Translations under genes and position numbers: made by a program
DNA from: Apostichopus japonicus
Lineage: Eukaryota; Echinodermata; Holothuroidea; Aspidochirotida; Stichopodidae
Direction: 5' to 3'
Assembly (NCBI RefSeq): GCF_037975245.1
Contig: NC_092576.1
Span: 26,611,611-26,675,610 of the forward strand
DNA: 64,000 nucleotides
Notes under the pieces: model-generated
The model's input: the letters and a program-made list of their open reading frames with translations, nothing else
Told to the model about the DNA's origin: nothing
Database searches by the model: none
Shown here: piece by piece, positions 1 to 64,000 of the stretch
Layout of the letters: every line of letters starts with the position of its first letter
How positions within the stretch are numbered: the first letter of the stretch is position 1

Positions 1-58
1 TTACTTTTTTTTTTTAATTCTTTTTCTTTATTAATTCTTTTCTTAACTATACTGTTAG

Positions 59-60
<2 letters not shown>

Positions 61-89
<29 letters not shown>
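61..89. repeat. (TA)n microsatellite
   Basis: An uninterrupted TA dinucleotide run lies just upstream of the PolB-like fragment. A second, longer TA tract occurs at about 36790-36828. No function is implied. Confidence 0.95.
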
Positions 90-93
<4 letters not shown>

Positions 94-297
94 CGACTGC
101 TCCTTCGTTCAGATTGGGTGACTATTGGAACTGCAAAACAATTCAACCCTCAAACGAACTCTCCGTATATTACACTCCCAGTATTAATTCACGTATTAAT
201 TCGAGTAAAATAGGTGTTGACTAGTCATCATGTTGAAACGCCCAAGTTGTCCTTTCTTTATTTTATTTATTTATTTATTTATCTATCAAGGGCAAGT

Positions 298-679
298 CGT
301 ACGGTAGAGAAACCCTCTGAAGATCCCTCAGAAACAGCTACAGCACAACCTTCCTCTCCTCTCAGTGAGCCGTTTGAGGTGTTCTCATCACCACCATCCT
401 CCCCAGTACAACCCCAACCAAATATAAAAAAGAGAAAACCAACAGCGTTATCATGCGAAAAAACGGGTTGCACAGAAGTTTTTACAAGTAGATATGCAAT
501 GCGGCGTCATATCAAAACGGTACATGTGACACCCGTTCTCTTGCAAACGTTGTTGGTTGACTTTTAAAACTAAGTCGAATTTAAAACGTCATGAAAAGAG
601 GGGAAAGTGTCATCCCAATCGAAGTAACAAACAAGAGGTGGATTTGGAAGACGTTCCCAGTTCAAGCAGTACAAATGAG
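298..679 (+). pseudogene. Polinton-type PolB N-terminal exon with two zinc fingers
   Basis: A Ser/Pro-rich segment precedes a C2H2 finger (CEKTGC...F...MRRHIKTVH). After a change of reading frame near 535-541 comes a second finger (CKRC...F...LKRHEKRGKC). This layout is known from the N-terminal extension of protein-primed type B DNA polymerases of Polinton/Maverick and adintovirus-like elements. The exon ends in ...SSTNE at 679, followed by a good splice donor (GAG|GTGAGT). The single-frame shift between the fingers suggests decay or a sequencing indel. The true start is not clear. Partial copies of this exon recur at 34.7-35.0 kb and 41.06-41.19 kb. Confidence 0.6.
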
Positions 680-807
680 GTGAGTTTTCGTTCTTCTATT
701 TAATTTATTTAATTTAATTAATTTATTTCTATTACTTTTTATTTTTTATTTATTTATTTATTTTATATTATTTTTAATTGAATTTATTTTTTCTTTCTTT
801 CTTTGAG
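680..807 (+). other. predicted phase-0 intron in the PolB-like gene
   Basis: It begins GTGAGT after a GAG codon and ends in a T-rich tract plus TTTGAG. Both exon ends fall on codon boundaries and both flanking frames stay open, which supports splicing. No cDNA evidence is available. Confidence 0.5.
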
Positions 808-1701
808 GTAGAACAGTTCGTACCATCATTAAGAGCGGGAACTGTGTCGACACAAGCCTTACCACAAGCAGCACCAGACTTCGATCTCGACGAGGATCCT
901 ATACAGATACCATCTGCGATTCTCGAAGAATTGATGGAAGATTCTCCATTACAACATTTATATAGAAATAATTGGGGCGCCATCAGAACTCACCATCGAA
1001 GAAACAACCGTGTTCAAGATGTTTATAATTTTAGGTTAAGTACTTTAATATCAATCACAAATTCTCATATACGTTATTTAGTAGATTCTGTTTATCACGA
1101 TCAAACCACACAATTTAAGTTAAATGCATCTTTTGGTTTTATGCTGCGCAACAAGTTGAGTGGTGAACTAAGATACTTTCACTCTTCTTTCAATAACCAT
1201 AGACTGTTCGATCGACCTATTGTTGTCGGACAACGCAGTGATATCGATCGATGTATGTCTCTGTTAGAGCAGGTTGATGTCGAGCGGTATCTTTTAAATC
1301 AAAGACCAGAGTCTGTATGGGTGTTAGATCTAATCACCAACATGACCGTCTACGTTAATAAGTTAAGACCGTTTGCATTGGTAGGTGCCCCACCTCACAA
1401 TCTTCCCCGAGAAATCGTAGATCATAGGTATATTTTATCGATGGCAGTGAACAAAAGAAGAAATTCACTCTACACAGATAATTTATGTTTTTTCAGATGT
1501 TTGGCTCATCATTTAAAGTCTGTCGGAATTAGTTCGGAAACACCAGTAGCCTTGTATAATCGATATCAAAATACCTTCGACGGGCAGACTACAAGTGCAA
1601 ATGCTTTCGAAGGTGTTACTTTTCTAGAATTAGGTCAAATTGAGAAAATATTTGAATGTAACATATATGTATACGAGTTGAAATGTAGCACAAGTGGTTA
1701 G
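808..1701 (+). pseudogene. Polinton-type PolB N-terminal region (exon 2), truncated
   Basis: An open frame of about 298 codons follows the predicted intron. It contains blocks familiar from the region upstream of the exonuclease in Polinton/adintovirus PolB: LNASFGFMLRNKLSGELRYF, PESVWVLDLITNMTVYVNK, and near the end DNLCFFRCLAHHL. The expected continuation (ADxE exonuclease and palm motifs) is missing. The frame stops after ...ELKCSTSG, so this is a truncated gene. PolB exonuclease sequence resumes only at 20.6 kb, separated by unrelated repeats. A decayed second copy lies at 37.29-38.22 kb. Family assignment rests on remembered motif patterns. Confidence 0.6.
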
Positions 1702-3027
1702 AGGACGAGGGGTACTTTGACTTTTCGTGACCTCAAATGGCTTGTGTCTCCGAAGTTTTGACACGGCGAACACCAACTCCGCGAAATAAATGTCAGCAAA
1801 ATGGTGAGTAAATATGAGATAAATGTGTCAGGATTAACATTTAACCATAATCTTTAAAAGAATGACCTTTGCCATATTGTATTGCATTGGTTCGTTGTGT
1901 GTTCCGACTCAAAAACATTGAAATATCGTCCGTTGACCGCATTTTATCTGCCAACTTGGTACTCTTTGCGTACGTTAAATTAGTTTAATACAGGCAGTCA
2001 CTGCTAATGATTACTAGTGGTATCATTGACTGATATTGATAAATTGTCACAATTTCTTACAAAGGAACTCTGTTTGAAGCCCGGACCAAAAGAGCGGTAT
2101 AGTTGCACTTGCAGCCCTTACTGTTTGGTCGAGCTGGACATTGCTCACAGAAGTTAAGAGAAGTGGAATCTTCACATAGACCAAAACGGATATAAGGATG
2201 TGGAAATTTATTCCAAAAATATTAGTACTAAGTAGTACAGAGATGTCAGCTTCTGTACCCCCTTCAATCCCTTTGTTTTAAGGGGTATGACGTCATTTGT
2301 TATGAGGGGATGACGTCGTGATCATCCTTCATCATAAAGATGACCATAAGGGATGACGATAGGGATCATATACAGATTGCCAAAAGGGATGACGTAATTA
2401 AATTTGACATCCATGGAGTTGATGTTTAGTTGCAGGCTATTGATTGTTACATGTTTGAGTCTGGAGGAGATTAGAGCACCATGGATGTGGCTTGTTCGTG
2501 GATTAAGTTTAAAAATAAAAACGAGTTGAGATGTGGCGGCTCAGAATTGACTACAAGAAATCACTTCGCGGCTAGCGTATCAACAAAGCTATTTTTTTCT
2601 CTCCATTTTTACGATTCACGAACACCCCATACGGTGTAACTGACACAGAGACTGTTCCTTATCGTTCTTCTGTTTCGTGTGGGTGCGCGTGTTACCGATT
2701 CGGATACGACATGAGATATTGTATGTCCAATGTCCTAGATAGATAACGACAGATCAAGGCCAGAGAAGAAGCAACCGATGAAAACAGAGACAGGTTAGTT
2801 GTTAAGGTTTCACCTTTGGTAAAGATTATCTATAGAAGTTTTGGTGGTTGTGAAGACAACCGACAAACATCTGGTCCAAAGCAGACAGACCTTTATTTCT
2901 CTGGCCTTGTCGAGGAGACATCGTGTTTAAAAGCACCAGGTTTGAACACACATTATTCATTTCTTACTTTTCTTAATATGGCCAACATGCAATTATTATT
3001 TTATTACTATCATTATGCAAGTTTTAT
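1702..3027. other. no gene seen; GATGACG-rich stretch
   Basis: No convincing coding region. At about 2280-2395 there are several copies of GGGATGACG or TGACGTCA-like words close together, which could be decayed short repeats or CRE-like sites. An ORF at 2816-3043 has no recognisable domain and was not called. Confidence 0.5.
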
Positions 3028-3698
3028 TTGCCACCCGTGGTAGAGTCGCAGTTGAATACCAGTGAGCTTGATATATTCGAGGAGAATGAAGAAGTACAAC
3101 CTGAATGGCACTTACCGAATTTTAACCAGGACGGGGTGATGTTCTCACCCGAGAAGATTCGACGCCCTACCGAACTGAAACTCAACCTACCCCCCCCCCC
3201 CCTTTGGGTAAACCAGAACAAAAACTTGAAAAGGAATCGGTCACCAGATTTTCTTTGGGAGGTAAGCGACATGTTGTCGTTAAGGCTTTCCGTTATATAG
3301 CTTTTGTTAACATACGACAATATTTTACAAAGAATGGTCCGAAAGATATCTTTTTACCAGGGAAAAGGGGAATAAATGTACGTGCCTGTCACTGGGAAAA
3401 ACTTTATGGTAAGAAACACGTCATTCACGCCGTAATTGATATCCATATGAACAAAACGCCGATGAAAAGAAGATCATCTTGGAGGACATTGTTTCTTGTG
3501 ATCCAACGTTTTAAAAGTATTGTGTATGTGTGTATCAGAGAATATCACTATGACGACTAACAGATACCAGTGATAGCGGGCAAGAGAGGTCTCAATCTGA
3601 GAATTCCAGAATGGAACGAGCTTTACGAACAATTTCATGTTATCAATGACGCCGTACATAGAGTGAACCGAGAGACTGAACTAAGTAAATGTGGCTAG
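3028..3698 (+). pseudogene. protein with two PC4-like ssDNA-binding domains, frameshifted
   Basis: The N-terminal part is acidic and polar (ESQLNTSELDIFEENEE) and runs into a poly-C tract at about 3190-3201, where the frame changes. The next frame holds a PC4/p15 coactivator-like pattern: FSLGGKRHVVVKAF, VNIRQYF, LPGKRGINVRACHWEKL, HAVID. A second, shorter PC4-like half follows: VYVCIREYHYDD, an in-frame stop, then AGKRGLNLRIPEWNELYEQF and a tail ending at 3698. PC4-fold proteins bind single-stranded DNA. A single-domain relative lies inside the 10.6 kb element at 22534. The frame change at a 12-base homopolymer could be an assembly error. Confidence 0.55.
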
Positions 3699-4795
3699 CA
3701 AGTGACAGCACATGTGACGTCATATATATGTACATACATGTTTTCTGGAACTTGCTGTGAACTTATACCACCTCTCCCCTCTTTACTTCTAAGACGAGAT
3801 CACTGTTATCAATATTCAAAGAAACATCGTAGATTTCCTGTTCGCAGTCATAACCCTTGAAATTGGCCACAGGGGGTACAAAAGGAAAATGAAGCGATAT
3901 ATATTTAGGTGATGAATGCCAGAAGCAATGAAATGTGTTAACCTCCATGCATATCCAACAGGTAGAAGACAGGAAAAAAAAAGCTCCTGGGAGTAAGCTG
4001 TACATTCCATCAGGGGAACCGCAGAGAGAAGTGCCTCTGAGCTTCAGAAAAAGTGGTAAGATCTGAAGATTCTGGCCCAAAAAATATCAAAAAGCAAATC
4101 ATGCAACAGGTAAACAGCAATTATTGGCATCCACATCCATCACGGTTTTCTTGACATATTATAATAATCGTTCATATCATTTTATTTCAGGTGGAGGGCC
4201 AGCAGCTGATTACAGCCCTGCTTATGAGGCTGTTTTAGAGGCAATGGCCCCCAGGTCACAGATGGGGTAAGTGCTCTAGGGAAAACAGAGGCAAACCCGT
4301 TGACTGCTATGAGTCATCACGGGTACAACTGATGTGATATTCATGTTAAAGACCCAATTTGAATGAGTACAAGAAGCCTTTAGTTTTTGGTGGGGGTTAA
4401 AGGTCATTTGTGATCACCAGAAGTCAATCACCAAGCGCTCCAATGTAATATTATACGTAATATTTTTTGGGCTACCCTTGATGAATTATTTTTGTACAGA
4501 TAAAGGGAATAAAAAGTGAAAAATCCTTTCACAGAATTTTAAAGTATTTATCAATTATTCAATTGTAACTTCTTATTAAGAGGACGGATTCACCTGCACC
4601 ATCAGAAATATCACTAATCAGGCAGTCAACCCTTTCCCCAACAGTTGTCCCTCTTCCCGAGTTGTCCCCAAAATAGCATAACCAAATGATACAGACCTCA
4701 TCAGGACAGCCAAGGTGATGATGTAAAAGCAATCAATGGCTGCCTGTGTTGATGATCAGAGAGGAATTATCTGGATGAGCCAGCTGATTCAACTC
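3699..4795. other. no clear gene
   Basis: AT-rich sequence. A short exon-like open segment at about 4192-4266 (flanked by TTTCAG and GGGGTAAG) encodes GGGPAADYSPAYEAVLEAM, which I do not recognise. Nothing else is supported. Confidence 0.4.
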
Positions 4796-5560
4796 GTCTG
4801 AATGGTGACATTTGTGAAGAAAAGGGCTGCTGCAGAGAGATGAGGTATAAGATCCAGTTTGTTGGCACAGGGCTCTCAATATCATGGTCATGTCAGCAAA
4901 GAACATGGTTCTGGTAAATAGTACTCACAACCCCTTTTAAAAAAAGATGTTTGCTCGAATAGATTTATGTTTTATCTGGGAACAGTTTCTTCAAGATGAA
5001 GCATTTCTGTAAAACTGTTGGGTTAGCCTCCATTTCAGAAGATACGTTTTACAGAGTGCAGAAATGGTATGCAGCCCCAGTGGTAGATACATACTGGACT
5101 AAGATGCAAATGAGTATTCTGGGGAGCATTGGGAGAGATGACGTTATTCTTGCTGGAGATGGTAGGAGCGACTCGCCAGGACATAGTGCCCAATACTGCA
5201 GTTCTGTTTTGACAGGAAAACAAGAAAAAGGTGCTGCATGTTGAAACGGTTCGATGTGACGGAGGCAGCAGGGAAGAGATTGGAGAAATTTGGGTTTGAA
5301 CGGGGCTTGGACTTCTTGTTGTTCAGAATACGGGGAAATTAGTTGTCACAGGTGGACACCTTCAAATTTCACGAAAAAACCCAGGACGTGACACATTTAC
5401 ACGGTGTTTGAAATTTGGCATGGAGCGAAGAGAATTGGCATACCGGTAAATTTAGGTGGAGATGGGAGGAGCGACAGCCCAGGCCAGTCTGCCAAGTATG
5501 GTTCATACACCTTTCTTGGTAGTAATTTAGAATCCGTACCATCCGATGGGGTGAGCGTCG
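4796..5560 (+). pseudogene. DDE-type transposase fragments (GDGRxDSPGxSAxY family), copy 1
   Basis: The ORF at 4996-5244 carries ISEDTFYRVQKWY and then ILAGDGRSDSPGHSAQYC, a signature I associate with a large family of uncharacterised transposase-like proteins in aquatic invertebrates. A second, separate GDGRSDSPGQSAKYGSYT occurs at about 5455-5510, so two copies are juxtaposed. Frames are broken and splice-like gaps occur. Other parts of the same family lie at 12.5-13.1 kb and 18.4-19.8 kb. The superfamily name is uncertain; Kolobok-like is possible. Confidence 0.5.
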
Positions 5561-5792
5561 TTAAATAGGGCTTGGATACTTTGGGGGACTAAAAGAGTTT
5601 GGCGGTTTTAATGAAAATAGTACGGTAGCTTCAGCGCTTATGTCCCTTCATTGTCCCCATTTAACATCCCCTACACCATCAACCGTAATTCTCTCTGTTC
5701 TTTCTGTATTCCTCACTTGTTTGCTCGGATGAGACCTACACATCTATGAGAAGAGAAGGAAGAACATGATTAAAAACATGAGAAAAACATAA

Positions 5793-5866
5793 CAGTAATC
5801 GAACCCGGGATTGTTAGGATGCGAATTAATAATAGCGCATACTCCTAACCGATGAGGCTGAGAGCC
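5793..5866 (-). repeat. tRNA-like SINE fragment
   Basis: The minus strand reads ...AACAATCCCGGGTTCGATTA, a good B-box-like motif, downstream of GGCTCTCAGCC...GGTTAGGAG, an A-box-like start. The cloverleaf is poor, so a tRNA-derived SINE is more likely than a functional tRNA. Confidence 0.4.
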
Positions 5867-6214
5867 GGATGAAAATTTGGCGTTTGGAAGAAAAATTGAA
5901 ACCTCAACTTTTCCTTTATTACAATATTTGCATATTCATTGCCATATAACAAAAGCAAAATAATGAATATGAAATACGATCATGAATATATAACAAATAT
6001 GTAATAAATAACATGAATAAGAGCACAATTAAGAGCAAATAATGAATATGTAATAACTTATGTTGAATAAACATCCTTATTGACAACTAATTCCATTGAA
6101 ACGTCTTCTTTTCTGATGGTCTACTGCAGTAAGACTTCAGCAGGTGCTTATACCCCACTAATCCTGCAGCAGCTCTGTTTAAAGACACACCTTAGCCTTA
6201 AAGTTGTAGCCAAG

Positions 6215-7390
6215 TTTGTAACTGATAAAATGGCAGAAGTTCCATCCACCTCTTAGAATTCCAGCTATAGTCGTTCTCTAGCAAATACAAACAAGCCAAT
6301 GACATATGACAGACTCAACGAAGATGTATTGAAGGACAAGCTGACAACTTTAACTTGGTTAATGTTCAAGGGAGTGATTATGAAAGACTCGGAATGCTCC
6401 ATTTGTGGCGGCAAAATGAAGATAGAAGCCATCTCTGGGCAAAAGGCAACGAGTGACGGCTACAGGTAATAACAATTTGTCGTCATATGTTCTAATTATC
6501 TTATTCAAGAGACATAATGTCAACCTTGATAATTATTTCTGTTAATCCATATCCCGCTTACTATCTCTCTCCCACATTGATGTGATCACTCCCTAACTCC
6601 ACCTCCCGTTCTTCTATCTCCTAACCCTATTCCCTACTTCTTAACCGCCTACTCCCTTCTTTGTAACCCAACTCCTTCCCCCTATGGACCTTCCTAACCT
6701 CTATTTACTTATGTCAAAATCTCTCTTCACGTACATAGATGGAGATGTCCGCGAGAAAAAAAAAACTCCTGGTTCGAGGAGGCCAACCTGACCATTAAAG
6801 AGCTCCTCCAATTCACGTACTGGTGGAGTCGTTAAGTATCCCAGGATTTCCTGGAGCACGAGCTGGGGCTTTCTTCTGCAACATGTGTGGACTGGTCGTA
6901 AGTCTGCGAAGCCGTGATCATGAACACAGATAGGTTGAAGCGGCATCCATGTAGAGATCGATGAGAGCAAGTTTGGCAAACGCAAGTATAATAGGGGAAG
7001 AAACCAAGACGGACAGTGAGTTTTTTGAGGCAGAGAGTTGGAAGACGGGCAAAATGTTTATGGTGCCAGTGGAGAAAAGAGATGAGAATAGCCTTATAAC
7101 ACTCATAAAAAAGTCCACATGGACTGCTGGAAGGCCTGTGATTGCCTGAGTAAAGAGGGGTATACTCATCTGAAGGTCAATCATTCTGTGGAATTCGTCA
7201 ACGCAGAAACAGGAGCGTGTACCAACCACATAGGGAATGAATGGATGCACGAAGCATTCCCATATGAATGACTACTTGGCAGAACATCTGTGGCGTTCGA
7301 AAGTAAAGCATGAAGGTCTGGACCATTTCATTCAGTTCCTGTATTCCGTTTCTCCTGTTTTACAATAGCACGTGGCACAGTCCGTACGTT
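6215..7390 (+). pseudogene. Merlin / ISXO2-like (IS1595 family) transposase relic
   Basis: Pieces appear in order but in changing frames. An N-terminal zinc-ribbon-like part (CSICGGKMKIEA...SDGYR) sits at about 6395-6465. A middle segment (SWFEEANLTIKELLQFTYWW) lies near 6765-6830. The start of the DDE domain (VEIDESKFGKRKYNRGR) is near 6955, and DCWKACDCLSKEGYTHLKVN followed by VEFVNAETGACTNHI at about 7120-7235. VEIDESxFGxRKYxRGR and DCWKAY are hallmarks of ISXO2-like/Merlin transposases. Multiple stops and shifts show it is dead. Fragments of a close copy occur at 42.3-42.94 kb. Confidence 0.7.
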
Positions 7391-8320
7391 CAGAAGCCCG
7401 TTTAGGAACCCTTTAATTCATTTTGAACTCATTTTTTACTTCAATCAAGCGAATCATTGACGCGGTGCACCTATTGACTGATTTGTTATGCTCTTAAGTT
7501 CTAATAATGTTGTATTTGATTATTTTTATTGTCGTGTTAACTTTTTACATTTTATTAATATTGAGCTTTACGCTAACCGAGTATACCCTTTAATGTTAAA
7601 TAATAAAATGACTAAAGACTGTTATTCTGTGGCTCATTGTATTCATTTTGAACACTACCCCTTAAAATAATACAAAAAATAAAGGCTGTCATTTGGAACT
7701 GGAATTTCCAATTAATTGTTCCTGAACTGAACAATACTGTTATTATATTATTCAAACGAAGGCGAGGTTCGAAATCAAATTTGACCAATAAAAGTGGGCG
7801 GAGCATGAGTACAAATATGAAAACTGTTATAACTCTGTCATTCCTCAAGGTATTTTATAAATGTTGGTCTCTCCAGGAGATGCGTTTTCGTCTATTTGGA
7901 AGAAAACTTGACTGATTTGTGTGGGTGTTTAGGCATTTTCCTACAAAAACCCCGAAAAACAAAATGGGAGCCTACTTTTCATAACATTTGCAAATAATTC
8001 TGTGTGTTTATTGTCTTTCCCAGATTCCAAATTTTGTGACCTATCCATCAAAGTAAACTTCCTAATAGACAATATGACCCTATTATACTAAAAATCAGCT
8101 CTATCTGAGATGCACTCCCATAATATTAATTACATGTAAAAACCATATGCTCAATTAAAAACCAATGAGATTTAGGAGAGAATTGATATAAATATGTAAT
8201 GTTTTTCAGTACGGTTTTGACCATGAAACTCTTCCTGTGAACACTTATATTTCCACAGACCAGATGATGGGAACAGCAGACTGGGAGGTTTCTTAATTTG
8301 ATAGGAGTTCATGTGACCAA
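7391..8320. other. no gene seen
   Basis: AT-rich sequence with short ORFs only. Nothing recognisable. Confidence 0.5.
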
Positions 8321-8587
8321 ATGCTGCAAGATCAGTTACTTCATCCACATTCAGATGAAGCTACCCTGTCTGATGAAATTTACGATGCAAAGTACATACG
8401 ATGCAAAATTACACCATCTGTAAAAGACGAATGGCAGGCTCACCGGAGCAGTCTATTTAAATCTCTAAGGAGAAGCAATTATGTGTTGCATGTGATAGGA
8501 GAACGCATTGCGCCCGATATTGTACATATAGTTTCATGGATACAAGTGGTTACAAATTTTGCATGTAGATGCTGTTCACGTTCGTGA
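8321..8587 (+). CDS. small ORF of unknown nature
   Basis: An 88-codon ATG-started frame, polar in its first two thirds and ending CRCCSRS. I recognise no domain, there is no second copy in the window, and no clear regulatory context. It may be a remnant of one of the transposons around it or chance. Listed only because it is one of the few ATG-started frames in a gene-poor stretch. Confidence 0.15.
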   Translation: MLQDQLLHPHSDEATLSDEIYDAKYIRCKITPSVKDEWQAHRSSLFKSLRRSNYVLHVIGERIAPDIVHIVSWIQVVTNFACRCCSRS

Positions 8588-10925
8588 AACAGGTGGTAAC
8601 AGTACAAACATGGAAAGACTATCATCTGAAAGGAGGCTAGATTATTTAACGACAATTGTAAATGTTACTGAGGTTTGAACTGATGCCCATATCCAGACCA
8701 CAGCACTCATCAAAAATTGTGAGAAATATTTAATTGTAGAGCATGCATTGATGTATCTAAAATAAAGTATGTGGACACTGAAACCCTGACATTCATTTGG
8801 TTTCTGTATTTTTGAAGACACCTATGCCTAACCAACCAACACTGAAATGTTCAGCAAGAGCATACCATTCTGTAAGCGGTGAAATATGCTAGGCCATGGC
8901 CCTATATTCTGTTGGACTTCCAATATGATAATATGCCTAGGGTATGGTACCAAGTCCAATTTGCATAGGCCTAGTTACATTTACTACATTGGTCCAAGTA
9001 GACTGGGGCATATCAAAAACAACCCATCAGTCTTCCGTTATTTGTCTTTTATAAAAATGACATTAAAGTTTATCCTCCGAAGATAACAATCCAACCATAA
9101 CTTTCACTTTTACACAGTTGCATGGCTTTTTTTGTGTGGAAATGTGCGCAATTAAAAAACCTTACAGATATAAAAAAAAAAAAAACATGAAAAAAGGTGG
9201 TAGCCTACGTGATGTGCTAAGCCAAAAAATTTGGTCTAATTTTGATAGTTTACAAGTTTACCATAAGCATTGTTCATCTTGTTACAATTTGGTAGTTGCC
9301 AAATTCGCACTCTTCACTGAAAACCATAACTATGAAAGATGCATGTATCCAAAATCCATCAATTAATAAACCTAGCTTAGCCTCATAACAATTTGATTGG
9401 CCGAAAAATATGAAGTGAATATATATTGTATGCTATACTAAATTAGATATTGACAATGTTTTCATGTTCAAATAGGTGTAAGATGAGGTATAAAACCTTC
9501 CACATTAATTTCTATTACTTTCATTAACTTCTTAATATCTTGCTATAGTTATTATCACTACTAACATCGTACTGCCGCCACTGGTTATGTTTGCTCTCCA
9601 TCTCTACTGTATTAGACCATATAAATATCTAATTTAGCTTTTAAACAGTTTGTACTACACTGTAGTTCTACTATGCAGGCCGTGAATTTGCAATAGCTGC
9701 ATGATTGTTTTTTTAAAGAATAATTCGAAGTCCTGTTCTACCTGTAGCAAAGAGAACAATATGCAAACAGTGCTGATTTGTGTTTGCACCATTATTTACC
9801 TGAGAATCTGAGGTTAAACTTAAGCAATGAAACAAAACTTGCTTGTATATGATCCATTTACAAATGATAGTCCCCGAGTTTCAATGATCAGTTCGTATTA
9901 ATGTTAGCTAGGCTTAACAATTATTTTGGGGAGGCAGATTTAGGGGGCAAGCAAAATTCTGGAAATCAAATGGAGATTTATTTCAAACGTTACCTCCCCA
10001 GATTAACCTCTACCAAAGTTGTGTATGTTTTCATAGCTGGTTTTTCATATCATTAGTTTACAGGAAATACAGACACACAGCATACAGACATCTTGTACGG
10101 ATGTGCTGGAAGTTTTTAGGGAAGGCGGTTCCGTGTTGTTCTCCTGAGCGGTAAGGAGGATTCGAGATGCTTTTCCATCTGAACGGTATGAATGGTGTAA
10201 ACTACCGAGAATGTGGACTGTGTATGCCAAGTCAAAGTATCATTTCTGCAGTTTTATTGAGTTTTGGCTGAATGGTTAACATTTTGGAATTCCAGCATAC
10301 ATTTTTCTGGTTCATGAAATAAACTACATCTTGGATGAAGTTTGTCATTGTTCGATTGACCTCGATGATTATACAATATCTCTTCAGAAGTTTTCAAAAG
10401 CCACCAATACCCACCCCTTCAATTTTGGCAATTACATAAACAATAATAAATGTTTTATATTTATTATCTTTTGTAGGGAAAGCCGTGACTTCTATAAGCC
10501 TGCCAACAGAACCTCTATGATTGAAATGTGAAATATACTAGCCTAAAATAGAATAACAGTTTCAATGGAGTAGCTTAAAACAAAGTCAATAAGATTTTAT
10601 TAATAAAAGTAATTAAAGATGAATCTGAAAGTATTCATAAATCCATGGAGTGTCAACGTCAGATGATAATAAATGTGACAAAAAATAAACATTATATCCC
10701 ATGCGGGAAAGAAGCAGCAAATTTCAGTCGATTCATTTCGATAAAAAAGATTAAAAAAATGTACAACACGTTTCAACACCAAATTCGCATAGAAATAGTA
10801 TTAAGTTAGCATGAAATTTATATTTATGAAGTCTAAGCTCGAGGAATGCTTATTTAGTTAGTTGATTGCTCCCCCACTACAATGAACAAAAATTAAAAAT
10901 TGGGTGGCCATCAACCACTGCAGCA
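8588..10925. other. no gene seen
   Basis: About 2.3 kb of AT-rich sequence with poly-A runs near 9173-9186. Short frames at 9118-9366 and 10331-10531 have no recognisable domains. Confidence 0.45.
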
Positions 10926-10929
10926 AAGC

Positions 10930-11035
10930 TTTGATGAGCCAGGCAAAAGGTGGGATTGAACCCGGAAGTTCTTGAGATAGTGTTTACAAGCCGAGGCATC
11001 ACACAAACGCGCACGCCATCACCGTCGCATAGATC
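10930..11035 (-). repeat. possible tRNA-derived SINE fragment
   Basis: The minus strand contains CCGGGTTCAATCCCACC, a B-box-like motif, but the A-box region is not convincing. Confidence 0.3.
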
Positions 11036-11188
11036 CTTCGGCAAGTGACGGCTTTTGAAATCTGCTTCGGTGTTTTTTTTATGGCTGCCTCTTTATTTGG
11101 ATGAACATCAGAGCTTGCAAGTGGTGGTTGGCTCTTCTCTGACATGAACAGGACACTTCTCTCCTGGAGTACCACTTCTGCAGAAGTT

Positions 11189-11345
11189 GTGCTTTTTACG
11201 TAAATCGCCATGGGGATACAAAACGTCACGGCCAAACGGCACTACCGAACCATCCCATTCTTGCAAACGAAACTCAGGTCAAGCGAGCCAAAAAAGTACA
11301 TACGCCCAGCGACCTGCATAGACAAACCGCCCAATCACCCACTCA
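11189..11345 (-). repeat. repeat family A copy 1 (shared 3' tail)
   Basis: The plus strand starts GTGCTTTTTACGTAAAT, then AAAACGTCACGGCCAAAC and GGCACTACCGAACCATCC. Clear copies occur at 16605, 43421, 43648 (opposite orientation) and 44375. Read on the minus strand the family ends ...CACGTAAAAAGCAC, the same terminus as the LINE-like family in this window. Confidence 0.75.
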
Positions 11346-11635
11346 AACATCCCCAATTTTTTTTGTATTACTTCTCTCTACTAGGTAATTGAAAAATACT
11401 TCATGCATGAGATGATTTGTCTGACTTTGAGGAGCCTCAAAATCTACATCAGTCTGTGGATGTTTCCAAGGGCTTTGAAACGGTATTGGATGCTTTTGTT
11501 GATTACAGATGATTGAAACCAATAAAATTAAGCTGGTATGATACTGGTTCACATTTTCACAGTTAAACAATGAAAATAAAGTGGTTGTTTGGACCCACTC
11601 TTTACAATTGTACAGAACATTGAAAATTTGTATTA

Positions 11636-11744
11636 GCGCTTTTTTTACGTGCTAAGAAAACGGACACGGACCAAAGGTCAACAGAACCAAAACCAATTCT
11701 AGTCTGTAATACAACAACTGAAACCCATCAATCTCTCACTAACG
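11636..11744 (-). repeat. LINE 3' tail copy, 5'-truncated
   Basis: The reverse complement matches the GT-rich sequence at 16410-16524 and 37330-37449 (GTGAGAGATT ... GACCTTTGGTCCGTGTCCG ... ACGTAAAAAAAGCGC). It is a 5'-truncated copy of the presumed 3' UTR of the LINE-like element at 14.7-16.5 kb. Confidence 0.65.
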
Positions 11745-12544
11745 TAGCGTTTAACGTAATAATTTTTATTTCTGTAGGTTTCTGCACTCTCAGTATCATG
11801 CAAAACGAAGGATATCATTTTGCCGAAGTGAGTCTACAGACGCTCCAAGAAGTGCAAGCTAGTTTAGATATGAAAACAAAAGGTAACTGCCCAAAAATAT
11901 ATGTTCACATTGATGTACAACCATGACAAAGAACCATTATAGTATCAAATGCATTTTTCTAGGAATTAGTTTTTCATGTTGTGTATTAAAGAAAACCTAA
12001 GAAGGCCTTACAGACTCATATGATTTCCTGAGCTTAACCTTCTTAGCCGCAAAAGTTGCATATGAGAAACTGGTAAGATATATAATTTTGCAAACATCAC
12101 AAACTGCACTTAAAAGTGGAAATAATATATCATTACAAACCACTTTTTCTTTTTATATGTAAATGAATAACATTGATTACAAGTATTAGCTAAGGGATCT
12201 TTTAAAATGGGGGGGGGGGGGATGTATTGTCACAGTAGTATAGTTACTGACCTTACAATTTTTTTATTCACAAACCCACAAACTTAAACTTTGGAACATG
12301 CTCTGCTGGATATGACAGGAGTACAGTACCAGACTGCTTCAGTACATTGTTCCCTTTTGAAGCCACCGCCATGATCATTACCAATAAAGACATATATTTC
12401 TTCTTCATATCAGTCTGAAACAACAATGTGTTTAACTAGGCACATGACCTTATAATTTAGTGAACAAAAGTAATAGACCATCTTTTGACTGAAAAAGTGA
12501 CTATAAAACTATTCCATAACATAATTGTTTACTTTCGTATTTTT

Positions 12545-13135
12545 CAGTTATGGTGAGACAACTGCAATATGGGCCGAGGAAAAATTCCTTGTATTTAAGA
12601 AGCTGTGTGTTTGAAGTGCACAGGGCCATCAGTTGGAGTAGTGAAGAGTGTGAATGGTTCCATTGTCATGGGTGCAGAAATGCCTGTCATGCAACTTTCA
12701 AAGAACATGGCACAGTCAGCCTTGCTAAAAAGACATGCCAGCTGAGAACCTGTGCGTTTCATCCTGTGTGCTCTTTGGGGGTGCAAGTCCAACCAAAACA
12801 CTAAGAGTATGCAGACACTTGCGCATGAGTTCGTTTTTCTTTGCACGTAAAAAGCACACAGGGCACTTTTAATCATTCTAAAATTATCTAAAGCTATAGT
12901 AAGATGCTGTTATTTTGTTTCAATTTCTTTACACAGAAAAATGAGGTAAACAATAGCTTGAAACGGTCCTTTGTGCCTTGAGGGTGTTCAAGCTGAGCCG
13001 GGCTCAAACATCAAAGTACAAGCTCTGGTAACAGACAGGCACAGCCAGGTCCAGAAGTGGGTTACAGAACCGCTGCCAGAAATAAAACACTACTATGACG
13101 TTTGGCACATGATGAAATGTAAGTAAGCAGGAACA
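12545..13135 (+). pseudogene. DDE-type transposase fragments, copy 2
   Basis: An exon-like piece at about 12570-12700 gives KFLVFKKLC and SVGVVKSVNGSIVMGAE, typical of the N-terminal part of this family. A second piece at about 13005-13125 gives VQALVTDRHSQVQKWVTE and HYYDVWHMMK, matching the xTDRHxQVxKW...HxxDVWHxxK signature also seen at 18.4 kb. It has several frame changes and an inserted LINE tail at 12831-12857, so it is non-functional. Confidence 0.5.
12831..12857 (+). repeat. LINE 3' end fragment
   Basis: A short match to the LINE tail: TTTTTCTTTG followed by CACGTAAAAAGCAC, inside transposase copy 2. It may be an extremely 5'-truncated insertion. Confidence 0.5.
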
Positions 13136-13352
13136 GCACTATCGGGATTGTGTGATGAGTGAGAATGAAGCTGATGCCTTTTGTGATACTGTAGAGGTAT
13201 GTGGAAGTATGCTAGTAGCTTATGCTCGTTATGTAATCACCTATTGTGAGTATGCTAGTTATGCTAGTAGCCTATGCTAGTTATGTAATCACCTTATGTT
13301 CTCATGCCTTGTTGTAATGGCTAGATTGAATGCTGGGGGGGGGGGGGGGGGT

Positions 13353-13460
13353 TACTAGAAAGAGTACACTGGGTGTGGTACATGGAAAATACAAGCAGTT
13401 CAGCTCAGACATCGGTTGTGTAGTGTTCTCTTTGACTGTCTCGAGTCTATCTCTTACCCA
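13353..13460. repeat. interspersed repeat, inverted copy near 43.3 kb
   Basis: The reverse complement of this stretch (ACACTGGGT...ATACAAG...CTCAGACATCGGTTGTGT...GACTGTCTCGAGTCT) is found at about 43318-43417, directly before a family A copy. A 16-base G run at about 13336-13351 sits beside it. Element type unknown. Confidence 0.6.
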
Positions 13461-14690
13461 ACCCATACAATACCATGGAGCTATAAACAAGTAGAAACCC
13501 ACTTTCAAGTATCATTGTAACCGAAAAAGTTTTATCGCCATAAGTAAACATGCCTCAGGGCACAAACTCGAGTAAAGCCATCATCAGCTATTACGTAATC
13601 CTGGTACAAAGGTCATTTCGTATATAGCGTCCCTCACAACATAAAAACAGACACTCCGATCCTAACGTGTATGTAATTGAAATAGTATACACAGTAATCA
13701 TATATGTTACGTTACGCGTACCTGTGTGAATTTCGATCGGAATATATCTTTCATTTCTCACCGAATCATGAGAAGATTCGTACTTAATAATTAATTGTTT
13801 ATCTCAGCATATATTTCATCGCAATATATGAACAAGTAATGGCGAAATAGGTACTTTTAGTCAAGTATTTTCCGATAAAACTTTTCTTCGTTCGTTAGGC
13901 AAATAACGTAAGCCCTGTTAATGCATTAAGAACCTAGTGTTATAAATTAACAAATTTAATATAACACGAAACATGACTGCCAAATTCATGTGAGCTGTGT
14001 AGTGTTGAAAGATAATCTCGACGGAGGATTGGAAATGTTCATGCTACAGCATCTAGTTGAATTTACAATGAAGCTGATGATTGAAGAGTTTGAGAGGCTG
14101 GATGTTCCAGACGACATAAATTTGGTTACAGTAAAGCCTGGGTGGAAAAACAAAATAGAGGTGGATTACTCTTAGTTAATGTTAATATTTTATGTTTTTC
14201 AAGACTGGAATTTCAGACAAAGCAAATTTTAAACATGAAGACCTTGCTTATTTTGAAAAATAAAAACGTGAAAGACCATCTCCTGCAAAAACTTCTGCAA
14301 CACAAGCCAGTTCAGAATCGGTGGGCAGATATTAAAGGATTGTTAAACGAGGACTTACGTGGGCAGTTGCTTCAAATTTCATACGTTTGTTTATTAGGTC
14401 AAATTAAGAGTAAATGCTTTTGTTAGAACGTACAGGGAAAGTTATGTTGTAAACTTTCAAGCTTATAACAAGTTTACTTTAGTTCAGAGAAATATAGTGG
14501 AACTAGTTTAAACTTTGTTGTGATTATTTGTTTCCTTGTAAATTTTATTGATGAAGGTCAAAGGTGACACATGCTTTCTCTTCAACACCACCTACTGTAG
14601 GTCTGGTAGGTAGGACACCATCCGCTCTAAATTGGACTATGTCAGCATCGCCGAAGTGACACCCACAAAACTCACCTCGCGTGGAGTGCG
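13461..14690. other. no clear gene
   Basis: AT-rich sequence. An ATG-poor open stretch at 13990-14175 and an overlapping frame to 14426 have no recognisable domains. Confidence 0.4.
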
Positions 14691-16524
14691 GACGTGTTTT
14701 CGGCTGCTCTCCACTTTTCGTTGACCACACCTTTGTGTTTTAACGTTGGCCTTTCATTAGTTTGCAGTTAGTGTTAGTGTAGTTTGTGTTTTGGGTTTGT
14801 TTTCGTTTTGGTTTTTGTATAGGTGCGTGGCTTTGCCACACCCCTAGCTGTCATGGCGGCTCGCCGTGACAGCAAAATCGTATTGTTGAGTTTTTCGGGG
14901 GAGGCTAAGGTCGTCCCCGGACAAGTTTTTTCAGTTTTGCGTTCTGTTGGTTTAAAAGTCCCTGGAGAGGTTGATGCGCTTCAGCGTAAACCTATCCGGG
15001 GTATGAATTGTTTTGATGTTCGTTTTACCCTCGGAGGCTGCCCGCGTCCGAGGCGTCCATGTGTTGGAGGGAATCGAGGGACTGAAGGTCACACCGTATG
15101 ACAGTTCGGTGTGGGTGACAGTCCTCCATCTCCCTCTGGACATGTCTGAACAGGTTGTTGTGCGGACACTGGGGCGTTTTGGGAAAGTGACCGGCTACGA
15201 GGAGCCGGAATTCCTTGAATGTAAAGGTGTCAAGACCGGGACTAGACGAGTTAGAATCGAACTCAAGTCCGATATCCCCTCTACCTTGTGGGCTAATGGG
15301 CACAGGGCCCACACTGCATATCCGGGCCAGCCTCGCACTTGTTGGAGGTGTGGGCTGGAAGGGCATGAGACCAGGTTGTGCCCGAACAAGCGGTGTAGCC
15401 GCTGTTTACAGGTTGGGCATACCCTGGCCGAGTGTAAAGGGGATATCGTGTGTAACTCGTGTGGGAAAACGGGCCATCTGGCCCGTTTATGCCCAGACCG
15501 CTCATACGCCGCGAGAGTGGCTACGGGCGTGTTCGAAGCGGTCCCCGTCCCGGCCTCTGACACCGTACCACCTGATGCTCCTGTCATCGCCCCAGTGTCC
15601 GACACTAGCGCCCCGGTGGAGGCTTTGTTCCCCCTTTCGTGTCCGACCTCTCCCCTGATCGAACTTGCCGAGACTGCCAGCCTGCCTGCCCACTGAGGCA
15701 GAGCAGGACAACACGGCGGAGATGGTACTAACGGAGTGGCATGCGGCGCAGGATGCCGCTTGTACTGGTTTACCGGTAGCTTCGCCCGCTATCGGTGATA
15801 CTAGTTGGGCCCCGAGTCAACCGGCCCAAGAGACATTGAGTGGCCCAGAATCTGACTCGCCAATGGAGGACTGCACTACAGCCTTATTAGTTGTGGCTAA
15901 GGAGTCCTCCGATTGGTTTGATGAGACGAAACAGGCCACTGATCTCATTAACTCGAGTGGCCCTTCCACCCTACCCGCAGCCGCTTCCGTTATACCGGAC
16001 ACGATGGTCGCTAGTGGACCTCCTGTTCCTAACAGGGAGGTCCACTCGATCAATGACGAGAAGCTAAGAACTCTGCTCCCTCGTAAGAAAAGGGGGAACA
16101 CTGCCAGGGGCCTGAAAAGACCGATATTGGGGAAACTTCGCAGGTAATGCGCAGGCCTGTTGTCTACCATCGGGACGGCGTACCCCGGATGAAGTTTTGG
16201 AGTGGGTTATTTTTCAGGTGTGTGGGGGGGGGGGGGTTGTGTGGTCGTTACATAATATGGGTTTGGGGGGTTCTGTTTGTGGTTTGGAGTTGGCTTTTTG
16301 GGGCTGGTTTGTGTAGCGTTATTGTTTTGGTTCTGTTGGCCTTTGGGTCCGTGTCCATTTCATGTCACGTTGAACGGTACATTGAATACATTTGTGGGTG
16401 ACTGAGAGATTTCTGTTTGTGGGATTTCAGTTGGGTTTATGGTGGTTGTTAAACAGACTGGAATTGTTTTTGGTTTTGTTGACCTTTGGTCCGTGTCCGT
16501 TTTTTCTTTGCACGTAAAAAGCAC
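14691..16524 (+). mobile_element. non-LTR retrotransposon (LINE), ORF1 plus 3' tail, no ORF2
   Basis: A GC-richer block with a 5' leader (about 14691-14852), an ORF1 in three frames, then a GT-rich 3' region ending TTTCTTTGCACGTAAAAAGCAC. The 3' end is defined by three other copies in the window, one with a target duplication (37313-37449). No reverse transcriptase or endonuclease sequence is present between ORF1 and the tail, so this copy is internally deleted or a non-autonomous derivative. Base composition differs sharply from the AT-rich surroundings, as expected for a recent insertion. Confidence 0.6.
14853..16147 (+). pseudogene. LINE ORF1 protein with three CCHC zinc knuckles, two frameshifts
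   Basis: It starts MAARRDSKIVLLSF (ATG at 14853). A one-base frame change near 15033 leads into the frame SEAARVRGVHVLEGIEGL...VWVTVLHLPLDM, an RRM-like segment. Three CCHC knuckles follow: CWRCGLEGHETRLC, CSRCLQVGHTLAEC and CNSCGKTGHLARLC (about 15340-15495). A second frame change near 15680 leads into a Ser/Pro-rich tail ending LLPRKKRGNTARGLKR at 16147. The order and spacing resemble ORF1 of Tx1/L1-related elements and vertebrate ZCCHC3-like proteins. ORF1 products bind the element RNA. Either the copy is dead or both shifts are sequence errors. Confidence 0.65.
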
Positions 16525-16604
16525 CTCGCAATATTTACACTTTTCACATATCCATTGGACTCATGTATATTAGGGATTTATACTGTGTCCCAAATGTCTC
16601 ACCA

Positions 16605-16745
16605 GTGCTTTTTACGTGACCCGCCATGCGGGATATAAAACGTCACGGCCAAACGGCACTACCGAACCATCCCATTCTGAAAAACGAAACTCAGGTCAAG
16701 CGAGCCAATAAAACATATGCCCGCCGACCAGTTGCAGGTTGTTGC
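16605..16745 (-). repeat. repeat family A copy 2
   Basis: Begins on the plus strand GTGCTTTTTACGTGACCC, followed by an imperfect hairpin CCGCCATGCGGG, then the family A body. It lies only about 80 bp after the end of the LINE tail. Confidence 0.75.
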
Positions 16746-16859
16746 AGTCACAGACATTAAGAAGTATGTACCTTTGCGCCAAAAAAAGCGACAACGTTAA
16801 GGTTCCAGAAATCTTTTAGGGACGGAGGAAACCCCAGGTGCAAACTGGACAATTCATGC

Positions 16860-17153
16860 TATTCGGATATTGTCAAGAACTGGTAAGTACAGTTATAAAG
16901 AATTACTTGACTATTTCTGTTTAACTGTAATGGTTTCTGATTAACTTGAAACAACAAAAAGAAAGTAAGTCAAACAACAAAAAGAAAGTTAAAAAAGATT
17001 ATCAATTCTTGGTGGCAACAGATTGAAGGAGCGTGTTAAAAGAATCCTGGGTGATGTATCGTACAATGCATTTGCTACCAAACTGAACTGGACAGGTACG
17101 ACTGGGAAAACAGCCTTTGAGGAAGCTAAATATGTAGCACGTAATTGAGAGTG
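16860..17153 (+). pseudogene. possible DUF4806-like fragment
   Basis: The segment at about 17028-17150 reads LKERVKRILGDVSYNAFATK then LNWTGTTGKTAFEEAKYV, resembling the C-terminal part of DUF4806 proteins (NWxGxxGKxxF), which are common in transposon-derived genes. It has a frame gap and an intron-like sequence (GTAAGT at about 16885). Weak assignment from memory. Confidence 0.3.
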
Positions 17154-17200
17154 AGTTTGTGTAATTTTTGTTTACACCAGCGGTGAAAAGAACTTAAGAG

Positions 17201-17437
17201 TTGTTCGACATGCTGGTGCCAACGGACGTGCGTGTTTACGCAAACAACCGACTCAACCGGAAGAGGGAGATGCTCCTGCATGGACTGGAAGACTGGGCGG
17301 AGTACCATCTGTACAACCGATGCCGGTATTTTCAACGGCAGCTCCGAACATCTGGAGCATACCTCATGTACGAGTTTGAGGTCAAGTTTAGACGCTGGTT
17401 TAACGACGATGCGGACGAAGCCTACGAGTTTGAGTAA
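17201..17437 (+). CDS. W-family small protein, divergent C-terminal part
   Basis: 78 codons with HGLEDWAEYHLYNRCRYF and LMYEFEVKFRRWFND. The layout (tryptophan, His-Gly, a helix with aromatic residues, then an xFExxF strand) matches the second half of the family at 32.9-38.6 kb (VEHGIHIRKTVQRWLDEY...LNLWMDIQFD). It is followed by repeats that also flank the right end of the 10.6 kb element, so it probably belonged to a related element ending at 17844. Function unknown. Confidence 0.35.
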   Translation: MFDMLVPTDVRVYANNRLNRKREMLLHGLEDWAEYHLYNRCRYFQRQLRTSGAYLMYEFEVKFRRWFNDDADEAYEFE

Positions 17438-17439
17438 CT

Positions 17440-17770
17440 TTTAGTGTCAATAAGTGTGGTGAAAAGTTAAGGCTACGGCATGTCATGTTTGGGGTTGATG
17501 GTTCTTGACCACTACAGTTCTTGGCCTCGTAAAAAGCAAACTTACAAACTTAGTGTGGTGAATAATTAAGGCTTGGGCGTGTCATGTTCGGGGTTCATGA
17601 TTGTTTCAACGCGTCCCCTCACCACTTTAAAAATAAATAAATAAAATTACAGTTCTTTGCCTCGTAAAAACAAACTTAGAAACTTAGTGTGGTGAAAAGT
17701 TAAGGCTACGGCATGTCATCTTTAGGGTTCATGATTCTTGAACGCGTCCCCCCACACTTCATATCAAAAT
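17440..17770 (+). repeat. three tandem subterminal repeats
   Basis: Three units of about 110-120 bp each contain AACTTAGTGTGGTGAA, AGTTAAGGCTACGGCATGTC and GGGGTTCATGATT...CGCGTCCCC. One unit of the same sequence sits at 32100-32195, just inside the right end of the 10.6 kb element. Confidence 0.75.
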
Positions 17771-17792
17771 TAATAAAAACATTAATTACAAT

Positions 17793-17844
17793 ATTAATAT
17801 AATCCCTTAACAATAAAGTGTCATACACCGTCGTTATTACTACT
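17793..17844 (+). repeat. right terminal inverted repeat of a second element
   Basis: CCCTTAACAATAAAG...ATACACCGTCGTTATTACTACT matches the right TIR of the 10.6 kb element with a few substitutions. It is preceded by the same subterminal repeats. The matching left end was not found upstream, so this element is truncated or rearranged. Confidence 0.65.
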
Positions 17845-18374
17845 GTCAAGGCTTTTCAATGTATGACTGAGATCAAGTATGTTGTACAACCTTATGGTAC
17901 AGTTGTCAAATTCCTACAAAATTAGTAATAGTACATGATCTCCAAAATACATGCATTCAAGTTGTTGTGAGTTGACCAATGACCAACTTTGAAGAAAGGG
18001 GGTTGATAATTTTGCACAATGTTCCATGATTCATAATTTAACTTTTTTTGGGGAGCGGCATATTTTTGGGCCACTTTCCAACTAGTTTGAAAATACAACG
18101 GTGCAATGTACAGTACTAATTTAATTAATAGTTACGTTTCTCGTCATAGAAAGAATTCTGGTTTTCGTTATCAAAAAAGAAGGTCCACTTGTATTCTTTT
18201 TTTACAAAAATACCTAACCATATCCAAATGTTCTTTTTTATTGGGGGGGGGGGGGGTCGGGACGATAAAACTGGCTATGAAAAGATATCACATCTTCTTT
18301 ACTCTTTTCCTTAAAAGAAATGTCGCAACAGCTATCGAATGGAGCTGGAATGTTTAAAGGGGAACTTCCTGGGT

Positions 18375-19800
18375 ATCTCGTGTGGGCCTCAACCTTGGGA
18401 CTATAATAACAGACCGGTACAGTCAAGTAACGAAATGGATTAGAGAAGAGTTGAGCGAGAAATCTGGAGTGGTGCATTACTTTGATGTTTGGCATATATC
18501 CAAAGGTACCCTGAGCATAGCACAGTGTTATTTATTTCATTATACTGTGCGATACCTGCTGACATGATGGACAGGAGTATATTCTATCAAGTATTTTATG
18601 CCACTCAATGTTCCGTCGGCTATCTATTTCTAACTTTCAGCTGATTTGTTTGGAATTCCTAGAAGGGCGTATGTAAGGAGACCGCGATAACCGCAACTTT
18701 TCCTGCATAAGGGCTGCTGATGCAAAGAGTGACTGTGAGTTCATATACCACTGGACAAGGAGTATTGTCAACCATGTGTATCTGCCTCATCAACCCCTGA
18801 TGGAAATGGTGATGTAATGGCTGTCAAGTTCTCATCAATCTTGGAACCACATCATGGACATTGACAACCACAACGACGAGCATTTTCCAGCCTCTGAGCA
18901 TCCTCCTGTAGCTGATGCAGAGCGACAGAGAGCTTGGGTTCCAATTGGTAAGCGACCTGTTTTACCTCACTATGTAATTTAGCCATTTATTACCAGTCAG
19001 TCTCATTAAAGCTAACATTTAGATACTAAGGAAGTTTTTTAAAAGTTTTATAGAGTATGAAAGCATGCATTTCATAATCAGTGAACTAGTTTTCTTCATG
19101 TTGGTTGTTCTCTCCCATCAATGAAATCAACTCAACATTGTAATAAGTATCAATAAGTAACATTGTAATAGTAATAAGTATTGTAATTTCGTTTGTTGCT
19201 GTTTGTCTCAGATACAAAAGCTGCAGAGGCGCTACTAAGGATTCTACATTCCCCTTACCTAACCGGAACCATGAAAATGATGTCACCATTTCATCAAACC
19301 TCCAACGTTGAAACTTACCATTCCATCATTAACCACTTTGCCCCAAAGCTGCTGGAATATAGCTACCAAAGCATGCTTATCCGCTGTGGAATTTGATATT
19401 CTTTTATTCCTTACAAGTAAAGTGCAGAGCTGGAATAGGGTCTTGCAAACGGAGTAAAATTCACAGCATTGGTCGTAAACACCTCCAAGGGTACACCACT
19501 GATGTACTATTGTAATACTACTTAAAGAGAATTCTTGTTTCTTCGAGAGGCATAAGCCGTAGTCTTTTTACTCCTTCCCATACAGATTGCATCTTGCTGC
19601 AATGCATTTCAATAAAAATGCTGGACGATCCCAGAGAAAGAAGAAAAATGGGACCCTGCGGTGGTCAATCAGGTTTCCAAGGGGGACTATGTGCTGAACA
19701 AGGTCTTGGAGCAGCCTACTTTTGGTATGAACTATGCCGTGTTTGCTATGATTGCTATCTGAAATCAGTAGTGAGCTCTGTAAAATGGTACTGCCATGTT
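18375..19800 (+). pseudogene. DDE-type transposase, copy 3, decayed and intron-like
   Basis: Ordered pieces in several frames. IITDRYSQVTKWIREELS then VVHYFDVWHISK lies at 18400-18500. NGDVMAVKFSSILEPHHGH is at about 18810-18855. KMMSPFHQTSNVETYHSIIN and HFAPKLLEYSYQSML are at 19270-19385. A C-terminal piece KWDPAVVNQVSKGDYVLNKV lies at about 19645-19705. This order matches the family with the xTDRHxxVxKW, DVWHxxK and SPxxQTSxxExxHSxIxHFAPK blocks. The TDRH histidine is Tyr here. The same ancestral gene is represented at 4.8 and 12.5 kb. Confidence 0.55.
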
Positions 19801-20639
19801 ATGGTGAAGCAGGGAGGAGGGTGTTTGGCTGGGGTTGGAGAGGGGAAAGTTTCAGCTCAAGTGGAAGAAAAGTCATGCCAAAGCAAACAGATTTGCCTTT
19901 GATCATCACATTCCATAGAACGAATGGGGAATGTGAAGGGGTTACTGATAAAGAAATGATTTCAGTTATCCCTACGCTTCCTCCTGTCCATGAAATATCA
20001 TCTACCGCCTCTATACAACAACACAGAAACCAGGATATCATAGGAAGGATCAACGAAGGAACTTCGACTTCTGGACTCTCTGCACAAGCGCCACCAGGAC
20101 AAAGCGGAGAAGGGCCGTAAACGATTTGATCTTATAGAAGAAGAAAACATTGACCCTTCATCTGAACATGATACCAGTCAAGACACTTTCAGGAACATGT
20201 GAATCTTATAGTATTGATAAAATTACTTTCAAATATGATGACAAAGTCGGAATTCATAATTTCTAATATATCACCTGACAATAAGGTTGGCATTGTTATT
20301 ACATCAGAACAAATAGATACACTTATTGCTTTACTGTTGATGTGTATAAAATTATGGGCGAACAAAATTCAGAAGGCTTTACAGTCCAATCGGGAATTAT
20401 ATCTAGACAGTGAACTTAGGCTGAATTTGATCCATTTCAAAATGCCTTCAGGTGGGGGTTGGATCTAACCGGTATAAAATTACAGGTGGGCAATCAATTG
20501 ATAACTGTTTTCATTGTAGCAAAGCAATGAATCATTTCCATTCCACGGGAACGATGAACTTTGTTGCGCTCGAGCTGTAGTGACAACCCTTCTTATATAA
20601 GACAAAAATCACCCTAAGTTAAGTCAAATTAAAAAGGGT
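19801..20639. other. no clear gene
   Basis: Transposase-flanking and AT-rich sequence. A TATA-like CTTATATAAG lies near 20590. No supported coding region. Confidence 0.4.
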
Positions 20640-21687
20640 AGAAGGATACAGCCCAAATTAGCAAATGAATTACATGATAATGCGAGGGTACCCCCAACGA
20701 AAGTGCGGTATTCCAGCACTGCAAACTTTTCAAAATTATTTTGTTCGCCGTTATCAAATAATTGTTTTAAGCGGTGTAGTACAGGACATGAACGGTTAAT
20801 TAAAAAATTAATTATAGCGCACAATTTCAGGGGTTTGACGGGTATTTTATTTTGGATTTTCTTTACAAATTATGGTTGACGCCGAACATCGTTACCACGG
20901 GAAGGTGAAAAGCTTCGGTTTATTGATTCTCTTAATTTTCTGCAAATTACTTTAGCTGCTCTCCCCAAGTCGTTTGGGATCGATGACTTCAGGAAAGGCA
21001 ATTTTCCACATGTATTTAATACCGTGTCAAATCAAAACTATGTGGGCCCTCTGTCCGATGCCTCCTTTTACATTCCAAATGCTATGTTGGTTAAAAAGAG
21101 AAAGGAGTTTAAGAGTTGGTATGAAAGTAAACTTCAGAAGAATGACTTTCAAATGGAAGTAGCGTCATACTGTATCAGCGATGTTGATATTTTGAGACTT
21201 TCTTGTTCATGTTTTCGTGAATTATTGATGGAAATAACAAAGAAAGACATGCGAGGCGTTGACCCTTTGCATGACGATAGCCTCCGCATGTAATTTAGTG
21301 TTTAGACGTAATATTTTTAAGCCTAATACAATTGCAGAAAAGCTAAATTGTTATGCATCGCGTCAGTGGATATGGTACGAACGTGTTACGAGGAACATAT
21401 ACATACAAGACGCTCAGAATGAAGGGGAAAGGAAAATTGGGCCGTACTGGATAAATGGGTTTGCAACGGAGGGTAATGATACTTTTTAATTTCAAGGGGT
21501 GCTGGTGGAACGGATCTCCGACGTGCTATGACGAGGACACAATACATCCGTATCATCAAATTACAACTGGGGAGCTCTACAACTGGACTGTAAAGAAAAA
21601 GCAATTCGTTCGTGACGTTAATGCGGGTCATATTTACATAGATATGTGGGGGCACCAGCGGAATCAATTAAAACTAGAGCTATCCCC
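20640..21687 (+). pseudogene. Polinton-type PolB, exonuclease part (left of the insertion)
   Basis: A decayed protein-primed type B DNA polymerase. IIAHNFRGFDGYFILDFLY (exonuclease II region) lies at about 20813-20870. After a frame change near 20908 comes RFIDSLNFLQITLAALPKSF, then VEVASYCISDVDILRLSC-like exonuclease III (YCxSDVDILR) and FRELLMEITKKDM to about 21290. A second frame change gives TIASACNLVFRRNIF, IQDAQNEGERKIGPYWINGF, GCWWNGSPTCY and GHIYIDMWGH, typical of this PolB family just before the palm. The frame is interrupted at 21687 by the 10.6 kb element and resumes at 32307. Confidence 0.8.
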
Positions 21688-21728
21688 AGTAGTAGTAACG
21701 ACGGTGTAGGACAATCTATTGTTAAGGG
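21688..21728 (+). repeat. left terminal inverted repeat
   Basis: 41 bp starting AGTAGTAGTAACGACGG and ending TTGTTAAGGG; the exact inverse of 32260-32300. The AT-rich sequence after it is also loosely similar between the two ends. Confidence 0.9.
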
Positions 21729-21849
21729 ATTATATTAATATTAATATTGTTATAAATATTTGTATGATTTTTTTTATGAATATTTTTATGAATATTTTTC
21801 ATATTTTTTATTGTTATTATTATCATTATGTTTTAGCAAAATAAATTAT

Positions 21850-22083
21850 ATGTCATATGACAGAACGCCCTCTATTAACAAAGTTTTAGGCTTAAGTGCG
21901 CCCTCCTTTTCCAAAGTTTTGAGAGAGAAACGTGACACGTTGGCAACAAGTTCTGTCATGATTGGCATTAACAGCGGGGGGGGGGGGGGGGTGTGTGTTA
22001 GTGATTGAAAAGGTATGTTAATGAGGAGCTTAAGTAGAGTGCTCTTATGTAAGATGATAAGAATGATGGCGAAGCGGAAGTAA
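21850..22083 (+). pseudogene. small basic terminal ORF (MSYDRT family), broken at a G run
   Basis: ATG at 21850, then SINKVLGLSAPSF and REKRDTLATSSVMIGINSG, then a 16-base G run at about 21976-21991 where the frame is lost. Coding-like sequence continues after it (basic, Met-rich, ...CKMIRMMAKRK) to a stop at 22083. A second copy without the G run, but with other damage, lies at 40332-40532 minus, again next to an element end. The position beside the TIR and conservation in two elements argue for a real gene. The basic C-terminus could bind nucleic acid, but that is speculation. Confidence 0.4.
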
Positions 22084-22341
22084 AGAAAGCTTTAGAAATG
22101 ATTGCGACGGATTATTGTAAAAAACCAATAATCACTTTGAAAATGGGATGAGGGTATTTTTCACTATACGGGTTTATTTGTGTCATAAGGAGACAAACGG
22201 ACGTAGCTTAATTATGAAAGCAATGATTAAGGGCGGATAAGGGTACCCACGTGTTTAACCGTATGTTTTTGATGGAAAACGCTTACAGGCGTTTCATTGT
22301 TCTAAGATTAAAAACAGAGATATTGGTGTGTTGTAAAACCC

Positions 22342-22349
22342 TTTATAAG
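22342..22349 (+). promoter_or_regulatory. TATA-like box upstream of the PC4-like gene
   Basis: TTTATAAG about 190 bp before the ATG at 22534, with an initiator-like CCTCAGTCAA about 45 bp downstream. Suggestive only. Confidence 0.3.
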
Positions 22350-22533
22350 ATCACTCTGCATCGAAGCATCTCACTGTCCACATCGTTCCTCAGTCAATCT
22401 CAACTCTTTGGACTAAGAATATTTTTGCTGTTCAACTATCTGAAAAGTTCGGACTTGAATATTTTTGCTCTTGAACTATCTGAAAAGTTTGGACTTTCAA
22501 AACGCGGTGCCTTTGGACTTGAACATTATTAAA

Positions 22534-22930
22534 ATGGCCAAATTGGGAAAAGATGTAACGCCACCAACACCTCAAGACGAGGAAACCCGTCTACAATGGC
22601 CGAGCCCTACTAAGCGGTCGTCGCAGTCACCTCCACCAACGGTATCGCCATTGACAGAGGGTTACGACGAAGCGGGTTGCAAACCAACGCATGTGAGTAA
22701 ACCTGCTCTGTTTCATCTCGGAGGCAATACGCATCTACAGTTACATACATTTCGTGGCGAGGCTTACGTTACCATAAGACAATTTTATAGCAAGGATGGA
22801 TGTGATGCGTTACTACCGGGAAATCAGGGCTTACTTTATCCGTCAAACAGTGGGTGAACTAAAAATTTTAATGACGCATATTAGTAATGCGTTGCAGGAA
22901 GTTGAAAAGAACCCTTTGCCTTCACGTTAA
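22534..22930 (+). pseudogene. single-domain PC4-like protein, frameshifted near the C-terminus
   Basis: ATG at 22534 starts a Pro/Ser-rich leader (TPPTPQDEETRLQWPSPTK, PPPTVSPLTEGYDEAG). A PC4/p15-like domain follows: FHLGGNTHLQLHTF, EAYVTIRQFYSKDG, LLPGNQG. The expected continuation LSVKQW and ELKILMTHISNALQEV is present but spread over two other frames, ending at 22930. PC4-like domains bind ssDNA and assist transcription or replication. It is the best functional clue for the 10.6 kb element. The leader is recognisable again at 40644-40830 beside the other element end, and the domain at 3.2-3.7 kb. Confidence 0.55.
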
Positions 22931-23024
22931 GTATATGAAAAACATCATTTACAACCTGAGAATGAAACTAACACGCTTAGAAAACCGTTCTACGTGAACA
23001 CACACGATACAGTGAGTTTGGAAA

Positions 23025-23399
23025 ATGTTATCCGACAAAGAAAGGTATAAATATAACGGGGGAGCAGTGGTAAGTATTGTGCCTGACATTGACGAAAAGC
23101 TCGCAGCGATGATTGCTGATTGTAACAGGATTTAGTATTCATATGTTGTTCGTACTATGTTTCAGGATGAAACTGAAGTGATCTGGGTACTGGATTCTGA
23201 TGAGGAGGCAGAACTGGAGACCCCGATCGGCAATGTACGACAACCGGATGTAGAGGCACCCAAAGTGTCTAGGCACATCAAGAGGCGAAATCCCAGATGT
23301 CAACCAAAGAGGCTGTTTGAACAAGGCATCGTCGTAGATGAGGTCCAGACAACGACAACCGAACACGAAAAGACGTTGCAACGTTTAGCAAGAATGTGA
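23025..23399 (+). CDS. possible two-exon small gene, acidic then basic
   Basis: Exon 1 (23025-23069) encodes MLSDKERYKYNGGAV and ends at an excellent donor (GTG|GTAAGT). Exon 2 starts after TATGTTTCAG at 23166 and runs to 23399 (77 residues): an acidic DETEVIWVLDSDEEAELE, then a basic SRHIKRRNPRCQPKRLF, then a polar end. Both junctions are phase 0, giving about 92 residues. No family recognised. It lies between the PC4-like gene and the array on the same strand. If splicing is wrong, exon 2 alone remains an open frame. Confidence 0.4.
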
Positions 23400-23595
23400 T
23401 TTGCCAAGAGCTTTGGCATACCATAAAACAAAAATGCGATGATTTGTGTTACGGATGTAGGGTGGACCCCCCCCCCCCCCACCTAATGGTCGGCTCGTGA
23501 ACAAAGAGCACTTGCATTCTTTTTCTTACCTTTTTCCTTTAAAAAGAGTTTTCATCTTATTCAAAACTTCCAAATTCTACTTTTCCATAACCATA

Positions 23596-23938
23596 ATGGC
23601 AAGTGCTAGGCGTTTATACCAGGCGTAGGGCGAAGAGTTAAATTCTCTTTAGGGAGGAGTTTGAAAAGATCGTGCAAAGCGAAACCTTCGTTATGCTTTG
23701 CAACAGAGCTAAGTTTAGGATTTTCCTAAAAGAAGTGACGGTCAGAGTCAGAAACAGTGGGACCAGAGATAAGAGTATATGGCTGAAAGATTCGGTGCAC
23801 GACGGTCAGTACAAAACTCCGGCGAGTGAAACGGAAAACAGGGCAAGTCAGGTTAGATTTTTACTGACGTACCTGTTATTGGCCCAATTCGACTGGTTTG
23901 CTGTGCATAATGTGCAGATGGTACCATCGTGCTTTTAA
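23596..23938 (+). pseudogene. array gene copy 1, broken
   Basis: The first unit. Tyr11 is replaced by a TAG stop, and two bases are missing shortly after (GAGTTAAATTC instead of the array consensus). The rest is A-type, ending VPSCF. As an edge copy it may have escaped homogenisation. Confidence 0.8.
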
Positions 23939-24209
23939 ATTAGCTGCTCATCGAACGTGAAACAAAGAGTACCGGTAATCTCTAAAACTTCTCCTAACTT
24001 GAACCTTTTTTTTTTTAAATCTGCGTACCCCCCCCCCCCCACCCAAATGGTCGGCTAAAAGATAATCACCGGCTTCACTCTGGAGCTTTAGACTCGTGAA
24101 GAAAGAGCACCTGCATTCTTTTTCTTACCTTTTTCCTTTAAAAAGAGTTTATCTTATTCAAAACTTCATTCGTTCTTGAACTTCCAAATTTTACTTTTCC
24201 ATAACCATA

Positions 24210-24554
24210 ATGGCAAGTGCTAGGCGTTTATACCAGGCGTACGGCGAAGAGTTGAAAATTCTCTTTAAGGAGGAGTTTGAAAAGATCGTTCAAAGCGAAA
24301 CTTTCGTTATGCTTTGCAACAGAGCTAAGTTTAGGATTTTCCTAAAAGAAGTGACGGTCAGAGTCAGAAACAGTGGGACCAGAGATAAGAGTATATGGCT
24401 GAAAGATTCGGTGCACGACGGTCAGTACAAAACTCCGGCGAGTGAAACGGAAAACAGGGCAAGTCAGGTTAGATTTTTACTGACGTACCTGTTATTGGCC
24501 CAATTCGACTGGTTTGCTGTGCATAATGTGCAGATGGTACCAGCGTGCTTTTAA
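24210..24554 (+). CDS. array gene copy 2, intact, A-type (reference copy)
   Basis: 114 residues, unrecognised. The start ATAATGG has A at -3 and G at +4. Layout: basic N-terminus MASARRLYQAYGEELK, an acidic/amphipathic helix-like stretch to about residue 30, TFVMLCNRAKFRIFLKEV (31-48), a polar middle with IWLKDSVHDGQYKTP (62-76), then a hydrophobic aromatic segment VRFLLTYLLLAQFDWFAV (87-104) and a short end VPACF. No signal peptide is evident. Residues 87-104 could pack as a helix or associate with membrane. A-type marks: E47 V48 I62 D66 G71 L90. A longer homologue lies at 39.78-40.17 kb. Function unknown. Confidence 0.7.
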   Translation: MASARRLYQAYGEELKILFKEEFEKIVQSETFVMLCNRAKFRIFLKEVTVRVRNSGTRDKSIWLKDSVHDGQYKTPASETENRASQVRFLLTYLLLAQFDWFAVHNVQMVPACF

Positions 24555-24797
24555 ATTAGCTCCTCATCGAACGTCAAACAAAGAGTACCGGTAATCTCTA
24601 AACTTCTCCTAACTTGAACCTTGTTTTTTATTAAGCTGCGTAACCCCCCCCCCCCCTCACCCAAATGGTCGGCTAAAAGATAATCACCGGCTTCACTCTG
24701 GAGCTTTAGACTCGTGAAGAAAGAGCACCTGCATTCTTTTTCTTACCTTTTTCCTTTAAAAAGTGTTTATCTCATTCAAAACTTTTCCATAACCATA

Positions 24798-25147
24798 ATG
24801 GCAAGTGCTAGGCGTTTATACCAGGCGTACGGCGAAGAGTTGAAAATTCTCTTTAAGGAGGAGTTTGAAAAGATCGTGCAAAGCGAAACTTTCGTTATGC
24901 TTTGCAACAGAGCTAAGTTTAGGATTTTCCTAAAAGAAGTGACGGTCAGAGTCAGAAACAGTGGGACCAGAGATAAAGAGTATATGGCTGAAAGATTCGG
25001 TGCACGACGGTCAGTACAAAACTCCGGCGAGTGAAACGGAAAACAGGGAGGGCAAGTCAGGTTAGATTTTTACTGACGTACCTGTTATTGGCCCAATTCG
25101 ACTGGTTTGCTGTGCATAATGTGCAGATGGTACCATCGTGCTTTTAA
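24798..25147 (+). pseudogene. array gene copy 3, frameshifted
   Basis: A-type. One extra A after TRDK shifts the frame, ending the ORF at 25034. A GAGG insertion (CAGGGAGGGCAAG), shared with copy 9, lies further on. The leader lacks about 28 bp (TTCATTCGTTCTTGAACTTCC region), as in copy 11. Confidence 0.8.
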
Positions 25148-25419
25148 ATTAGCTGCTCATCGAACGTGAAACAAAGAGTACCGGTAATCTCTAAAACTTC
25201 TCCTAACTTGAACCTTTTTTTTTTAATCTGCGTACCACCCCCCCCCCCTCACCCAAATGGTCGGCTAAAAGATAATCACCGGCTTCACTCTGGAGCTTTA
25301 GACTCGTGAAGAAAGAGCACCTGCATTCTTTTTCTTACCTTTTTCCTTTAAAAAGAGTTTATCTTATTCAAAACTTCATTCGTTCTTGAACTTCCAAATT
25401 TTACTTTTCCATAACCATA

Positions 25420-25764
25420 ATGGCAAGTGCTAGGCGTTTATACCAGGCGTACGGCGAAGAGTTGAAAATTCTCTTTAAGGAGGAGTTTGAAAAGATCGTG
25501 CAAAGCGAAACTTTCGTTATGCTTTGCAACAGAGCTAAGTTTAGGATTTTCCTAAAAGAAGTGACGGTCAGAGTCAGAAACAGTGGGACCAGAGATAAGA
25601 GTATATGGCTAAAAGATTCGGTGCACGACGGTCAGTACAAAACTCCGGCGAGTGAAACGGAAAACAGGGCAAGTCAGGTTAGATTTTTACTGACGTACCT
25701 GTTATTGGCCCAATTCGACTGGTTTGCTGTGCATAATGTGCAGATGGTACCAGCGTGCTTTTAA
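25420..25764 (+). CDS. array gene copy 4, intact, A-type
   Basis: Same protein as copy 2, ending VPACF. Full-length leader. Confidence 0.7.
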   Translation: MASARRLYQAYGEELKILFKEEFEKIVQSETFVMLCNRAKFRIFLKEVTVRVRNSGTRDKSIWLKDSVHDGQYKTPASETENRASQVRFLLTYLLLAQFDWFAVHNVQMVPACF

Positions 25765-26034
25765 ATTAGCTCCTCATCGAACGTCAAACAAAGAGTACCG
25801 GTAATCTCTAAACTTCTCCTAACTTGAACCTTGTTTTTTTTTAAGCTGCGTAACCCCCCCCCCCCACCCAAATGGTCGGCTAAAAGATAATCACCGGCTT
25901 CACTCTGGAGCTTTAGACTCGTGAAGAAAGAGCACCTGCATTCTTTTTCTTACCTTTTTCCTTTAAAAAGAGTTTATCTCATTCAAAACTTCATTCGTTC
26001 TTGAACTTCCAAATTCTACTTTTCCATAACCATA

Positions 26035-26379
26035 ATGGCAAGTGCTAGGCGTTTATACCAGGCGTACGGCGAAGAGTTGAAAATTCTCTTTAAGGAGGAG
26101 TTTGAAAAGATCGTTCAAAGCGAAACTTTCGTTATGCTTTGCAACAGAGCTAAGTTTAGGATTTTCCTAAAAAAAGGGACGGTCAGAGTCAGAAACAGTG
26201 GGACCAGAGATAAGAGTTTATGGCTGAAAAATTCGGTGCACGACGTTCAGTACAAAACTCCGGCGAGTGAAACGGAAAACAGGGCAAGTCAGGTTAGATT
26301 TGTACTGACGTACCTGTTATTGGCCCAATTCGACTGGTTTGCTGTGCATAATGTGCAGATGGTACCATCGTGCTTTTAA
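26035..26379 (+). CDS. array gene copy 5, intact, B-type
   Basis: B-type marks: K47 G48 (FLKKGTV), L62, N66, V71 and V90 (RFVLTY), ending VPSCF. The K47/N66 changes raise the net charge relative to A-type. Copy 7 has the same protein. Confidence 0.7.
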   Translation: MASARRLYQAYGEELKILFKEEFEKIVQSETFVMLCNRAKFRIFLKKGTVRVRNSGTRDKSLWLKNSVHDVQYKTPASETENRASQVRFVLTYLLLAQFDWFAVHNVQMVPSCF

Positions 26380-26648
26380 ATTAGCTGCTCATCGAACGTG
26401 AAACAAAGAGTACCGGTAATCTCTAAAACTTCTCCTAACTTGAACCTTTTTTTTTTAAATCTGCGTAACCCCCCCCCCCACCCAAATGGTCGGCTAAAAG
26501 ATAATCACCGGCTTCACTCTGGAGCTTTAGACTCGTGAAGAAAGAGCACCTGCATTCTTTTTCTTACCTTTTTCCTTTAAAAAGAGTTTATCTTATTCAA
26601 AACTTCATTCGTTCTTGAACTTCCAAATTTTACTTTTCCATAACCATA

Positions 26649-26993
26649 ATGGCAAGTGCTAGGCGTTTATACCAGGCGTACGGCGAAGAGTTGAAAATTC
26701 TCTTTAAGGAGGAGTTTGAAAAGATCGTGCAAAGCGAAACTTTCGTTATGCTTTGCAACAGAGCTAAGTTTAGGATTTTCCTAAAAGAAGTGACGGTCAG
26801 AGTCAGAAACAGTGGGACCAGAGATAAGAGTATATGGCTGAAAGATTCGGTGCACGACGGTCAGTACAAAACTCCGGCGAGTGAAACGGAAAACAGGGCA
26901 AGTCAGGTTAGATTTTTACTGACGTACCTGTTATTGGCCCAATTCGACTGGTTTGCTGTGCATAATGTGCAGATGGTACCATCGTGCTTTTAA
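26649..26993 (+). CDS. array gene copy 6, intact, A-type
   Basis: A-type protein ending VPSCF. With copy 5 it forms a B-A pair that is repeated by copies 7-8. Confidence 0.7.
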   Translation: MASARRLYQAYGEELKILFKEEFEKIVQSETFVMLCNRAKFRIFLKEVTVRVRNSGTRDKSIWLKDSVHDGQYKTPASETENRASQVRFLLTYLLLAQFDWFAVHNVQMVPSCF

Positions 26994-27264
26994 ATTAGCT
27001 GCTCATCGAACGTGAAACAAAGAGTACCGGTAATCTCTAAAACTTCTCCTAACTTGAACCTTTTTTTTTTAATCTGCGTACCACCCCCCCCCCTCACCCA
27101 AATGGTCGGCTAAAAGATAATCACCGGCTTCACTCTGGAGCTTTAGACTCGTGAAGAAAGAGCACCTGCATTCTTTTTCTTACCTTTTTCCTTTAAAAAG
27201 AGTTTATCTTATTCAAAACTTCATTCGTTCTTGAACTTCCAAATTTTACTTTTCCATAACCATA

Positions 27265-27609
27265 ATGGCAAGTGCTAGGCGTTTATACCAGGCGTACGGC
27301 GAAGAGTTGAAAATTCTCTTTAAGGAGGAGTTTGAAAAGATCGTGCAAAGCGAAACTTTCGTTATGCTTTGCAACAGAGCTAAGTTTAGGATTTTCCTAA
27401 AAAAAGGGACGGTCAGAGTCAGAAACAGTGGGACCAGAGATAAGAGTTTATGGCTGAAAAATTCGGTGCACGACGTTCAGTACAAAACTCCGGCGAGTGA
27501 AACGGAAAACAGGGCAAGTCAGGTTAGATTTGTACTGACGTACCTGTTATTGGCCCAATTCGACTGGTTTGCTGTGCATAATGTGCAGATGGTACCATCG
27601 TGCTTTTAA
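27265..27609 (+). CDS. array gene copy 7, intact, B-type
   Basis: Protein identical to copy 5. At the DNA level it differs at least at the IVQ codons (GTGCAA here, GTTCAA in copy 5), so the pair is not a perfect assembly duplicate. Confidence 0.7.
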   Translation: MASARRLYQAYGEELKILFKEEFEKIVQSETFVMLCNRAKFRIFLKKGTVRVRNSGTRDKSLWLKNSVHDVQYKTPASETENRASQVRFVLTYLLLAQFDWFAVHNVQMVPSCF

Positions 27610-27880
27610 ATTAGCTGCTCATCGAACGTGAAACAAAGAGTACCGGTAATCTCTAAAACTTCTCCTAACTTGAACCTTTTTTTTTTTAAATCTGCGTACC
27701 CCCCCCCCCCCACCCAAATGGTCGGCTAAAAGATAATCACCGGCTTCACTCTGGAGCTTTAGACTCGTGAAGAAAGAGCACCTGCATTCTTTTTCTTACC
27801 TTTTTCCTTTAAAAAGAGTTTATCTTATTCAAAACTTCATTCGTTCTTGAACTTCCAAATTTTACTTTTCCATAACCATA

Positions 27881-28225
27881 ATGGCAAGTGCTAGGCGTTT
27901 ATACCAGGCGTACGGCGAAGAGTTGAAAATTCTCTTTAAGGAGGAGTTTGAAAAGATCGTGCAAAGCGAAACTTTCGTTATGCTTTGCAACAGAGCTAAG
28001 TTTAGGATTTTCCTAAAAGAAGTGACGGTCAGAGTCAGAAACAGTGGGACCAGAGATAAGAGTATATGGCTGAAAGATTCGGTGCACGACGGTCAGTACA
28101 AAACTCCGGCGAGTGAAACGGAAAACAGGGCAAGTCAGGTTAGATTTTTACTGACGTACCTGTTATTGGCCCAATTCGACTGGTTTGCTGTGCATAATGT
28201 GCAGATGGTACCATCGTGCTTTTAA
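27881..28225 (+). CDS. array gene copy 8, intact, A-type
   Basis: Protein identical to copy 6 (A-type, VPSCF). Confidence 0.7.
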   Translation: MASARRLYQAYGEELKILFKEEFEKIVQSETFVMLCNRAKFRIFLKEVTVRVRNSGTRDKSIWLKDSVHDGQYKTPASETENRASQVRFLLTYLLLAQFDWFAVHNVQMVPSCF

Positions 28226-28497
28226 ATTAGCTGCTCATCGAACGTCAAACAAAGAGTACCGGTAATCTCTAAACTTCTCCTAACTTGAACCTTTTTTTTT
28301 TAATCTGCGTACCACCCCCCCCCCCCTCACCCAAATGGTCGGCTAAAAGATAATCACCGGCTTCACTCTGGAGCTTTAGACTCGTGAAGAAAGAGCACCT
28401 GCATTCTTTTTCTTACCTTTTTCCTTTAAAAAGAGTTTATCTTATTCAAAACTTCATTCGTTCTTGAACTTCCAAATTTTACTTTTCCATAACCATA

Positions 28498-28846
28498 ATG
28501 GCAAGTGCTAGGCGTTTATACCAGGCGTACGGCGAAGAGTTGAAAATTCTCTTTAAGGAGGAGTTTGAAAAGATCGTGCAAAGCGAAACTTTCGTTATGC
28601 TTTGCAACAGAGCTAAGTTTAGGATTTTCCTAAAAGAAGTGACGGTCAGAGTCAGAAACAGTGGGACCAGAGATAAGAGTATATGGCTAAAAGATTCGGT
28701 GCACGACGGTCAGTACAAAACTCCGGCGAGTGAAACGGAAAACAGGGAGGGCAAGTCAGGTTAGATTTTTACTGACGTACCTGTTATTGGCCCAATTCGA
28801 CTGGTTTGCTGTGCATAATGTGCAGATGGTACCAGCGTGCTTTTAA
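28498..28846 (+). pseudogene. array gene copy 9, truncated by a 4 bp insertion
   Basis: A-type to residue 83, then the GAGG insertion shared with copy 3 shifts the frame and the ORF ends at 28764 with ...NREGKSG (88 residues). The rest of the gene is present out of frame. Sharing the same insertion shows sequence exchange or a common origin of copies 3 and 9. Confidence 0.8.
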
Positions 28847-29116
28847 ATTAGCTCCTCATCGAACGTCAAACAAAGAGTACCGGTAATCTCTAAACTTCTC
28901 CTAACTTGAACCTTGTTTTTTTTTAAGCTGCGTAACCCCCCCCCCCCACCCAAATGGTCGGCTAAAAGATAATCACCGGCTTCACTCTGGAGCTTTAGAC
29001 TCGTGAAGAAAGAGCACCTGCATTCTTTTTCTTACCTTTTTCCTTTAAAAAGAGTTTATCTTATTCAAAACTTCATTCGTTCTTGAACTTCCAAATTTTA
29101 CTTTTCCATAACCATA

Positions 29117-29461
29117 ATGGCAAGTGCTAGGCGTTTATACCAGGCGTACGGCGAAGAGTTGAAAATTCTCTTTAAGGAGGAGTTTGAAAAGATCGTGCAA
29201 AGCGAAACTTTCGTTATGCTTTGCAACAGAGCTAAGTTTAGGATTTTCCTAAAAAAAGGGACGGTCAGAGTCAGAAACAGTGGGACCAGAGATAAGAGTT
29301 TATGGCTGAAAGATTCGGTGCACGACGTTCAGTACAAAACTCCGGCGAGTGAAACGGAAAACAGGGCAAGTCAGGTTAGATTTTTGCTGACGTACCTGTT
29401 ATTGGCCCAATTCGACTGGTTTGCTGTGCATAATGTGCAGATGGTACCAGCGTGCTTTTAA
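29117..29461 (+). CDS. array gene copy 10, intact, mostly B-type
   Basis: K47 G48, L62 and V71 as in B-type, but D66 and L90 as in A-type, ending VPACF. A mosaic consistent with gene conversion or unequal crossover. Confidence 0.7.
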   Translation: MASARRLYQAYGEELKILFKEEFEKIVQSETFVMLCNRAKFRIFLKKGTVRVRNSGTRDKSLWLKDSVHDVQYKTPASETENRASQVRFLLTYLLLAQFDWFAVHNVQMVPACF

Positions 29462-29703
29462 ATTAGCTCCTCATCGAACGTGAAACAAAGAGTACCGGTA
29501 ATCTCTAAACTTCTCCTAACTTGAACCTTGTTTTTTTTTTAAGCTGCGTAACCCCCCCCCCCCCACCCAAATGGTCGGCTAAAAGATAATCACCGGCTTC
29601 ACTCTGGAGCTTTAGACTCGTGAAGAAAGAGCACCTGCATTCTTTTTCTTACCTTTTTCCTTTAAAAAGAGTTTATCTCATTCAAAACTTTTCCATAACC
29701 ATA

Positions 29704-30048
29704 ATGGCAAGTGCTAGGCGTTTATACCAGGCGTACGGCGAAGAGTTGAAAATTCTCTTTAAGGAGGAGTTTGAAAAGATCGTGCAAAGCGAAACTTTCG
29801 TTATGCTTTGCAACAGAGCTAAGTTTAGGATTTTCCTAAAAGAAGTGACGGTCAGAGTCAGAAACAGTGGGACCAGAGATAAGAGTATATGGCTGAAAGA
29901 TTCGGTGCACGACGGTCAGTACAAAACTCCGGCGAGTGAAACGGAAAACAGGGCAAGTCAGGTTAGATTTTTACTGACGTACCTGTTATTGGCCCAATTC
30001 GACTGGTTTGCTGTGCATAATGTGCAGATGGTACCAGCGTGCTTTTAA
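29704..30048 (+). CDS. array gene copy 11, intact, A-type
   Basis: A-type, VPACF, with the short leader. The frame is open further upstream because of the shorter leader (29620), but the ATG at 29704 matches all other copies and has the same strong start context. Confidence 0.7.
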   Translation: MASARRLYQAYGEELKILFKEEFEKIVQSETFVMLCNRAKFRIFLKEVTVRVRNSGTRDKSIWLKDSVHDGQYKTPASETENRASQVRFLLTYLLLAQFDWFAVHNVQMVPACF

Positions 30049-30317
30049 ATTAGCTGCTCATCGAACGTGAAACAAAGAGTACCGGTAATCTCTAAAACTT
30101 CTCCTAACTTGAACCTTTTTTTTTTTAAATCTGCGTACCCCCCCCCCCCCCCAAATGGTCGGCTAAAAGATAATCACCGGCTTCACTCTGGAGCTTTAGA
30201 CTCGTGAAGAAAGAGCACCTGCATTCTTTTTCTTACCTTTTTCCTTTAAAAAGAGTTTATCTTATTCAAAACTTCATTCGTTCTTGAACTTCCAAATTTT
30301 ACTTTTCCATAACCATA

Positions 30318-30662
30318 ATGGCAAGTGCTAGGCGTTTATACCAGGCGTACGGCGAAGAGTTGAAAATTCTCTTTAAGGAGGAGTTTGAAAAGATCGTGCA
30401 AAGCGAAACTTTCGTTATGCTTTGCAACAGAGCTAAGTTTAGGATTTTCCTAAAAGAAGTGACGGTCAGAGTCAGAAACAGTGGGACCAGAGATAAGAGT
30501 ATATGGCTGAAAGATTCGGTGCACGACGGTCAGTACAAAACTCCGGCGAGTGAAACGGAAAACAGGGCTAGTCAGGTTAGATTTTTACTGACGTACCTGT
30601 TATTGGCCCAATTCGACTGGTTTGCTGTGCATAATGTGCAGATGGTACCATCGTGCTTTTAA
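30318..30662 (+). CDS. array gene copy 12, intact, A-type
   Basis: A-type, ending VPSCF, with one silent change (GCTAGT for GCAAGT) near residue 84. Confidence 0.7.
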   Translation: MASARRLYQAYGEELKILFKEEFEKIVQSETFVMLCNRAKFRIFLKEVTVRVRNSGTRDKSIWLKDSVHDGQYKTPASETENRASQVRFLLTYLLLAQFDWFAVHNVQMVPSCF

Positions 30663-30935
30663 ATTAGCTGCTCATCGAACGTCAAACAAAGAGTACCGGT
30701 AATCTCTAAAACTTCTCCTAACTTGAACCTTTTTTTTTAATCTGCGTACCACCCCCCCCCCCCCTCACCCAAATGGTCGGCTAAAAGATAATCACCGGCT
30801 TCACTCTGGAGCTTTAGACTCGTGAAGAAAGAGCACCTGCATTCTTTTTCTTACCTTTTTCCTTTAAAAAGAGTTTATCTTATTCAAAACTTCATTCGTT
30901 CTTGAACTTCCAAATTTTACTTTTCCATAACCATA

Positions 30936-31280
30936 ATGGCAAGTGCTAGGCGTTTATACCAGGCGTACGGCGAAGAGTTGAAAATTCTCTTTAAGGAGGA
31001 GTTTGAAAAGATCGTGCAAAGCGAAACTTTCGTTATGCTTTGCAACAGAGCTAAGTTTAGGATTTTCCTAAAAGAAGTGACGGTCAGAGTCAGAAACAGT
31101 GGGACCAGAGATAAGAGTTTATGGCTGAAAAATTCGGTGCACGACGTTCAGTACAAAACTCCGGCGAGTGAAACGGAAAACAGGGCAAGTCAGGTTAGAT
31201 TTTTGCTGACGTACCTGTTATTGGCCCAATTCGACTGGTTTGCTGTGCATAATGTGCAGATGGTACCAGCGTGCTTTTAA
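30936..31280 (+). CDS. array gene copy 13, intact, A/B hybrid
   Basis: E47 V48 (A) followed by L62, N66 and V71 (B), L90 (A), ending VPACF. A clear recombinant between the two sequence types. Confidence 0.7.
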   Translation: MASARRLYQAYGEELKILFKEEFEKIVQSETFVMLCNRAKFRIFLKEVTVRVRNSGTRDKSLWLKNSVHDVQYKTPASETENRASQVRFLLTYLLLAQFDWFAVHNVQMVPACF

Positions 31281-31513
31281 ATTAGCTCCTCATCGAACGT
31301 GAAACAAAGAGTACCGGTAATCTCTAAACTTCTCCTAACTTGAACCTTGTTTTTTTTTAAGCTGCGTAACCCCCCCCCCCCCCACCCAAATGGTCGGCTA
31401 AAAGATAATCACCGGCTTCACTCTGGAGCTTTAGACTCGTGAAGAAAGAGCACCTGCATTCTTTTTCTTACCTTTTTCCTTTAAAAAGAGTTTAAAACTT
31501 TTCCATAACCATA

Positions 31514-31858
31514 ATGGCAAGTGCTAGGCGTTTATACCAGGCGTACGGCGAAGAGTTGAAAATTCTCTTTAAGGAGGAGTTTGAAAAGATCGTTCAAAGC
31601 GAAACTTTCGTTATGCTTTGCAACAGAGCTAAGTTTAGGATTTTCCTAAAAAAAGGGACGGTCAGAGTCAGAAACAGTGGGACCAGAGATAAGAGTATAT
31701 GGCTGAAAGATTCGGTGTTCGACGTTCAGTACAAAACTCCGGCGAGTGAAACGGAAAACAGGGCAAGTCAGGTTAGATTTTTGCTGACGTACCTGTTATT
31801 GGCCCAATTCGACTGGTTTGCTGTGCATAATGTGCAGATGGTACCAGCGTGCTTTTAA
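31514..31858 (+). CDS. array gene copy 14 (last), intact, hybrid
   Basis: K47 G48 (B), I62 and D66 (A), V71 (B), plus a private change H69F (SVFDVQYK), ending VPACF. It has the shortest leader (AAAGAGTTTAAAACTTTTCC). About 35 bp after its stop the array sequence switches into the older 3' end described next. Confidence 0.7.
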   Translation: MASARRLYQAYGEELKILFKEEFEKIVQSETFVMLCNRAKFRIFLKKGTVRVRNSGTRDKSIWLKDSVFDVQYKTPASETENRASQVRFLLTYLLLAQFDWFAVHNVQMVPACF

Positions 31859-31895
31859 ATTAGCTCCTCATCGAACGTCAAACAAAGAGTACCGG

Positions 31896-31990
31896 TTCGA
31901 GCAGGAGTTGGCCATCATCGATTGGTAGGACAGATTGATCCGTCTTCCTTAAACGTGCATTGTCTTTCTCTTCATTAATTTAGGCATTTA
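31896..31990 (+). pseudogene. 3' end of the older, longer array-gene form
   Basis: After GAGTACCGG the sequence becomes TTCGAGCAGGAGTTGGCC, encoding FEQELAIIDW and a stop, followed by a 3' flank. This matches the 3' end of the homologues at 39727 and 40137 (VEFEQELANIDW), including the sequence after the stop. The array apparently grew inside or before an older single gene whose last codons remain here. Confidence 0.65.
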
Positions 31991-32099
31991 TTAATTAATT
32001 TTTTTGTTCTCGATAGTTATTTATTGATGTATAATATTTATTCTTACTTAGTCTCTCCATATGGAACAATTACCTATATAGTGAAAATACCCGGCCTCG

Positions 32100-32259
32100 T
32101 TAAAAAACTTAGAAACTTAGTGTGGTGAAAAGTTAAAGCTACGGCATGTCATGTTTGGGGTTCATGATTCTGTGAACGTATCCCCTCACGACTTTAAAAA
32201 TAGATCAATAACATTAGAAAATAAATAAATAAAATTCATAAAAAAAAATCATAAAATCA
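32100..32259 (+). repeat. subterminal repeat at the right end
   Basis: One unit of the repeat found three times at 17440-17770 (AACTTAGTGTGGTGAAAAGT, CTACGGCATGTCATG), followed by A/T-rich sequence leading to the TIR. Confidence 0.7.
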
Positions 32260-32300
32260 CCCTTAACAATAGATTGTCCTACACCGTCGTTACTACTACT
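32260..32300 (+). repeat. right terminal inverted repeat
   Basis: 41 bp, the inverse of 21688-21728. It is followed by GTCCCC, which pairs with ATCCCC before the left end as a 6 bp target duplication with one mismatch. Confidence 0.9.
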
Positions 32301-32889
32301 GTCCCCGATATGAAAATTTGCATTGGACCTCGAGCCATTGGATCAACGAGAAGCATTTTTCGGGGGAAGAACCAATGGAGTGAAATTACTGCATGAAGTG
32401 CAAGGGGGTGAACAAATCAAGTATGTCGATTTTTGTACTCTGCATCCGTATGTAAAGAAGTGTTGCTCCTATCCTTCATGTAAACTAGTGTTGCTCCTAT
32501 TCTATGTATCAGACAAAGTGTTGACTGATGATTTATCACATGATGTCTCAGTACTATGGATTAGTGCAGTGTTCCCAATCAAAATACATAAGAAACTTAT
32601 GTTTCGCCTTTGTTTAAGTTGTGTTTCAAGTTAACGTCAAACCCCTTGTACACATTCTGATACAGAAAGAGCACTCACTGGTACATGGGTAACGCTTGAA
32701 GTTCAGAAAGCAGTTGCAAACGTTGTATGGCGTTCGAAAACAGGGCGCAACATGATAAAGAAAAGAAAACGGGGGGTTTATTCACGGAATACATGAAGAC
32801 GAGTTTAAAAGTCAAACAGGAGGCATCGGGTTGGCCTTCATGGTGTGTCACTGCAGACGACGGAGTCAAGTACATTGCAGATTCATAAC
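32301..32889 (+). pseudogene. Polinton-type PolB, palm motif A part (right of the insertion)
   Basis: Continues the PolB frame of 20640-21687. EPLDQREAFFGGRTNGVKL and then IKYVDFCTLHPYVKK are the AFFGGRTN block and palm motif A (DxxSLYP, here DFCTLHP). FPIKIHKKLMFRLCLSC, TPCTHSDTERALTGTW and, after a frame change near 32740, VKQEASGWPSWC follow. In-frame stops at 32311 and 32632 show decay. Motifs B and C (including DTDS) are missing because the sequence changes at 32889 to the leader of a W-family gene. Confidence 0.8.
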
Positions 32890-32942
32890 AATACAACTAA
32901 CGGGCGTACTCTAAACACGCACACTCACAAAAGGAAGGAAAA

Positions 32943-33060
32943 ATGGCGAACTTCCAGGAGGAATTCAACACTTTTTTGATGGCAGCATCGTCCCTGCAGA
33001 GCTCCGGGGCATCGCCTCGTTATCCCTTTCATAATTTGTTAATTTTTACCTATATCCTTA
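32943..33060 (+). pseudogene. W-family gene, N-terminal piece
   Basis: ATG at 32943 gives MANFQEEFNTFL, matching the N-termini at 35592 and 36994. The similarity stops after about 15 codons. The presumed remainder resumes at about 34320 beyond an LTR-like block. Confidence 0.5.
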
Positions 33061-33074
33061 CTATCTGGAGTCCG

Positions 33075-34263
33075 TGAGGAGATGTCACCCTTCTGAGAGG
33101 CAGGATGCCTCAGGTTTTTGGATGGTTTGGCTTCAGTATATAGCGAGCTAGCGCTGATGGAGGTTTGATGTCCGCGAGTGTGGAGAGCTTCCTTTACCGC
33201 GAGCGAAGAGTCTTCTTCTTCTTGTTATCCGCGAGCAAGCTGACTTCAGTGTAGTAAGAGTTAAGTCATAAATATTAAATGCCGTATGTACCCTTATTGT
33301 TATTTAATTGAAATGTAGTTGTAATTGTTGCCCCTCTGGCTAGGCTGTACTTGACTGTGTAAAGTACATGATAGGTTGTGTTTGGACCTTAGTCCTATGG
33401 GTATAGCGTGTATTGTTAAGCACGTGTGTTGTATTGCGTACTTTTATACTGTGGTGTTACAGTACTGGCATATATTGAGTTTTAGTATACTGTAGAGTGA
33501 CAGTACCTTGAGTTTATATCCAGAAAGTTATTAATAGTTACGTGTATTGTACTGTATTGACAGTTCAGTGGTTTTGGAAGATTATTTATTGTACCTGTAT
33601 TTGAGTATTATACTGCTCGCGGTGTAAAGGGCGTATACGTATTTGTATTTTGAACATTATTATTACTGTTGGTCACTATAGAGTTGTCTCAGAGCTTGTC
33701 CTTCTAATCTTAGCCTTTGTGGATAGCTATGGAGTGCCAAGTCTCTTGAGAGTTTGTGGGTTCAGGAGGTAGAAATTCCTGCTGTCTAGGAACAGTACGG
33801 TGGAAAGGCCTATAATGTGTTGCAGCGGCATGTGTTGCCCTAGGCTGGCCATTACGAAGGTGTTGCAAACGTTGGCAAAGGTGTTGCCTGTTGGCAAACG
33901 TTTATATTATTTTATGCAGTTTATTTCATTATGTTCACTTTACATTGTTTATTTTACACTTCGTGCAGTTATTTCGAGATTGGTATTTCGTAGCTCGAGT
34001 ATTTATGGTACAGATAGAGTTCTGTAATTGATATTACTTAGTTTGAGCATAGGCTCTGTGCATTTGTCATAGTATGGAGTATTTGAGTATAGGTTTTTCC
34101 CCCGAGTCAGGATAGTTTTAATTAAGATAGTAAACGGTCCTTTAAGCCATTTGAGTCTATTGAGCCATTGTATATTGTTCATTTGTATATTTTTATTATC
34201 ACTGTAGAGTTTTGTAATAAAAGTCAGCCGTTGTTTCAACGTAAGAACACTCTTGCCTCCTCA
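33075..34263. repeat. possible solo LTR (1.19 kb)
   Basis: Bounded by TGAGGAG and CTCCTCA, an inverted TG...CA pair. There is a polyadenylation-like AATAAA near 34215, about 45 bp before the right end, as in an LTR. It separates two halves of a W-family gene. No target duplication is visible (GTCCG versus TTGAT), so the boundaries are uncertain. Confidence 0.35.
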
Positions 34264-34319
34264 TTGATCACTTATGAGTTCGAAGCGAAGAACCCCAACC
34301 GGTAATTTCCCCCGCCATC

Positions 34320-34510
34320 CGCGAGAGAGTGGTGGCATTTCGAGAGCCACAAGGGGGAACATGGTTCGATTGGGGTCCGTTTTGTACCTTGGAGTGCAGC
34401 CCGTGTAGAACATGGCTTGTATATCCGAGGTAAAGTACAACAATGGGTAGATGATTATTGTGACCGTTTTATCGAATTGGGAGACATCAATCGAGGACGA
34501 ACAATTACTT
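34320..34510 (+). pseudogene. W-family gene, C-terminal piece
   Basis: Broken frames still show VVAFRE and DNA matching the 38.28-38.52 kb copy (GGAGTGCAGCCCGTGTAGAA, AAGTACAACAATGG). It ends in a sequence (GACATCAATCGAGGACGAAC) that also ends the fragment at 35042-35135. Confidence 0.5.
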
Positions 34511-34719
34511 CTGGAGGTTCTGGGAAGAACGGGGCGTCTTGAAAGAGCACGCGTTCAGAAGGAAGCTTTCCTCCAACATTAGGTAGGTTTAGGTAGGTTC
34601 CATTAGGTAGGTTACGTAGGTTCCACATTTATTTATATAAACATTTTATTGCTAGCTGCAACATATTTTCCCATGGGGGAAGTTTCCAACGACATCCTTT
34701 CTTATCTTTTTTTTTAACA

Positions 34720-35045
34720 AGGGCAATTCGTGAACAAGAAACCACCTCGGAGAAACCCCAGGCACTACTCGCATCCCCCAGTAGTGGAACCGTTTGAGGT
34801 GACCATATCACCACCATCGTTATAACCACCAACAACTTCCCGACCTGTAATTCCAAAGCTAGTGATAGAGACCAATGACCTTCGATGTAGGTATGTATTT
34901 GTTTTTAAAACCTAATCTTATTGTAATGTTATTCGTTATTGTTATTATTGTTGCACAGATCGTTTGTGAAAAAGAGGGGTTTCAGAATGAATTTATTTCT
35001 CGCCAAGCAATGCGAAACCACGTCAAGACAGTGCATGTAACAACA
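34720..35045 (+). pseudogene. PolB N-terminal exon, decayed copy 2
   Basis: A degenerate Ser/Pro-rich leader, then CEKEGFQNEFISRQAMRNHV and KTVHVT, the counterpart of the first zinc finger at about 460-530. It then jumps into a W-family fragment (35042-35115). Confidence 0.55.
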
Positions 35046-35135
35046 TGGGTTGTATATCCGAGGTAAAGTACAACAATGGGTAGATGATTATTGTGACCGT
35101 TTTATCGAATTGGGAGACATCAATCGAGGACGAAC
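35042..35135 (+). pseudogene. W-family C-terminal fragment
   Basis: DNA nearly identical to 34405-34500 (GTATATCCGAGGTAAAGTAC ... TCGAATTGGGAGACATCAAT). The protein frame would read as the GxVQQWxDDYCDRF segment. Truncated on both sides. Confidence 0.5.
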
Positions 35136-35460
35136 AATTACTTCTGGAGGATCTGGCAAGCATGGTGCAGAAAAAACTTTCACAAGTTCTGGGAAAAGAA
35201 AGAGTGGCCGGGCAACTCACCAGACTTGAACCCAATTGAAAAACTTTGGGCGATCTTGAAAGGTTTATGAGACCCCATACTGCACCACCAGAACCCAACT
35301 TGAGGAACGTGTGAAGAGGTGTTGGGCGTTCCATCAAGCCATCAATCTAGAGGGCGCTTGTCAACAGCTACTGGGTGAGGCAAGTGTGGAAGGTATTCGA
35401 AAAGGATGGGGATACAAATTTTGGAAGGAAGGACAACACATGGCGCAAAAAGGTAAGCCA
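35136..35460 (+). pseudogene. Tc1/mariner transposase C-terminal fragment
   Basis: Contains FHKFWEKKEWPGNSPDLNPI followed by EKLWAILK. NSPDLNPIEKLW is the conserved end of the DDE_3 domain of Tc1/mariner transposases, which includes the last catalytic acidic residue. After a frame shift, PHTAPPEPNLRNV and GEASVEGIRKGWGYKFW follow, perhaps the C-terminus. No TIRs located. Confidence 0.6.
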
Positions 35461-35591
35461 TATTAACTCCATTTCTCTATGTGCTACCACCAAATTAAGT
35501 AGAATACAATAGAGAGTTGTTCATCACAATACAACTAACGTGCGTACTCTGTACACATAGACGAGCACAAACAACAACAAAAAATAAGAAA

Positions 35592-35925
35592 ATGGCAAAC
35601 TTCCAGGAGGAATTTGGAAATTTCTTAAAGGAGCTAAAGAAAGACACAAAGGTAGTAGCCTTTAGAGAGGCATAATTGTTGCACCGTTGTGCGAGTTTTA
35701 AAGATGGAACTCGAGGGGGAGTACGGTTCGGTTGGGGTCGGGTTTGATACCGGTCTCAGACCGTACAACTTTACACCGTGGAGTGGCGCTCACGTTGAGC
35801 ACGGCATACACATTAGAAAAACAGTTCAGCGCTGGCTAGATGAGTACTGTGCGCTCCATTATAGTTATCTGGACGAACTAAATCTCTGGATGGATATCCA
35901 GTTTGATGTTTATTTTACGTATTAG
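35592..35925 (+). pseudogene. W-family small protein, nearly complete, one frameshift
   Basis: The best copy of the family. ATG at 35592: MANFQEEFGNFLKELKKD, then KVVAFRE. After a frame change near 35670 come VVRVLKMELEGEYGS, YNFTPWSGAHVEHGIHI, VQRWLDEYC and LNLWMDIQFDVYFTY. About 115 residues in total, the size of the array protein, with a similar order of features: N-terminal FxEEFExFL helix, a basic strand-like segment, a tryptophan, a helix with QxWLxxY, and an aromatic C-terminus. Remote homology to the array gene is possible but unproven. Function unknown. Confidence 0.45.
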
Positions 35926-36267
35926 TTGTTGTTTTTTAGTATTTGGATGTGTTTGTGTCACGTGAATCTCGTTTGGATTTATATTTGTTTAGTACTTTGT
36001 TGCTGTGGTTTATATATATATTTTTTTTCTTGGAACAATTTTCTTTGCATTTGTAAATATTGGATAGTTTCTTCTTTACATCGGATGGATTTTGCTGGCT
36101 GCTTTATACACGGGTAAGTACTATGATTTTTACAAAAATACATAAAACTGGTTGTATACGTATACATAAGTTTTAAGTTCTACACACATTAAAATATCCT
36201 TTATTTATAACAATCTTTTATTATGGCCCCTCCAAAAAAAAAAAACAATCGTTAAAATGGCTACATG

Positions 36268-36580
36268 GTATTTAAGGAAGTAGTTTGGTTGTTACGGACG
36301 CTTGTGGTAGTTAACTAATTTAAATTTCACTACATGTAACGGGTCATTGTTGATGTTGTTAAGGCACGTCGCTAAGTTGGTCGTTAAGAGGAGGGGTCTT
36401 ATCTGAGTATGTGTACGAGAGCTCTGACATATTGTTGTTAAGAAAGTTTGTTTGGTTGGTCGTTACGGATGCTGGGGGCAGTTAGCCCAGTTTAATTTCA
36501 CTACATGTAACAGGTCATTTTTGATGTTGTTAAGGCCCGTCGTTAAGTTGGTCGTTAAGAGGAGGGGTTTAATCTGAGTA
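36268..36580 (+). repeat. imperfect tandem duplication, about 175 bp unit
   Basis: Two copies share GTTACGGA(C/T)GCT, TTTCACTACATGTAAC, GGTCATT.TTGATGTTGTTA and GTTGGTCGTTAAGAGGAGGG followed by CTGAGTATGTGTACGA. The second copy leads directly into the ATG of the next ORF, so the repeat includes its putative upstream region. Confidence 0.8.
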
Positions 36581-36790
36581 TGTGTACGATTGCTCTCGCA
36601 CATGAGCTATTTGAGTTGTTTGAGTTACTAAGGAAAGATGATTTCATTGTTTGTGAAGAAAGGTGTCTATGTTGTATATGGAAGTTTGATGATGCAATAT
36701 TACCTAGTCGTGTTGACACATGTTTGTCTAACACTATTCGTGTGGACACTGTTGACGTTGCTAAGATAAATACATTAGTCATTAAGGGGT

Positions 36791-36831
<41 letters not shown>

Positions 36832-36846
36832 TACACACACAAGTAA
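36580..36846 (+). CDS. small ORF running into a TA microsatellite
   Basis: ATG at 36580: MCTIALAHELFELFELLRKD, a Cys-rich CEERCLCCIW, FDDAILPSRVDTC, then a Tyr-Ile repeat encoded by the (TA)n tract at about 36790-36828, ending EYTHK. Unrecognised. The upstream tandem duplication repeats its start context, and the first repeat unit has a similar but closed start (MCTRAL). Confidence 0.25.
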
Positions 36847-36993
36847 TATGTCCCACACTATCTCGCCTGAAAGTCCGGTGTGAAAGTAAACAGTTATATT
36901 ATTGTTAACGGAGAGTTGTTCATCACAATACAACTAACGGGCGTACTCTGTACACGTAGACGCGCACGAACCAAAAAAAAAAATATAAGAAAA

Positions 36994-37290
36994 ACGGCAA
37001 ACTTCCAGGAGGAATTCGAAAATTTCTTGAAGGAGCTAAAGAAAGACGCAAAGGTAGTAGCCTTTAGAGAGAGGCATAATTGTCGCACCGTTGTGCGAGT
37101 TTTAAAGATGGAACTCGAGGGGGAGTACGGTTCGGGTCGGGTTTGATACCGGTCTCAGACCGTACAACTTTACACCGTGGAGTGGCGCTCACGTTGAGCA
37201 CGGCATACACATTAGAAAAACAGTTCAGCGCTGGCTAGATGAATACTGTGCGCTCCATTATGGTGATTTGGACGGACTAAATCTCTGGAT
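36994..37290 (+). pseudogene. W-family gene copy fused to PolB sequence
   Basis: The start codon is ACG at 36994. The rest matches the 35592 copy (FQEEFENFLKELKKDAKVVA, HNCRTVVRVLKMELEGEYGS), with a frame change near 37140. At LNLWI the sequence switches to the PolB exon-2 start (EQFVPS), so this is a recombinant. Confidence 0.55.
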
Positions 37291-38224
37291 AGAACAGTTC
37301 GTACCATCATTATACATTTGTGGGTTAGTGAGAGATTTCTGTTTGTGGGTTTTCAGTTGGGTTTTTGGTGGTTGTTCAACAGACTGGGATTGTTTTTGGT
37401 TTTGTTGACCTTTGGTCCGTGTCCGTTTCTTTGCACGTAAAAAGCACACTCATTAAGAGCGGGAACTGTGCCGACACAAGCAGCACCAGTCTTCGATCTC
37501 GACCAGCATCCTATACAGATGCCATTTGCGATTCTCGAAGAACTGATGGAAGATTCTCCATTACAACAGTTATATAGAAATAATTGGGGTGCCATCAGAA
37601 CTCACCATCGAAGAAACAACCGGGTTCAATATGTTTATAATTTTAGGTTAAGTACTCTAATATCAATCACAAATTCTCTTATACGTTATTTAGTAGATTC
37701 TGTTTATCACGATCAAACCACACGATTTAAGTTGAATGCATCTTTGGTTTTATTCTGTGCAACTAGTTGAGTTGTGAACGAAGATTCACTCTTCTTTCAA
37801 TAACCATGGACTGTTCGATCGACCTATTGTTGTCGGACAACGCAGTGATATCGATCGACTTATGTCACTGTTTGAGCAGGTTGATGTCGAGCGGTATCTT
37901 TTAAATCAAAGACCAGAGTCTGTATGGGTGTTAGACCTAATCACCAACATGACCGTTTACATTTAATAAGTTAGGTCCATTTGTATTGGTAGGTGCCTCA
38001 CCTCACAATCTTCCCCGAGAAAGTTTAGATATAGGTATATTTTATCGATGGCAGTGAACAAAAGAAGGAATTCACTGTAGACAGATAAAATTTGTTTTCA
38101 AGATGTTTGGCTTATCATTTTAAGTCCGTCGGAATTAGTTCGGAAAAACAAGTAGCCTTGAATAATCGATATCAAAATACGGTACTTCGACGGGCAGACT
38201 GCAAGTTTAAATGCTTTCGAAGGT
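37291..38224 (+). pseudogene. PolB N-terminal exon 2, decayed copy 2
   Basis: High similarity to 808-1640, e.g. NNWGAIRTHHRRNNRVQ, SVYHDQTTRFKLNAS, VDVERYLLNQRPESVWVLDL. It carries several frame changes and stops after 37740. It is interrupted at 37313-37449 by a LINE tail. At 38224 it switches to the leader of another W-family gene. Confidence 0.75.
37313..37449 (+). mobile_element. 5'-truncated LINE tail with 6 bp target duplication
   Basis: 137 bp matching 16390-16524 and ending CACGTAAAAAGCACAC. Flanked by TCATTA on both sides; the PolB copy at 808 has a single TCATTA at the same codon positions, which proves the insertion. Confidence 0.75.
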
Positions 38225-38238
38225 GAAAAAGAAGGAAA

Positions 38239-38700
38239 ATGGCGAACAGTAGGAGGAATTTAACACTTTTTTGAACGGACCAAGGGATGAGGAGAGAGTG
38301 GTGGCATTTCGAGAGAGCCACAATTGTCAAACAGTTGTCCGCATTTTGAAATATGGTACGGTCGGGGTCGGTTTTGATAGTGGCCTCATACCGCAAAACT
38401 TTGTACCTTGGAGTGCAGCCCGTGTAGAACATGGGTTGTATATCGGAGGCAAAGTACAACAATGGTTAGATGATTATTGTGACCGTTTCATCAAATTGGG
38501 AGGCATCAATCTATGGATTGATGTTGAATTCGATGTACTAAAACATTCCACCATGGGTATTTTTTGAGGTGGAGGATGAAGAGGATAAGGAACTTTCGAT
38601 GAGGCAGAAAAAGAGGATGAAGGCATACATATATCAGTGGCAGAAATACCAATCCTGGTTTATGAAGACATACCTTCAGACGAAGAATACTAAAAGAACT
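38239..38700 (+). pseudogene. W-family gene copy with longer C-terminal region
   Basis: ATG at 38239 with early frame loss. The 38271-38567 frame gives RVVAFRESHNCQTVVRILKY, NFVPWSAARVEHGLYI, VQQWLDDYCDRFIKLGGINL and WIDVEFDVLKHS. After a one-base shift near 38563 a charged tail follows (FFEVEDEEDKELSMRQKKR, YQWQKYQSWFMKTYLQT) to a stop near 38700. The tail may show the ancestral length of the protein (about 155 residues). Confidence 0.45.
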
Positions 38701-38872
38701 TAAAGACACGAAGCAGGATTTTTTCCGTCGGCTCTGAATAGGGCCATCAAATATTTCGAACGACAAATACACCATCCCGTGCCAAAATCGTGTTTTCATT
38801 GTACACAACGGATTTATTAGCAGTGATTGAGTTTTTCACTCGATAAATTGACGATGTGTGAGATATGACGTG

Positions 38873-38880
38873 TATAAAAG
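38873..38880 (+). promoter_or_regulatory. TATA box
   Basis: TATAAAAG about 100 bp upstream of the ATG at 38974, preceded by TGACG. Appropriate position for a promoter of the next ORF. Confidence 0.5.
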
Positions 38881-38973
38881 GGTTAAAGATGTGAATCCGT
38901 CTCTTATTTATCGGTTGCTGATCAAGCGCTGTGCATCATTTCTGTACTCTCTCACAACAAAGTGTCTGAAGAG

Positions 38974-39500
38974 ATGATATTTAACGTCTTGGAGTCATCG
39001 TTCTTATACTGTTTGGAGGATGCGATCACTGCCTATCCTTACAGGATCTGCTACGGTTGTGACATTAATCATCCCAGTCAAACGCATCACCCGTGTGTCA
39101 TGGATGACATAATTTATGATCACTCTATGTGGCAATCTATCATAGACTGTATTGACCGTGACGTCGTCCACAGAATTTTTGACCGTATTTTAGCCATCCT
39201 TAAAGTGAAGGAAACTGCAGAATTCGAGTTTGGCAGGATGTATCCGTTTGTCCTGGAGACACGTATAGACCTCATCAGAGAGGCTCGCACAGCGTATGGA
39301 TCGGGCGTAAGTGAGTCATGCGATCGAAAAGAAAAACAATGCCCTTCGATACCGATTGCGTTTGATCGTTCTGAAGGCCCTGGTGGGAGCATGGCATGGT
39401 ATCAGTTACGAGGAAGCAAAGCTTACCCTCAACGAACTTCAAATACTACAATGGTTCAAACCTGAACTGAGCGAAGAAAGATCTCAAATTTTCTGAAATC
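38974..39500 (+). pseudogene. CxGC...HPSQ...HxC protein, frameshifted
   Basis: ATG at 38974 (MIFNVLESSFLYCLEDAI), then CYGCDINHPSQTHHPCVM, a probable metal-binding motif (CxxC...HxxxxC). A helical region (DVVHRIFDRILAILKVKETA) follows. The frame to 39465 looks wrong after about 39305. The alternative frame (HAIEKKNNALRYRLRLIVLK, YEEAKLTLNELQILQWFKPE) to about 39496 is more protein-like, so a frameshift is likely. I recall HPSQ-type proteins near Polinton genes, but that is unverified. Confidence 0.4.
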
Positions 39501-39544
39501 TTTGGGGATTTACCGACAAATAGAGCTCATTCATAGAAGACCCT

Positions 39545-39762
39545 CTGATGGTACCAACGTTAGATGTAAGCTACTTATTGACGTCAAACAAAGAGTAACG
39601 GTAATCCATAAAGCTTCTAACTTGAACCTTTTTTAGGCTGCGTAAGATTTTTACTGCGATACTTCATATTGGCACTATACGACTGATGTACTGTACAGAA
39701 AGAGGCACTCCGCTACTCATTGAATGTGGAGTTCGAGCAGGAGTTGGTCATCATTGATTGGT
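39545..39762 (+). pseudogene. array-gene 3' flank joined to an older array-gene 3' end
   Basis: 39545-39640 matches the array region from GATGGTACCA through GTCAAACAAAGAGTA and CTAACTTGAACCTTTTTTAG. It is followed directly by the coding 3' end (ATTTTTACTGCGATAC ... VEFEQELVIIDW, stop near 39760). This is a mosaic between the array form and the longer form. Confidence 0.6.
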
Positions 39763-39784
39763 AGGACAACTTACCTATATTGAA

Positions 39785-40170
39785 CGGCTTCCAAGAGCTG
39801 GGCGTTTACACCAGGGGTATGCTGACGAGATGAAAGTTCTCTTTAAGGAGGCGTTTGCAAAGATAGTTTGCAAAGCGAAATGTTCGTTATGCTCTGCACC
39901 AGAGCTAAGTTTTGGATTTTCCTAAAAGAGGTCACGGTCGAGGTCAGACACAGTGGGAGCCGAAATAAGAATATGTGGCTGAAAGATTCGGACAACGACG
40001 TCCAGTACAAAACTCCGGCGACTGCAACTGAACACAGGGAAAGTCAGGTAAGATTTTGACTGCGATACCTGATATTGGCACTATACGATTGGTTTGCTGT
40101 ACAGAAAGAGACACTCCGCTACTCATTGAATGTGGAGTTCGAGCAGGAGTTGGCCAACATTGATTGGTAG
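39785..40170 (+). pseudogene. divergent single-copy homologue of the array gene
   Basis: The counterpart of the 114-residue array protein with frame damage near 39868 and a TGA at about 40058. Conserved blocks: AKFWIFLKEVTVEVRHSGS, MWLKDSDNDVQYKTP, LYDWFAVQ. Unlike the array copies it goes on as ETLRYSLNVEFEQELANIDW and a stop. So the array protein seems to have exchanged its last 20 or so residues for the short VPACF end. Confidence 0.65.
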
Positions 40171-40316
40171 GACAACTTACCTATATTGATCGGCTTCCAA
40201 CGGCTCTTTAAGGGCCACCAATTTCCCCAGAAAGAGCAGACTGATCCGACTTCTTAAACATGCAGTCTTATCTTCTTTTCATTAATTTAAGTTATTTAGG
40301 TTTTTTAAGCTACGTA

Positions 40317-40329
40317 CCCCCCCCCCCCA
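40317..40329. repeat. poly-C tract
   Basis: A C run after GCTACGTA, in the same setting as the C runs that follow CTGCGTA in every unit of the array. Confidence 0.8.
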
Positions 40330-40331
40330 GT

Positions 40332-40532
40332 CATCATCCTCCTTATCATCTTACATAAGAGCACTTTACTAAAGCTCGTCATTAAGATGCCCTTTAAACC
40401 ATTGACACAGCCCATTGTTGATGCCAATCATGTCAATTGTTGCCAACGTGTCATGTTTCTATCTCGAAACTTTGGAAAAAGGAGGCGCACTTGGCCTTAG
40501 ACTTTGTCAATAAGCGTTCTGTCATATGACAT
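40332..40532 (-). pseudogene. MSYDRT-family terminal ORF, second copy
   Basis: Reverse-strand homologue of 21850-22083 (ATG at 40532). It matches through the MSYDRT start and the DTLATxxxMIGIN-like part, and continues through the region that is broken by the G run in the other copy. It has at least one frame change. It lies about 105 bp inside an element end, like its homologue. Confidence 0.5.
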
Positions 40533-40589
40533 CATAAATTTATTCTTTATAAAAAAAGATCGATATTAATAATAATATTATATTTTATA

Positions 40590-40639
40590 CTATCATTTGC
40601 ATAACAAAGCAAGAGTCCTAGACCGTCGTCATTACTACT
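40590..40639 (-). repeat. terminal repeat of a third related element
   Basis: AGAGTCCTAGACCGTCGTCATTACTACT resembles the right TIR (TTGTCCTACACCGTCGTTACTACTACT). Because the MSYDRT homologue points away from it, this is the equivalent of the left end in reverse orientation. Confidence 0.55.
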
Positions 40640-40640
40640 G

Positions 40641-40833
40641 TAACGACACCAATACCTCAAGACGAGGAAATCAGTCTCCAATGGCCAAGCCCGATAAAGC
40701 GGTCGCTGCATTAACCTCCACCACAGTATCGCCATTGACAGAGGATTACGACGCAGCAGGTTGCAAACCAACACATGTGTTTCATCTCGAAGACAGTACG
40801 CATGTTGCACGCAACTATTCATACTTATTTTGA
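40641..40833 (+). pseudogene. PC4-like gene leader, decayed copy
   Basis: DNA matches 22546-22725: encoded remnants TVSPLTEDYDAAGCKPTHV and FHLEDSTHV correspond to TVSPLTEGYDEAGCKPTHV and FHLGGNTH. It ends before the core of the PC4 domain. Confidence 0.6.
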
Positions 40834-41054
40834 AAAATAACTTGAACTCAATAAATCAGGCATTGATTTAGACGTTATCTTGTGTTATTAAATTTTGTCC
40901 CGTGGATTTTGCAGTGTTTATTCGATGTTTGCCTATTTTATTATTAATTTGGATTACCTTTTTTTTCAATTGTGTGTGGAAAATTTATAAATCGTTTGGA
41001 TGGTTTGTGGAATGAAACGGCCAACGAGAAGTTTTCTGTATTTATTTTTTAAAA

Positions 41055-41190
41055 CTTATCAAGGGACAAGTAGTATATATAGACACCCTCTGACGGTCCC
41101 TCACAAACATCTACAGCACAGCCTTCCTCTCCTCTCAGTGAACCGTTTGAGGTGTTCTCACCACCACCTATCCCATCTATTAGCGCAGGC
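41055..41190 (+). pseudogene. PolB N-terminal Ser/Pro segment, copy 3
   Basis: STAQPSSPLSEPFEVFSPPP matches TAQPSSPLSEPFEVFSSPPS at about 340-400. Broken at both ends and lacking the zinc fingers. Confidence 0.6.
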
Positions 41191-41244
41191 GCAGTATAGT
41201 AAACGGTAACTATTGGCTCAAAAAAGTATAGCCTCATTTCTTAA

Positions 41245-41430
41245 CTGTAGCTCGGTATGGAGACTACGCAATTTATCAATTTCAAGAATTTTTTAAGCAG
41301 TTCCTGACGGAAATGAGGTACAACCAAAGAGTTTTGGCGTTTTGGTACACCGTTAGAAATGAAATTGACTTGAGGGGACAGCGTATTTTTACACCGTGGA
41401 GTGAAACACACCTTACCCTCAATCTCCACC
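41245..41430 (+). pseudogene. divergent W-family fragment
   Basis: YQFQEFFKQFLTEMRYNQRV, LAFWYTV and RIFTPWSETHLTLNLHL correspond to FQEEFENFLKELKKDAKVV, VAFRERH and YNFTPWSGAHVEHGI. The C-terminus is lost. Confidence 0.4.
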
Positions 41431-41644
41431 TTTCTCCAATATTTAAAAACATCTTTATTAAACATCTTTATTTAATATTTACCCTATATATGTAATGATG
41501 CAATTGTTTGCGTTGATGGTCGCCAAGGGGTGACCCAACATAATTAATTTCAGGTTGAGACATGTTTCATGTTACTATGTGAACCGTGTAGAGGTTAAGT
41601 TGATATAACGTATGTCTTTGGAGATGTAATCGATACCGCACACA

Positions 41645-42650
41645 TTGTCGACGGTCCCATCTGAAGCAGAAGATAGTATAATGCTGCTGGACTTGTTCGA
41701 TGAGGCGTTATCACGATATCTATATCGGAGGATTTCCTGTCCATACCTAACCTCCAAGAATTGTGGAACATACTCCAAAATGACTTATTTTCGTGGCAAT
41801 AAATGTAAAAACGCCACTGACCATCGCAGCGTATGGCGCACCTCTGATTTGGCTATAAAAGGGGCGTTTGCCTTCCAGTGAGTTCATACCTTCAGTTGGA
41901 CTCGACTCACAGAACTACCAACGATTAATGCGTAACAGCGCTTCTGATGCTTAGGTGTTATAACCTTATCGAATCGTAATGACACTTCCTCGAGACGTAT
42001 CATGGCCTAAGACAATAAAGGAAACTTCACAGGTAATTTCTCTTTTGGGCTCCTACAGTTAAGATAATATGCTGTTACGTAACCTTTCATCTTTACGTAA
42101 ACTTCATTCTTCTCTATGTTTTGTTAATTGTTTACCAAAGGTCAAGTCGAACACTTTAAAAAAGGGACGGTCCCGTCTGAATTGGGAGATAATATGTTGC
42201 TGGACTTGTTCGAGGAGGCGTTATCACTCACGGTACTGGACAGTGATTTCCTGTCCATACCTAACCTCCAAGATTTATATAGGTGAATGAATAATGGGCT
42301 CTTGGAGGCAGAGAGGTGGAAGACAAGGGCAAAATGTTTGTGATGCCAGTTGAGAAAAATGGATAAGGCCAGGTTTATTCATCCACATTTTGAGATCTCA
42401 TCCATTCTGCAATCACCATGCCACAAACAAAATTGTATAATTACTTTGCGATTATCATGAGATGATGATGAAGAGATACCGCACACATTGTCGACGGTCC
42501 CATCTAAAGCGGAAGATAATATAATGTTGCTGGACTTGTTTGAGGAGGCATTATCACTCACGGTACTGGACAGTGATTTCATGATATCTACATCGGAGGA
42601 TTTCCTGTCCATACCCAACCTCCATGAATTATGGAAGCACAATAGGGGAA
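41645..42650 (+). repeat. three partial copies of an unknown coding segment (MLLDLFEEALS)
   Basis: Copies at about 41645-41790, 42160-42285 and 42485-42640 each encode VPSxAED.IMLLDLF(D/E)EALS and, in broken frames, SEDFLSIPNL.EL. The last two are followed by Merlin transposase pieces. A TATA box (TATAAAAGG, 41854-41862) lies between copies 1 and 2. Origin unknown; possibly the N-terminus of a Merlin-type or Polinton protein. Confidence 0.5.
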
Positions 42651-42935
42651 TAAATATGGGTTCTTGGAGGCAGAGGTGGAAGACAGGGGCAAAATGTGTA
42701 TGGTGCCAGTTGAGTAAATGGATATGGCCAGGTTCAATCCACAGCGACTGTTGGAAGGCCTATGATTGCCTCAGTAAAGAGGGGGTATTCTCATCTGAAG
42801 TTCAATCATTCTGTTGAATTCGTCAACGCAGAAACAGGAGCCTGTACGAACCACATTGAGAATGAATGGATGCACGCTAAAAAAAATATCCAGCATATTC
42901 ACACATGAATGGCTACTTGGCAGAACATTTGGTAG
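42290..42935 (+). pseudogene. Merlin / ISXO2-like transposase fragments
   Basis: LEAEVEDRGKMCMVPVE, DCWKAYDCLSKEG and then DNA for VEFVNAETGA(C)...NEWMHA and HMNGYLAEHL match the DDE-domain half of the relic at 6.95-7.33 kb. A shorter duplicate piece lies at 42290-42375. Several stops. Confidence 0.65.
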
Positions 42936-42944
42936 TTATTTAAC

Positions 42945-43197
42945 ATCCGTATCATTCGATTACCCGACAGGCTAAATAAAAGAAGGCGTTCTTTTTGATG
43001 GGGTGAACCTTGTTAAATGGGGCTTGGGGGACTTGAAGAGTACGATTTTATTTGACAGTTTGATTCAGCGTGATTGTAAAGTTAGGCGGTTGAATGAAAT
43101 GAAAATGTTTTTCCTACAAAACACACGCTTAACTTCACTACCACTTAACGATGACCCGCTCTACGGGCACACATACCAATACGCAGATTACGGTTAA
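42945..43197 (+). pseudogene. unknown coding remnant, also seen near 5.54 kb
   Basis: A frame ending DPLYGHTYQYADYG is preceded by GVNLVKWGLGDLKSTILFDS. The DNA around GGGGTGA...GTTAAATGGGGCTTGG resembles 5545-5600. Not recognised. Confidence 0.3.
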
Positions 43198-43210
43198 TTG
43201 TGTTGCTCGT

Positions 43211-44150
43211 GTCAACGACTCTATGTGACCCGCATCACGGGTGATTAAGTAACTACAGATTCAAAGACGATGATTCACGCAAAGATTGACAAATAGTCAT
43301 TTTTGTAGAGGTCGGGTCAAAAATGACAGAGAGAGACTCGAGACAGTCAAATAGAAGACAACACAACCGATGTCGGAGCTGAACTGACTTGTATTTCCCT
43401 TGTACCAAACCCAGTGTTCTGTGCTTTATGCGTGACCCGCCATGCGGGATACAAAACGTCACGGCCAAAGGGCACTACCATTCTTACAATCGAAAACTGA
43501 GGTCAAGCGAGCCAAAAAAAAGTACATCGCTTTCGCCCACCGACCTGCAGAGTGAAAACGCCCAAACACCCACTGATACATTAAAAAAAAACTACAAAAT
43601 GACCCCTCTCCGGCACACCTCTTAGGTATATAGTTCAACGAATACTAGTTTGGCCGTGACGTTTTGGATCCCGAAGGGCGGGCCACGTAAAAAGCACACT
43701 AGAACCTGCACAAAGATATTCCAACTCTCTGTTAGCGAAAATTTAACTCCACTAGCGAAAATTCAACTCCACTCGATGACCCACATAACGGGGACAATAT
43801 CCGACACGTAAAGTACGACTAGTAGTGCTTAGCTCGGTTAAATAGTAGCAAACCATAAAACTGATTGATTGCAGGCTGCTTTAGTAACACCTTATTGAGT
43901 GCAGCACTACTATGTGACCCGCATCACGGGTGATCTGCGCGTGATCAACTCACTACCGATTCAATCGTGACGGATCACGCAGAGAAAGAATATAATAGAT
44001 GCTAACGCTGTTATGATTTTGTTCTGCTATGGAATTCTTATGGAGTTGATTCTTTTAACGTCACTACATATTGATGTGGTGTTTCAAACGTCTGTTGGGT
44101 ATATAGTCCCAGTATGTGACCCGCATCACGGGTAGTAAATAAATAAGGAT
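43211..44150. repeat. short interspersed repeat cluster (GTGACCCGCATCACGGGT)
   Basis: TATGTGACCCGCATCACGGG occurs near 43224, 43912 and 44112. Each holds a small hairpin (ACCCGCATCACGGGT) and unrelated downstream sequence, which suggests a MITE- or SINE-like family. Confidence 0.6.
43421..43697. repeat. family A pair in inverted orientation
   Basis: Left GTGCTTTATGCGTGACCC..., right ...GGGCCACGTAAAAAGCAC, with about 50 bp of inverted similarity (both contain AAAACGTCACGGCCAAA or its inverse). Either a MITE with long TIRs or two family A copies tail-outwards. No clear target duplication. Confidence 0.6.
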
Positions 44151-44374
44151 ATCCTATGTTGGAACTAAGATAGACCCCGACGATGTGAAGTAAGGTGGAC
44201 GTCGGTAGGTAGTTCTTACTTCCTATAAATAATGCAAAGTGCAGTGAAACGTTCTGGCTACCAACGTTCTCTTTCCCCACTGGCGTAAGCCCACCGACAA
44301 CGTCAACACAACCTTACAGACCTTTAGATATAGTAAATGAACATTACAATACCAAATACACTGTTTTGAGCGTG

Positions 44375-44525
44375 GTGCTTTTTAAGTGATTCATCATTCG
44401 CCATGTGGGATCCAGAACGGCACTACCCAACCATCCCACTCTGACAAAGAAACATGAAGCCAAGCGGGCCAAAAAAGTAAATACGCCCACCGACTTGCAG
44501 AGACAAACCCCGAAATGAAACATCC
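44375..44525 (-). repeat. repeat family A copy, diverged
   Basis: Begins GTGCTTTTTAAGTGATTC and retains GGCACTACCCAACCATCCCA and AAGCGGGCCAAAAAAGTAAA. Confidence 0.65.
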
Positions 44526-45116
44526 CTCCCCAGCACAACAGCGTCCAAAAAAGGCAGCCCCTGATAAACGGCGAAAATGCCCTCAACCTGATTTGTGCGT
44601 GGTAGCTTTCATGCTTTTGACGACCACAGGCAATGAAATGGAACAGAAACAGTCAGTCACTTGGACATGACAACCACAGGCCAGTAATCCTGATATTATA
44701 ATCGTCCACGACCATTCATGAGGGGCCTTCTAATTCTGTCGGTAACGTTATGAAATCCGCTTTAGGAGCGGCCAGGCACCTTAGCCTTCGTTTATTATAT
44801 GAAGAGCGCCACTCATGTCCTAAACCGTAAGATTGCTCAGTATCAATCAGCAAACGTTTCCAAATATATTCGAAGACCTCAATCAAAGGGCGCATTGTTT
44901 TCCCTCACAATCTTCTATTAACATTTTCCAACAAATGGAACCGAAGTTGAGTTTATATTCGTTTTGGCAGTAGCAGATAATTGAACAATGCCAGAGTGAT
45001 GCCGATAACGCCATGCTTAATTTTTAGCTGATGGTTGGTCGATCGTTTTAACTACTCCCAAAGAACGATTGGTTGGTTTAGTCTATTATTGTTCTGCCTC
45101 GGTTTGCTTTCGGAAT
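44526..45116. other. no gene seen
   Basis: Nothing recognisable on either strand. Confidence 0.5.
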
Positions 45117-45360
45117 CTCTTTCTTCACGTAGTCGGGCCTGAAGGACAAAACTACATTTTTTGTGTAGAAAAACTGCATCCACAAAGAAGGCTCTACATG
45201 TTTTTCTCCTCAAATTATCATCACATTCAATATGTATACTCTTTCTTCACGTAGTCGGGCCTGAAGGACAAAACTACATTTTTTGTGTAGAAAAACTGCA
45301 TCCACGAAGAAGGCTCTACATGTTTTTCTCCTCAAATTATCATCACATTCAATATGTATA
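45117..45360. repeat. 122 bp tandem duplication
   Basis: Two adjacent copies starting TTCTTCACGTAGTCGGGCC and ending TTCAATATGTATA, differing at one or two bases. Confidence 0.9.
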
Positions 45361-46119
45361 GTGAACACTTTATGTGGGAGAGCAGTTTGGTATGATTTTA
45401 TGAACCTAATGTAAACATATAGTCACGTACGTTCCAAAGTTATTACCTGGTAGAGGCACAACATCCTTTATTAAAAATATTGTTTTTACAGTACATTTTG
45501 GGCAGCAGCATATATAGATGGAGGGATTCTGCATCTTGTTTGATAGAAAATTAAGTTTGGAATGTTCAAACAAAAGCCATTTTTAAGATGACATGTTTCT
45601 TCCTAGGTTTACAACTTGAAGATTCATGTAACCTTTCATTGCATAGGTCAGGGTGCTCCCTACAGTCTTAATATCAATAGTCACCCTTTCTACGTCGGAT
45701 TTAACCAGATTCTAACAAAATACGAATGGGACTCGCGGCTTTGATTCGATTAATTTATTCAGCCATTTTAGTAGAACAATAACTCATTGTGACCAGCCAT
45801 CAAATAGAATAACCTGCTAGGGTCGAGCTGGTGGCGCTATTTAGAATCATGCGACAGTACACAACATCCCTCCCTTTTTCAGAATACAGAATTTATGATG
45901 TAATTGTAAGATCAGAATTGTTTTTCCTTACCTCTTCAGTTTTAACAAACACAGTGATTATAATCAATTTACATGACTGTTTTATGCTTAATGAACATAT
46001 TTACAAATATATCTTTTCTTGCAAACTGAACAGAATTTTGTTGTCTTTTTTGTGTGTAATAAACAACTTAGTAACATATTTACAAACACTTCATGTGTTC
46101 CTGTCTGGCTTGCAACAAT

Positions 46120-47347
46120 TTAAGTTACATAATCCTCTAAATATTTAGGTGGTTTCTTAACTCTAACTATTCTTGGACTAGAACATTCTTGTTCCTGACA
46201 TTCATTGCCAGTAGACTCACTTTGACAATTATCAGTATTACTATCTTGATATGGTGTATCTTCCTCTATGTATTTCTTTAAGTGAGAGGCATTGCTTCTA
46301 TACCTAACACCTTGAGGAGATTGGACTGTCACTTGAGTGTGATACTTATCTACAATCTCAAATGGTTCAGGGTTGTATGGTGGTAATAACTTGTTCTGTT
46401 TCTCCTGTCTAACAAGTACTTTGTCTCCTAGGCCAATTTCATTATCCCTTGCATTCCTTTTAAAGTCACTGTAGTCTTTAGACTTTTGCTTCATTTCTGC
46501 ATCTCTATCAGAAACTAAAACATTCTCTCTGACTCTACTTAATTCTGGTAACTTTGTACGAATCTTACGATTAAACATGAGCTCTGCCGGACTCACTCCA
46601 GTCGTACTGTGAGGAGTAGAACGGTAAGCCATCAAAAAATGGTTTAATTCACTTCTCCAATCCTTCTTTTCTACCTGAGCAATTTTGAGGGCTTTGAGGA
46701 GTGAGCGATTTTGTCGTTCCACCTCACCATTGGCTTGGGGCCAAAGTGGTGTCGTTGTCCTATGACTTATGCCACAAGTTTCCAGATAAGATTCAAACTC
46801 AGCAGAAACAAAATTTGAACCGTTGTCTGTTTTTAGCGTTTCAGGGTAACCATACCTACTGAATATTGGTCCTAGTGATTTTATCAACTTTTCAGAAGTA
46901 ATTACTTTCATCACATCTACTTCAAAGAATCTACTGAAATAATCCACAACCACGAATAGGTATGAACCATCTGGTAAATGGTCCCATTAAGTCAGCTGCT
47001 ATGTGCTGCCATGGCATAGTGGGTAGGGGTGTGGTCTGTATTGGATCAGGATTTGATGCTAAACCCACTACTTGACATCCATGACATGTCTTACATTTTG
47101 ACTCAATATCTCTATCAGCACCTGACCACCAAACTTTCTTTCGGAGCCGTTGCTTACTCTTCACTATCCCCTGATGGCCTTCGTGAGCCAATTCAATGAC
47201 CTGCGCACGAAGCACTTTTGGAATGACGATTCTGTTGCCTCTGAGAACCAAATATCCCACGACTGCTAATTCATTTCTAACCATTTTATATGGAGTAAGC
47301 AATTCTGACCAATTATCTTTTTGTATGCAATCCCTGAGAAGTGACAA
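46120..47347 (-). pseudogene. Gypsy-3 integrase
   Basis: The upstream frame (47347-46931) contains the zinc-binding H...H...C...C part (LAHEGHQGIVKSKQRLRKKV, CKTCHGCQ) and the start of the core (ADLMGPF with the first Asp). After a frameshift near 46950 the second frame (46953-46120) has LKTDNGSNFVSAEF (second Asp) and NGEVERQNRSLLKALK (the Glu), then a chromodomain-less C-terminus rich in charged residues. All three catalytic acids are present but in two frames. Confidence 0.75.
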
Positions 47348-47882
47348 TTATTCATCCACACTACTTTCATATTCAATTTTCTTGATTGGAATTGCTACCG
47401 GTGCAGCGTTTTGAGCAACAAATCTGATATGCTCTTCACCTATGTTGACCCTAGTCCCTACTTTGCCTGTGGTAAGCCTAGACAATGCATCTGCAATGTT
47501 CTCTTTACCAGGAATATACTTGACTGTGAAGTTATAGGACTGTGACCTGAGCACCCATCTTTCGATTCGTGCTGATGGTTTTGACCGTTTGGAATAAATA
47601 TTCTAATGGTTCGTGATCAGTTAGCAAATCAAAATCTGTCCCATACAAATAAATATGGAATCTCTCACAAGCCCATACCAGACCCAGGGCTTCTTTCTCG
47701 GTCTGAGAATAACGACGCTCAACATCAGTTAAGCTCCTATTAGCGTACCCGATGATGCGCGCTTCACCATTTTGAATTTGAATTAAGATAGCACCTAGTC
47801 CGACTGGACTTGCATCGCTTATTACTTGTGTTTTGGCATTTTTATCAAAATATGCTAGTGTGTCAGCTTTAGTAAAGCACAT
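47348..47882 (-). pseudogene. Gypsy-3 RNase H and connection
   Basis: VISDASPVGLGAILIQ, ERRYSQTEKEALGLVWACER and LLTDHEPLEYLF form the RT-associated RNase H. After a frameshift near 47545, NFTVKYIPGKENIADALSRL ends the domain. Confidence 0.75.
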
Positions 47883-48402
47883 TTTTCAGACTTTGAAATG
47901 ATTGTTTTTGCTCTTTTCCCCAACTGAATGTTTCCCCCTTTTTGGTTAGCCGTCTTAATGGCTCAGATATCGTTGCCAAATTTGGGATAAATCTAGAACA
48001 ATATTGTACCAGACCGAGAAAGCTGCGCACTTCTGAGGCTGAGGTTGGGTGTCTAGCATCTTTAATTGCCTCAACTTTCTCATCACTTGGGCAGATTCCG
48101 TCACTAGACAGTTTATGTCCCATGAAAACAAGTTCAGTCATTCTGAATTCACATTTCCGTTTGTTCAGTGTTAATCCAGCCTCTTGGATCCTCTGCAGAA
48201 CCTTCTCCAGTCTTTGGTCGTGTTCCTCCACATCCTTGCCGTGTACGATAATATCATCGGATATGTTATGGGTGCCATCACATCCACTCACAACTTGCTG
48301 AATAATATGCTGGTATAGCTCTGGTGCTGAGCTGATGCCGAACATCAACCTTTTATAGCGGTATAGTCCTGTGTGCGTAACAAATGTAGCCGAGAAGTTC
48401 AC
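47869..48402 (-). pseudogene. Gypsy-3 reverse transcriptase, N-terminal third deleted
   Basis: Starts at the FSATFVTHTGLYRYKRLMFG block and includes ISDDIIVHG (the YxDD box, here with Ser at the second position), GLTLNKRKCEF, HKLSSDGI and RSFLGLVQYCSRFI. The palm region with the first catalytic Asp is absent: protease sequence joins RT directly around 48403-48430. Confidence 0.75.
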
Positions 48403-48419
48403 GCAAGTTACTATTACTT

Positions 48420-49410
48420 CTGACTAGATTGATGGATGACCAATCTAGCCGAATAAACTAGGGCGGTTATTCCCCTCAACTGTGAATAGTGGCAATGTCT
48501 ATCTTTTGTTCTCATACTCCACTCTGACGTCGCAAACTCCTGTGACCTCGAATGATTCACCGGTGTAGGTGCTTAACGATAAGTCAGTTTCGTTTAGTTC
48601 TTCACCAGGCCACAATTTGCGAAAGTTATCTTCTGACATTAAGGAGAAAGCAGCGCCTGTATAGACTTCCATTTGCAATGGGAAACATTAACCTTGAGGT
48701 TAACATTTATTGGTCCTCCCTCCTGTGACTTTAGCTGAAACAAGTCATAACCTCTCGCTACATAATCGGAATTTCCTAGTGATTGATGCGAGGATTTTTT
48801 GTCTTCAGCTATTTGATTTACTGCCTTGGATCGACATACTTTACTGATGTGACCTTTCTTTTGGCAACTATTGCATGTCTTTTTCTTAAAGTAGCAATCA
48901 TCTGACCGGTGGTTACTACACCCGCAACGATAGCAGGGGTGAAACTTCTTGACCCTTGCAGTGAACTTGTCCTTTGAGCGGCGTTGCCCTTTCCCCTTGG
49001 GAATTTGCAGTACCTGATTGCAAGATGTAGAAATACCGATGTGTTGATTAAATGCTTGCTTCAAGTCGTCGGCGTTCTTTGACGCTAGTTCTAGTCCTAA
49101 TGATATTTCTAGGGCATTAACTTAGCGTGAGACAGAAGTGATCGTTGGATTTAATCGTCACTAATCCCACACACTAATCTATCCCGTAGCATAATGTTCA
49201 ATGTATCCCCAAAGTTACAGAACTCTGCTAGAGAATGCAACTCTGCAACAAACGATGAGACCGATCACCTGCTTGGCGAAAGCGGCTGTTGAATTTGCAC
49301 CTTTGTACTATCTCTGATGGGGTGGGGTTTTGATGCTTACCCATAATGTCCAGGAGTTCTTGAAACTTCTTGTCTCCTGGCTTTTCCGGCGATATGAGAT
49401 TCGGTAACAA
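48420..49410 (-). pseudogene. Gypsy-3 gag and protease remnants
   Basis: Two knuckles: CYRCGCSNHRSDDCYFKKKTC (first, modified) and CNSCQKKGHISKVC. The protease has YTGA in place of DTGA (the codon for the catalytic Asp is TAT), then LSTYTGESFEVTGVCDVRVE. An upstream gag frame (49410-49228) has EIVQRCKFNSRFRQAG. Stops occur near 48520 and 48465. Confidence 0.65.
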
Positions 49411-49527
49411 TTTGTAGGAATCAGGACCAATGACGGTTAATAAGATGGAAAAAAGAACTGAAATAATATATAAATACTCCTAAATAGGTATAGTCTACTT
49501 ATGCAATACAGTGAGAGAATCATTCAA

Positions 49528-50058
49528 TCAGTGTTTCTTTTGTAGTTTGAAACAGGGAACAGTGGACTCTGGGTACTGAGACTTCATGGATAGTATGCTA
49601 GATTGAGTCCCATCAAGCTTGAGACTTGATCGATTGTCTGTCTTGTTCTTGCGAACAACACTGAATAGCCTTTCCTGTTCAGCGTTACTGTGGGGAATTA
49701 CTAAGCATAGGACTAATTGTTGGCTATTTTCAGAATGTCGCAAGTGATGAAACACTATAAAACTGGGAGAATAGAATACGAAACCGGGAGATTCGGGTGA
49801 AAGTCTCTTGGTAAAACCGGGAGAGTCTGATAGTGGAATTGAGAAAAAAGGACTGCCAACCTTTGGAGACGTGATGCTGCAATATATTGCTGACTTTGGC
49901 CCTAACAGATGTCGTAGCAGCTTGTGATCAGTGATTAGCGTGAAGATTCTACCTAGTAAGAACTGATGGAACCTTTTGATACCAAAGATGATATCTAGTG
50001 CCTCTTTTTTAATCTGTGTGTAATTTCCCTCGCCTTTTGTAAGAGTTGAAGAAGCCAA
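49528..50058 (-). pseudogene. chimeric ORF: Gypsy RNase H joined to hAT C-terminus
   Basis: The first third (ASSTLTKGEGNYTQIKKEAL, HQFLLGRIFTLITDHKLL) is the RNase H of a Gypsy element. The last third (VIPHSNAEQERLFSVVRKNK, TQSSILSMK) resembles the hAT-family C-terminal dimerisation domain. The middle is low-complexity and unassigned. Although open for 176 codons it is most easily explained as two transposon fragments joined by chance. Confidence 0.5.
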
Positions 50059-50269
50059 GGAGTCATTAATACTTTTATTTCCAGTATAAATATAAATATT
50101 TATAAACAGGACATGAAAAGTGAGTACGTATGCAAAGAAGTGAGTACGTATGCAAAAAATTCGGTATGCAAAGAATGTCTGTCATTTCTCTGTATGCAGT
50201 TTTCACTTCTAATGAACTCATATTTAGCAGCATTGTTTACAGTACTGGTAAGAAAGTTAAAATCTATAT

Positions 50270-51164
50270 TAAAAATTCTACAACAATACTTTAAAAAAGG
50301 AACAAAGCGATTCGGGAATCTAGTTGGATGGGGAGCTAGCAGTGAGTCATGCCACACAAGTGAAAATGATGAAGAGAAATACTTGCTTTATTCAATTTAT
50401 TCAGTCCAGAATAATAAAGTCATAATTGCCAACAAAGTAATCAAACAAAACAAACAGACACAGCCTCAACACACACTGAATTAGGCTCTTTCAAGTTCCA
50501 AGTTTATTTTCCACTTTCCATATATATATATAAACAGTAACAGAGTCAATGAGTGATTTACTCACATTATGATGAAATAACAATATACAAAGTTCAAAAT
50601 ATGTTATAATGGAAGTGGAGGAACCAGAAGTAAGTAGAGACTTTTCGAGTCTGGACCCTTAACGAACAAACTAAAGAGAATTTCCTCACATGAATGGTTG
50701 AATAACCTCTAACAAAACAATCAATACAATGTCTTCTCTAACAAAGGATAAGTGAAGGAATGAAGTAGTTCAGGACACCAAAGAAGCGATTCGGGAATCT
50801 AGTTGGATGGGGAGCTAGCGATGAGTCATGCAAATGAAAATGATGAAGAGTAGTACTTGGTTTTACCATGTTCCACTTTATCACGACTTCCCCGCAAATA
50901 TAGTCATCGCCCTCGACTGAGTTTCCTTTAAAAAAACTATAATTTAAGTAAAGGTGGAATACAACTCCAACCACTGAGTACTAGCACACATCTACACTGA
51001 AAATCGTCTAATACTACCATAAGAACAACATACCAATTTGCAACAAAACTTGATAATTACTAGACACACTATAAAGGATACCATAAGTGGGAATTTCCAC
51101 TTAAATATTCATACCTCCTACCAGGCATAAACACCACACGCAAAGCAGGAGTACAGTAAATGTT
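50270..51164 (-). mobile_element. Gypsy-2 3' part: purine tract and LTR
   Basis: The minus strand holds a purine tract TTTGCGGGGAAG (50888-50899), almost the same as that of Gypsy-1 (AAATGCGGGGAAG). An LTR-like block then runs to about 50270. It contains CTGAATAAATTG, also present in the Gypsy-1 LTR, and an internal repeat (GCTAGCTCCCCATCCAACTA...CGAATCGC) at 50306-50345 and 50780-50825. The element continues beyond the Gypsy-1 insertion at 58719. Confidence 0.5.
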
Positions 51165-51870
51165 TGTAGTGAGTTGAAAATAGGTCCTTAGTACAATATT
51201 GTTATTGTTCTTCTGTAATTGGCTGGCTCATGAATTATTCATAGCTTGGTCCACATGGGCAGCATGTGGTCAACAGCATCTCTTTGTCTATAACCTCACT
51301 TTCCCTTATTTTGTTAATGTAGATACATCTTTAAGCTAAAGTAGTGCTGCTTAAATTTCATCCTGTAAGTCTGTTTTACTATTGATTCTTACTTTTCTTA
51401 TGTATACATGTTTAAAATTACTTATAATTTGGTGCTATAGTCAAATCTCTGAAGTAATACGGGGTTTGGATGTAATTATTAAGAATATCCATGCGCTTGT
51501 TAGCCTGAGTTTATGCTAATGCACCCTCCTGGCTTGGCGTGGGGAGGAGTTGCATGTGGGAATTTCAAGGAGCATGATCTTTATTAGAAAAAGAGAAGAA
51601 AAGTTTGTCCGTTTCCAGTATTAAACGATGATAAAGAGTTAATTTTGGTTCTGTTTGGCTACTCGGTTGTGCGATGGTGAAGGTCTGTCTACGAGGGCAC
51701 AACTTGTAATTGACATATTTGGCTTGGGGCTGCTTTCTATGCTTTCCTGTTCTCTACGTTTTCTGTTTATCTACACTGAATAAATTGGTGAAATCGTATA
51801 CTGCTGTCTCTGAATCTGGTCTTAACGAGCAGGCTGACCCTTCCTTCGACTTCCCCTCCGCGTCCCTTCA
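51165..51870 (+). repeat. Gypsy-1 5' LTR
   Basis: Starts TGTAGTGAGTTG and ends CGTCCCTTCA. AATAAA at 51779-51784. The start is set by comparison with the 3' copy, which follows the purine tract. Confidence 0.9.
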
Positions 51871-51872
51871 AA

Positions 51873-51892
51873 TGGTGTCAGAAGTGGGATTC
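51873..51892 (+). promoter_or_regulatory. primer binding site, tRNA-Leu(CAA)
   Basis: TGGTGTCAGAAGTGGGATTC lies 2 bp after the LTR. It is the exact complement of the 3' end of animal tRNA-Leu(CAA) including CCA, as I remember that tRNA. Confidence 0.8.
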
Positions 51893-52046
51893 TACGGAGC
51901 TGTCCAGGAAACTGAGTGTCACCAGAGATAAAGTGGAAAACAGCCCCAGGCCACCAGTCAATTTCAAGTTGTAATAGTAAGTTTAGGTTGAGGCCCTCAT
52001 TGTTAGTTAAATTACGTAAAGAGACGCCAGAAGCAACTTATTCAGG

Positions 52047-53070
52047 ATGCCCGGGCCTAATTTACCAGATACAGGGGCGAGTGCATCAAGCAGAGGGACA
52101 ACGAGCAGTCAGTTTGATTTTGATGCATTGAGTCAATTTTTCAAGCGAGCTATGGGATTCCATGGTATACCGCAGGGGAGGCTCACCAAATTCAAAGGTG
52201 AACCAAACACGACCAGGAGAGCTTAGTTTCAGTGAATGGCTAAATGAATTCGAACAGATTGTGGAACCGTTTGATTTAGAAGACAAAGAGAAAGCTAGAG
52301 CCTTAGTCGACCACCTGGTTGGTTCTGCCAGAGAAGAGGTGATGTGTCTTTCTGACAAAAATAGATCAGACTACTCAGAGGTAAAGAAGGCTTTGGAGCT
52401 CTGTTTTTCTGTGTCAGGTACAGCTCAGAGTGCTAGTGTGGAGTTCCACAACAGGAGACAAGGGGAGCGGGAGTCTCTTGCAGATTTTAGTAGGTCGCTT
52501 ATACGGCTTTACAATAAGATGGAGACTACTGCACCGACGCAGGAAGAGGCAAAGGCCCTGGAAAAACTAAGAAACAGGTCCCTCCGAGATCAATTCTCTG
52601 CAGGAGCAAGAGAAGAATGGGTTCGGAGAGAGTTAAGACGAATATCCCTTGCCACTAAAGACAACGGATTTGAGGAGATGAGGAAAGAAGCCATCTATTT
52701 GTTTCAAGATGGTGGAACCCATCAAGTAACTAAAGTGAGGGAGGTCACTGCAGACGAAATATCTATTTCTAAGGCAGAAACTGGTCCTACCTTAAGGGAA
52801 ATGGCAGAGCAACAGTCCCAGTTACTGGCACAGGTTGTGGCCATGAGAGAAGAGATCAAATTGTTGAGGGGCTTGTCTTCAGAAGTCCAACAACTCAAGG
52901 AAGATATGAGACAACAGAGACCAAACTGGTCCAGCAGACAACCACCCAACAGATTTCAACCACCCAACAGGTATCCACGACAGAGATCTATTGCAGATGT
53001 GACATGTTTTAGCTGTAACCAAAAGGGACACTATGCGGTTGACTGTCCTAAGAACCGACCGGGAAACTAA
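52047..53070 (+). CDS. gag: Gypsy-1 gag, one frameshift
   Basis: ATG at 52047 (MPGPNLPDTGASASSRG, then FHGIPQGRLTKFKGEPNT). A one-base frame change near 52205-52215 leads into ELSFSEWLNEFEQIVEPFDL and the remaining capsid-like region. A coiled-coil-like stretch (MAEQQSQLLAQVVAMREEIK) precedes one CCHC knuckle CFSCNQKGHYAVDC. It ends RPGN-TAA at 53070. It would form the particle shell and bind RNA. The frame from the internal ATG at 52162 alone is 302 codons. Confidence 0.8.
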
Positions 53071-53100
53071 TTCACTCTGCTGTTGTGGGCGAAACAGTAG
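53061..53100 (+). promoter_or_regulatory. candidate -1 ribosomal frameshift signal between gag and pol
   Basis: The last gag codons read CCG GGA AAC TAA, giving the slippery heptamer G GGA AAC at 53061-53067 right before the stop. Nine bases later an 8 bp stem (CTGCTGTT 53077-53084 with AACAGTAG 53093-53100, one G-T pair) encloses GTGGGCGA. GTGG in the loop could pair with CCAC at 53113-53116 as a pseudoknot. Pol is open in exactly the -1 frame from here. Confidence 0.7.
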
Positions 53101-56100
53101 AGCGGACTTATTCCACCAGAAGGCCCTTAGAGAGAAACATGTATGCGAAGAAAACTGCAGAGATTAGGAGTGACGGGATCCCTGGAAGTCCAGATTTTGT
53201 TGAAGTAGACATGGGAGTAGTAGAACCTAAGGATTTGAGTTATAATAGAGTATTGAAGCAAGAGAGTAACATAGACGAGATTGAGGTTAGAGGAGAGATT
53301 GGAGATGGGGTTGATAGTAGTAGTATGACAGAGTTGGGCTTTAGAGAAGAAGAGAAAAAGGTAGTGAATTGTCGTCGAGAGGTGGAGTCTAGTCAGGTAG
53401 AGGAGAGTCGTCGAGAGATGGAGTCTAGTCAGGTAGAGGAGAGTTGTCAAGAGATGGAGTCTAATCAGGTAGAGAAATTGAGTGGTGATATGGAGCCTAG
53501 TCAGGTAGAGGAGAGTCGTCGAGAGATGGAGTCTAGTCAGGTTGAGGATAGTTGTCGAGAGATTGAGCTTGGATGCAGTGTTGGAAAAGGAATTAGGGAG
53601 GAGAGTGATGGAGTTGTAGATCAAGGATCAGTTGAGAAAGGAGAGTTGCTACAGGTGATAGAGAGTAAGGTAGGGGATGGAGGTTGTTCAGAGAAAGGAC
53701 ACAGTGCTGAACAAATTGAGGAAACCCAGAGGGGTACAGAGGTTGTGGGAGACTTCTTAGTTAATGGAAAAGTTACAGCACTTGCTTGTGAGGCTGTAGA
53801 GAGACTGACAGGTATTTCAGAGATAGTGTCACCAAGTCCTACGGCTCTGATTAAGGTTGCAGGAGTAGAAATAGGGTGTGTTATAGACACTGGAGCGGAG
53901 TCGTCTATTATTCCATCACAAGTTTTTCATGAGCTTCTGGAGCCAGTGTTGGGATCTCTCAGCACCCTGGGGTATGCCCTCACTATTAAAGGAGTTGGAG
54001 AAACGCACATTCCAGCTGAAGGTTTCGTGATGGCAGAAGTGTGCTTACAAAATAGGACCGTAGACGTTGGATTCCTTGTTTTGCCAAGTGAACTTCCTCT
54101 TGAAGGAAGAAGGAAGGACTATCCAATTCTACTGGGATGTAACGCATTAAAGAAGCTTGCTGCAATTGCTGCCATAGATGGAGAAGAGACAGACCCTGGC
54201 TTCCAAATACTGTTAGAAGGGACATCTGTACCAATTAAACTGCAGTCAACAGATGTATCCTTTGCACCTGCAGACATCAGCACTGGATCTTCAAAGGAAG
54301 TAATTGCTCCATATTCTGCAAGGAGAGTAGAGTGTAGATTTAAATCTGAAGAGACTGAAGGAGGGACGTGGCTGGTCAGTGGATTGAGGTCAACAGAATG
54401 GGAAGTGGTAGAGGGTTGTATCATGCCAGAAAATCAAACCGTGTCCCTGTTGATTGCAAACCCTGGAGCACAGATAGTGTGCATACCTCCAAATTACAGA
54501 GTTGCGGAAGCTGTCCCAGCAAGACCAAGATCGGAAGTCTTTACATCATTTAGGGTAGACCATATAGAGGTAGATGTACAGGAGATTTACGATGTTGATG
54601 TAGAAGGAGCTGAATCGGAGGTTAAGTGTACCAGCCCTGAAGTTAACAAAAGAGAGAAATTTCAGTTTCCAGATGGTTCCAGTTTCCTGTTACCAATAGG
54701 CCTTAGTCTAAAAGGATTGGATACTGATCAGGCCATAAAAGTTGCTCTCCTGGTTAAGGATAATCTTGAGGCATTTTCAAATGGTGACTTCGATCTTGGG
54801 TTTTGTGATGCCATACCCCACGAAATGAAGCTTCAAGAAAACACACCAATAAGGCAGCCGTACCGCAGGATACCACCAAACCAATTAGAGGAAGTCAAAG
54901 ATCTGCAAGACATGCTAGATAAGAAAATTATCAAGAAATCCAACAGTCCATATGCAAGCCCAATCGTTCTGGTGAGAAAGAAGTTTGGAGGTATTCGTCT
55001 ATGTATAGATTATAGGAAAATTAATGAAATCACCTTGAAGGACTCATTCCCACTACCCAGAATTGAGGAAACCTTAGAAGTCTTGGGAGGAGCCAAATTT
55101 TTCTCTTCCTTAGATTTAGCGCATGGGTACTTCCAGGTTGCCATGAAGGAGGAAGATATTCCAAAGACAGCTTTTCGTGTGCCATGGGGTCTCTACGAGT
55201 TCAATAGGATGCCGCAAGGGCTCTGCAATAGCCCCAGTACATTTCAGAGGCTTATGGAACTAATCTTTGGAGACTTGAATATGTCACAACTGGTCCTTTA
55301 TCTCGATGATATACTGGTATACTCTATAACCTTCGACCAGCACTTAGACAGACTGGGCAACGTCTTTAAGCGATTGATTCATCATGGATTAAAGTTAAAA
55401 GGTGAGAAGTGCCATCTCTTCCAAGCAGAAGTTCACCATCTTGGCCACATAGTAAATGCTAGTGGGGTATCTGTAGACCCAGGTAAGATTGAGAGAATCC
55501 TTAATTGGCCTGTTCCTAGTAATGCTTCGGAGATGAGGTCCTTCCTAGGTTTAGCTGCATACTATAGGAGGTTCGTTCCTGGATTTGCAAGGGTTGCTGC
55601 TCCACTCTATAACCTTGTCGGCGGGTCACCAAAGAAGACAAAGAAAGAATTGAAAGGAGGCAGTTTTGAATGGTCACCTGGAGCTGATGAAGCTTTCACA
55701 ACACTAAAGGAACTCTTGACTTCTCCACCCATTCTGGCGTACCCAAGATTTGGTGAGGACTTTGTAGTAGAAATAGATGCCTCCTTGAGAGGATTAGGAG
55801 CTTGTTTATCCCAAGTAGGAACAGATGGACAGCTGCATCCAGTGGCATATGCCAGTCGAGGTCTTCGAGGTGCCGAGAAAAATTATAGTGACTTCTCAAG
55901 TTTCAAGATTGAATTATTAGCTTTGAAATGGGCGGTTGCTGATAAGTTTCGGGAATATCTAATTGGCTCAAAGTGTACTGTACTTACCGATAACAACCCT
56001 CTAGCTTATATCCAGACAGCTAAACTTGGGGCCACCGAGCAGCGTTGGGTGTCTCAATTAGCACCATTCGACCTTACTATCAAATACCGTCCAGGAAAAC

Positions 56101-56900
56101 AGAATAGGTGTGCAGATGCACTGAGTCGTTGTCCGGACAATGCAGTTAACATCAGCGGGCTAGCAGTGAAAGCAGAAATAAGTATTGGTTCCTCTGTTCC
56201 TTCGGAGATGCGGTCGATTGTACACTGTGGTGCTGCTGAGGAAGTAAATTCCCCGTACGTATTTCCCTCCTATTCGCATGAAGACCTGAGACAGATGCAG
56301 CAAGCAGATCAGTCATTGAAGGAGGTCTGGAAGTGTTGGCAGTCCGATTGGCAAGCACAAGATGGAACAGGGCTGTTTTCCCCAGAAGTCAGAGGCTGGC
56401 TTAAAGAAAAGGACAAGATCACAGAAATCCAGGGAGTACTATATCGACAGATCATGAATACTGGAAAGCAGTCTAACCAACTATTAGTCCCAAAAGTCCT
56501 GAAGTCCACCCTTATTGAGATGGCGCATGATCAGTGGGGGCACCAAGGTATTGGAAGGACAATTGGTATTCTCAAGGCACGTTGCTATTGGCCGGGACTT
56601 CACAAAGATGTACAGAAGCATATTAAGAAGTGTTTTACTTGTGTGGCAACAAAGGCCCCTACACCGAAAGTGCGGACTCCACGTCGACATCTCATAGCTT
56701 TCCGACCTCTTGAACTGGTAGCCATGGACACCCTCAAGCTGGATGTTGGGAGAGGCGGATATGAGGACGTACTTGTCATAACTGATGCTTTCACTAAATA
56801 CAGCCAAGCAATTCCTTGTAAGAACCAAACTGCTGTTGTTGTAGCCATAGCCTTAAGAGACAAGTGGTTTACTCAGAGTCCCTCTTCGACTACATTCTGA
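53085..56900 (+). CDS. pol: Gypsy-1 pol: protease, RT, RNase H, integrase N-part
   Basis: About 1271 codons in the -1 frame of gag. Residue numbers count from 53085. An acidic linker with 12-residue repeats lies at about 95-160. Protease: VIDTGAESSIIP (about 268). RT: RLCIDYRKINEIT, FFSSLDLAHGYFQV, YLDDILVY (about 740) and RSFLGLAAYYRRFV. RNase H: VVEIDASLRGLGACL (about 895), ELLALKWAV, TDNNPLAYI. Integrase zinc part: HDQWGHQGIGR...CFTC; core: MDTLKLDVGRGG (first Asp). A frameshift near 56875 stops the frame at 56900. All catalytic residues before it look intact. Translation would start by frameshifting, not at 53085. Confidence 0.85.
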   Translation: MGETVERTYSTRRPLERNMYAKKTAEIRSDGIPGSPDFVEVDMGVVEPKDLSYNRVLKQESNIDEIEVRGEIGDGVDSSSMTELGFREEEKKVVNCRREVESSQVEESRREMESSQVEESCQEMESNQVEKLSGDMEPSQVEESRREMESSQVEDSCREIELGCSVGKGIREESDGVVDQGSVEKGELLQVIESKVGDGGCSEKGHSAEQIEETQRGTEVVGDFLVNGKVTALACEAVERLTGISEIVSPSPTALIKVAGVEIGCVIDTGAESSIIPSQVFHELLEPVLGSLSTLGYALTIKGVGETHIPAEGFVMAEVCLQNRTVDVGFLVLPSELPLEGRRKDYPILLGCNALKKLAAIAAIDGEETDPGFQILLEGTSVPIKLQSTDVSFAPADISTGSSKEVIAPYSARRVECRFKSEETEGGTWLVSGLRSTEWEVVEGCIMPENQTVSLLIANPGAQIVCIPPNYRVAEAVPARPRSEVFTSFRVDHIEVDVQEIYDVDVEGAESEVKCTSPEVNKREKFQFPDGSSFLLPIGLSLKGLDTDQAIKVALLVKDNLEAFSNGDFDLGFCDAIPHEMKLQENTPIRQPYRRIPPNQLEEVKDLQDMLDKKIIKKSNSPYASPIVLVRKKFGGIRLCIDYRKINEITLKDSFPLPRIEETLEVLGGAKFFSSLDLAHGYFQVAMKEEDIPKTAFRVPWGLYEFNRMPQGLCNSPSTFQRLMELIFGDLNMSQLVLYLDDILVYSITFDQHLDRLGNVFKRLIHHGLKLKGEKCHLFQAEVHHLGHIVNASGVSVDPGKIERILNWPVPSNASEMRSFLGLAAYYRRFVPGFARVAAPLYNLVGGSPKKTKKELKGGSFEWSPGADEAFTTLKELLTSPPILAYPRFGEDFVVEIDASLRGLGACLSQVGTDGQLHPVAYASRGLRGAEKNYSDFSSFKIELLALKWAVADKFREYLIGSKCTVLTDNNPLAYIQTAKLGATEQRWVSQLAPFDLTIKYRPGKQNRCADALSRCPDNAVNISGLAVKAEISIGSSVPSEMRSIVHCGAAEEVNSPYVFPSYSHEDLRQMQQADQSLKEVWKCWQSDWQAQDGTGLFSPEVRGWLKEKDKITEIQGVLYRQIMNTGKQSNQLLVPKVLKSTLIEMAHDQWGHQGIGRTIGILKARCYWPGLHKDVQKHIKKCFTCVATKAPTPKVRTPRRHLIAFRPLELVAMDTLKLDVGRGGYEDVLVITDAFTKYSQAIPCKNQTAVVVAIALRDKWFTQSPSSTTF
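53379..53560 (+). repeat. 36 bp coding minisatellite in pol linker
   Basis: About five units encoding REMESSQVEESR-like 12-mers (acidic). It expands the linker between gag and protease in frame. Confidence 0.85.
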
Positions 56901-57783
56901 TCAGGGCAGAAATTTTGAAAGTAGCACTATTAAGGAGTTGTGCAAGTTGTATGGCATTTCCAAATCGAGAACAACACCTTACCACCCGGAAGGAAATGGT
57001 CAAACTGAAAGGTTCAATCGTACACTTTGCGGGATGATTCGCTCCCTAGACCCAGCCCGGAGGAGGAATTGGCCAGATCTACTATCAAACCTTGTGTTTC
57101 TATACAACAGTACCCCACACCGAGTGACTGGCATGTCTCCATACAGGATGATGTTTGGGAGAGAACCATATACACCTTTAGACCAGCTACTTAGTAATGC
57201 CAGAAAGACTTGGGATGAGGATTTCGTTAACGAACAGGCAGCTGCGTTACAAGAAGCTCACAAAGTAGCAGCAGAAAAGATCAAGACTTCCAAGGAGAAA
57301 GAAAAAGCAAAGTATGACCAACTGCCGCAGAGTACTCCTCTTGAGGTAGGTGCCAGAGTACTGCTAAGAAGGACTGCTTTCGATGGCCGACATAAGCTAG
57401 AGGATAAATTTCATAGAGATCCCTTTGTCATAGTTAGAGTTAATCCAGAAGGAGATGTCTATGGTATTCGTCCGTTATTAGGAGGTCCTATTCAGACAGT
57501 AAACAGAAGACTCCTTACAGAAGACCCTAGAGATGTACAACAAGTTGAGGATCCTGAACTAGCTATTAATGAACAGGAGGACATATTGGAAGAGACAGAG
57601 CCAGAAGACATTCAACCAATTCTGCCATGGTGGTTCTTTCTTGAGCAGGGGAGGCCAAGAGAAAATGAGCCAGAAGGAGACCCAATTGCAGATCCCCAAG
57701 TTGTACTCCGCCGATCGGCTAGGCAAACCAAGGGTATACATTCGAACCCTTGCAATCTTCCACGTTCTGTCTTACACAATTAA
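56880..57783 (+). CDS. Gypsy-1 integrase, C-terminal part
   Basis: Resumes after the frameshift with LHSDQGRNFES (second Asp), YHPEGNGQTERFNRTLC (Glu), NSTPHRVTGMSPYRMMFGRE and a GPY/F-like module (HKLEDKFHRDPFVIVRV, VYGIRPLLGGPIQTVNRRLL). It ends at 57783. With the preceding ORF the DDE triad is complete. The only defect is the missing base or bases near 56875. Confidence 0.85.
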
Positions 57784-57997
57784 GTGGTTGTCTTGTATTC
57801 CTTATGACGTATGTATTGCAATTTATAGTTCTTATTGTTGTGTACTTCTCAACTTGTACATAATATGTAAGTACAAATTTGTTTAGTTGTTGTTTGTAAA
57901 TGCGGGGAACCTGTTCTGTGACTCCACACATGGTTCACCACATTATTTTTGGTTGTTAGTTTATATTTATTTAGTGACTATGAGGGCATAAGTCATT

Positions 57998-58010
57998 AAA
58001 TGCGGGGAAG
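57998..58010 (+). promoter_or_regulatory. Gypsy-1 polypurine tract
   Basis: AAATGCGGGGAAG directly before the 3' LTR. A second AAATGCGGGGAA lies at 57898-57909 and may be a duplicated tract. Confidence 0.7.
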
Positions 58011-58012
58011 TT

Positions 58013-58718
58013 TGTAGTGAGTTGAAAATAGGTCCTTAGTACAATATTGTTATTGTTCTTCTGTAATTGGCTGGCTCATGAATTATTCATAGCTTGGTCC
58101 ACATGGGCAGCATGTGGTCAACAGCATCTCTTTGTCTATAACCTCACTTTCCCTTATTTTGTTAATGTAGATACATCTTTAAGCTAAAGTAGTGCTGCTT
58201 AAATTTCATCCTGTAAGTCTGTTTTACTATTGATTCTTACTTTTCTTATGTATACATGTTTAAAATTACTTATAATTTGGTGCTATAGTCAAATCTCTGA
58301 AGTAATACGGGGTTTGGATGTAATTATTAAGAATATCCATGCGCTTGTTAGCCTGAGTTTATGCTAATGCACCCTCCTGGCTTGGCGTGGGGAGGAGTTG
58401 CATGTGGGAATTTCAAGGAGCATGATCTTTATTAGAAAAAGAGAAGAAAAGTTTGTCCGTTTCCAGTATTAAACGATGATAAAGAGTTAATTTTGGTTCT
58501 GTTTGGCTACTCGGTTGTGCGATGGTGAAGGTCTGTCTACGAGGGCACAACTTGTAATTGACATATTTGGCTTGGGGCTGCTTTCTATGCTTTCCTGTTC
58601 TCTACGTTTTCTGTTTATCTACACTGAATAAATTGGTGAAATCGTATACTGCTGTCTCTGAATCTGGTCTTAACGAGCAGGCTGACCCTTCCTTCGACTT
58701 CCCCTCCGCGTCCCTTCA
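58013..58718 (+). repeat. Gypsy-1 3' LTR
   Basis: 706 bp, no difference from the 5' LTR found by eye. Confidence 0.9.
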
Positions 58719-59208
58719 TGATGAACATGACAAAAGTTCATCGATAGTGGACAATGCAAGATCGAGACATCCTCTTTACCAAAAGAGATTAGTCTCTGTT
58801 GTGGACCGCAGTACAAGGCAGGTGTGCTGGATTACTATGTTGACCTTTGTTGATGCGATTGGATCGACGAACTGGGTCAGGAGGATTTTTACTAATACCA
58901 TCATCTGGGAGGAACAACCAGTATGGGACTAGTCTGGTAGTCGTGGCATCATTGTCGTCATCATTATCATCATCATCAAAATCTTCGGTTGCGGGATCAC
59001 TGTCATCAATTCCTTCATGTGTAGGGCAAGAAAGTTCATTTCGTGGGTCTTTGATTAACAGCTTTCTGTTGACCGTCTGCTCTGGGCCTCCTAAAATAGG
59101 TGTTATACGGTAAACATCTTGTTCTTCATTAATATCAATAACGACAAAAGCTTGTCTGTTATACTTGTCATCCAGCTTGTGCCTACATTTTAATCCACAC
59201 TTCTTTAA
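58719..59208 (-). pseudogene. Gypsy-2 integrase C-terminal end
   Basis: Minus strand from the piggyBac junction: HKLDDKYNRQAFVVIDINEE, VYRITPILGGPEQTVNRKLL, an Asp-rich stretch, ending AVHNRD-stop at 58789. Homologous to the Gypsy-1 C-terminus (HKLEDKFHRDPFVIVRV ... LPRSVLHN). The frame continues across the piggyBac at 61616. Confidence 0.75.
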
Positions 59209-59530
59209 CTGTTATCCTGCGGAGTTTTACACACAAAACCTATGCAGTGCGCGTAGTTTTTCTATAAAATGCAGTTTATAATGCAGTTTCTGCTCTGTTT
59301 CAATTTGTATCTGTTTTAACATGTCCCATAAGCTTAGAAAGTATTTCTTTTCAGGAGGTATGTATCTTTATTCAGTTTTCCAGTCATAACATGTACATAT
59401 AATGAACTAATTAGTTAATTGATCAATCAATTAATCAATCAATCAATTGAAAATGAATGAAAAATGAGAAAAATGAGTACTAGTGTCGCTCTCTTCTTTC
59501 ACATGTTTGTCCAGAGTCTCAAGACAGTTC

Positions 59531-61399
59531 TTACAAGTTTTGTTTAGTGTGGTATTGCTCCCAGCAGGGTCCCAGGCAAAGAGCAACATCACAGGTTTGA
59601 CAGATGTAGCTAGTCCGCACTCGTTTTGGTGTTGGCCGGGCTTGGTGATCAGTGCAGATTACACAATTTCTCCGCTTTCCTTTTGCAAGCTTCGTCTGCT
59701 TCAAGTGAGATCTTGGATTGTTCAGCCTGACACCAGCAGCGATAGGATTGCTTGGTGGTCTTCCCCCTTTGCTGATGGCAGGAGCTGTTACATTTCCAAC
59801 AAGTCCCTCCACCAACTTCACCTGGAAAATCCGTCTCTCCATGGGCTTGATTCCAGCCTTTGTCACATGGTCCTTGTAGAGGATGTATGCATTGAGAGTC
59901 ATGCGACCGATGACGTTGAAGAATAATTTCTTTGTCCATTTCCAAGTTTTCCGCTCATCTAGGAAACAGTACAGACGCATGTCACTCAAATCAACTCCAC
60001 CCATTGACTTGTTGTACAGTTCGATCCCATGAGGAATGTGCCTAGCCCTACCTCGCCTCGATGTCACGTCCTTCATATTTGCGCTGGCCACTGTTGACAG
60101 GATGATAACATGTTTTTTGTCATGGAATCCAACCGATAGCAGGGGCCCAGAACGTGAAGCAGCTGCAGAACCCTTTGCCAGCTTCCTCTTGATACTATCT
60201 GGAAGTCCCATTCGATTACTCCGGCATGTCCCAGTGGCAAAGGTTTTCCGATCGTAGAGATCACGAAAAAGTTTTGGTGAGGAAAAAAAGTTGTCGACAA
60301 ATAAGTGGTGTCCCCTATCTAAAATGGGATCCATGAGACCCATCACCACTTTGTATCCCTGATTGTCCTGTCTTGGCTGCCCAGGTCTCCTTCCTGTGTA
60401 CATGATCATGTGATAGGCATAGCCAGTGTCAGCTTCGCATAACAACCACATTTTCACTCCGAATTTGTGATGGTGCTTGTTCGGCATGTATTGGATGCCC
60501 CGGTACCGCCCCATGAAACCCACTAGGCTTTCATCAACAGAAACTGCCTCTTTCATGATGTAGTTTTGTTGCGATGTCTCCCCAACTTGGTGGATGAGAG
60601 AGTATGCTCTTTTTTCTGAGTCAGTAAAAATATTGGTGGCATCACATTCCATTGTAGGCATGTTGAACATGGCCAACAGTAGTAAGAACCTGTCTCTCCG
60701 AAAGACGTGTCGAAAATAAGGGGTCGATTGAGATGGATTGGAGCTATCCCAGTATGCATTGAGACATGTTTTTTGGACAAGACCCATATTGACAATGATC
60801 CCCAAAAATGCCTTCATTTCCTCAAGGTCAGTGCCATTCCATTCAGCATATCTTGACTTTCTCCGCAGAGGTGTATTTCTCATAACTTTTTCCTTGGCAT
60901 ACCTGTTAGTTTCATCTACGATCTCTTGCAAAATTCCATCAGTCATGAGGTTCGAAAAATAATCCACTGGCTTCATATCAGGCCGAAAATTGGCTGCAAC
61001 AACACCACTGTCACCGTTGTACTGGAACGTATGAGCTGGCATTATGTCCGTTTGTAAATCCGGTATAGCGATCCACGGCCTAACTAGTAGGCCTAGGTTA
61101 GGCCCACCATCATCACTTGAATCTGATCCATCGGATGATTCAGACTCACTCAAATCACTCGAAGCTGAATCACCGGAAGCAATATCAGAAATGCTGTCTC
61201 CAAAGTTATCAAAATCACTTTCGTCGTCCGAATTCATCTTGAAATTCACTCCAAAACGTCCGATAATAATTCTGAAAACTAGTGAAAGTTTCGCTCTTCC
61301 GACTGCCTCTTCACTGTTGGTAGTAGTATAGCGAATTTTACCATGCTCCGTATTGCAATCTGCTTGCATTTTCTTCTGGATTCTGTTTGGATTTGGCAT
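59531..61399 (-). CDS. piggyBac transposase, intact
   Basis: 622 codons from the ATG at 61399. A second good start is M55 (MNSDDESDFDNF, at 61237), which fits the usual acidic piggyBac N-terminus better. DDD residues: D289 (VSVDESLVGF), D369 (HHLFVDNFFSS) and D470 (SMGGVDLSDM). The C-terminus has a Cys-rich domain (CVICTDHQ ... CQTCDVALCLGPCWEQYH) that in piggyBac binds the terminal repeats. Length and domain order are normal for the family (about 560-600). It cuts at TTAA and pastes without a footprint. No frameshift or stop. Confidence 0.93.
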   Translation of the reverse strand: MPNPNRIQKKMQADCNTEHGKIRYTTTNSEEAVGRAKLSLVFRIIIGRFGVNFKMNSDDESDFDNFGDSISDIASGDSASSDLSESESSDGSDSSDDGGPNLGLLVRPWIAIPDLQTDIMPAHTFQYNGDSGVVAANFRPDMKPVDYFSNLMTDGILQEIVDETNRYAKEKVMRNTPLRRKSRYAEWNGTDLEEMKAFLGIIVNMGLVQKTCLNAYWDSSNPSQSTPYFRHVFRRDRFLLLLAMFNMPTMECDATNIFTDSEKRAYSLIHQVGETSQQNYIMKEAVSVDESLVGFMGRYRGIQYMPNKHHHKFGVKMWLLCEADTGYAYHMIMYTGRRPGQPRQDNQGYKVVMGLMDPILDRGHHLFVDNFFSSPKLFRDLYDRKTFATGTCRSNRMGLPDSIKRKLAKGSAAASRSGPLLSVGFHDKKHVIILSTVASANMKDVTSRRGRARHIPHGIELYNKSMGGVDLSDMRLYCFLDERKTWKWTKKLFFNVIGRMTLNAYILYKDHVTKAGIKPMERRIFQVKLVEGLVGNVTAPAISKGGRPPSNPIAAGVRLNNPRSHLKQTKLAKGKRRNCVICTDHQARPTPKRVRTSYICQTCDVALCLGPCWEQYHTKQNL

Positions 61400-61540
61400 A
61401 TAATTTGCCGATTTCCTATGGATTTATGGTCAAGTTCGGCATTATAGTAGCTTCTAATACCAACTCCTATTCGCTGACGCGATATCTAGTGCCTAGTGTC
61501 AACCAATCACAAGCCACGTGGCAATATTTCGGGTGTTTAC

Positions 61541-61598
61541 ATGAAAGCCACGATCGTGGCTTTCCGCACGGAACTTGGGGGCCACGATCGTGGCTTTC
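61541..61598. repeat. two palindromic repeats near the piggyBac right end
   Basis: AAAGCCACGATCGTGGCTTT and a second GCCACGATCGTGGC lie within 60 bp of the right TIR. No counterpart is seen near the left end. Possible transposase or host factor binding sites. Confidence 0.7.
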
Positions 61599-61615
61599 AG
61601 CAGGATAACAGTTAA

Positions 61616-62569
61616 GAGAGCTTGCATTCCTTTTGCAAATGGCTCACTCATGGGTCTTCGACTGCCTCTCTCTACCTGTCTGTAACATCGTCTCTGTCCG
61701 ATCCTCCGCCGCAATTTGGTGTACTCTTTGCAGTGCCTCTGCTTGACTTTCGATGAAATCTTCTGTAAAAGAGTCTTGGCTGTTTGTTAACAGTTGATCA
61801 ATAGGGGTAGAAGGTTCCCTTCAATAAATTAATCTGTATGGAGATAATCCAGTGACACTGTGAGGGGTGGAGTTGTAGAGAAACACCAGGTGTGTCATCA
61901 ACTCTGGCCATTTATGACGAGTCGATGGTTCCAGCGACCTGATCATCTGGCATAAGGTGCGGTTGAATCGTTCGACTTGTCCGTTCCCTTGGGGGTGGTA
62001 GGGTGTCGTACGCGTCCTCACAACTCCATACAGTCTGCAAAGATCTTGAATAAGTGAACTCTCAAAATTACTACCACGATCGAGTGTATGTGGACTGGTG
62101 CACCATAATGAGAAAACCAATGATCTTGAACTTTAGCCACAACAACTGCAGTCTGGTTTCAACATGGTACGGCTTGTGAATATTTGGTAAAGGCCTCTGT
62201 CATTACTAGAACATCCTTGAATCCCCCTTTCCCTCGGTCTAATTTGAGAAAATCTATCGCCAGCAACTCTAAAGGCCTTGACGCCAAGATATGTCATCTC
62301 GGGGTTCGTATTGCTGGGGTGGGGCTCTTCGTAGTGGTGCAAGTGAAGCACCTCTTAATATGGCACTGAACATCTTTATGCAACCCTGGCCAGAAACAGC
62401 GCATCTGCAGAATGCTAAAAGTCCAATTAATGCCCTGGTGTCCCCATTCGTCATGGGCCATTTCCATCAGTCTGGTACGCAACATCTGTGGTACTAGTAG
62501 CTGTCTTGCTCTTCCTCCATACTTGCCTGTCACTTCTTGATCCAATACTCCCTGATGCTCAACAAACAA
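61616..62569 (-). pseudogene. Gypsy-2 integrase
   Basis: LVPQMLRTRLMEMAHDEWGH and CFWPGLHKDVQCHIKRCFTC (zinc part), LLAIDFLKLDRGKGGFKDV (first Asp) in another frame, HTLDRGSNFESSL (second Asp) and YHPQGNGQVERFNRTLC (Glu). At least three frame changes and one stop (after SQAVPC). It continues in frame beyond the piggyBac to 58789. Confidence 0.8.
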
Positions 62570-62605
62570 CTCTTGACATCTGGAGAAAGGGGCTCCACAT
62601 TGTCA

Positions 62606-63453
62606 TCAGACTTCCACCTTAAATTCCAGCATGTCAGCTAACTGGTTGTGAGTGAATGATGGGAAGATTGATGGAGTCATACCATCAGGCTGCGAATTAG
62701 AAGTAACTTCTTTCCTTACCTCAACAGGAAGGACAGCAATAGCGCAAAGGCTAGAAATATAATCTGTAGAGCTAGCTGGTATTTTACTGACACAGGAACT
62801 CACATAGGCTATCTCTCTCTTGTGTTCTTCCAGGCCGGTGGGGTTACCATTTACACTCTGGTCAGCTGAACCTTCCTCTTCTAAGCTGCAGTGGGTGGGT
62901 CTATCTAATGGAATGTCACTAGGTTCCGCTGGCGCCAATTCTACCTTTGCAGAAGCCTCTGCTACTCTGCTCGTTAACTCAGGAATGTCTAACTCTAAAC
63001 TATCTAGAGCCATAGTTAAACCTTCTTTGCGCCTACTAGCATTCCTGAGTCCTGCAAAGACCTTCAGCGCATTGCAACCTAGCAAGATAGGGTGATCTTT
63101 CTTCCTTCCAGAGAGTGGATGCCAACTACCAACGATTAAAAAAACTACCTCGGCTGACTGACCATCTATTTCCACCTGTGCCATCACATACCCTTGACTG
63201 GAACTTCTGTCTCAGCTACCCCGTCTACCATTATTGGGGTAGGTAACCTCTGCAGAGGACCAATAACCTCTTCAAGTGACTCATGAACGTAGTGGATGGG
63301 ATCAACGATGCTTCTGCTCCTGTATCTTACACACAGCCGCGTTGTCGCCCCCCTATACTTGCTATCAATGTAGGGGCTGGGCGATAAAAGCTTTGTCAAT
63401 ATTCCAGAGTCATCTGCATCATCCCTGACTCCATCCACCAAACTCACTTTCAC
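62606..63453 (-). pseudogene. Gypsy-2 protease region fused to pre-integrase linker
   Basis: The protease active site is recognisable as DTGAEASLIPS near 63325, but in a different frame from its surroundings and preceded by a stop. Then VETEVPVKG-like and HPILLGCNALKVF (matching YPILLGCNALKKL in Gypsy-1). The 193-codon frame goes on without any RT and ends SIFPSFTHNQLADML, matching YVFPSYSHEDLRQMQ, which in Gypsy-1 lies after RNase H. This marks the internal deletion. Confidence 0.75.
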
Positions 63454-63515
63454 TCAGATTGGTTCTCTACTGGGCAGCACTGTTGGCTCTACCATTTTGC
63501 CATCAACTGTAGAGA

Positions 63516-64000
63516 TTAGAAGTTTCCCTGACCATGGTTAGGGGCTGGTCTGTAATCTCGCTGTCTCTGGTTTTCACGGGCTGTCCGTCCTGGATTTGGT
63601 TCTGGGCAATGCTTGGCAAAGTGACCCTTCTTTTGGCAGTTGAAACAGGTTGCCGCTTCCTCTTTTACCCTACGAAACCTAGATGAATCTCGCATGGCCG
63701 CCAACTCCCTACTGAGATTTTGAACTTCCTGAATGAGGAGCTTCTGTCCAGCAATGAGATCCGATATCAGGGTGGACTGTGTCGCCTTGCTACTCTGCTG
63801 GGCTTCATATACACTTACTTCTCGGACTCTAGACCACTGCGGGAGAACCTCTGTCTCTTGGAAGAGCGTTAACACCTCCTCCTTCATCACATGAAATGGT
63901 TTCCCTCGTCGAAAGGTCAGTTTGCCTCAACTTGCGACGAACCCAAACCTCCCGGGCTCCTCTTATGAACTGCTCATGTAAGACCCGGGCTGGAGTTGTT
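63516..64000 (-). pseudogene. Gypsy-2 gag C-terminal part
   Basis: CFNCQKKGHFAKHC knuckle and a preceding helical region (LISDLIAGQKLLIQEVQNLS), parallel to Gypsy-1 gag. The upstream part (EQFIRGAREVWVRRKLRQ) is in another frame and runs off the window. Confidence 0.75.

What the first reader, a model, noticed from the sequence alone, without database searches (positions are those of the whole stretch)
21688..32300. A 10.6 kb Polinton-like element without its own polymerase or integrase, carrying an amplified cargo gene, inserted in a PolB gene
Seen: 41 bp perfect inverted repeats at both ends, flanks ATCCCC/GTCCCC, and a PolB reading frame that rejoins exactly when the element and one duplication are removed. 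Known: Polintons have AG...CT ends and 6 bp duplications made by a retroviral-type integrase. Inference: a non-autonomous satellite of Polinton/adintovirus-like elements, carrying a PC4-like protein and a 14-copy gene array, that jumped into a relative's polymerase gene. Such a satellite could parasitise, or act against, its helper.
Basis: partly seen in the sequence, partly recalled or inferred. Interest (0 to 1): 0.95.

Follow-up and report, generated by a model that had tools for sequence, protein, structure and literature searches.

The report
Gutted virus-like transposon with amplified gene
In the Japanese sea cucumber genome, a virus-like "Polinton" transposon that sits in the broken polymerase gene of an older relative has lost nearly all its own genes while one small gene at its end was copied 14 times in a row; it looks like a decaying relic whose end gene became a tandem repeat, not a working parasite of other Polintons.

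Summary
Perfect 41-bp inverted repeats (21688-21728, 32260-32300) bound a 10,613-bp element. Its 6-bp flanks differ at one base. It interrupts a same-family PolB relic between residues 955 and 968. The genome matches the 671.6-Mb Apostichopus japonicus assembly. A TIR search found 8 other facing pairs of this Polinton family; the C23 copy has all eleven genes I could define open.

Comparison shows what happened. The window copy lost about 12.6 kb (integrase, capsid-type genes, protease, ATPase, PolB), with a C-tract at the junction. The small last gene, found once at each of 10 other recognisable loci, is repeated 14 times. All 14 copies carry a replaced C-terminus and 3 of 14 are frame-broken. 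Array variation shows no clear coding constraint. PC4 is not cargo but the family's normal first gene, broken here.

The deletion junction was found once in the genome, so there is no sign that this form ever moved. [quoted passage not shown] is supported. "Satellite acting on its helper" is not. Best reading: an internally deleted Polinton relic whose end gene turned into a satellite-like array. A selected "gene accordion" is not excluded: two older relics of this gene are also partly duplicated.

The parts
21682..21687 (.). left target-site copy ATCCCC
21688..21728 (+). left terminal inverted repeat (AGTAGTAG...)
   Evidence: the first 73 bases match 20 other genome places at 85-97%, four of them only over bases 29-73
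22459..23070 (+). remnant of PC4-domain gene (first gene of the family), frame-broken; best pieces match residues 20-137, 145-190, 206-232 of the open 256-aa protein
   Evidence: PF02229 E 2.9e-6
23157..23473 (+). second gene of the family, in two frames and cut after about residue 106 of 189 by the internal deletion
23467..23480 (+). C-tract at the internal deletion junction (about 12.6 kb missing relative to the C23 relative: integrase to PolB)
23596..31855 (+). tandem array of 14 copies of the family's last gene, unit 578-622 bp; 11 of 14 open (114 aa); end replaced (HNVQMVP[AS]CF in the open copies)
31895..31928 (+). left-over original 3' end of the single-copy gene, after the last array copy
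32260..32300 (-). right terminal inverted repeat
32301..32306 (.). right target-site copy GTCCCC (one mismatch to the left copy)
19875..21687 (+). host PolB relic, left part (residues 11-346 and 634-955 of the family PolB, with gaps)
   Evidence: PF03175 on 20880-21290, E 7.2e-10
32307..32882 (+). host PolB relic, right part (residues 968-1165)
17804..17844 (-). right end of another, older element of the same family (90% TIR identity)
39642..40639 (+). older relic of the same family: one degraded copy of the array gene preceded by a piece of its C-terminal end, and a right TIR ending at 40639

Best explanation
This is one integrated Polinton copy in A. japonicus that has been gutted and partly turned into a tandem repeat. 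Shown: it has the ends of a resident Polinton family; relative to full-length members it lacks one continuous block from gene 2 to just upstream of the last gene, with the junction at a C-tract; the last gene is tandemly repeated 14 times with a replaced C-terminus; it sits in a same-family PolB pseudogene. Inferred: a full-length or already deleted Polinton was integrated at this spot by the family's rve-chromodomain integrase; a deletion using CC/poly-C matches removed 12.6 kb; a microhomology or template-switch joint (TGTGCA repeated around a short filler) made the first tandem copy of the last gene; unequal exchange or gene conversion then raised it to 14 and shuffled the variants. The array behaves like neutral satellite-like DNA. 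Whether its ORFs are expressed is unknown. There is no evidence that it moved after the deletion.
For: Same TIRs: 21 hits in the genome, which I pair into 9 facing pairs (window plus 8) and 3 singles. Exact 6-bp target duplications at 6 of the 9 pairs; 5 of 6 matching bases in the window and in the two C22 copies, which share flanks and so look like one duplicated insertion. C23 relative: PC4, gene 2, rve+chromodomain integrase, protease (Pfam below cut-off), ATPase, PolB and the last gene all open. Element ends match these relatives at about 88-92% nt and skip everything between. Deletion junction: of 44 reported matches only the window's own covers the whole 301-bp query (40 of 41 candidates were scored). 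Last gene: 14 copies here, one at each of 10 other recognisable loci. C-terminus shared by the 4 open single copies aligned, replaced in the three array copies of the same alignment and in the 11 open ones listed; the three broken copies also match through the array-type end. Array, 13 full units: 14 of 350 coding and 15 of 277 noncoding columns vary; changes against unit 6 are 9 nonsynonymous (one a stop) to 5 synonymous; copies 3 and 9 share a frame-breaking insertion. Most alike units are often not neighbours. P0001, an A. japonicus protein on a 368-kb contig and so from another assembly, contains two joined copies with the array-type end.
Against: 11 of 14 array ORFs are still open. pN/pS among the 11 is 0.65, below 1, untested for significance. 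Gap columns are 7 coding against 51 noncoding, although the latter are mainly homopolymer tracts and one deletion shared by three units. The single-copy gene is under some constraint (dN/dS 0.21-0.70 in 6 pairs). Two older relics of the same gene also carry partial duplications (39642-40167; C16:26600866-26601580), which could mean recurrent benefit rather than chance. Only one haploid assembly was searched and the tool calls its counts lower bounds. One search also shows gene-2 copies at C17 (two), C22 (two more), C12 and C16:30.7 Mb that were not followed up; they match one side only.
Confidence: 0.8

Rival explanations
1. One reading: a mobile non-autonomous satellite that uses helper Polinton enzymes and amplified a cargo gene to parasitise or suppress the helper.
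For: It has intact TIRs and near-perfect target duplication, and apparent helpers with the same TIR exist in the genome. It sits inside a relative's polymerase gene, and an older right end at 40639 likewise abuts a PC4-gene relic.
Against: Only one copy of the deleted structure was found in the genome. PC4 and gene 2 are broken or cut. The array protein has lost its conserved end. The host PolB is a relic (main stretches 57-85% aa identity, one overlapping 35% stretch), so hitting it silenced no visible working polymerase. In 7 outer 1.5-kb flanks of 6 other members, no Polinton gene was found, so insertion into relatives is not a rule.
Confidence: 0.07
2. Gene accordion: the last gene is an accessory (for example host- or helper-antagonist) gene that was amplified under selection, as K3L is in vaccinia virus, before or just after integration.
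For: 14 close copies (mean 98.6% in the first 318 nt), 11 open, pN/pS 0.65. Two older same-family relics have partial duplications of the same gene. A second Polinton family has several direct degraded copies of its own small orphan gene at this locus (34351-38537).
Against: Substitutions show no clear constraint and the C-terminus is replaced in all copies. No Pfam domain above cut-off, no PDB match, and no homologue outside the species in the protein search. Found once at each of the 10 other recognisable loci of its family.
Confidence: 0.1
3. Assembly artefact: the array or the insertion was created by the assembler.
For: Near-identical tandem units are hard to assemble.
Against: The assembly that matches (671.6 Mb, PacBio HiFi, mean read 14.7 kb; PMC10344927 passages) has a mean read longer than the whole element. 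A protein from another A. japonicus assembly (368-kb contig; that its BSL78 tag belongs to the 2017 assembly is recalled) joins two copies with the array-type end. Units carry private differences.
Confidence: 0.03

Closest known systems
Polinton/Maverick elements, including adintovirus-like ones with an rve-chromodomain integrase
   Same: AG...CT terminal repeats, 6-bp target duplication, and full-length relatives in the same genome with integrase (rve plus C-terminal chromodomain), PolB, ATPase and an adenovirus-type protease (Pfam below cut-off). An rve integrase with a C-terminal chromodomain is described for adintoviruses in PMC11071296 (passages seen). The AG...CT and 6-bp rules are recalled.
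   Different: The window copy keeps none of these genes; it holds only PC4 and gene-2 remnants plus a 14-fold repeated last gene.
Internally deleted (non-autonomous) DNA transposon copies
   Same: Both ends kept, one internal block lost at a short match.
   Different: No second copy found, so mobility in trans is not shown; in addition the terminal gene is amplified.
Poxvirus gene arrays (vaccinia K3L copy-number amplification with homogenisation; PMC6115191, abstract and outline seen)
   Same: Tandem array of a small gene in a DNA-virus-like genome, with variants shared between non-neighbouring units.
   Different: Here it is in an integrated relic, the protein is truncated, and no selection is detectable.
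Satellite-like tandem repeats born inside transposons (PMC7004042, title and start of abstract seen in a search listing)
   Same: Repeat unit taken from an element's own sequence; array longer than the source gene.
   Different: The source is a Polinton gene rather than a retrotransposon, and the array was found at one locus only.

Membership tests
Polinton/Maverick | terminal inverted repeats AG...CT | tested here: met
Polinton/Maverick | 6-bp target-site duplication | tested here: inconclusive
   ATCCCC/GTCCCC, 5 of 6; 6 of 6 at six of eight other pairs
Polinton/Maverick | own rve integrase | tested here: not met
   tblastn with the C23 integrase finds none in the element or the window at E 1e-4; present and open in the C23 relative
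Polinton/Maverick | own family-B polymerase | tested here: not met
   PolB pieces lie only outside the element, as insertion target
Polinton/Maverick | ATPase, protease, capsid-type genes | tested here: not met
   none in the element; in C23 the ATPase is above Pfam cut-off, the protease below it; capsid-type genes named only by position and recalled motifs
Non-autonomous satellite family | helper with the same ends in the same genome | tested here: met
   open frames with the same ends; activity not testable
Non-autonomous satellite family | several insertions sharing the same deleted structure | tested here: not met
   junction found at one locus only, one haploid assembly
Poxvirus-type gene accordion | tandem gene array with shuffled variants | tested here: met
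Poxvirus-type gene accordion | amplified product is functional and favoured | tested here: inconclusive
   11 of 14 open and pN/pS 0.65, but no clear constraint and conserved end replaced; expression not testable
Adintovirus | integrase with C-terminal chromodomain (tested on the C23 relative) | tested here: met
   PF00665 E 5e-14, PF00385 E 8e-10
Adintovirus | PolB with N-terminal OTU-like domain | tested here: inconclusive
   Pfam reports no OTU domain at E<=1 for the 1431-aa C23 PolB; no structure-based test was made
Adintovirus | hexon recognisable by BLAST against reference adintoviruses | not tested
   no reference hexon was fetched

The most novel reading that the evidence does not exclude
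A gene accordion inside an animal Polinton: the orphan gene at the end of the family is an accessory (antagonist-type) gene that is repeatedly amplified in tandem. It reaches 14 copies here, with partial duplications in two older relics, and a parallel multi-copy small gene of a second Polinton family lies at the same locus.
Probability: 0.1. Interest if true: 0.7.

Novelty: new variant of a known kind. Interest (0 to 1): 0.37.

Why it matters
It gives a before-and-after series (full-length, PolB-deleted and gutted copies of one Polinton family in one genome) showing how a virus-like transposon decays and how one of its genes seeds a tandem array. It identifies a Polinton family in a farmed echinoderm with open frames in the C23 copy, a PC4-domain gene at one end and an orphan gene at the other for which the protein search found no homologue outside the species. 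If the orphan gene proved to be amplified under selection, it would be an accordion in a group where the literature searches made here listed none, and would point to an antagonist function that could be tested.

Tried and rejected
Rejected: satellite family (junction found once); PC4 as cargo (normal family gene); chromodomain self-targeting as a rule (no Polinton genes in 7 outer 1.5-kb flanks of 6 other members, of which the two C22 ones are duplicates; against this, an older end at 40639 abuts a PC4 relic); C-tract as sole cause of amplification (a tract sits upstream of the single-copy gene at C22a, C22b and C3b but not at C23, C17, C3a, C2, C8a, C8b; C21 was not looked at; relic C16:26601 has one and shows a partial duplication; the relic at window 39.6 kb has none but shows a partial duplication).

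Led nowhere: IMG/VR scans for the exact TIR, the array protein and the PC4 protein gave no relatives. The PolB pieces gave one 28-residue match (L001), no relative and one chance match on a contig that looks bacterial (L002; read by eye). The peptide-motif scan fetched L003-L028, which were not analysed. PDB sequence search of the array protein gave one hit at E 1.6 and of its alignment none. A weak Pfam Acb3 hit of the single-copy protein (E 0.023, below cut-off) and a PADLOC Cas7 hit of the array protein (E 0.041) are taken as chance. AlphaFold model of the array protein: mean pLDDT 40, unusable, so no fold search was run. Rfam: 0 hits in 17000-41000. PHROGs and NCBIfam gave no convincing hits.

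Literature: the listings of searches (25 of 40 papers shown; 1 of 1; 0; 13 of 13; 8 of 8; 12 of 13; 1 of 1) show no title or start of abstract that describes a tandem gene array inside a Polinton; beyond that only the passages, abstract and outline named in this report were seen, plus passages of PMC6431247.
Full report
What is there. The window lies at G000:C16:26611611-26675610 of a 671,581,487-base assembly. The only significant protein matches of the array and PC4 proteins are from Apostichopus japonicus. Assembly size and chromosome lengths (C16 46.04 Mb, C23 18.20 Mb) agree with the HiFi assembly described in PMC10344927 (671.60 Mb; pseudo-chromosomes 18.21-46.02 Mb; passages seen). That it is this assembly is an inference from these numbers. 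At 21688-32300 an element of 10,613 bp is bounded by 41-bp perfect inverted repeats with Polinton-type AG...CT ends, flanked by ATCCCC and GTCCCC (5 of 6 identical).

The target. Pieces of the left flank (19875-21685) match, with gaps, residues 11-346 and 634-955, and pieces of the right flank (32326-32882) residues 968-1165, of the open 1431-aa PolB of a same-family element on C23. Identity of the main stretches is 57-85% (one overlapping stretch 35%). At least residues 375-633 and 1166-1431 gave no match in the window, and the frame is broken repeatedly, also right after the junction. So the element sits inside a polymerase pseudogene of an older relative.

The family. The first 73 bases of the element hit 21 places. 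I pair these into 9 facing pairs (the window element; C3 27.7 kb; C23 16.3 kb; C22 16.1 and 12.85 kb; C21 16.3 kb; C2 17.8 kb; C8 about 10.0 and 15.6 kb, the last two by partial hits) and 3 singles. Target duplications are exact in six pairs and 5 of 6 in the window and both C22 copies, whose identical flanks point to one insertion later duplicated. The C23 copy reads, from left to right: PC4-domain protein (256 aa), gene 2 (189 aa), integrase with rve and chromodomain (384 aa), proteins of 247, 130 and 439 aa (taken as capsid-type by position and recalled motifs only), adenovirus-type protease (Pfam below cut-off), ATPase, 248 aa, PolB on the other strand, and a last gene of 126 aa. C22a and C22b lack PolB residues 146-1360; the C3 copy has its integrase split by about 8 kb. 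Further gene-2 copies without a recognised TIR pair show up at C17 (two), C22 (two), C12 and C16:30.7 Mb and were not followed up.

What the window element lost and gained. Its left 1.78 kb matches the left end of these relatives (about 88-92% nt) through the PC4 gene and into gene 2. At a C-tract (23467-23480) it switches to the sequence just upstream of the last gene. About 12.6 kb, integrase to PolB, is gone. Of 44 matches to a 301-bp query across the junction, only the window's own covers it whole; the others cover one side or only the short stretch around the C-tract. The PC4 gene is frame-broken and gene 2 is cut.

The array. The last gene is present 14 times; 11 copies are open at 114 aa. 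Elsewhere it was found once at each of 10 recognisable loci, and degraded at four further places on C16 and one on C9 (the tool calls such counts lower bounds). The repeat joint lies inside the gene: after TTTGCTGTGCA a filler TAATGTGCA leads into sequence from upstream of the gene, so the open copies end in HNVQMVP[AS]CF instead of the conserved end found in the 4 open single copies aligned; the three broken copies match through the same end. The original gene end survives once, unused, after the last copy (31895-31928). The 13 full units differ by 0-17 bases in about 600; close pairs are often two to five units apart (u3/u6, u5/u7, u4/u9, u10/u13), as expected from unequal exchange or conversion. 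In these 13 units, 14 of 350 coding and 15 of 277 noncoding columns vary (several of the latter in homopolymer tracts); changes against unit 6 are 9 nonsynonymous, one of them a stop, to 5 synonymous; gap columns are 7 coding and 51 noncoding, the latter mainly homopolymer tracts and one deletion shared by three units. pN/pS among the 11 open copies is 0.65, the single-copy genes give dN/dS 0.21-0.70 in 6 pairs; neither was tested for significance. I see no clear constraint on the array beyond what recent copying from a constrained gene would leave.

Mechanism, shown and inferred. Shown: origin from the resident family, one contiguous loss, tandem gain with a truncated product, residence in a same-family relic. 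Inferred: integrase-mediated insertion, deletion by end-joining at CC/poly-C, first duplication by microhomology or template switching, expansion by unequal exchange. The order of insertion, deletion and expansion cannot be told from one haploid assembly. Nothing shows that the deleted form moved.

For and against a more exciting reading. A selected accordion is kept open by three facts: 11 open copies; partial duplications of the same gene in two older relics (window 39642-40167; C16:26600866-26601580); and several direct degraded copies, within 34351-38537, of the small orphan gene of a second Polinton family, which elsewhere (C6, C12, C16) sits beside an ATPase of that kind. Against it stand the replaced C-terminus, the lack of clear constraint, and single copies at the 10 other recognisable loci. 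The protein has no Pfam domain above cut-off, no PDB match and no homologue outside the species in the protein search; its model is unusable (mean pLDDT 40).

Verdict. The satellite and anti-helper parts are not borne out by the genome-wide check.

Noticed in passing
34351-38537: Several degraded direct copies of a small orphan gene; relatives on C6, C12 and C16:26610182 sit beside an ATPase gene, on C6 and C16 within a second Polinton family. Possible parallel amplification.
   Followed up: partly
G000:C16:26604561-26609745, just left of the window (L055): Relic of a second Polinton family (protease, 439-aa-type, 247-aa-type, integrase, 248-aa-type, ATPase; 27-62% aa identity to the C23 family), so this part of C16 holds relics of at least two families.
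   Followed up: partly
40615-40806: Right end of an older same-family relic abuts a PC4-gene relic (40658-40806), possibly a second nested insertion into a relative; its left end was not found.
   Followed up: partly
51162-58718: Two 709-bp repeats, 100% identical, flank long open frames with PNMA-type gag, RT, RNase H and integrase matches: it looks like a very young Ty3-type LTR retrotransposon.
   Followed up: no
59531-61399: Open 622-aa piggyBac-type transposase (DDE_Tnp_1_7) on the minus strand.
   Followed up: no
G000:C3:27259864, C8:14964468, C8:15475026: Three family members share the same target duplication GACATC; the two on C8 may be one duplicated insertion, not checked.
   Followed up: no
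G000:C22:16918037-16930886 and 17223408-17239512: Two copies with the same flanks (segmental duplication) both lack PolB residues 146-1360, an intermediate stage of decay.
   Followed up: partly
G000:C17:21512571 and 21519623, C22:643814 and 1462809, C12:21027071, C16:30706505: Further copies of the family's gene 2 outside the recognised TIR pairs, so the family is larger than the 9 pairs.
   Followed up: no
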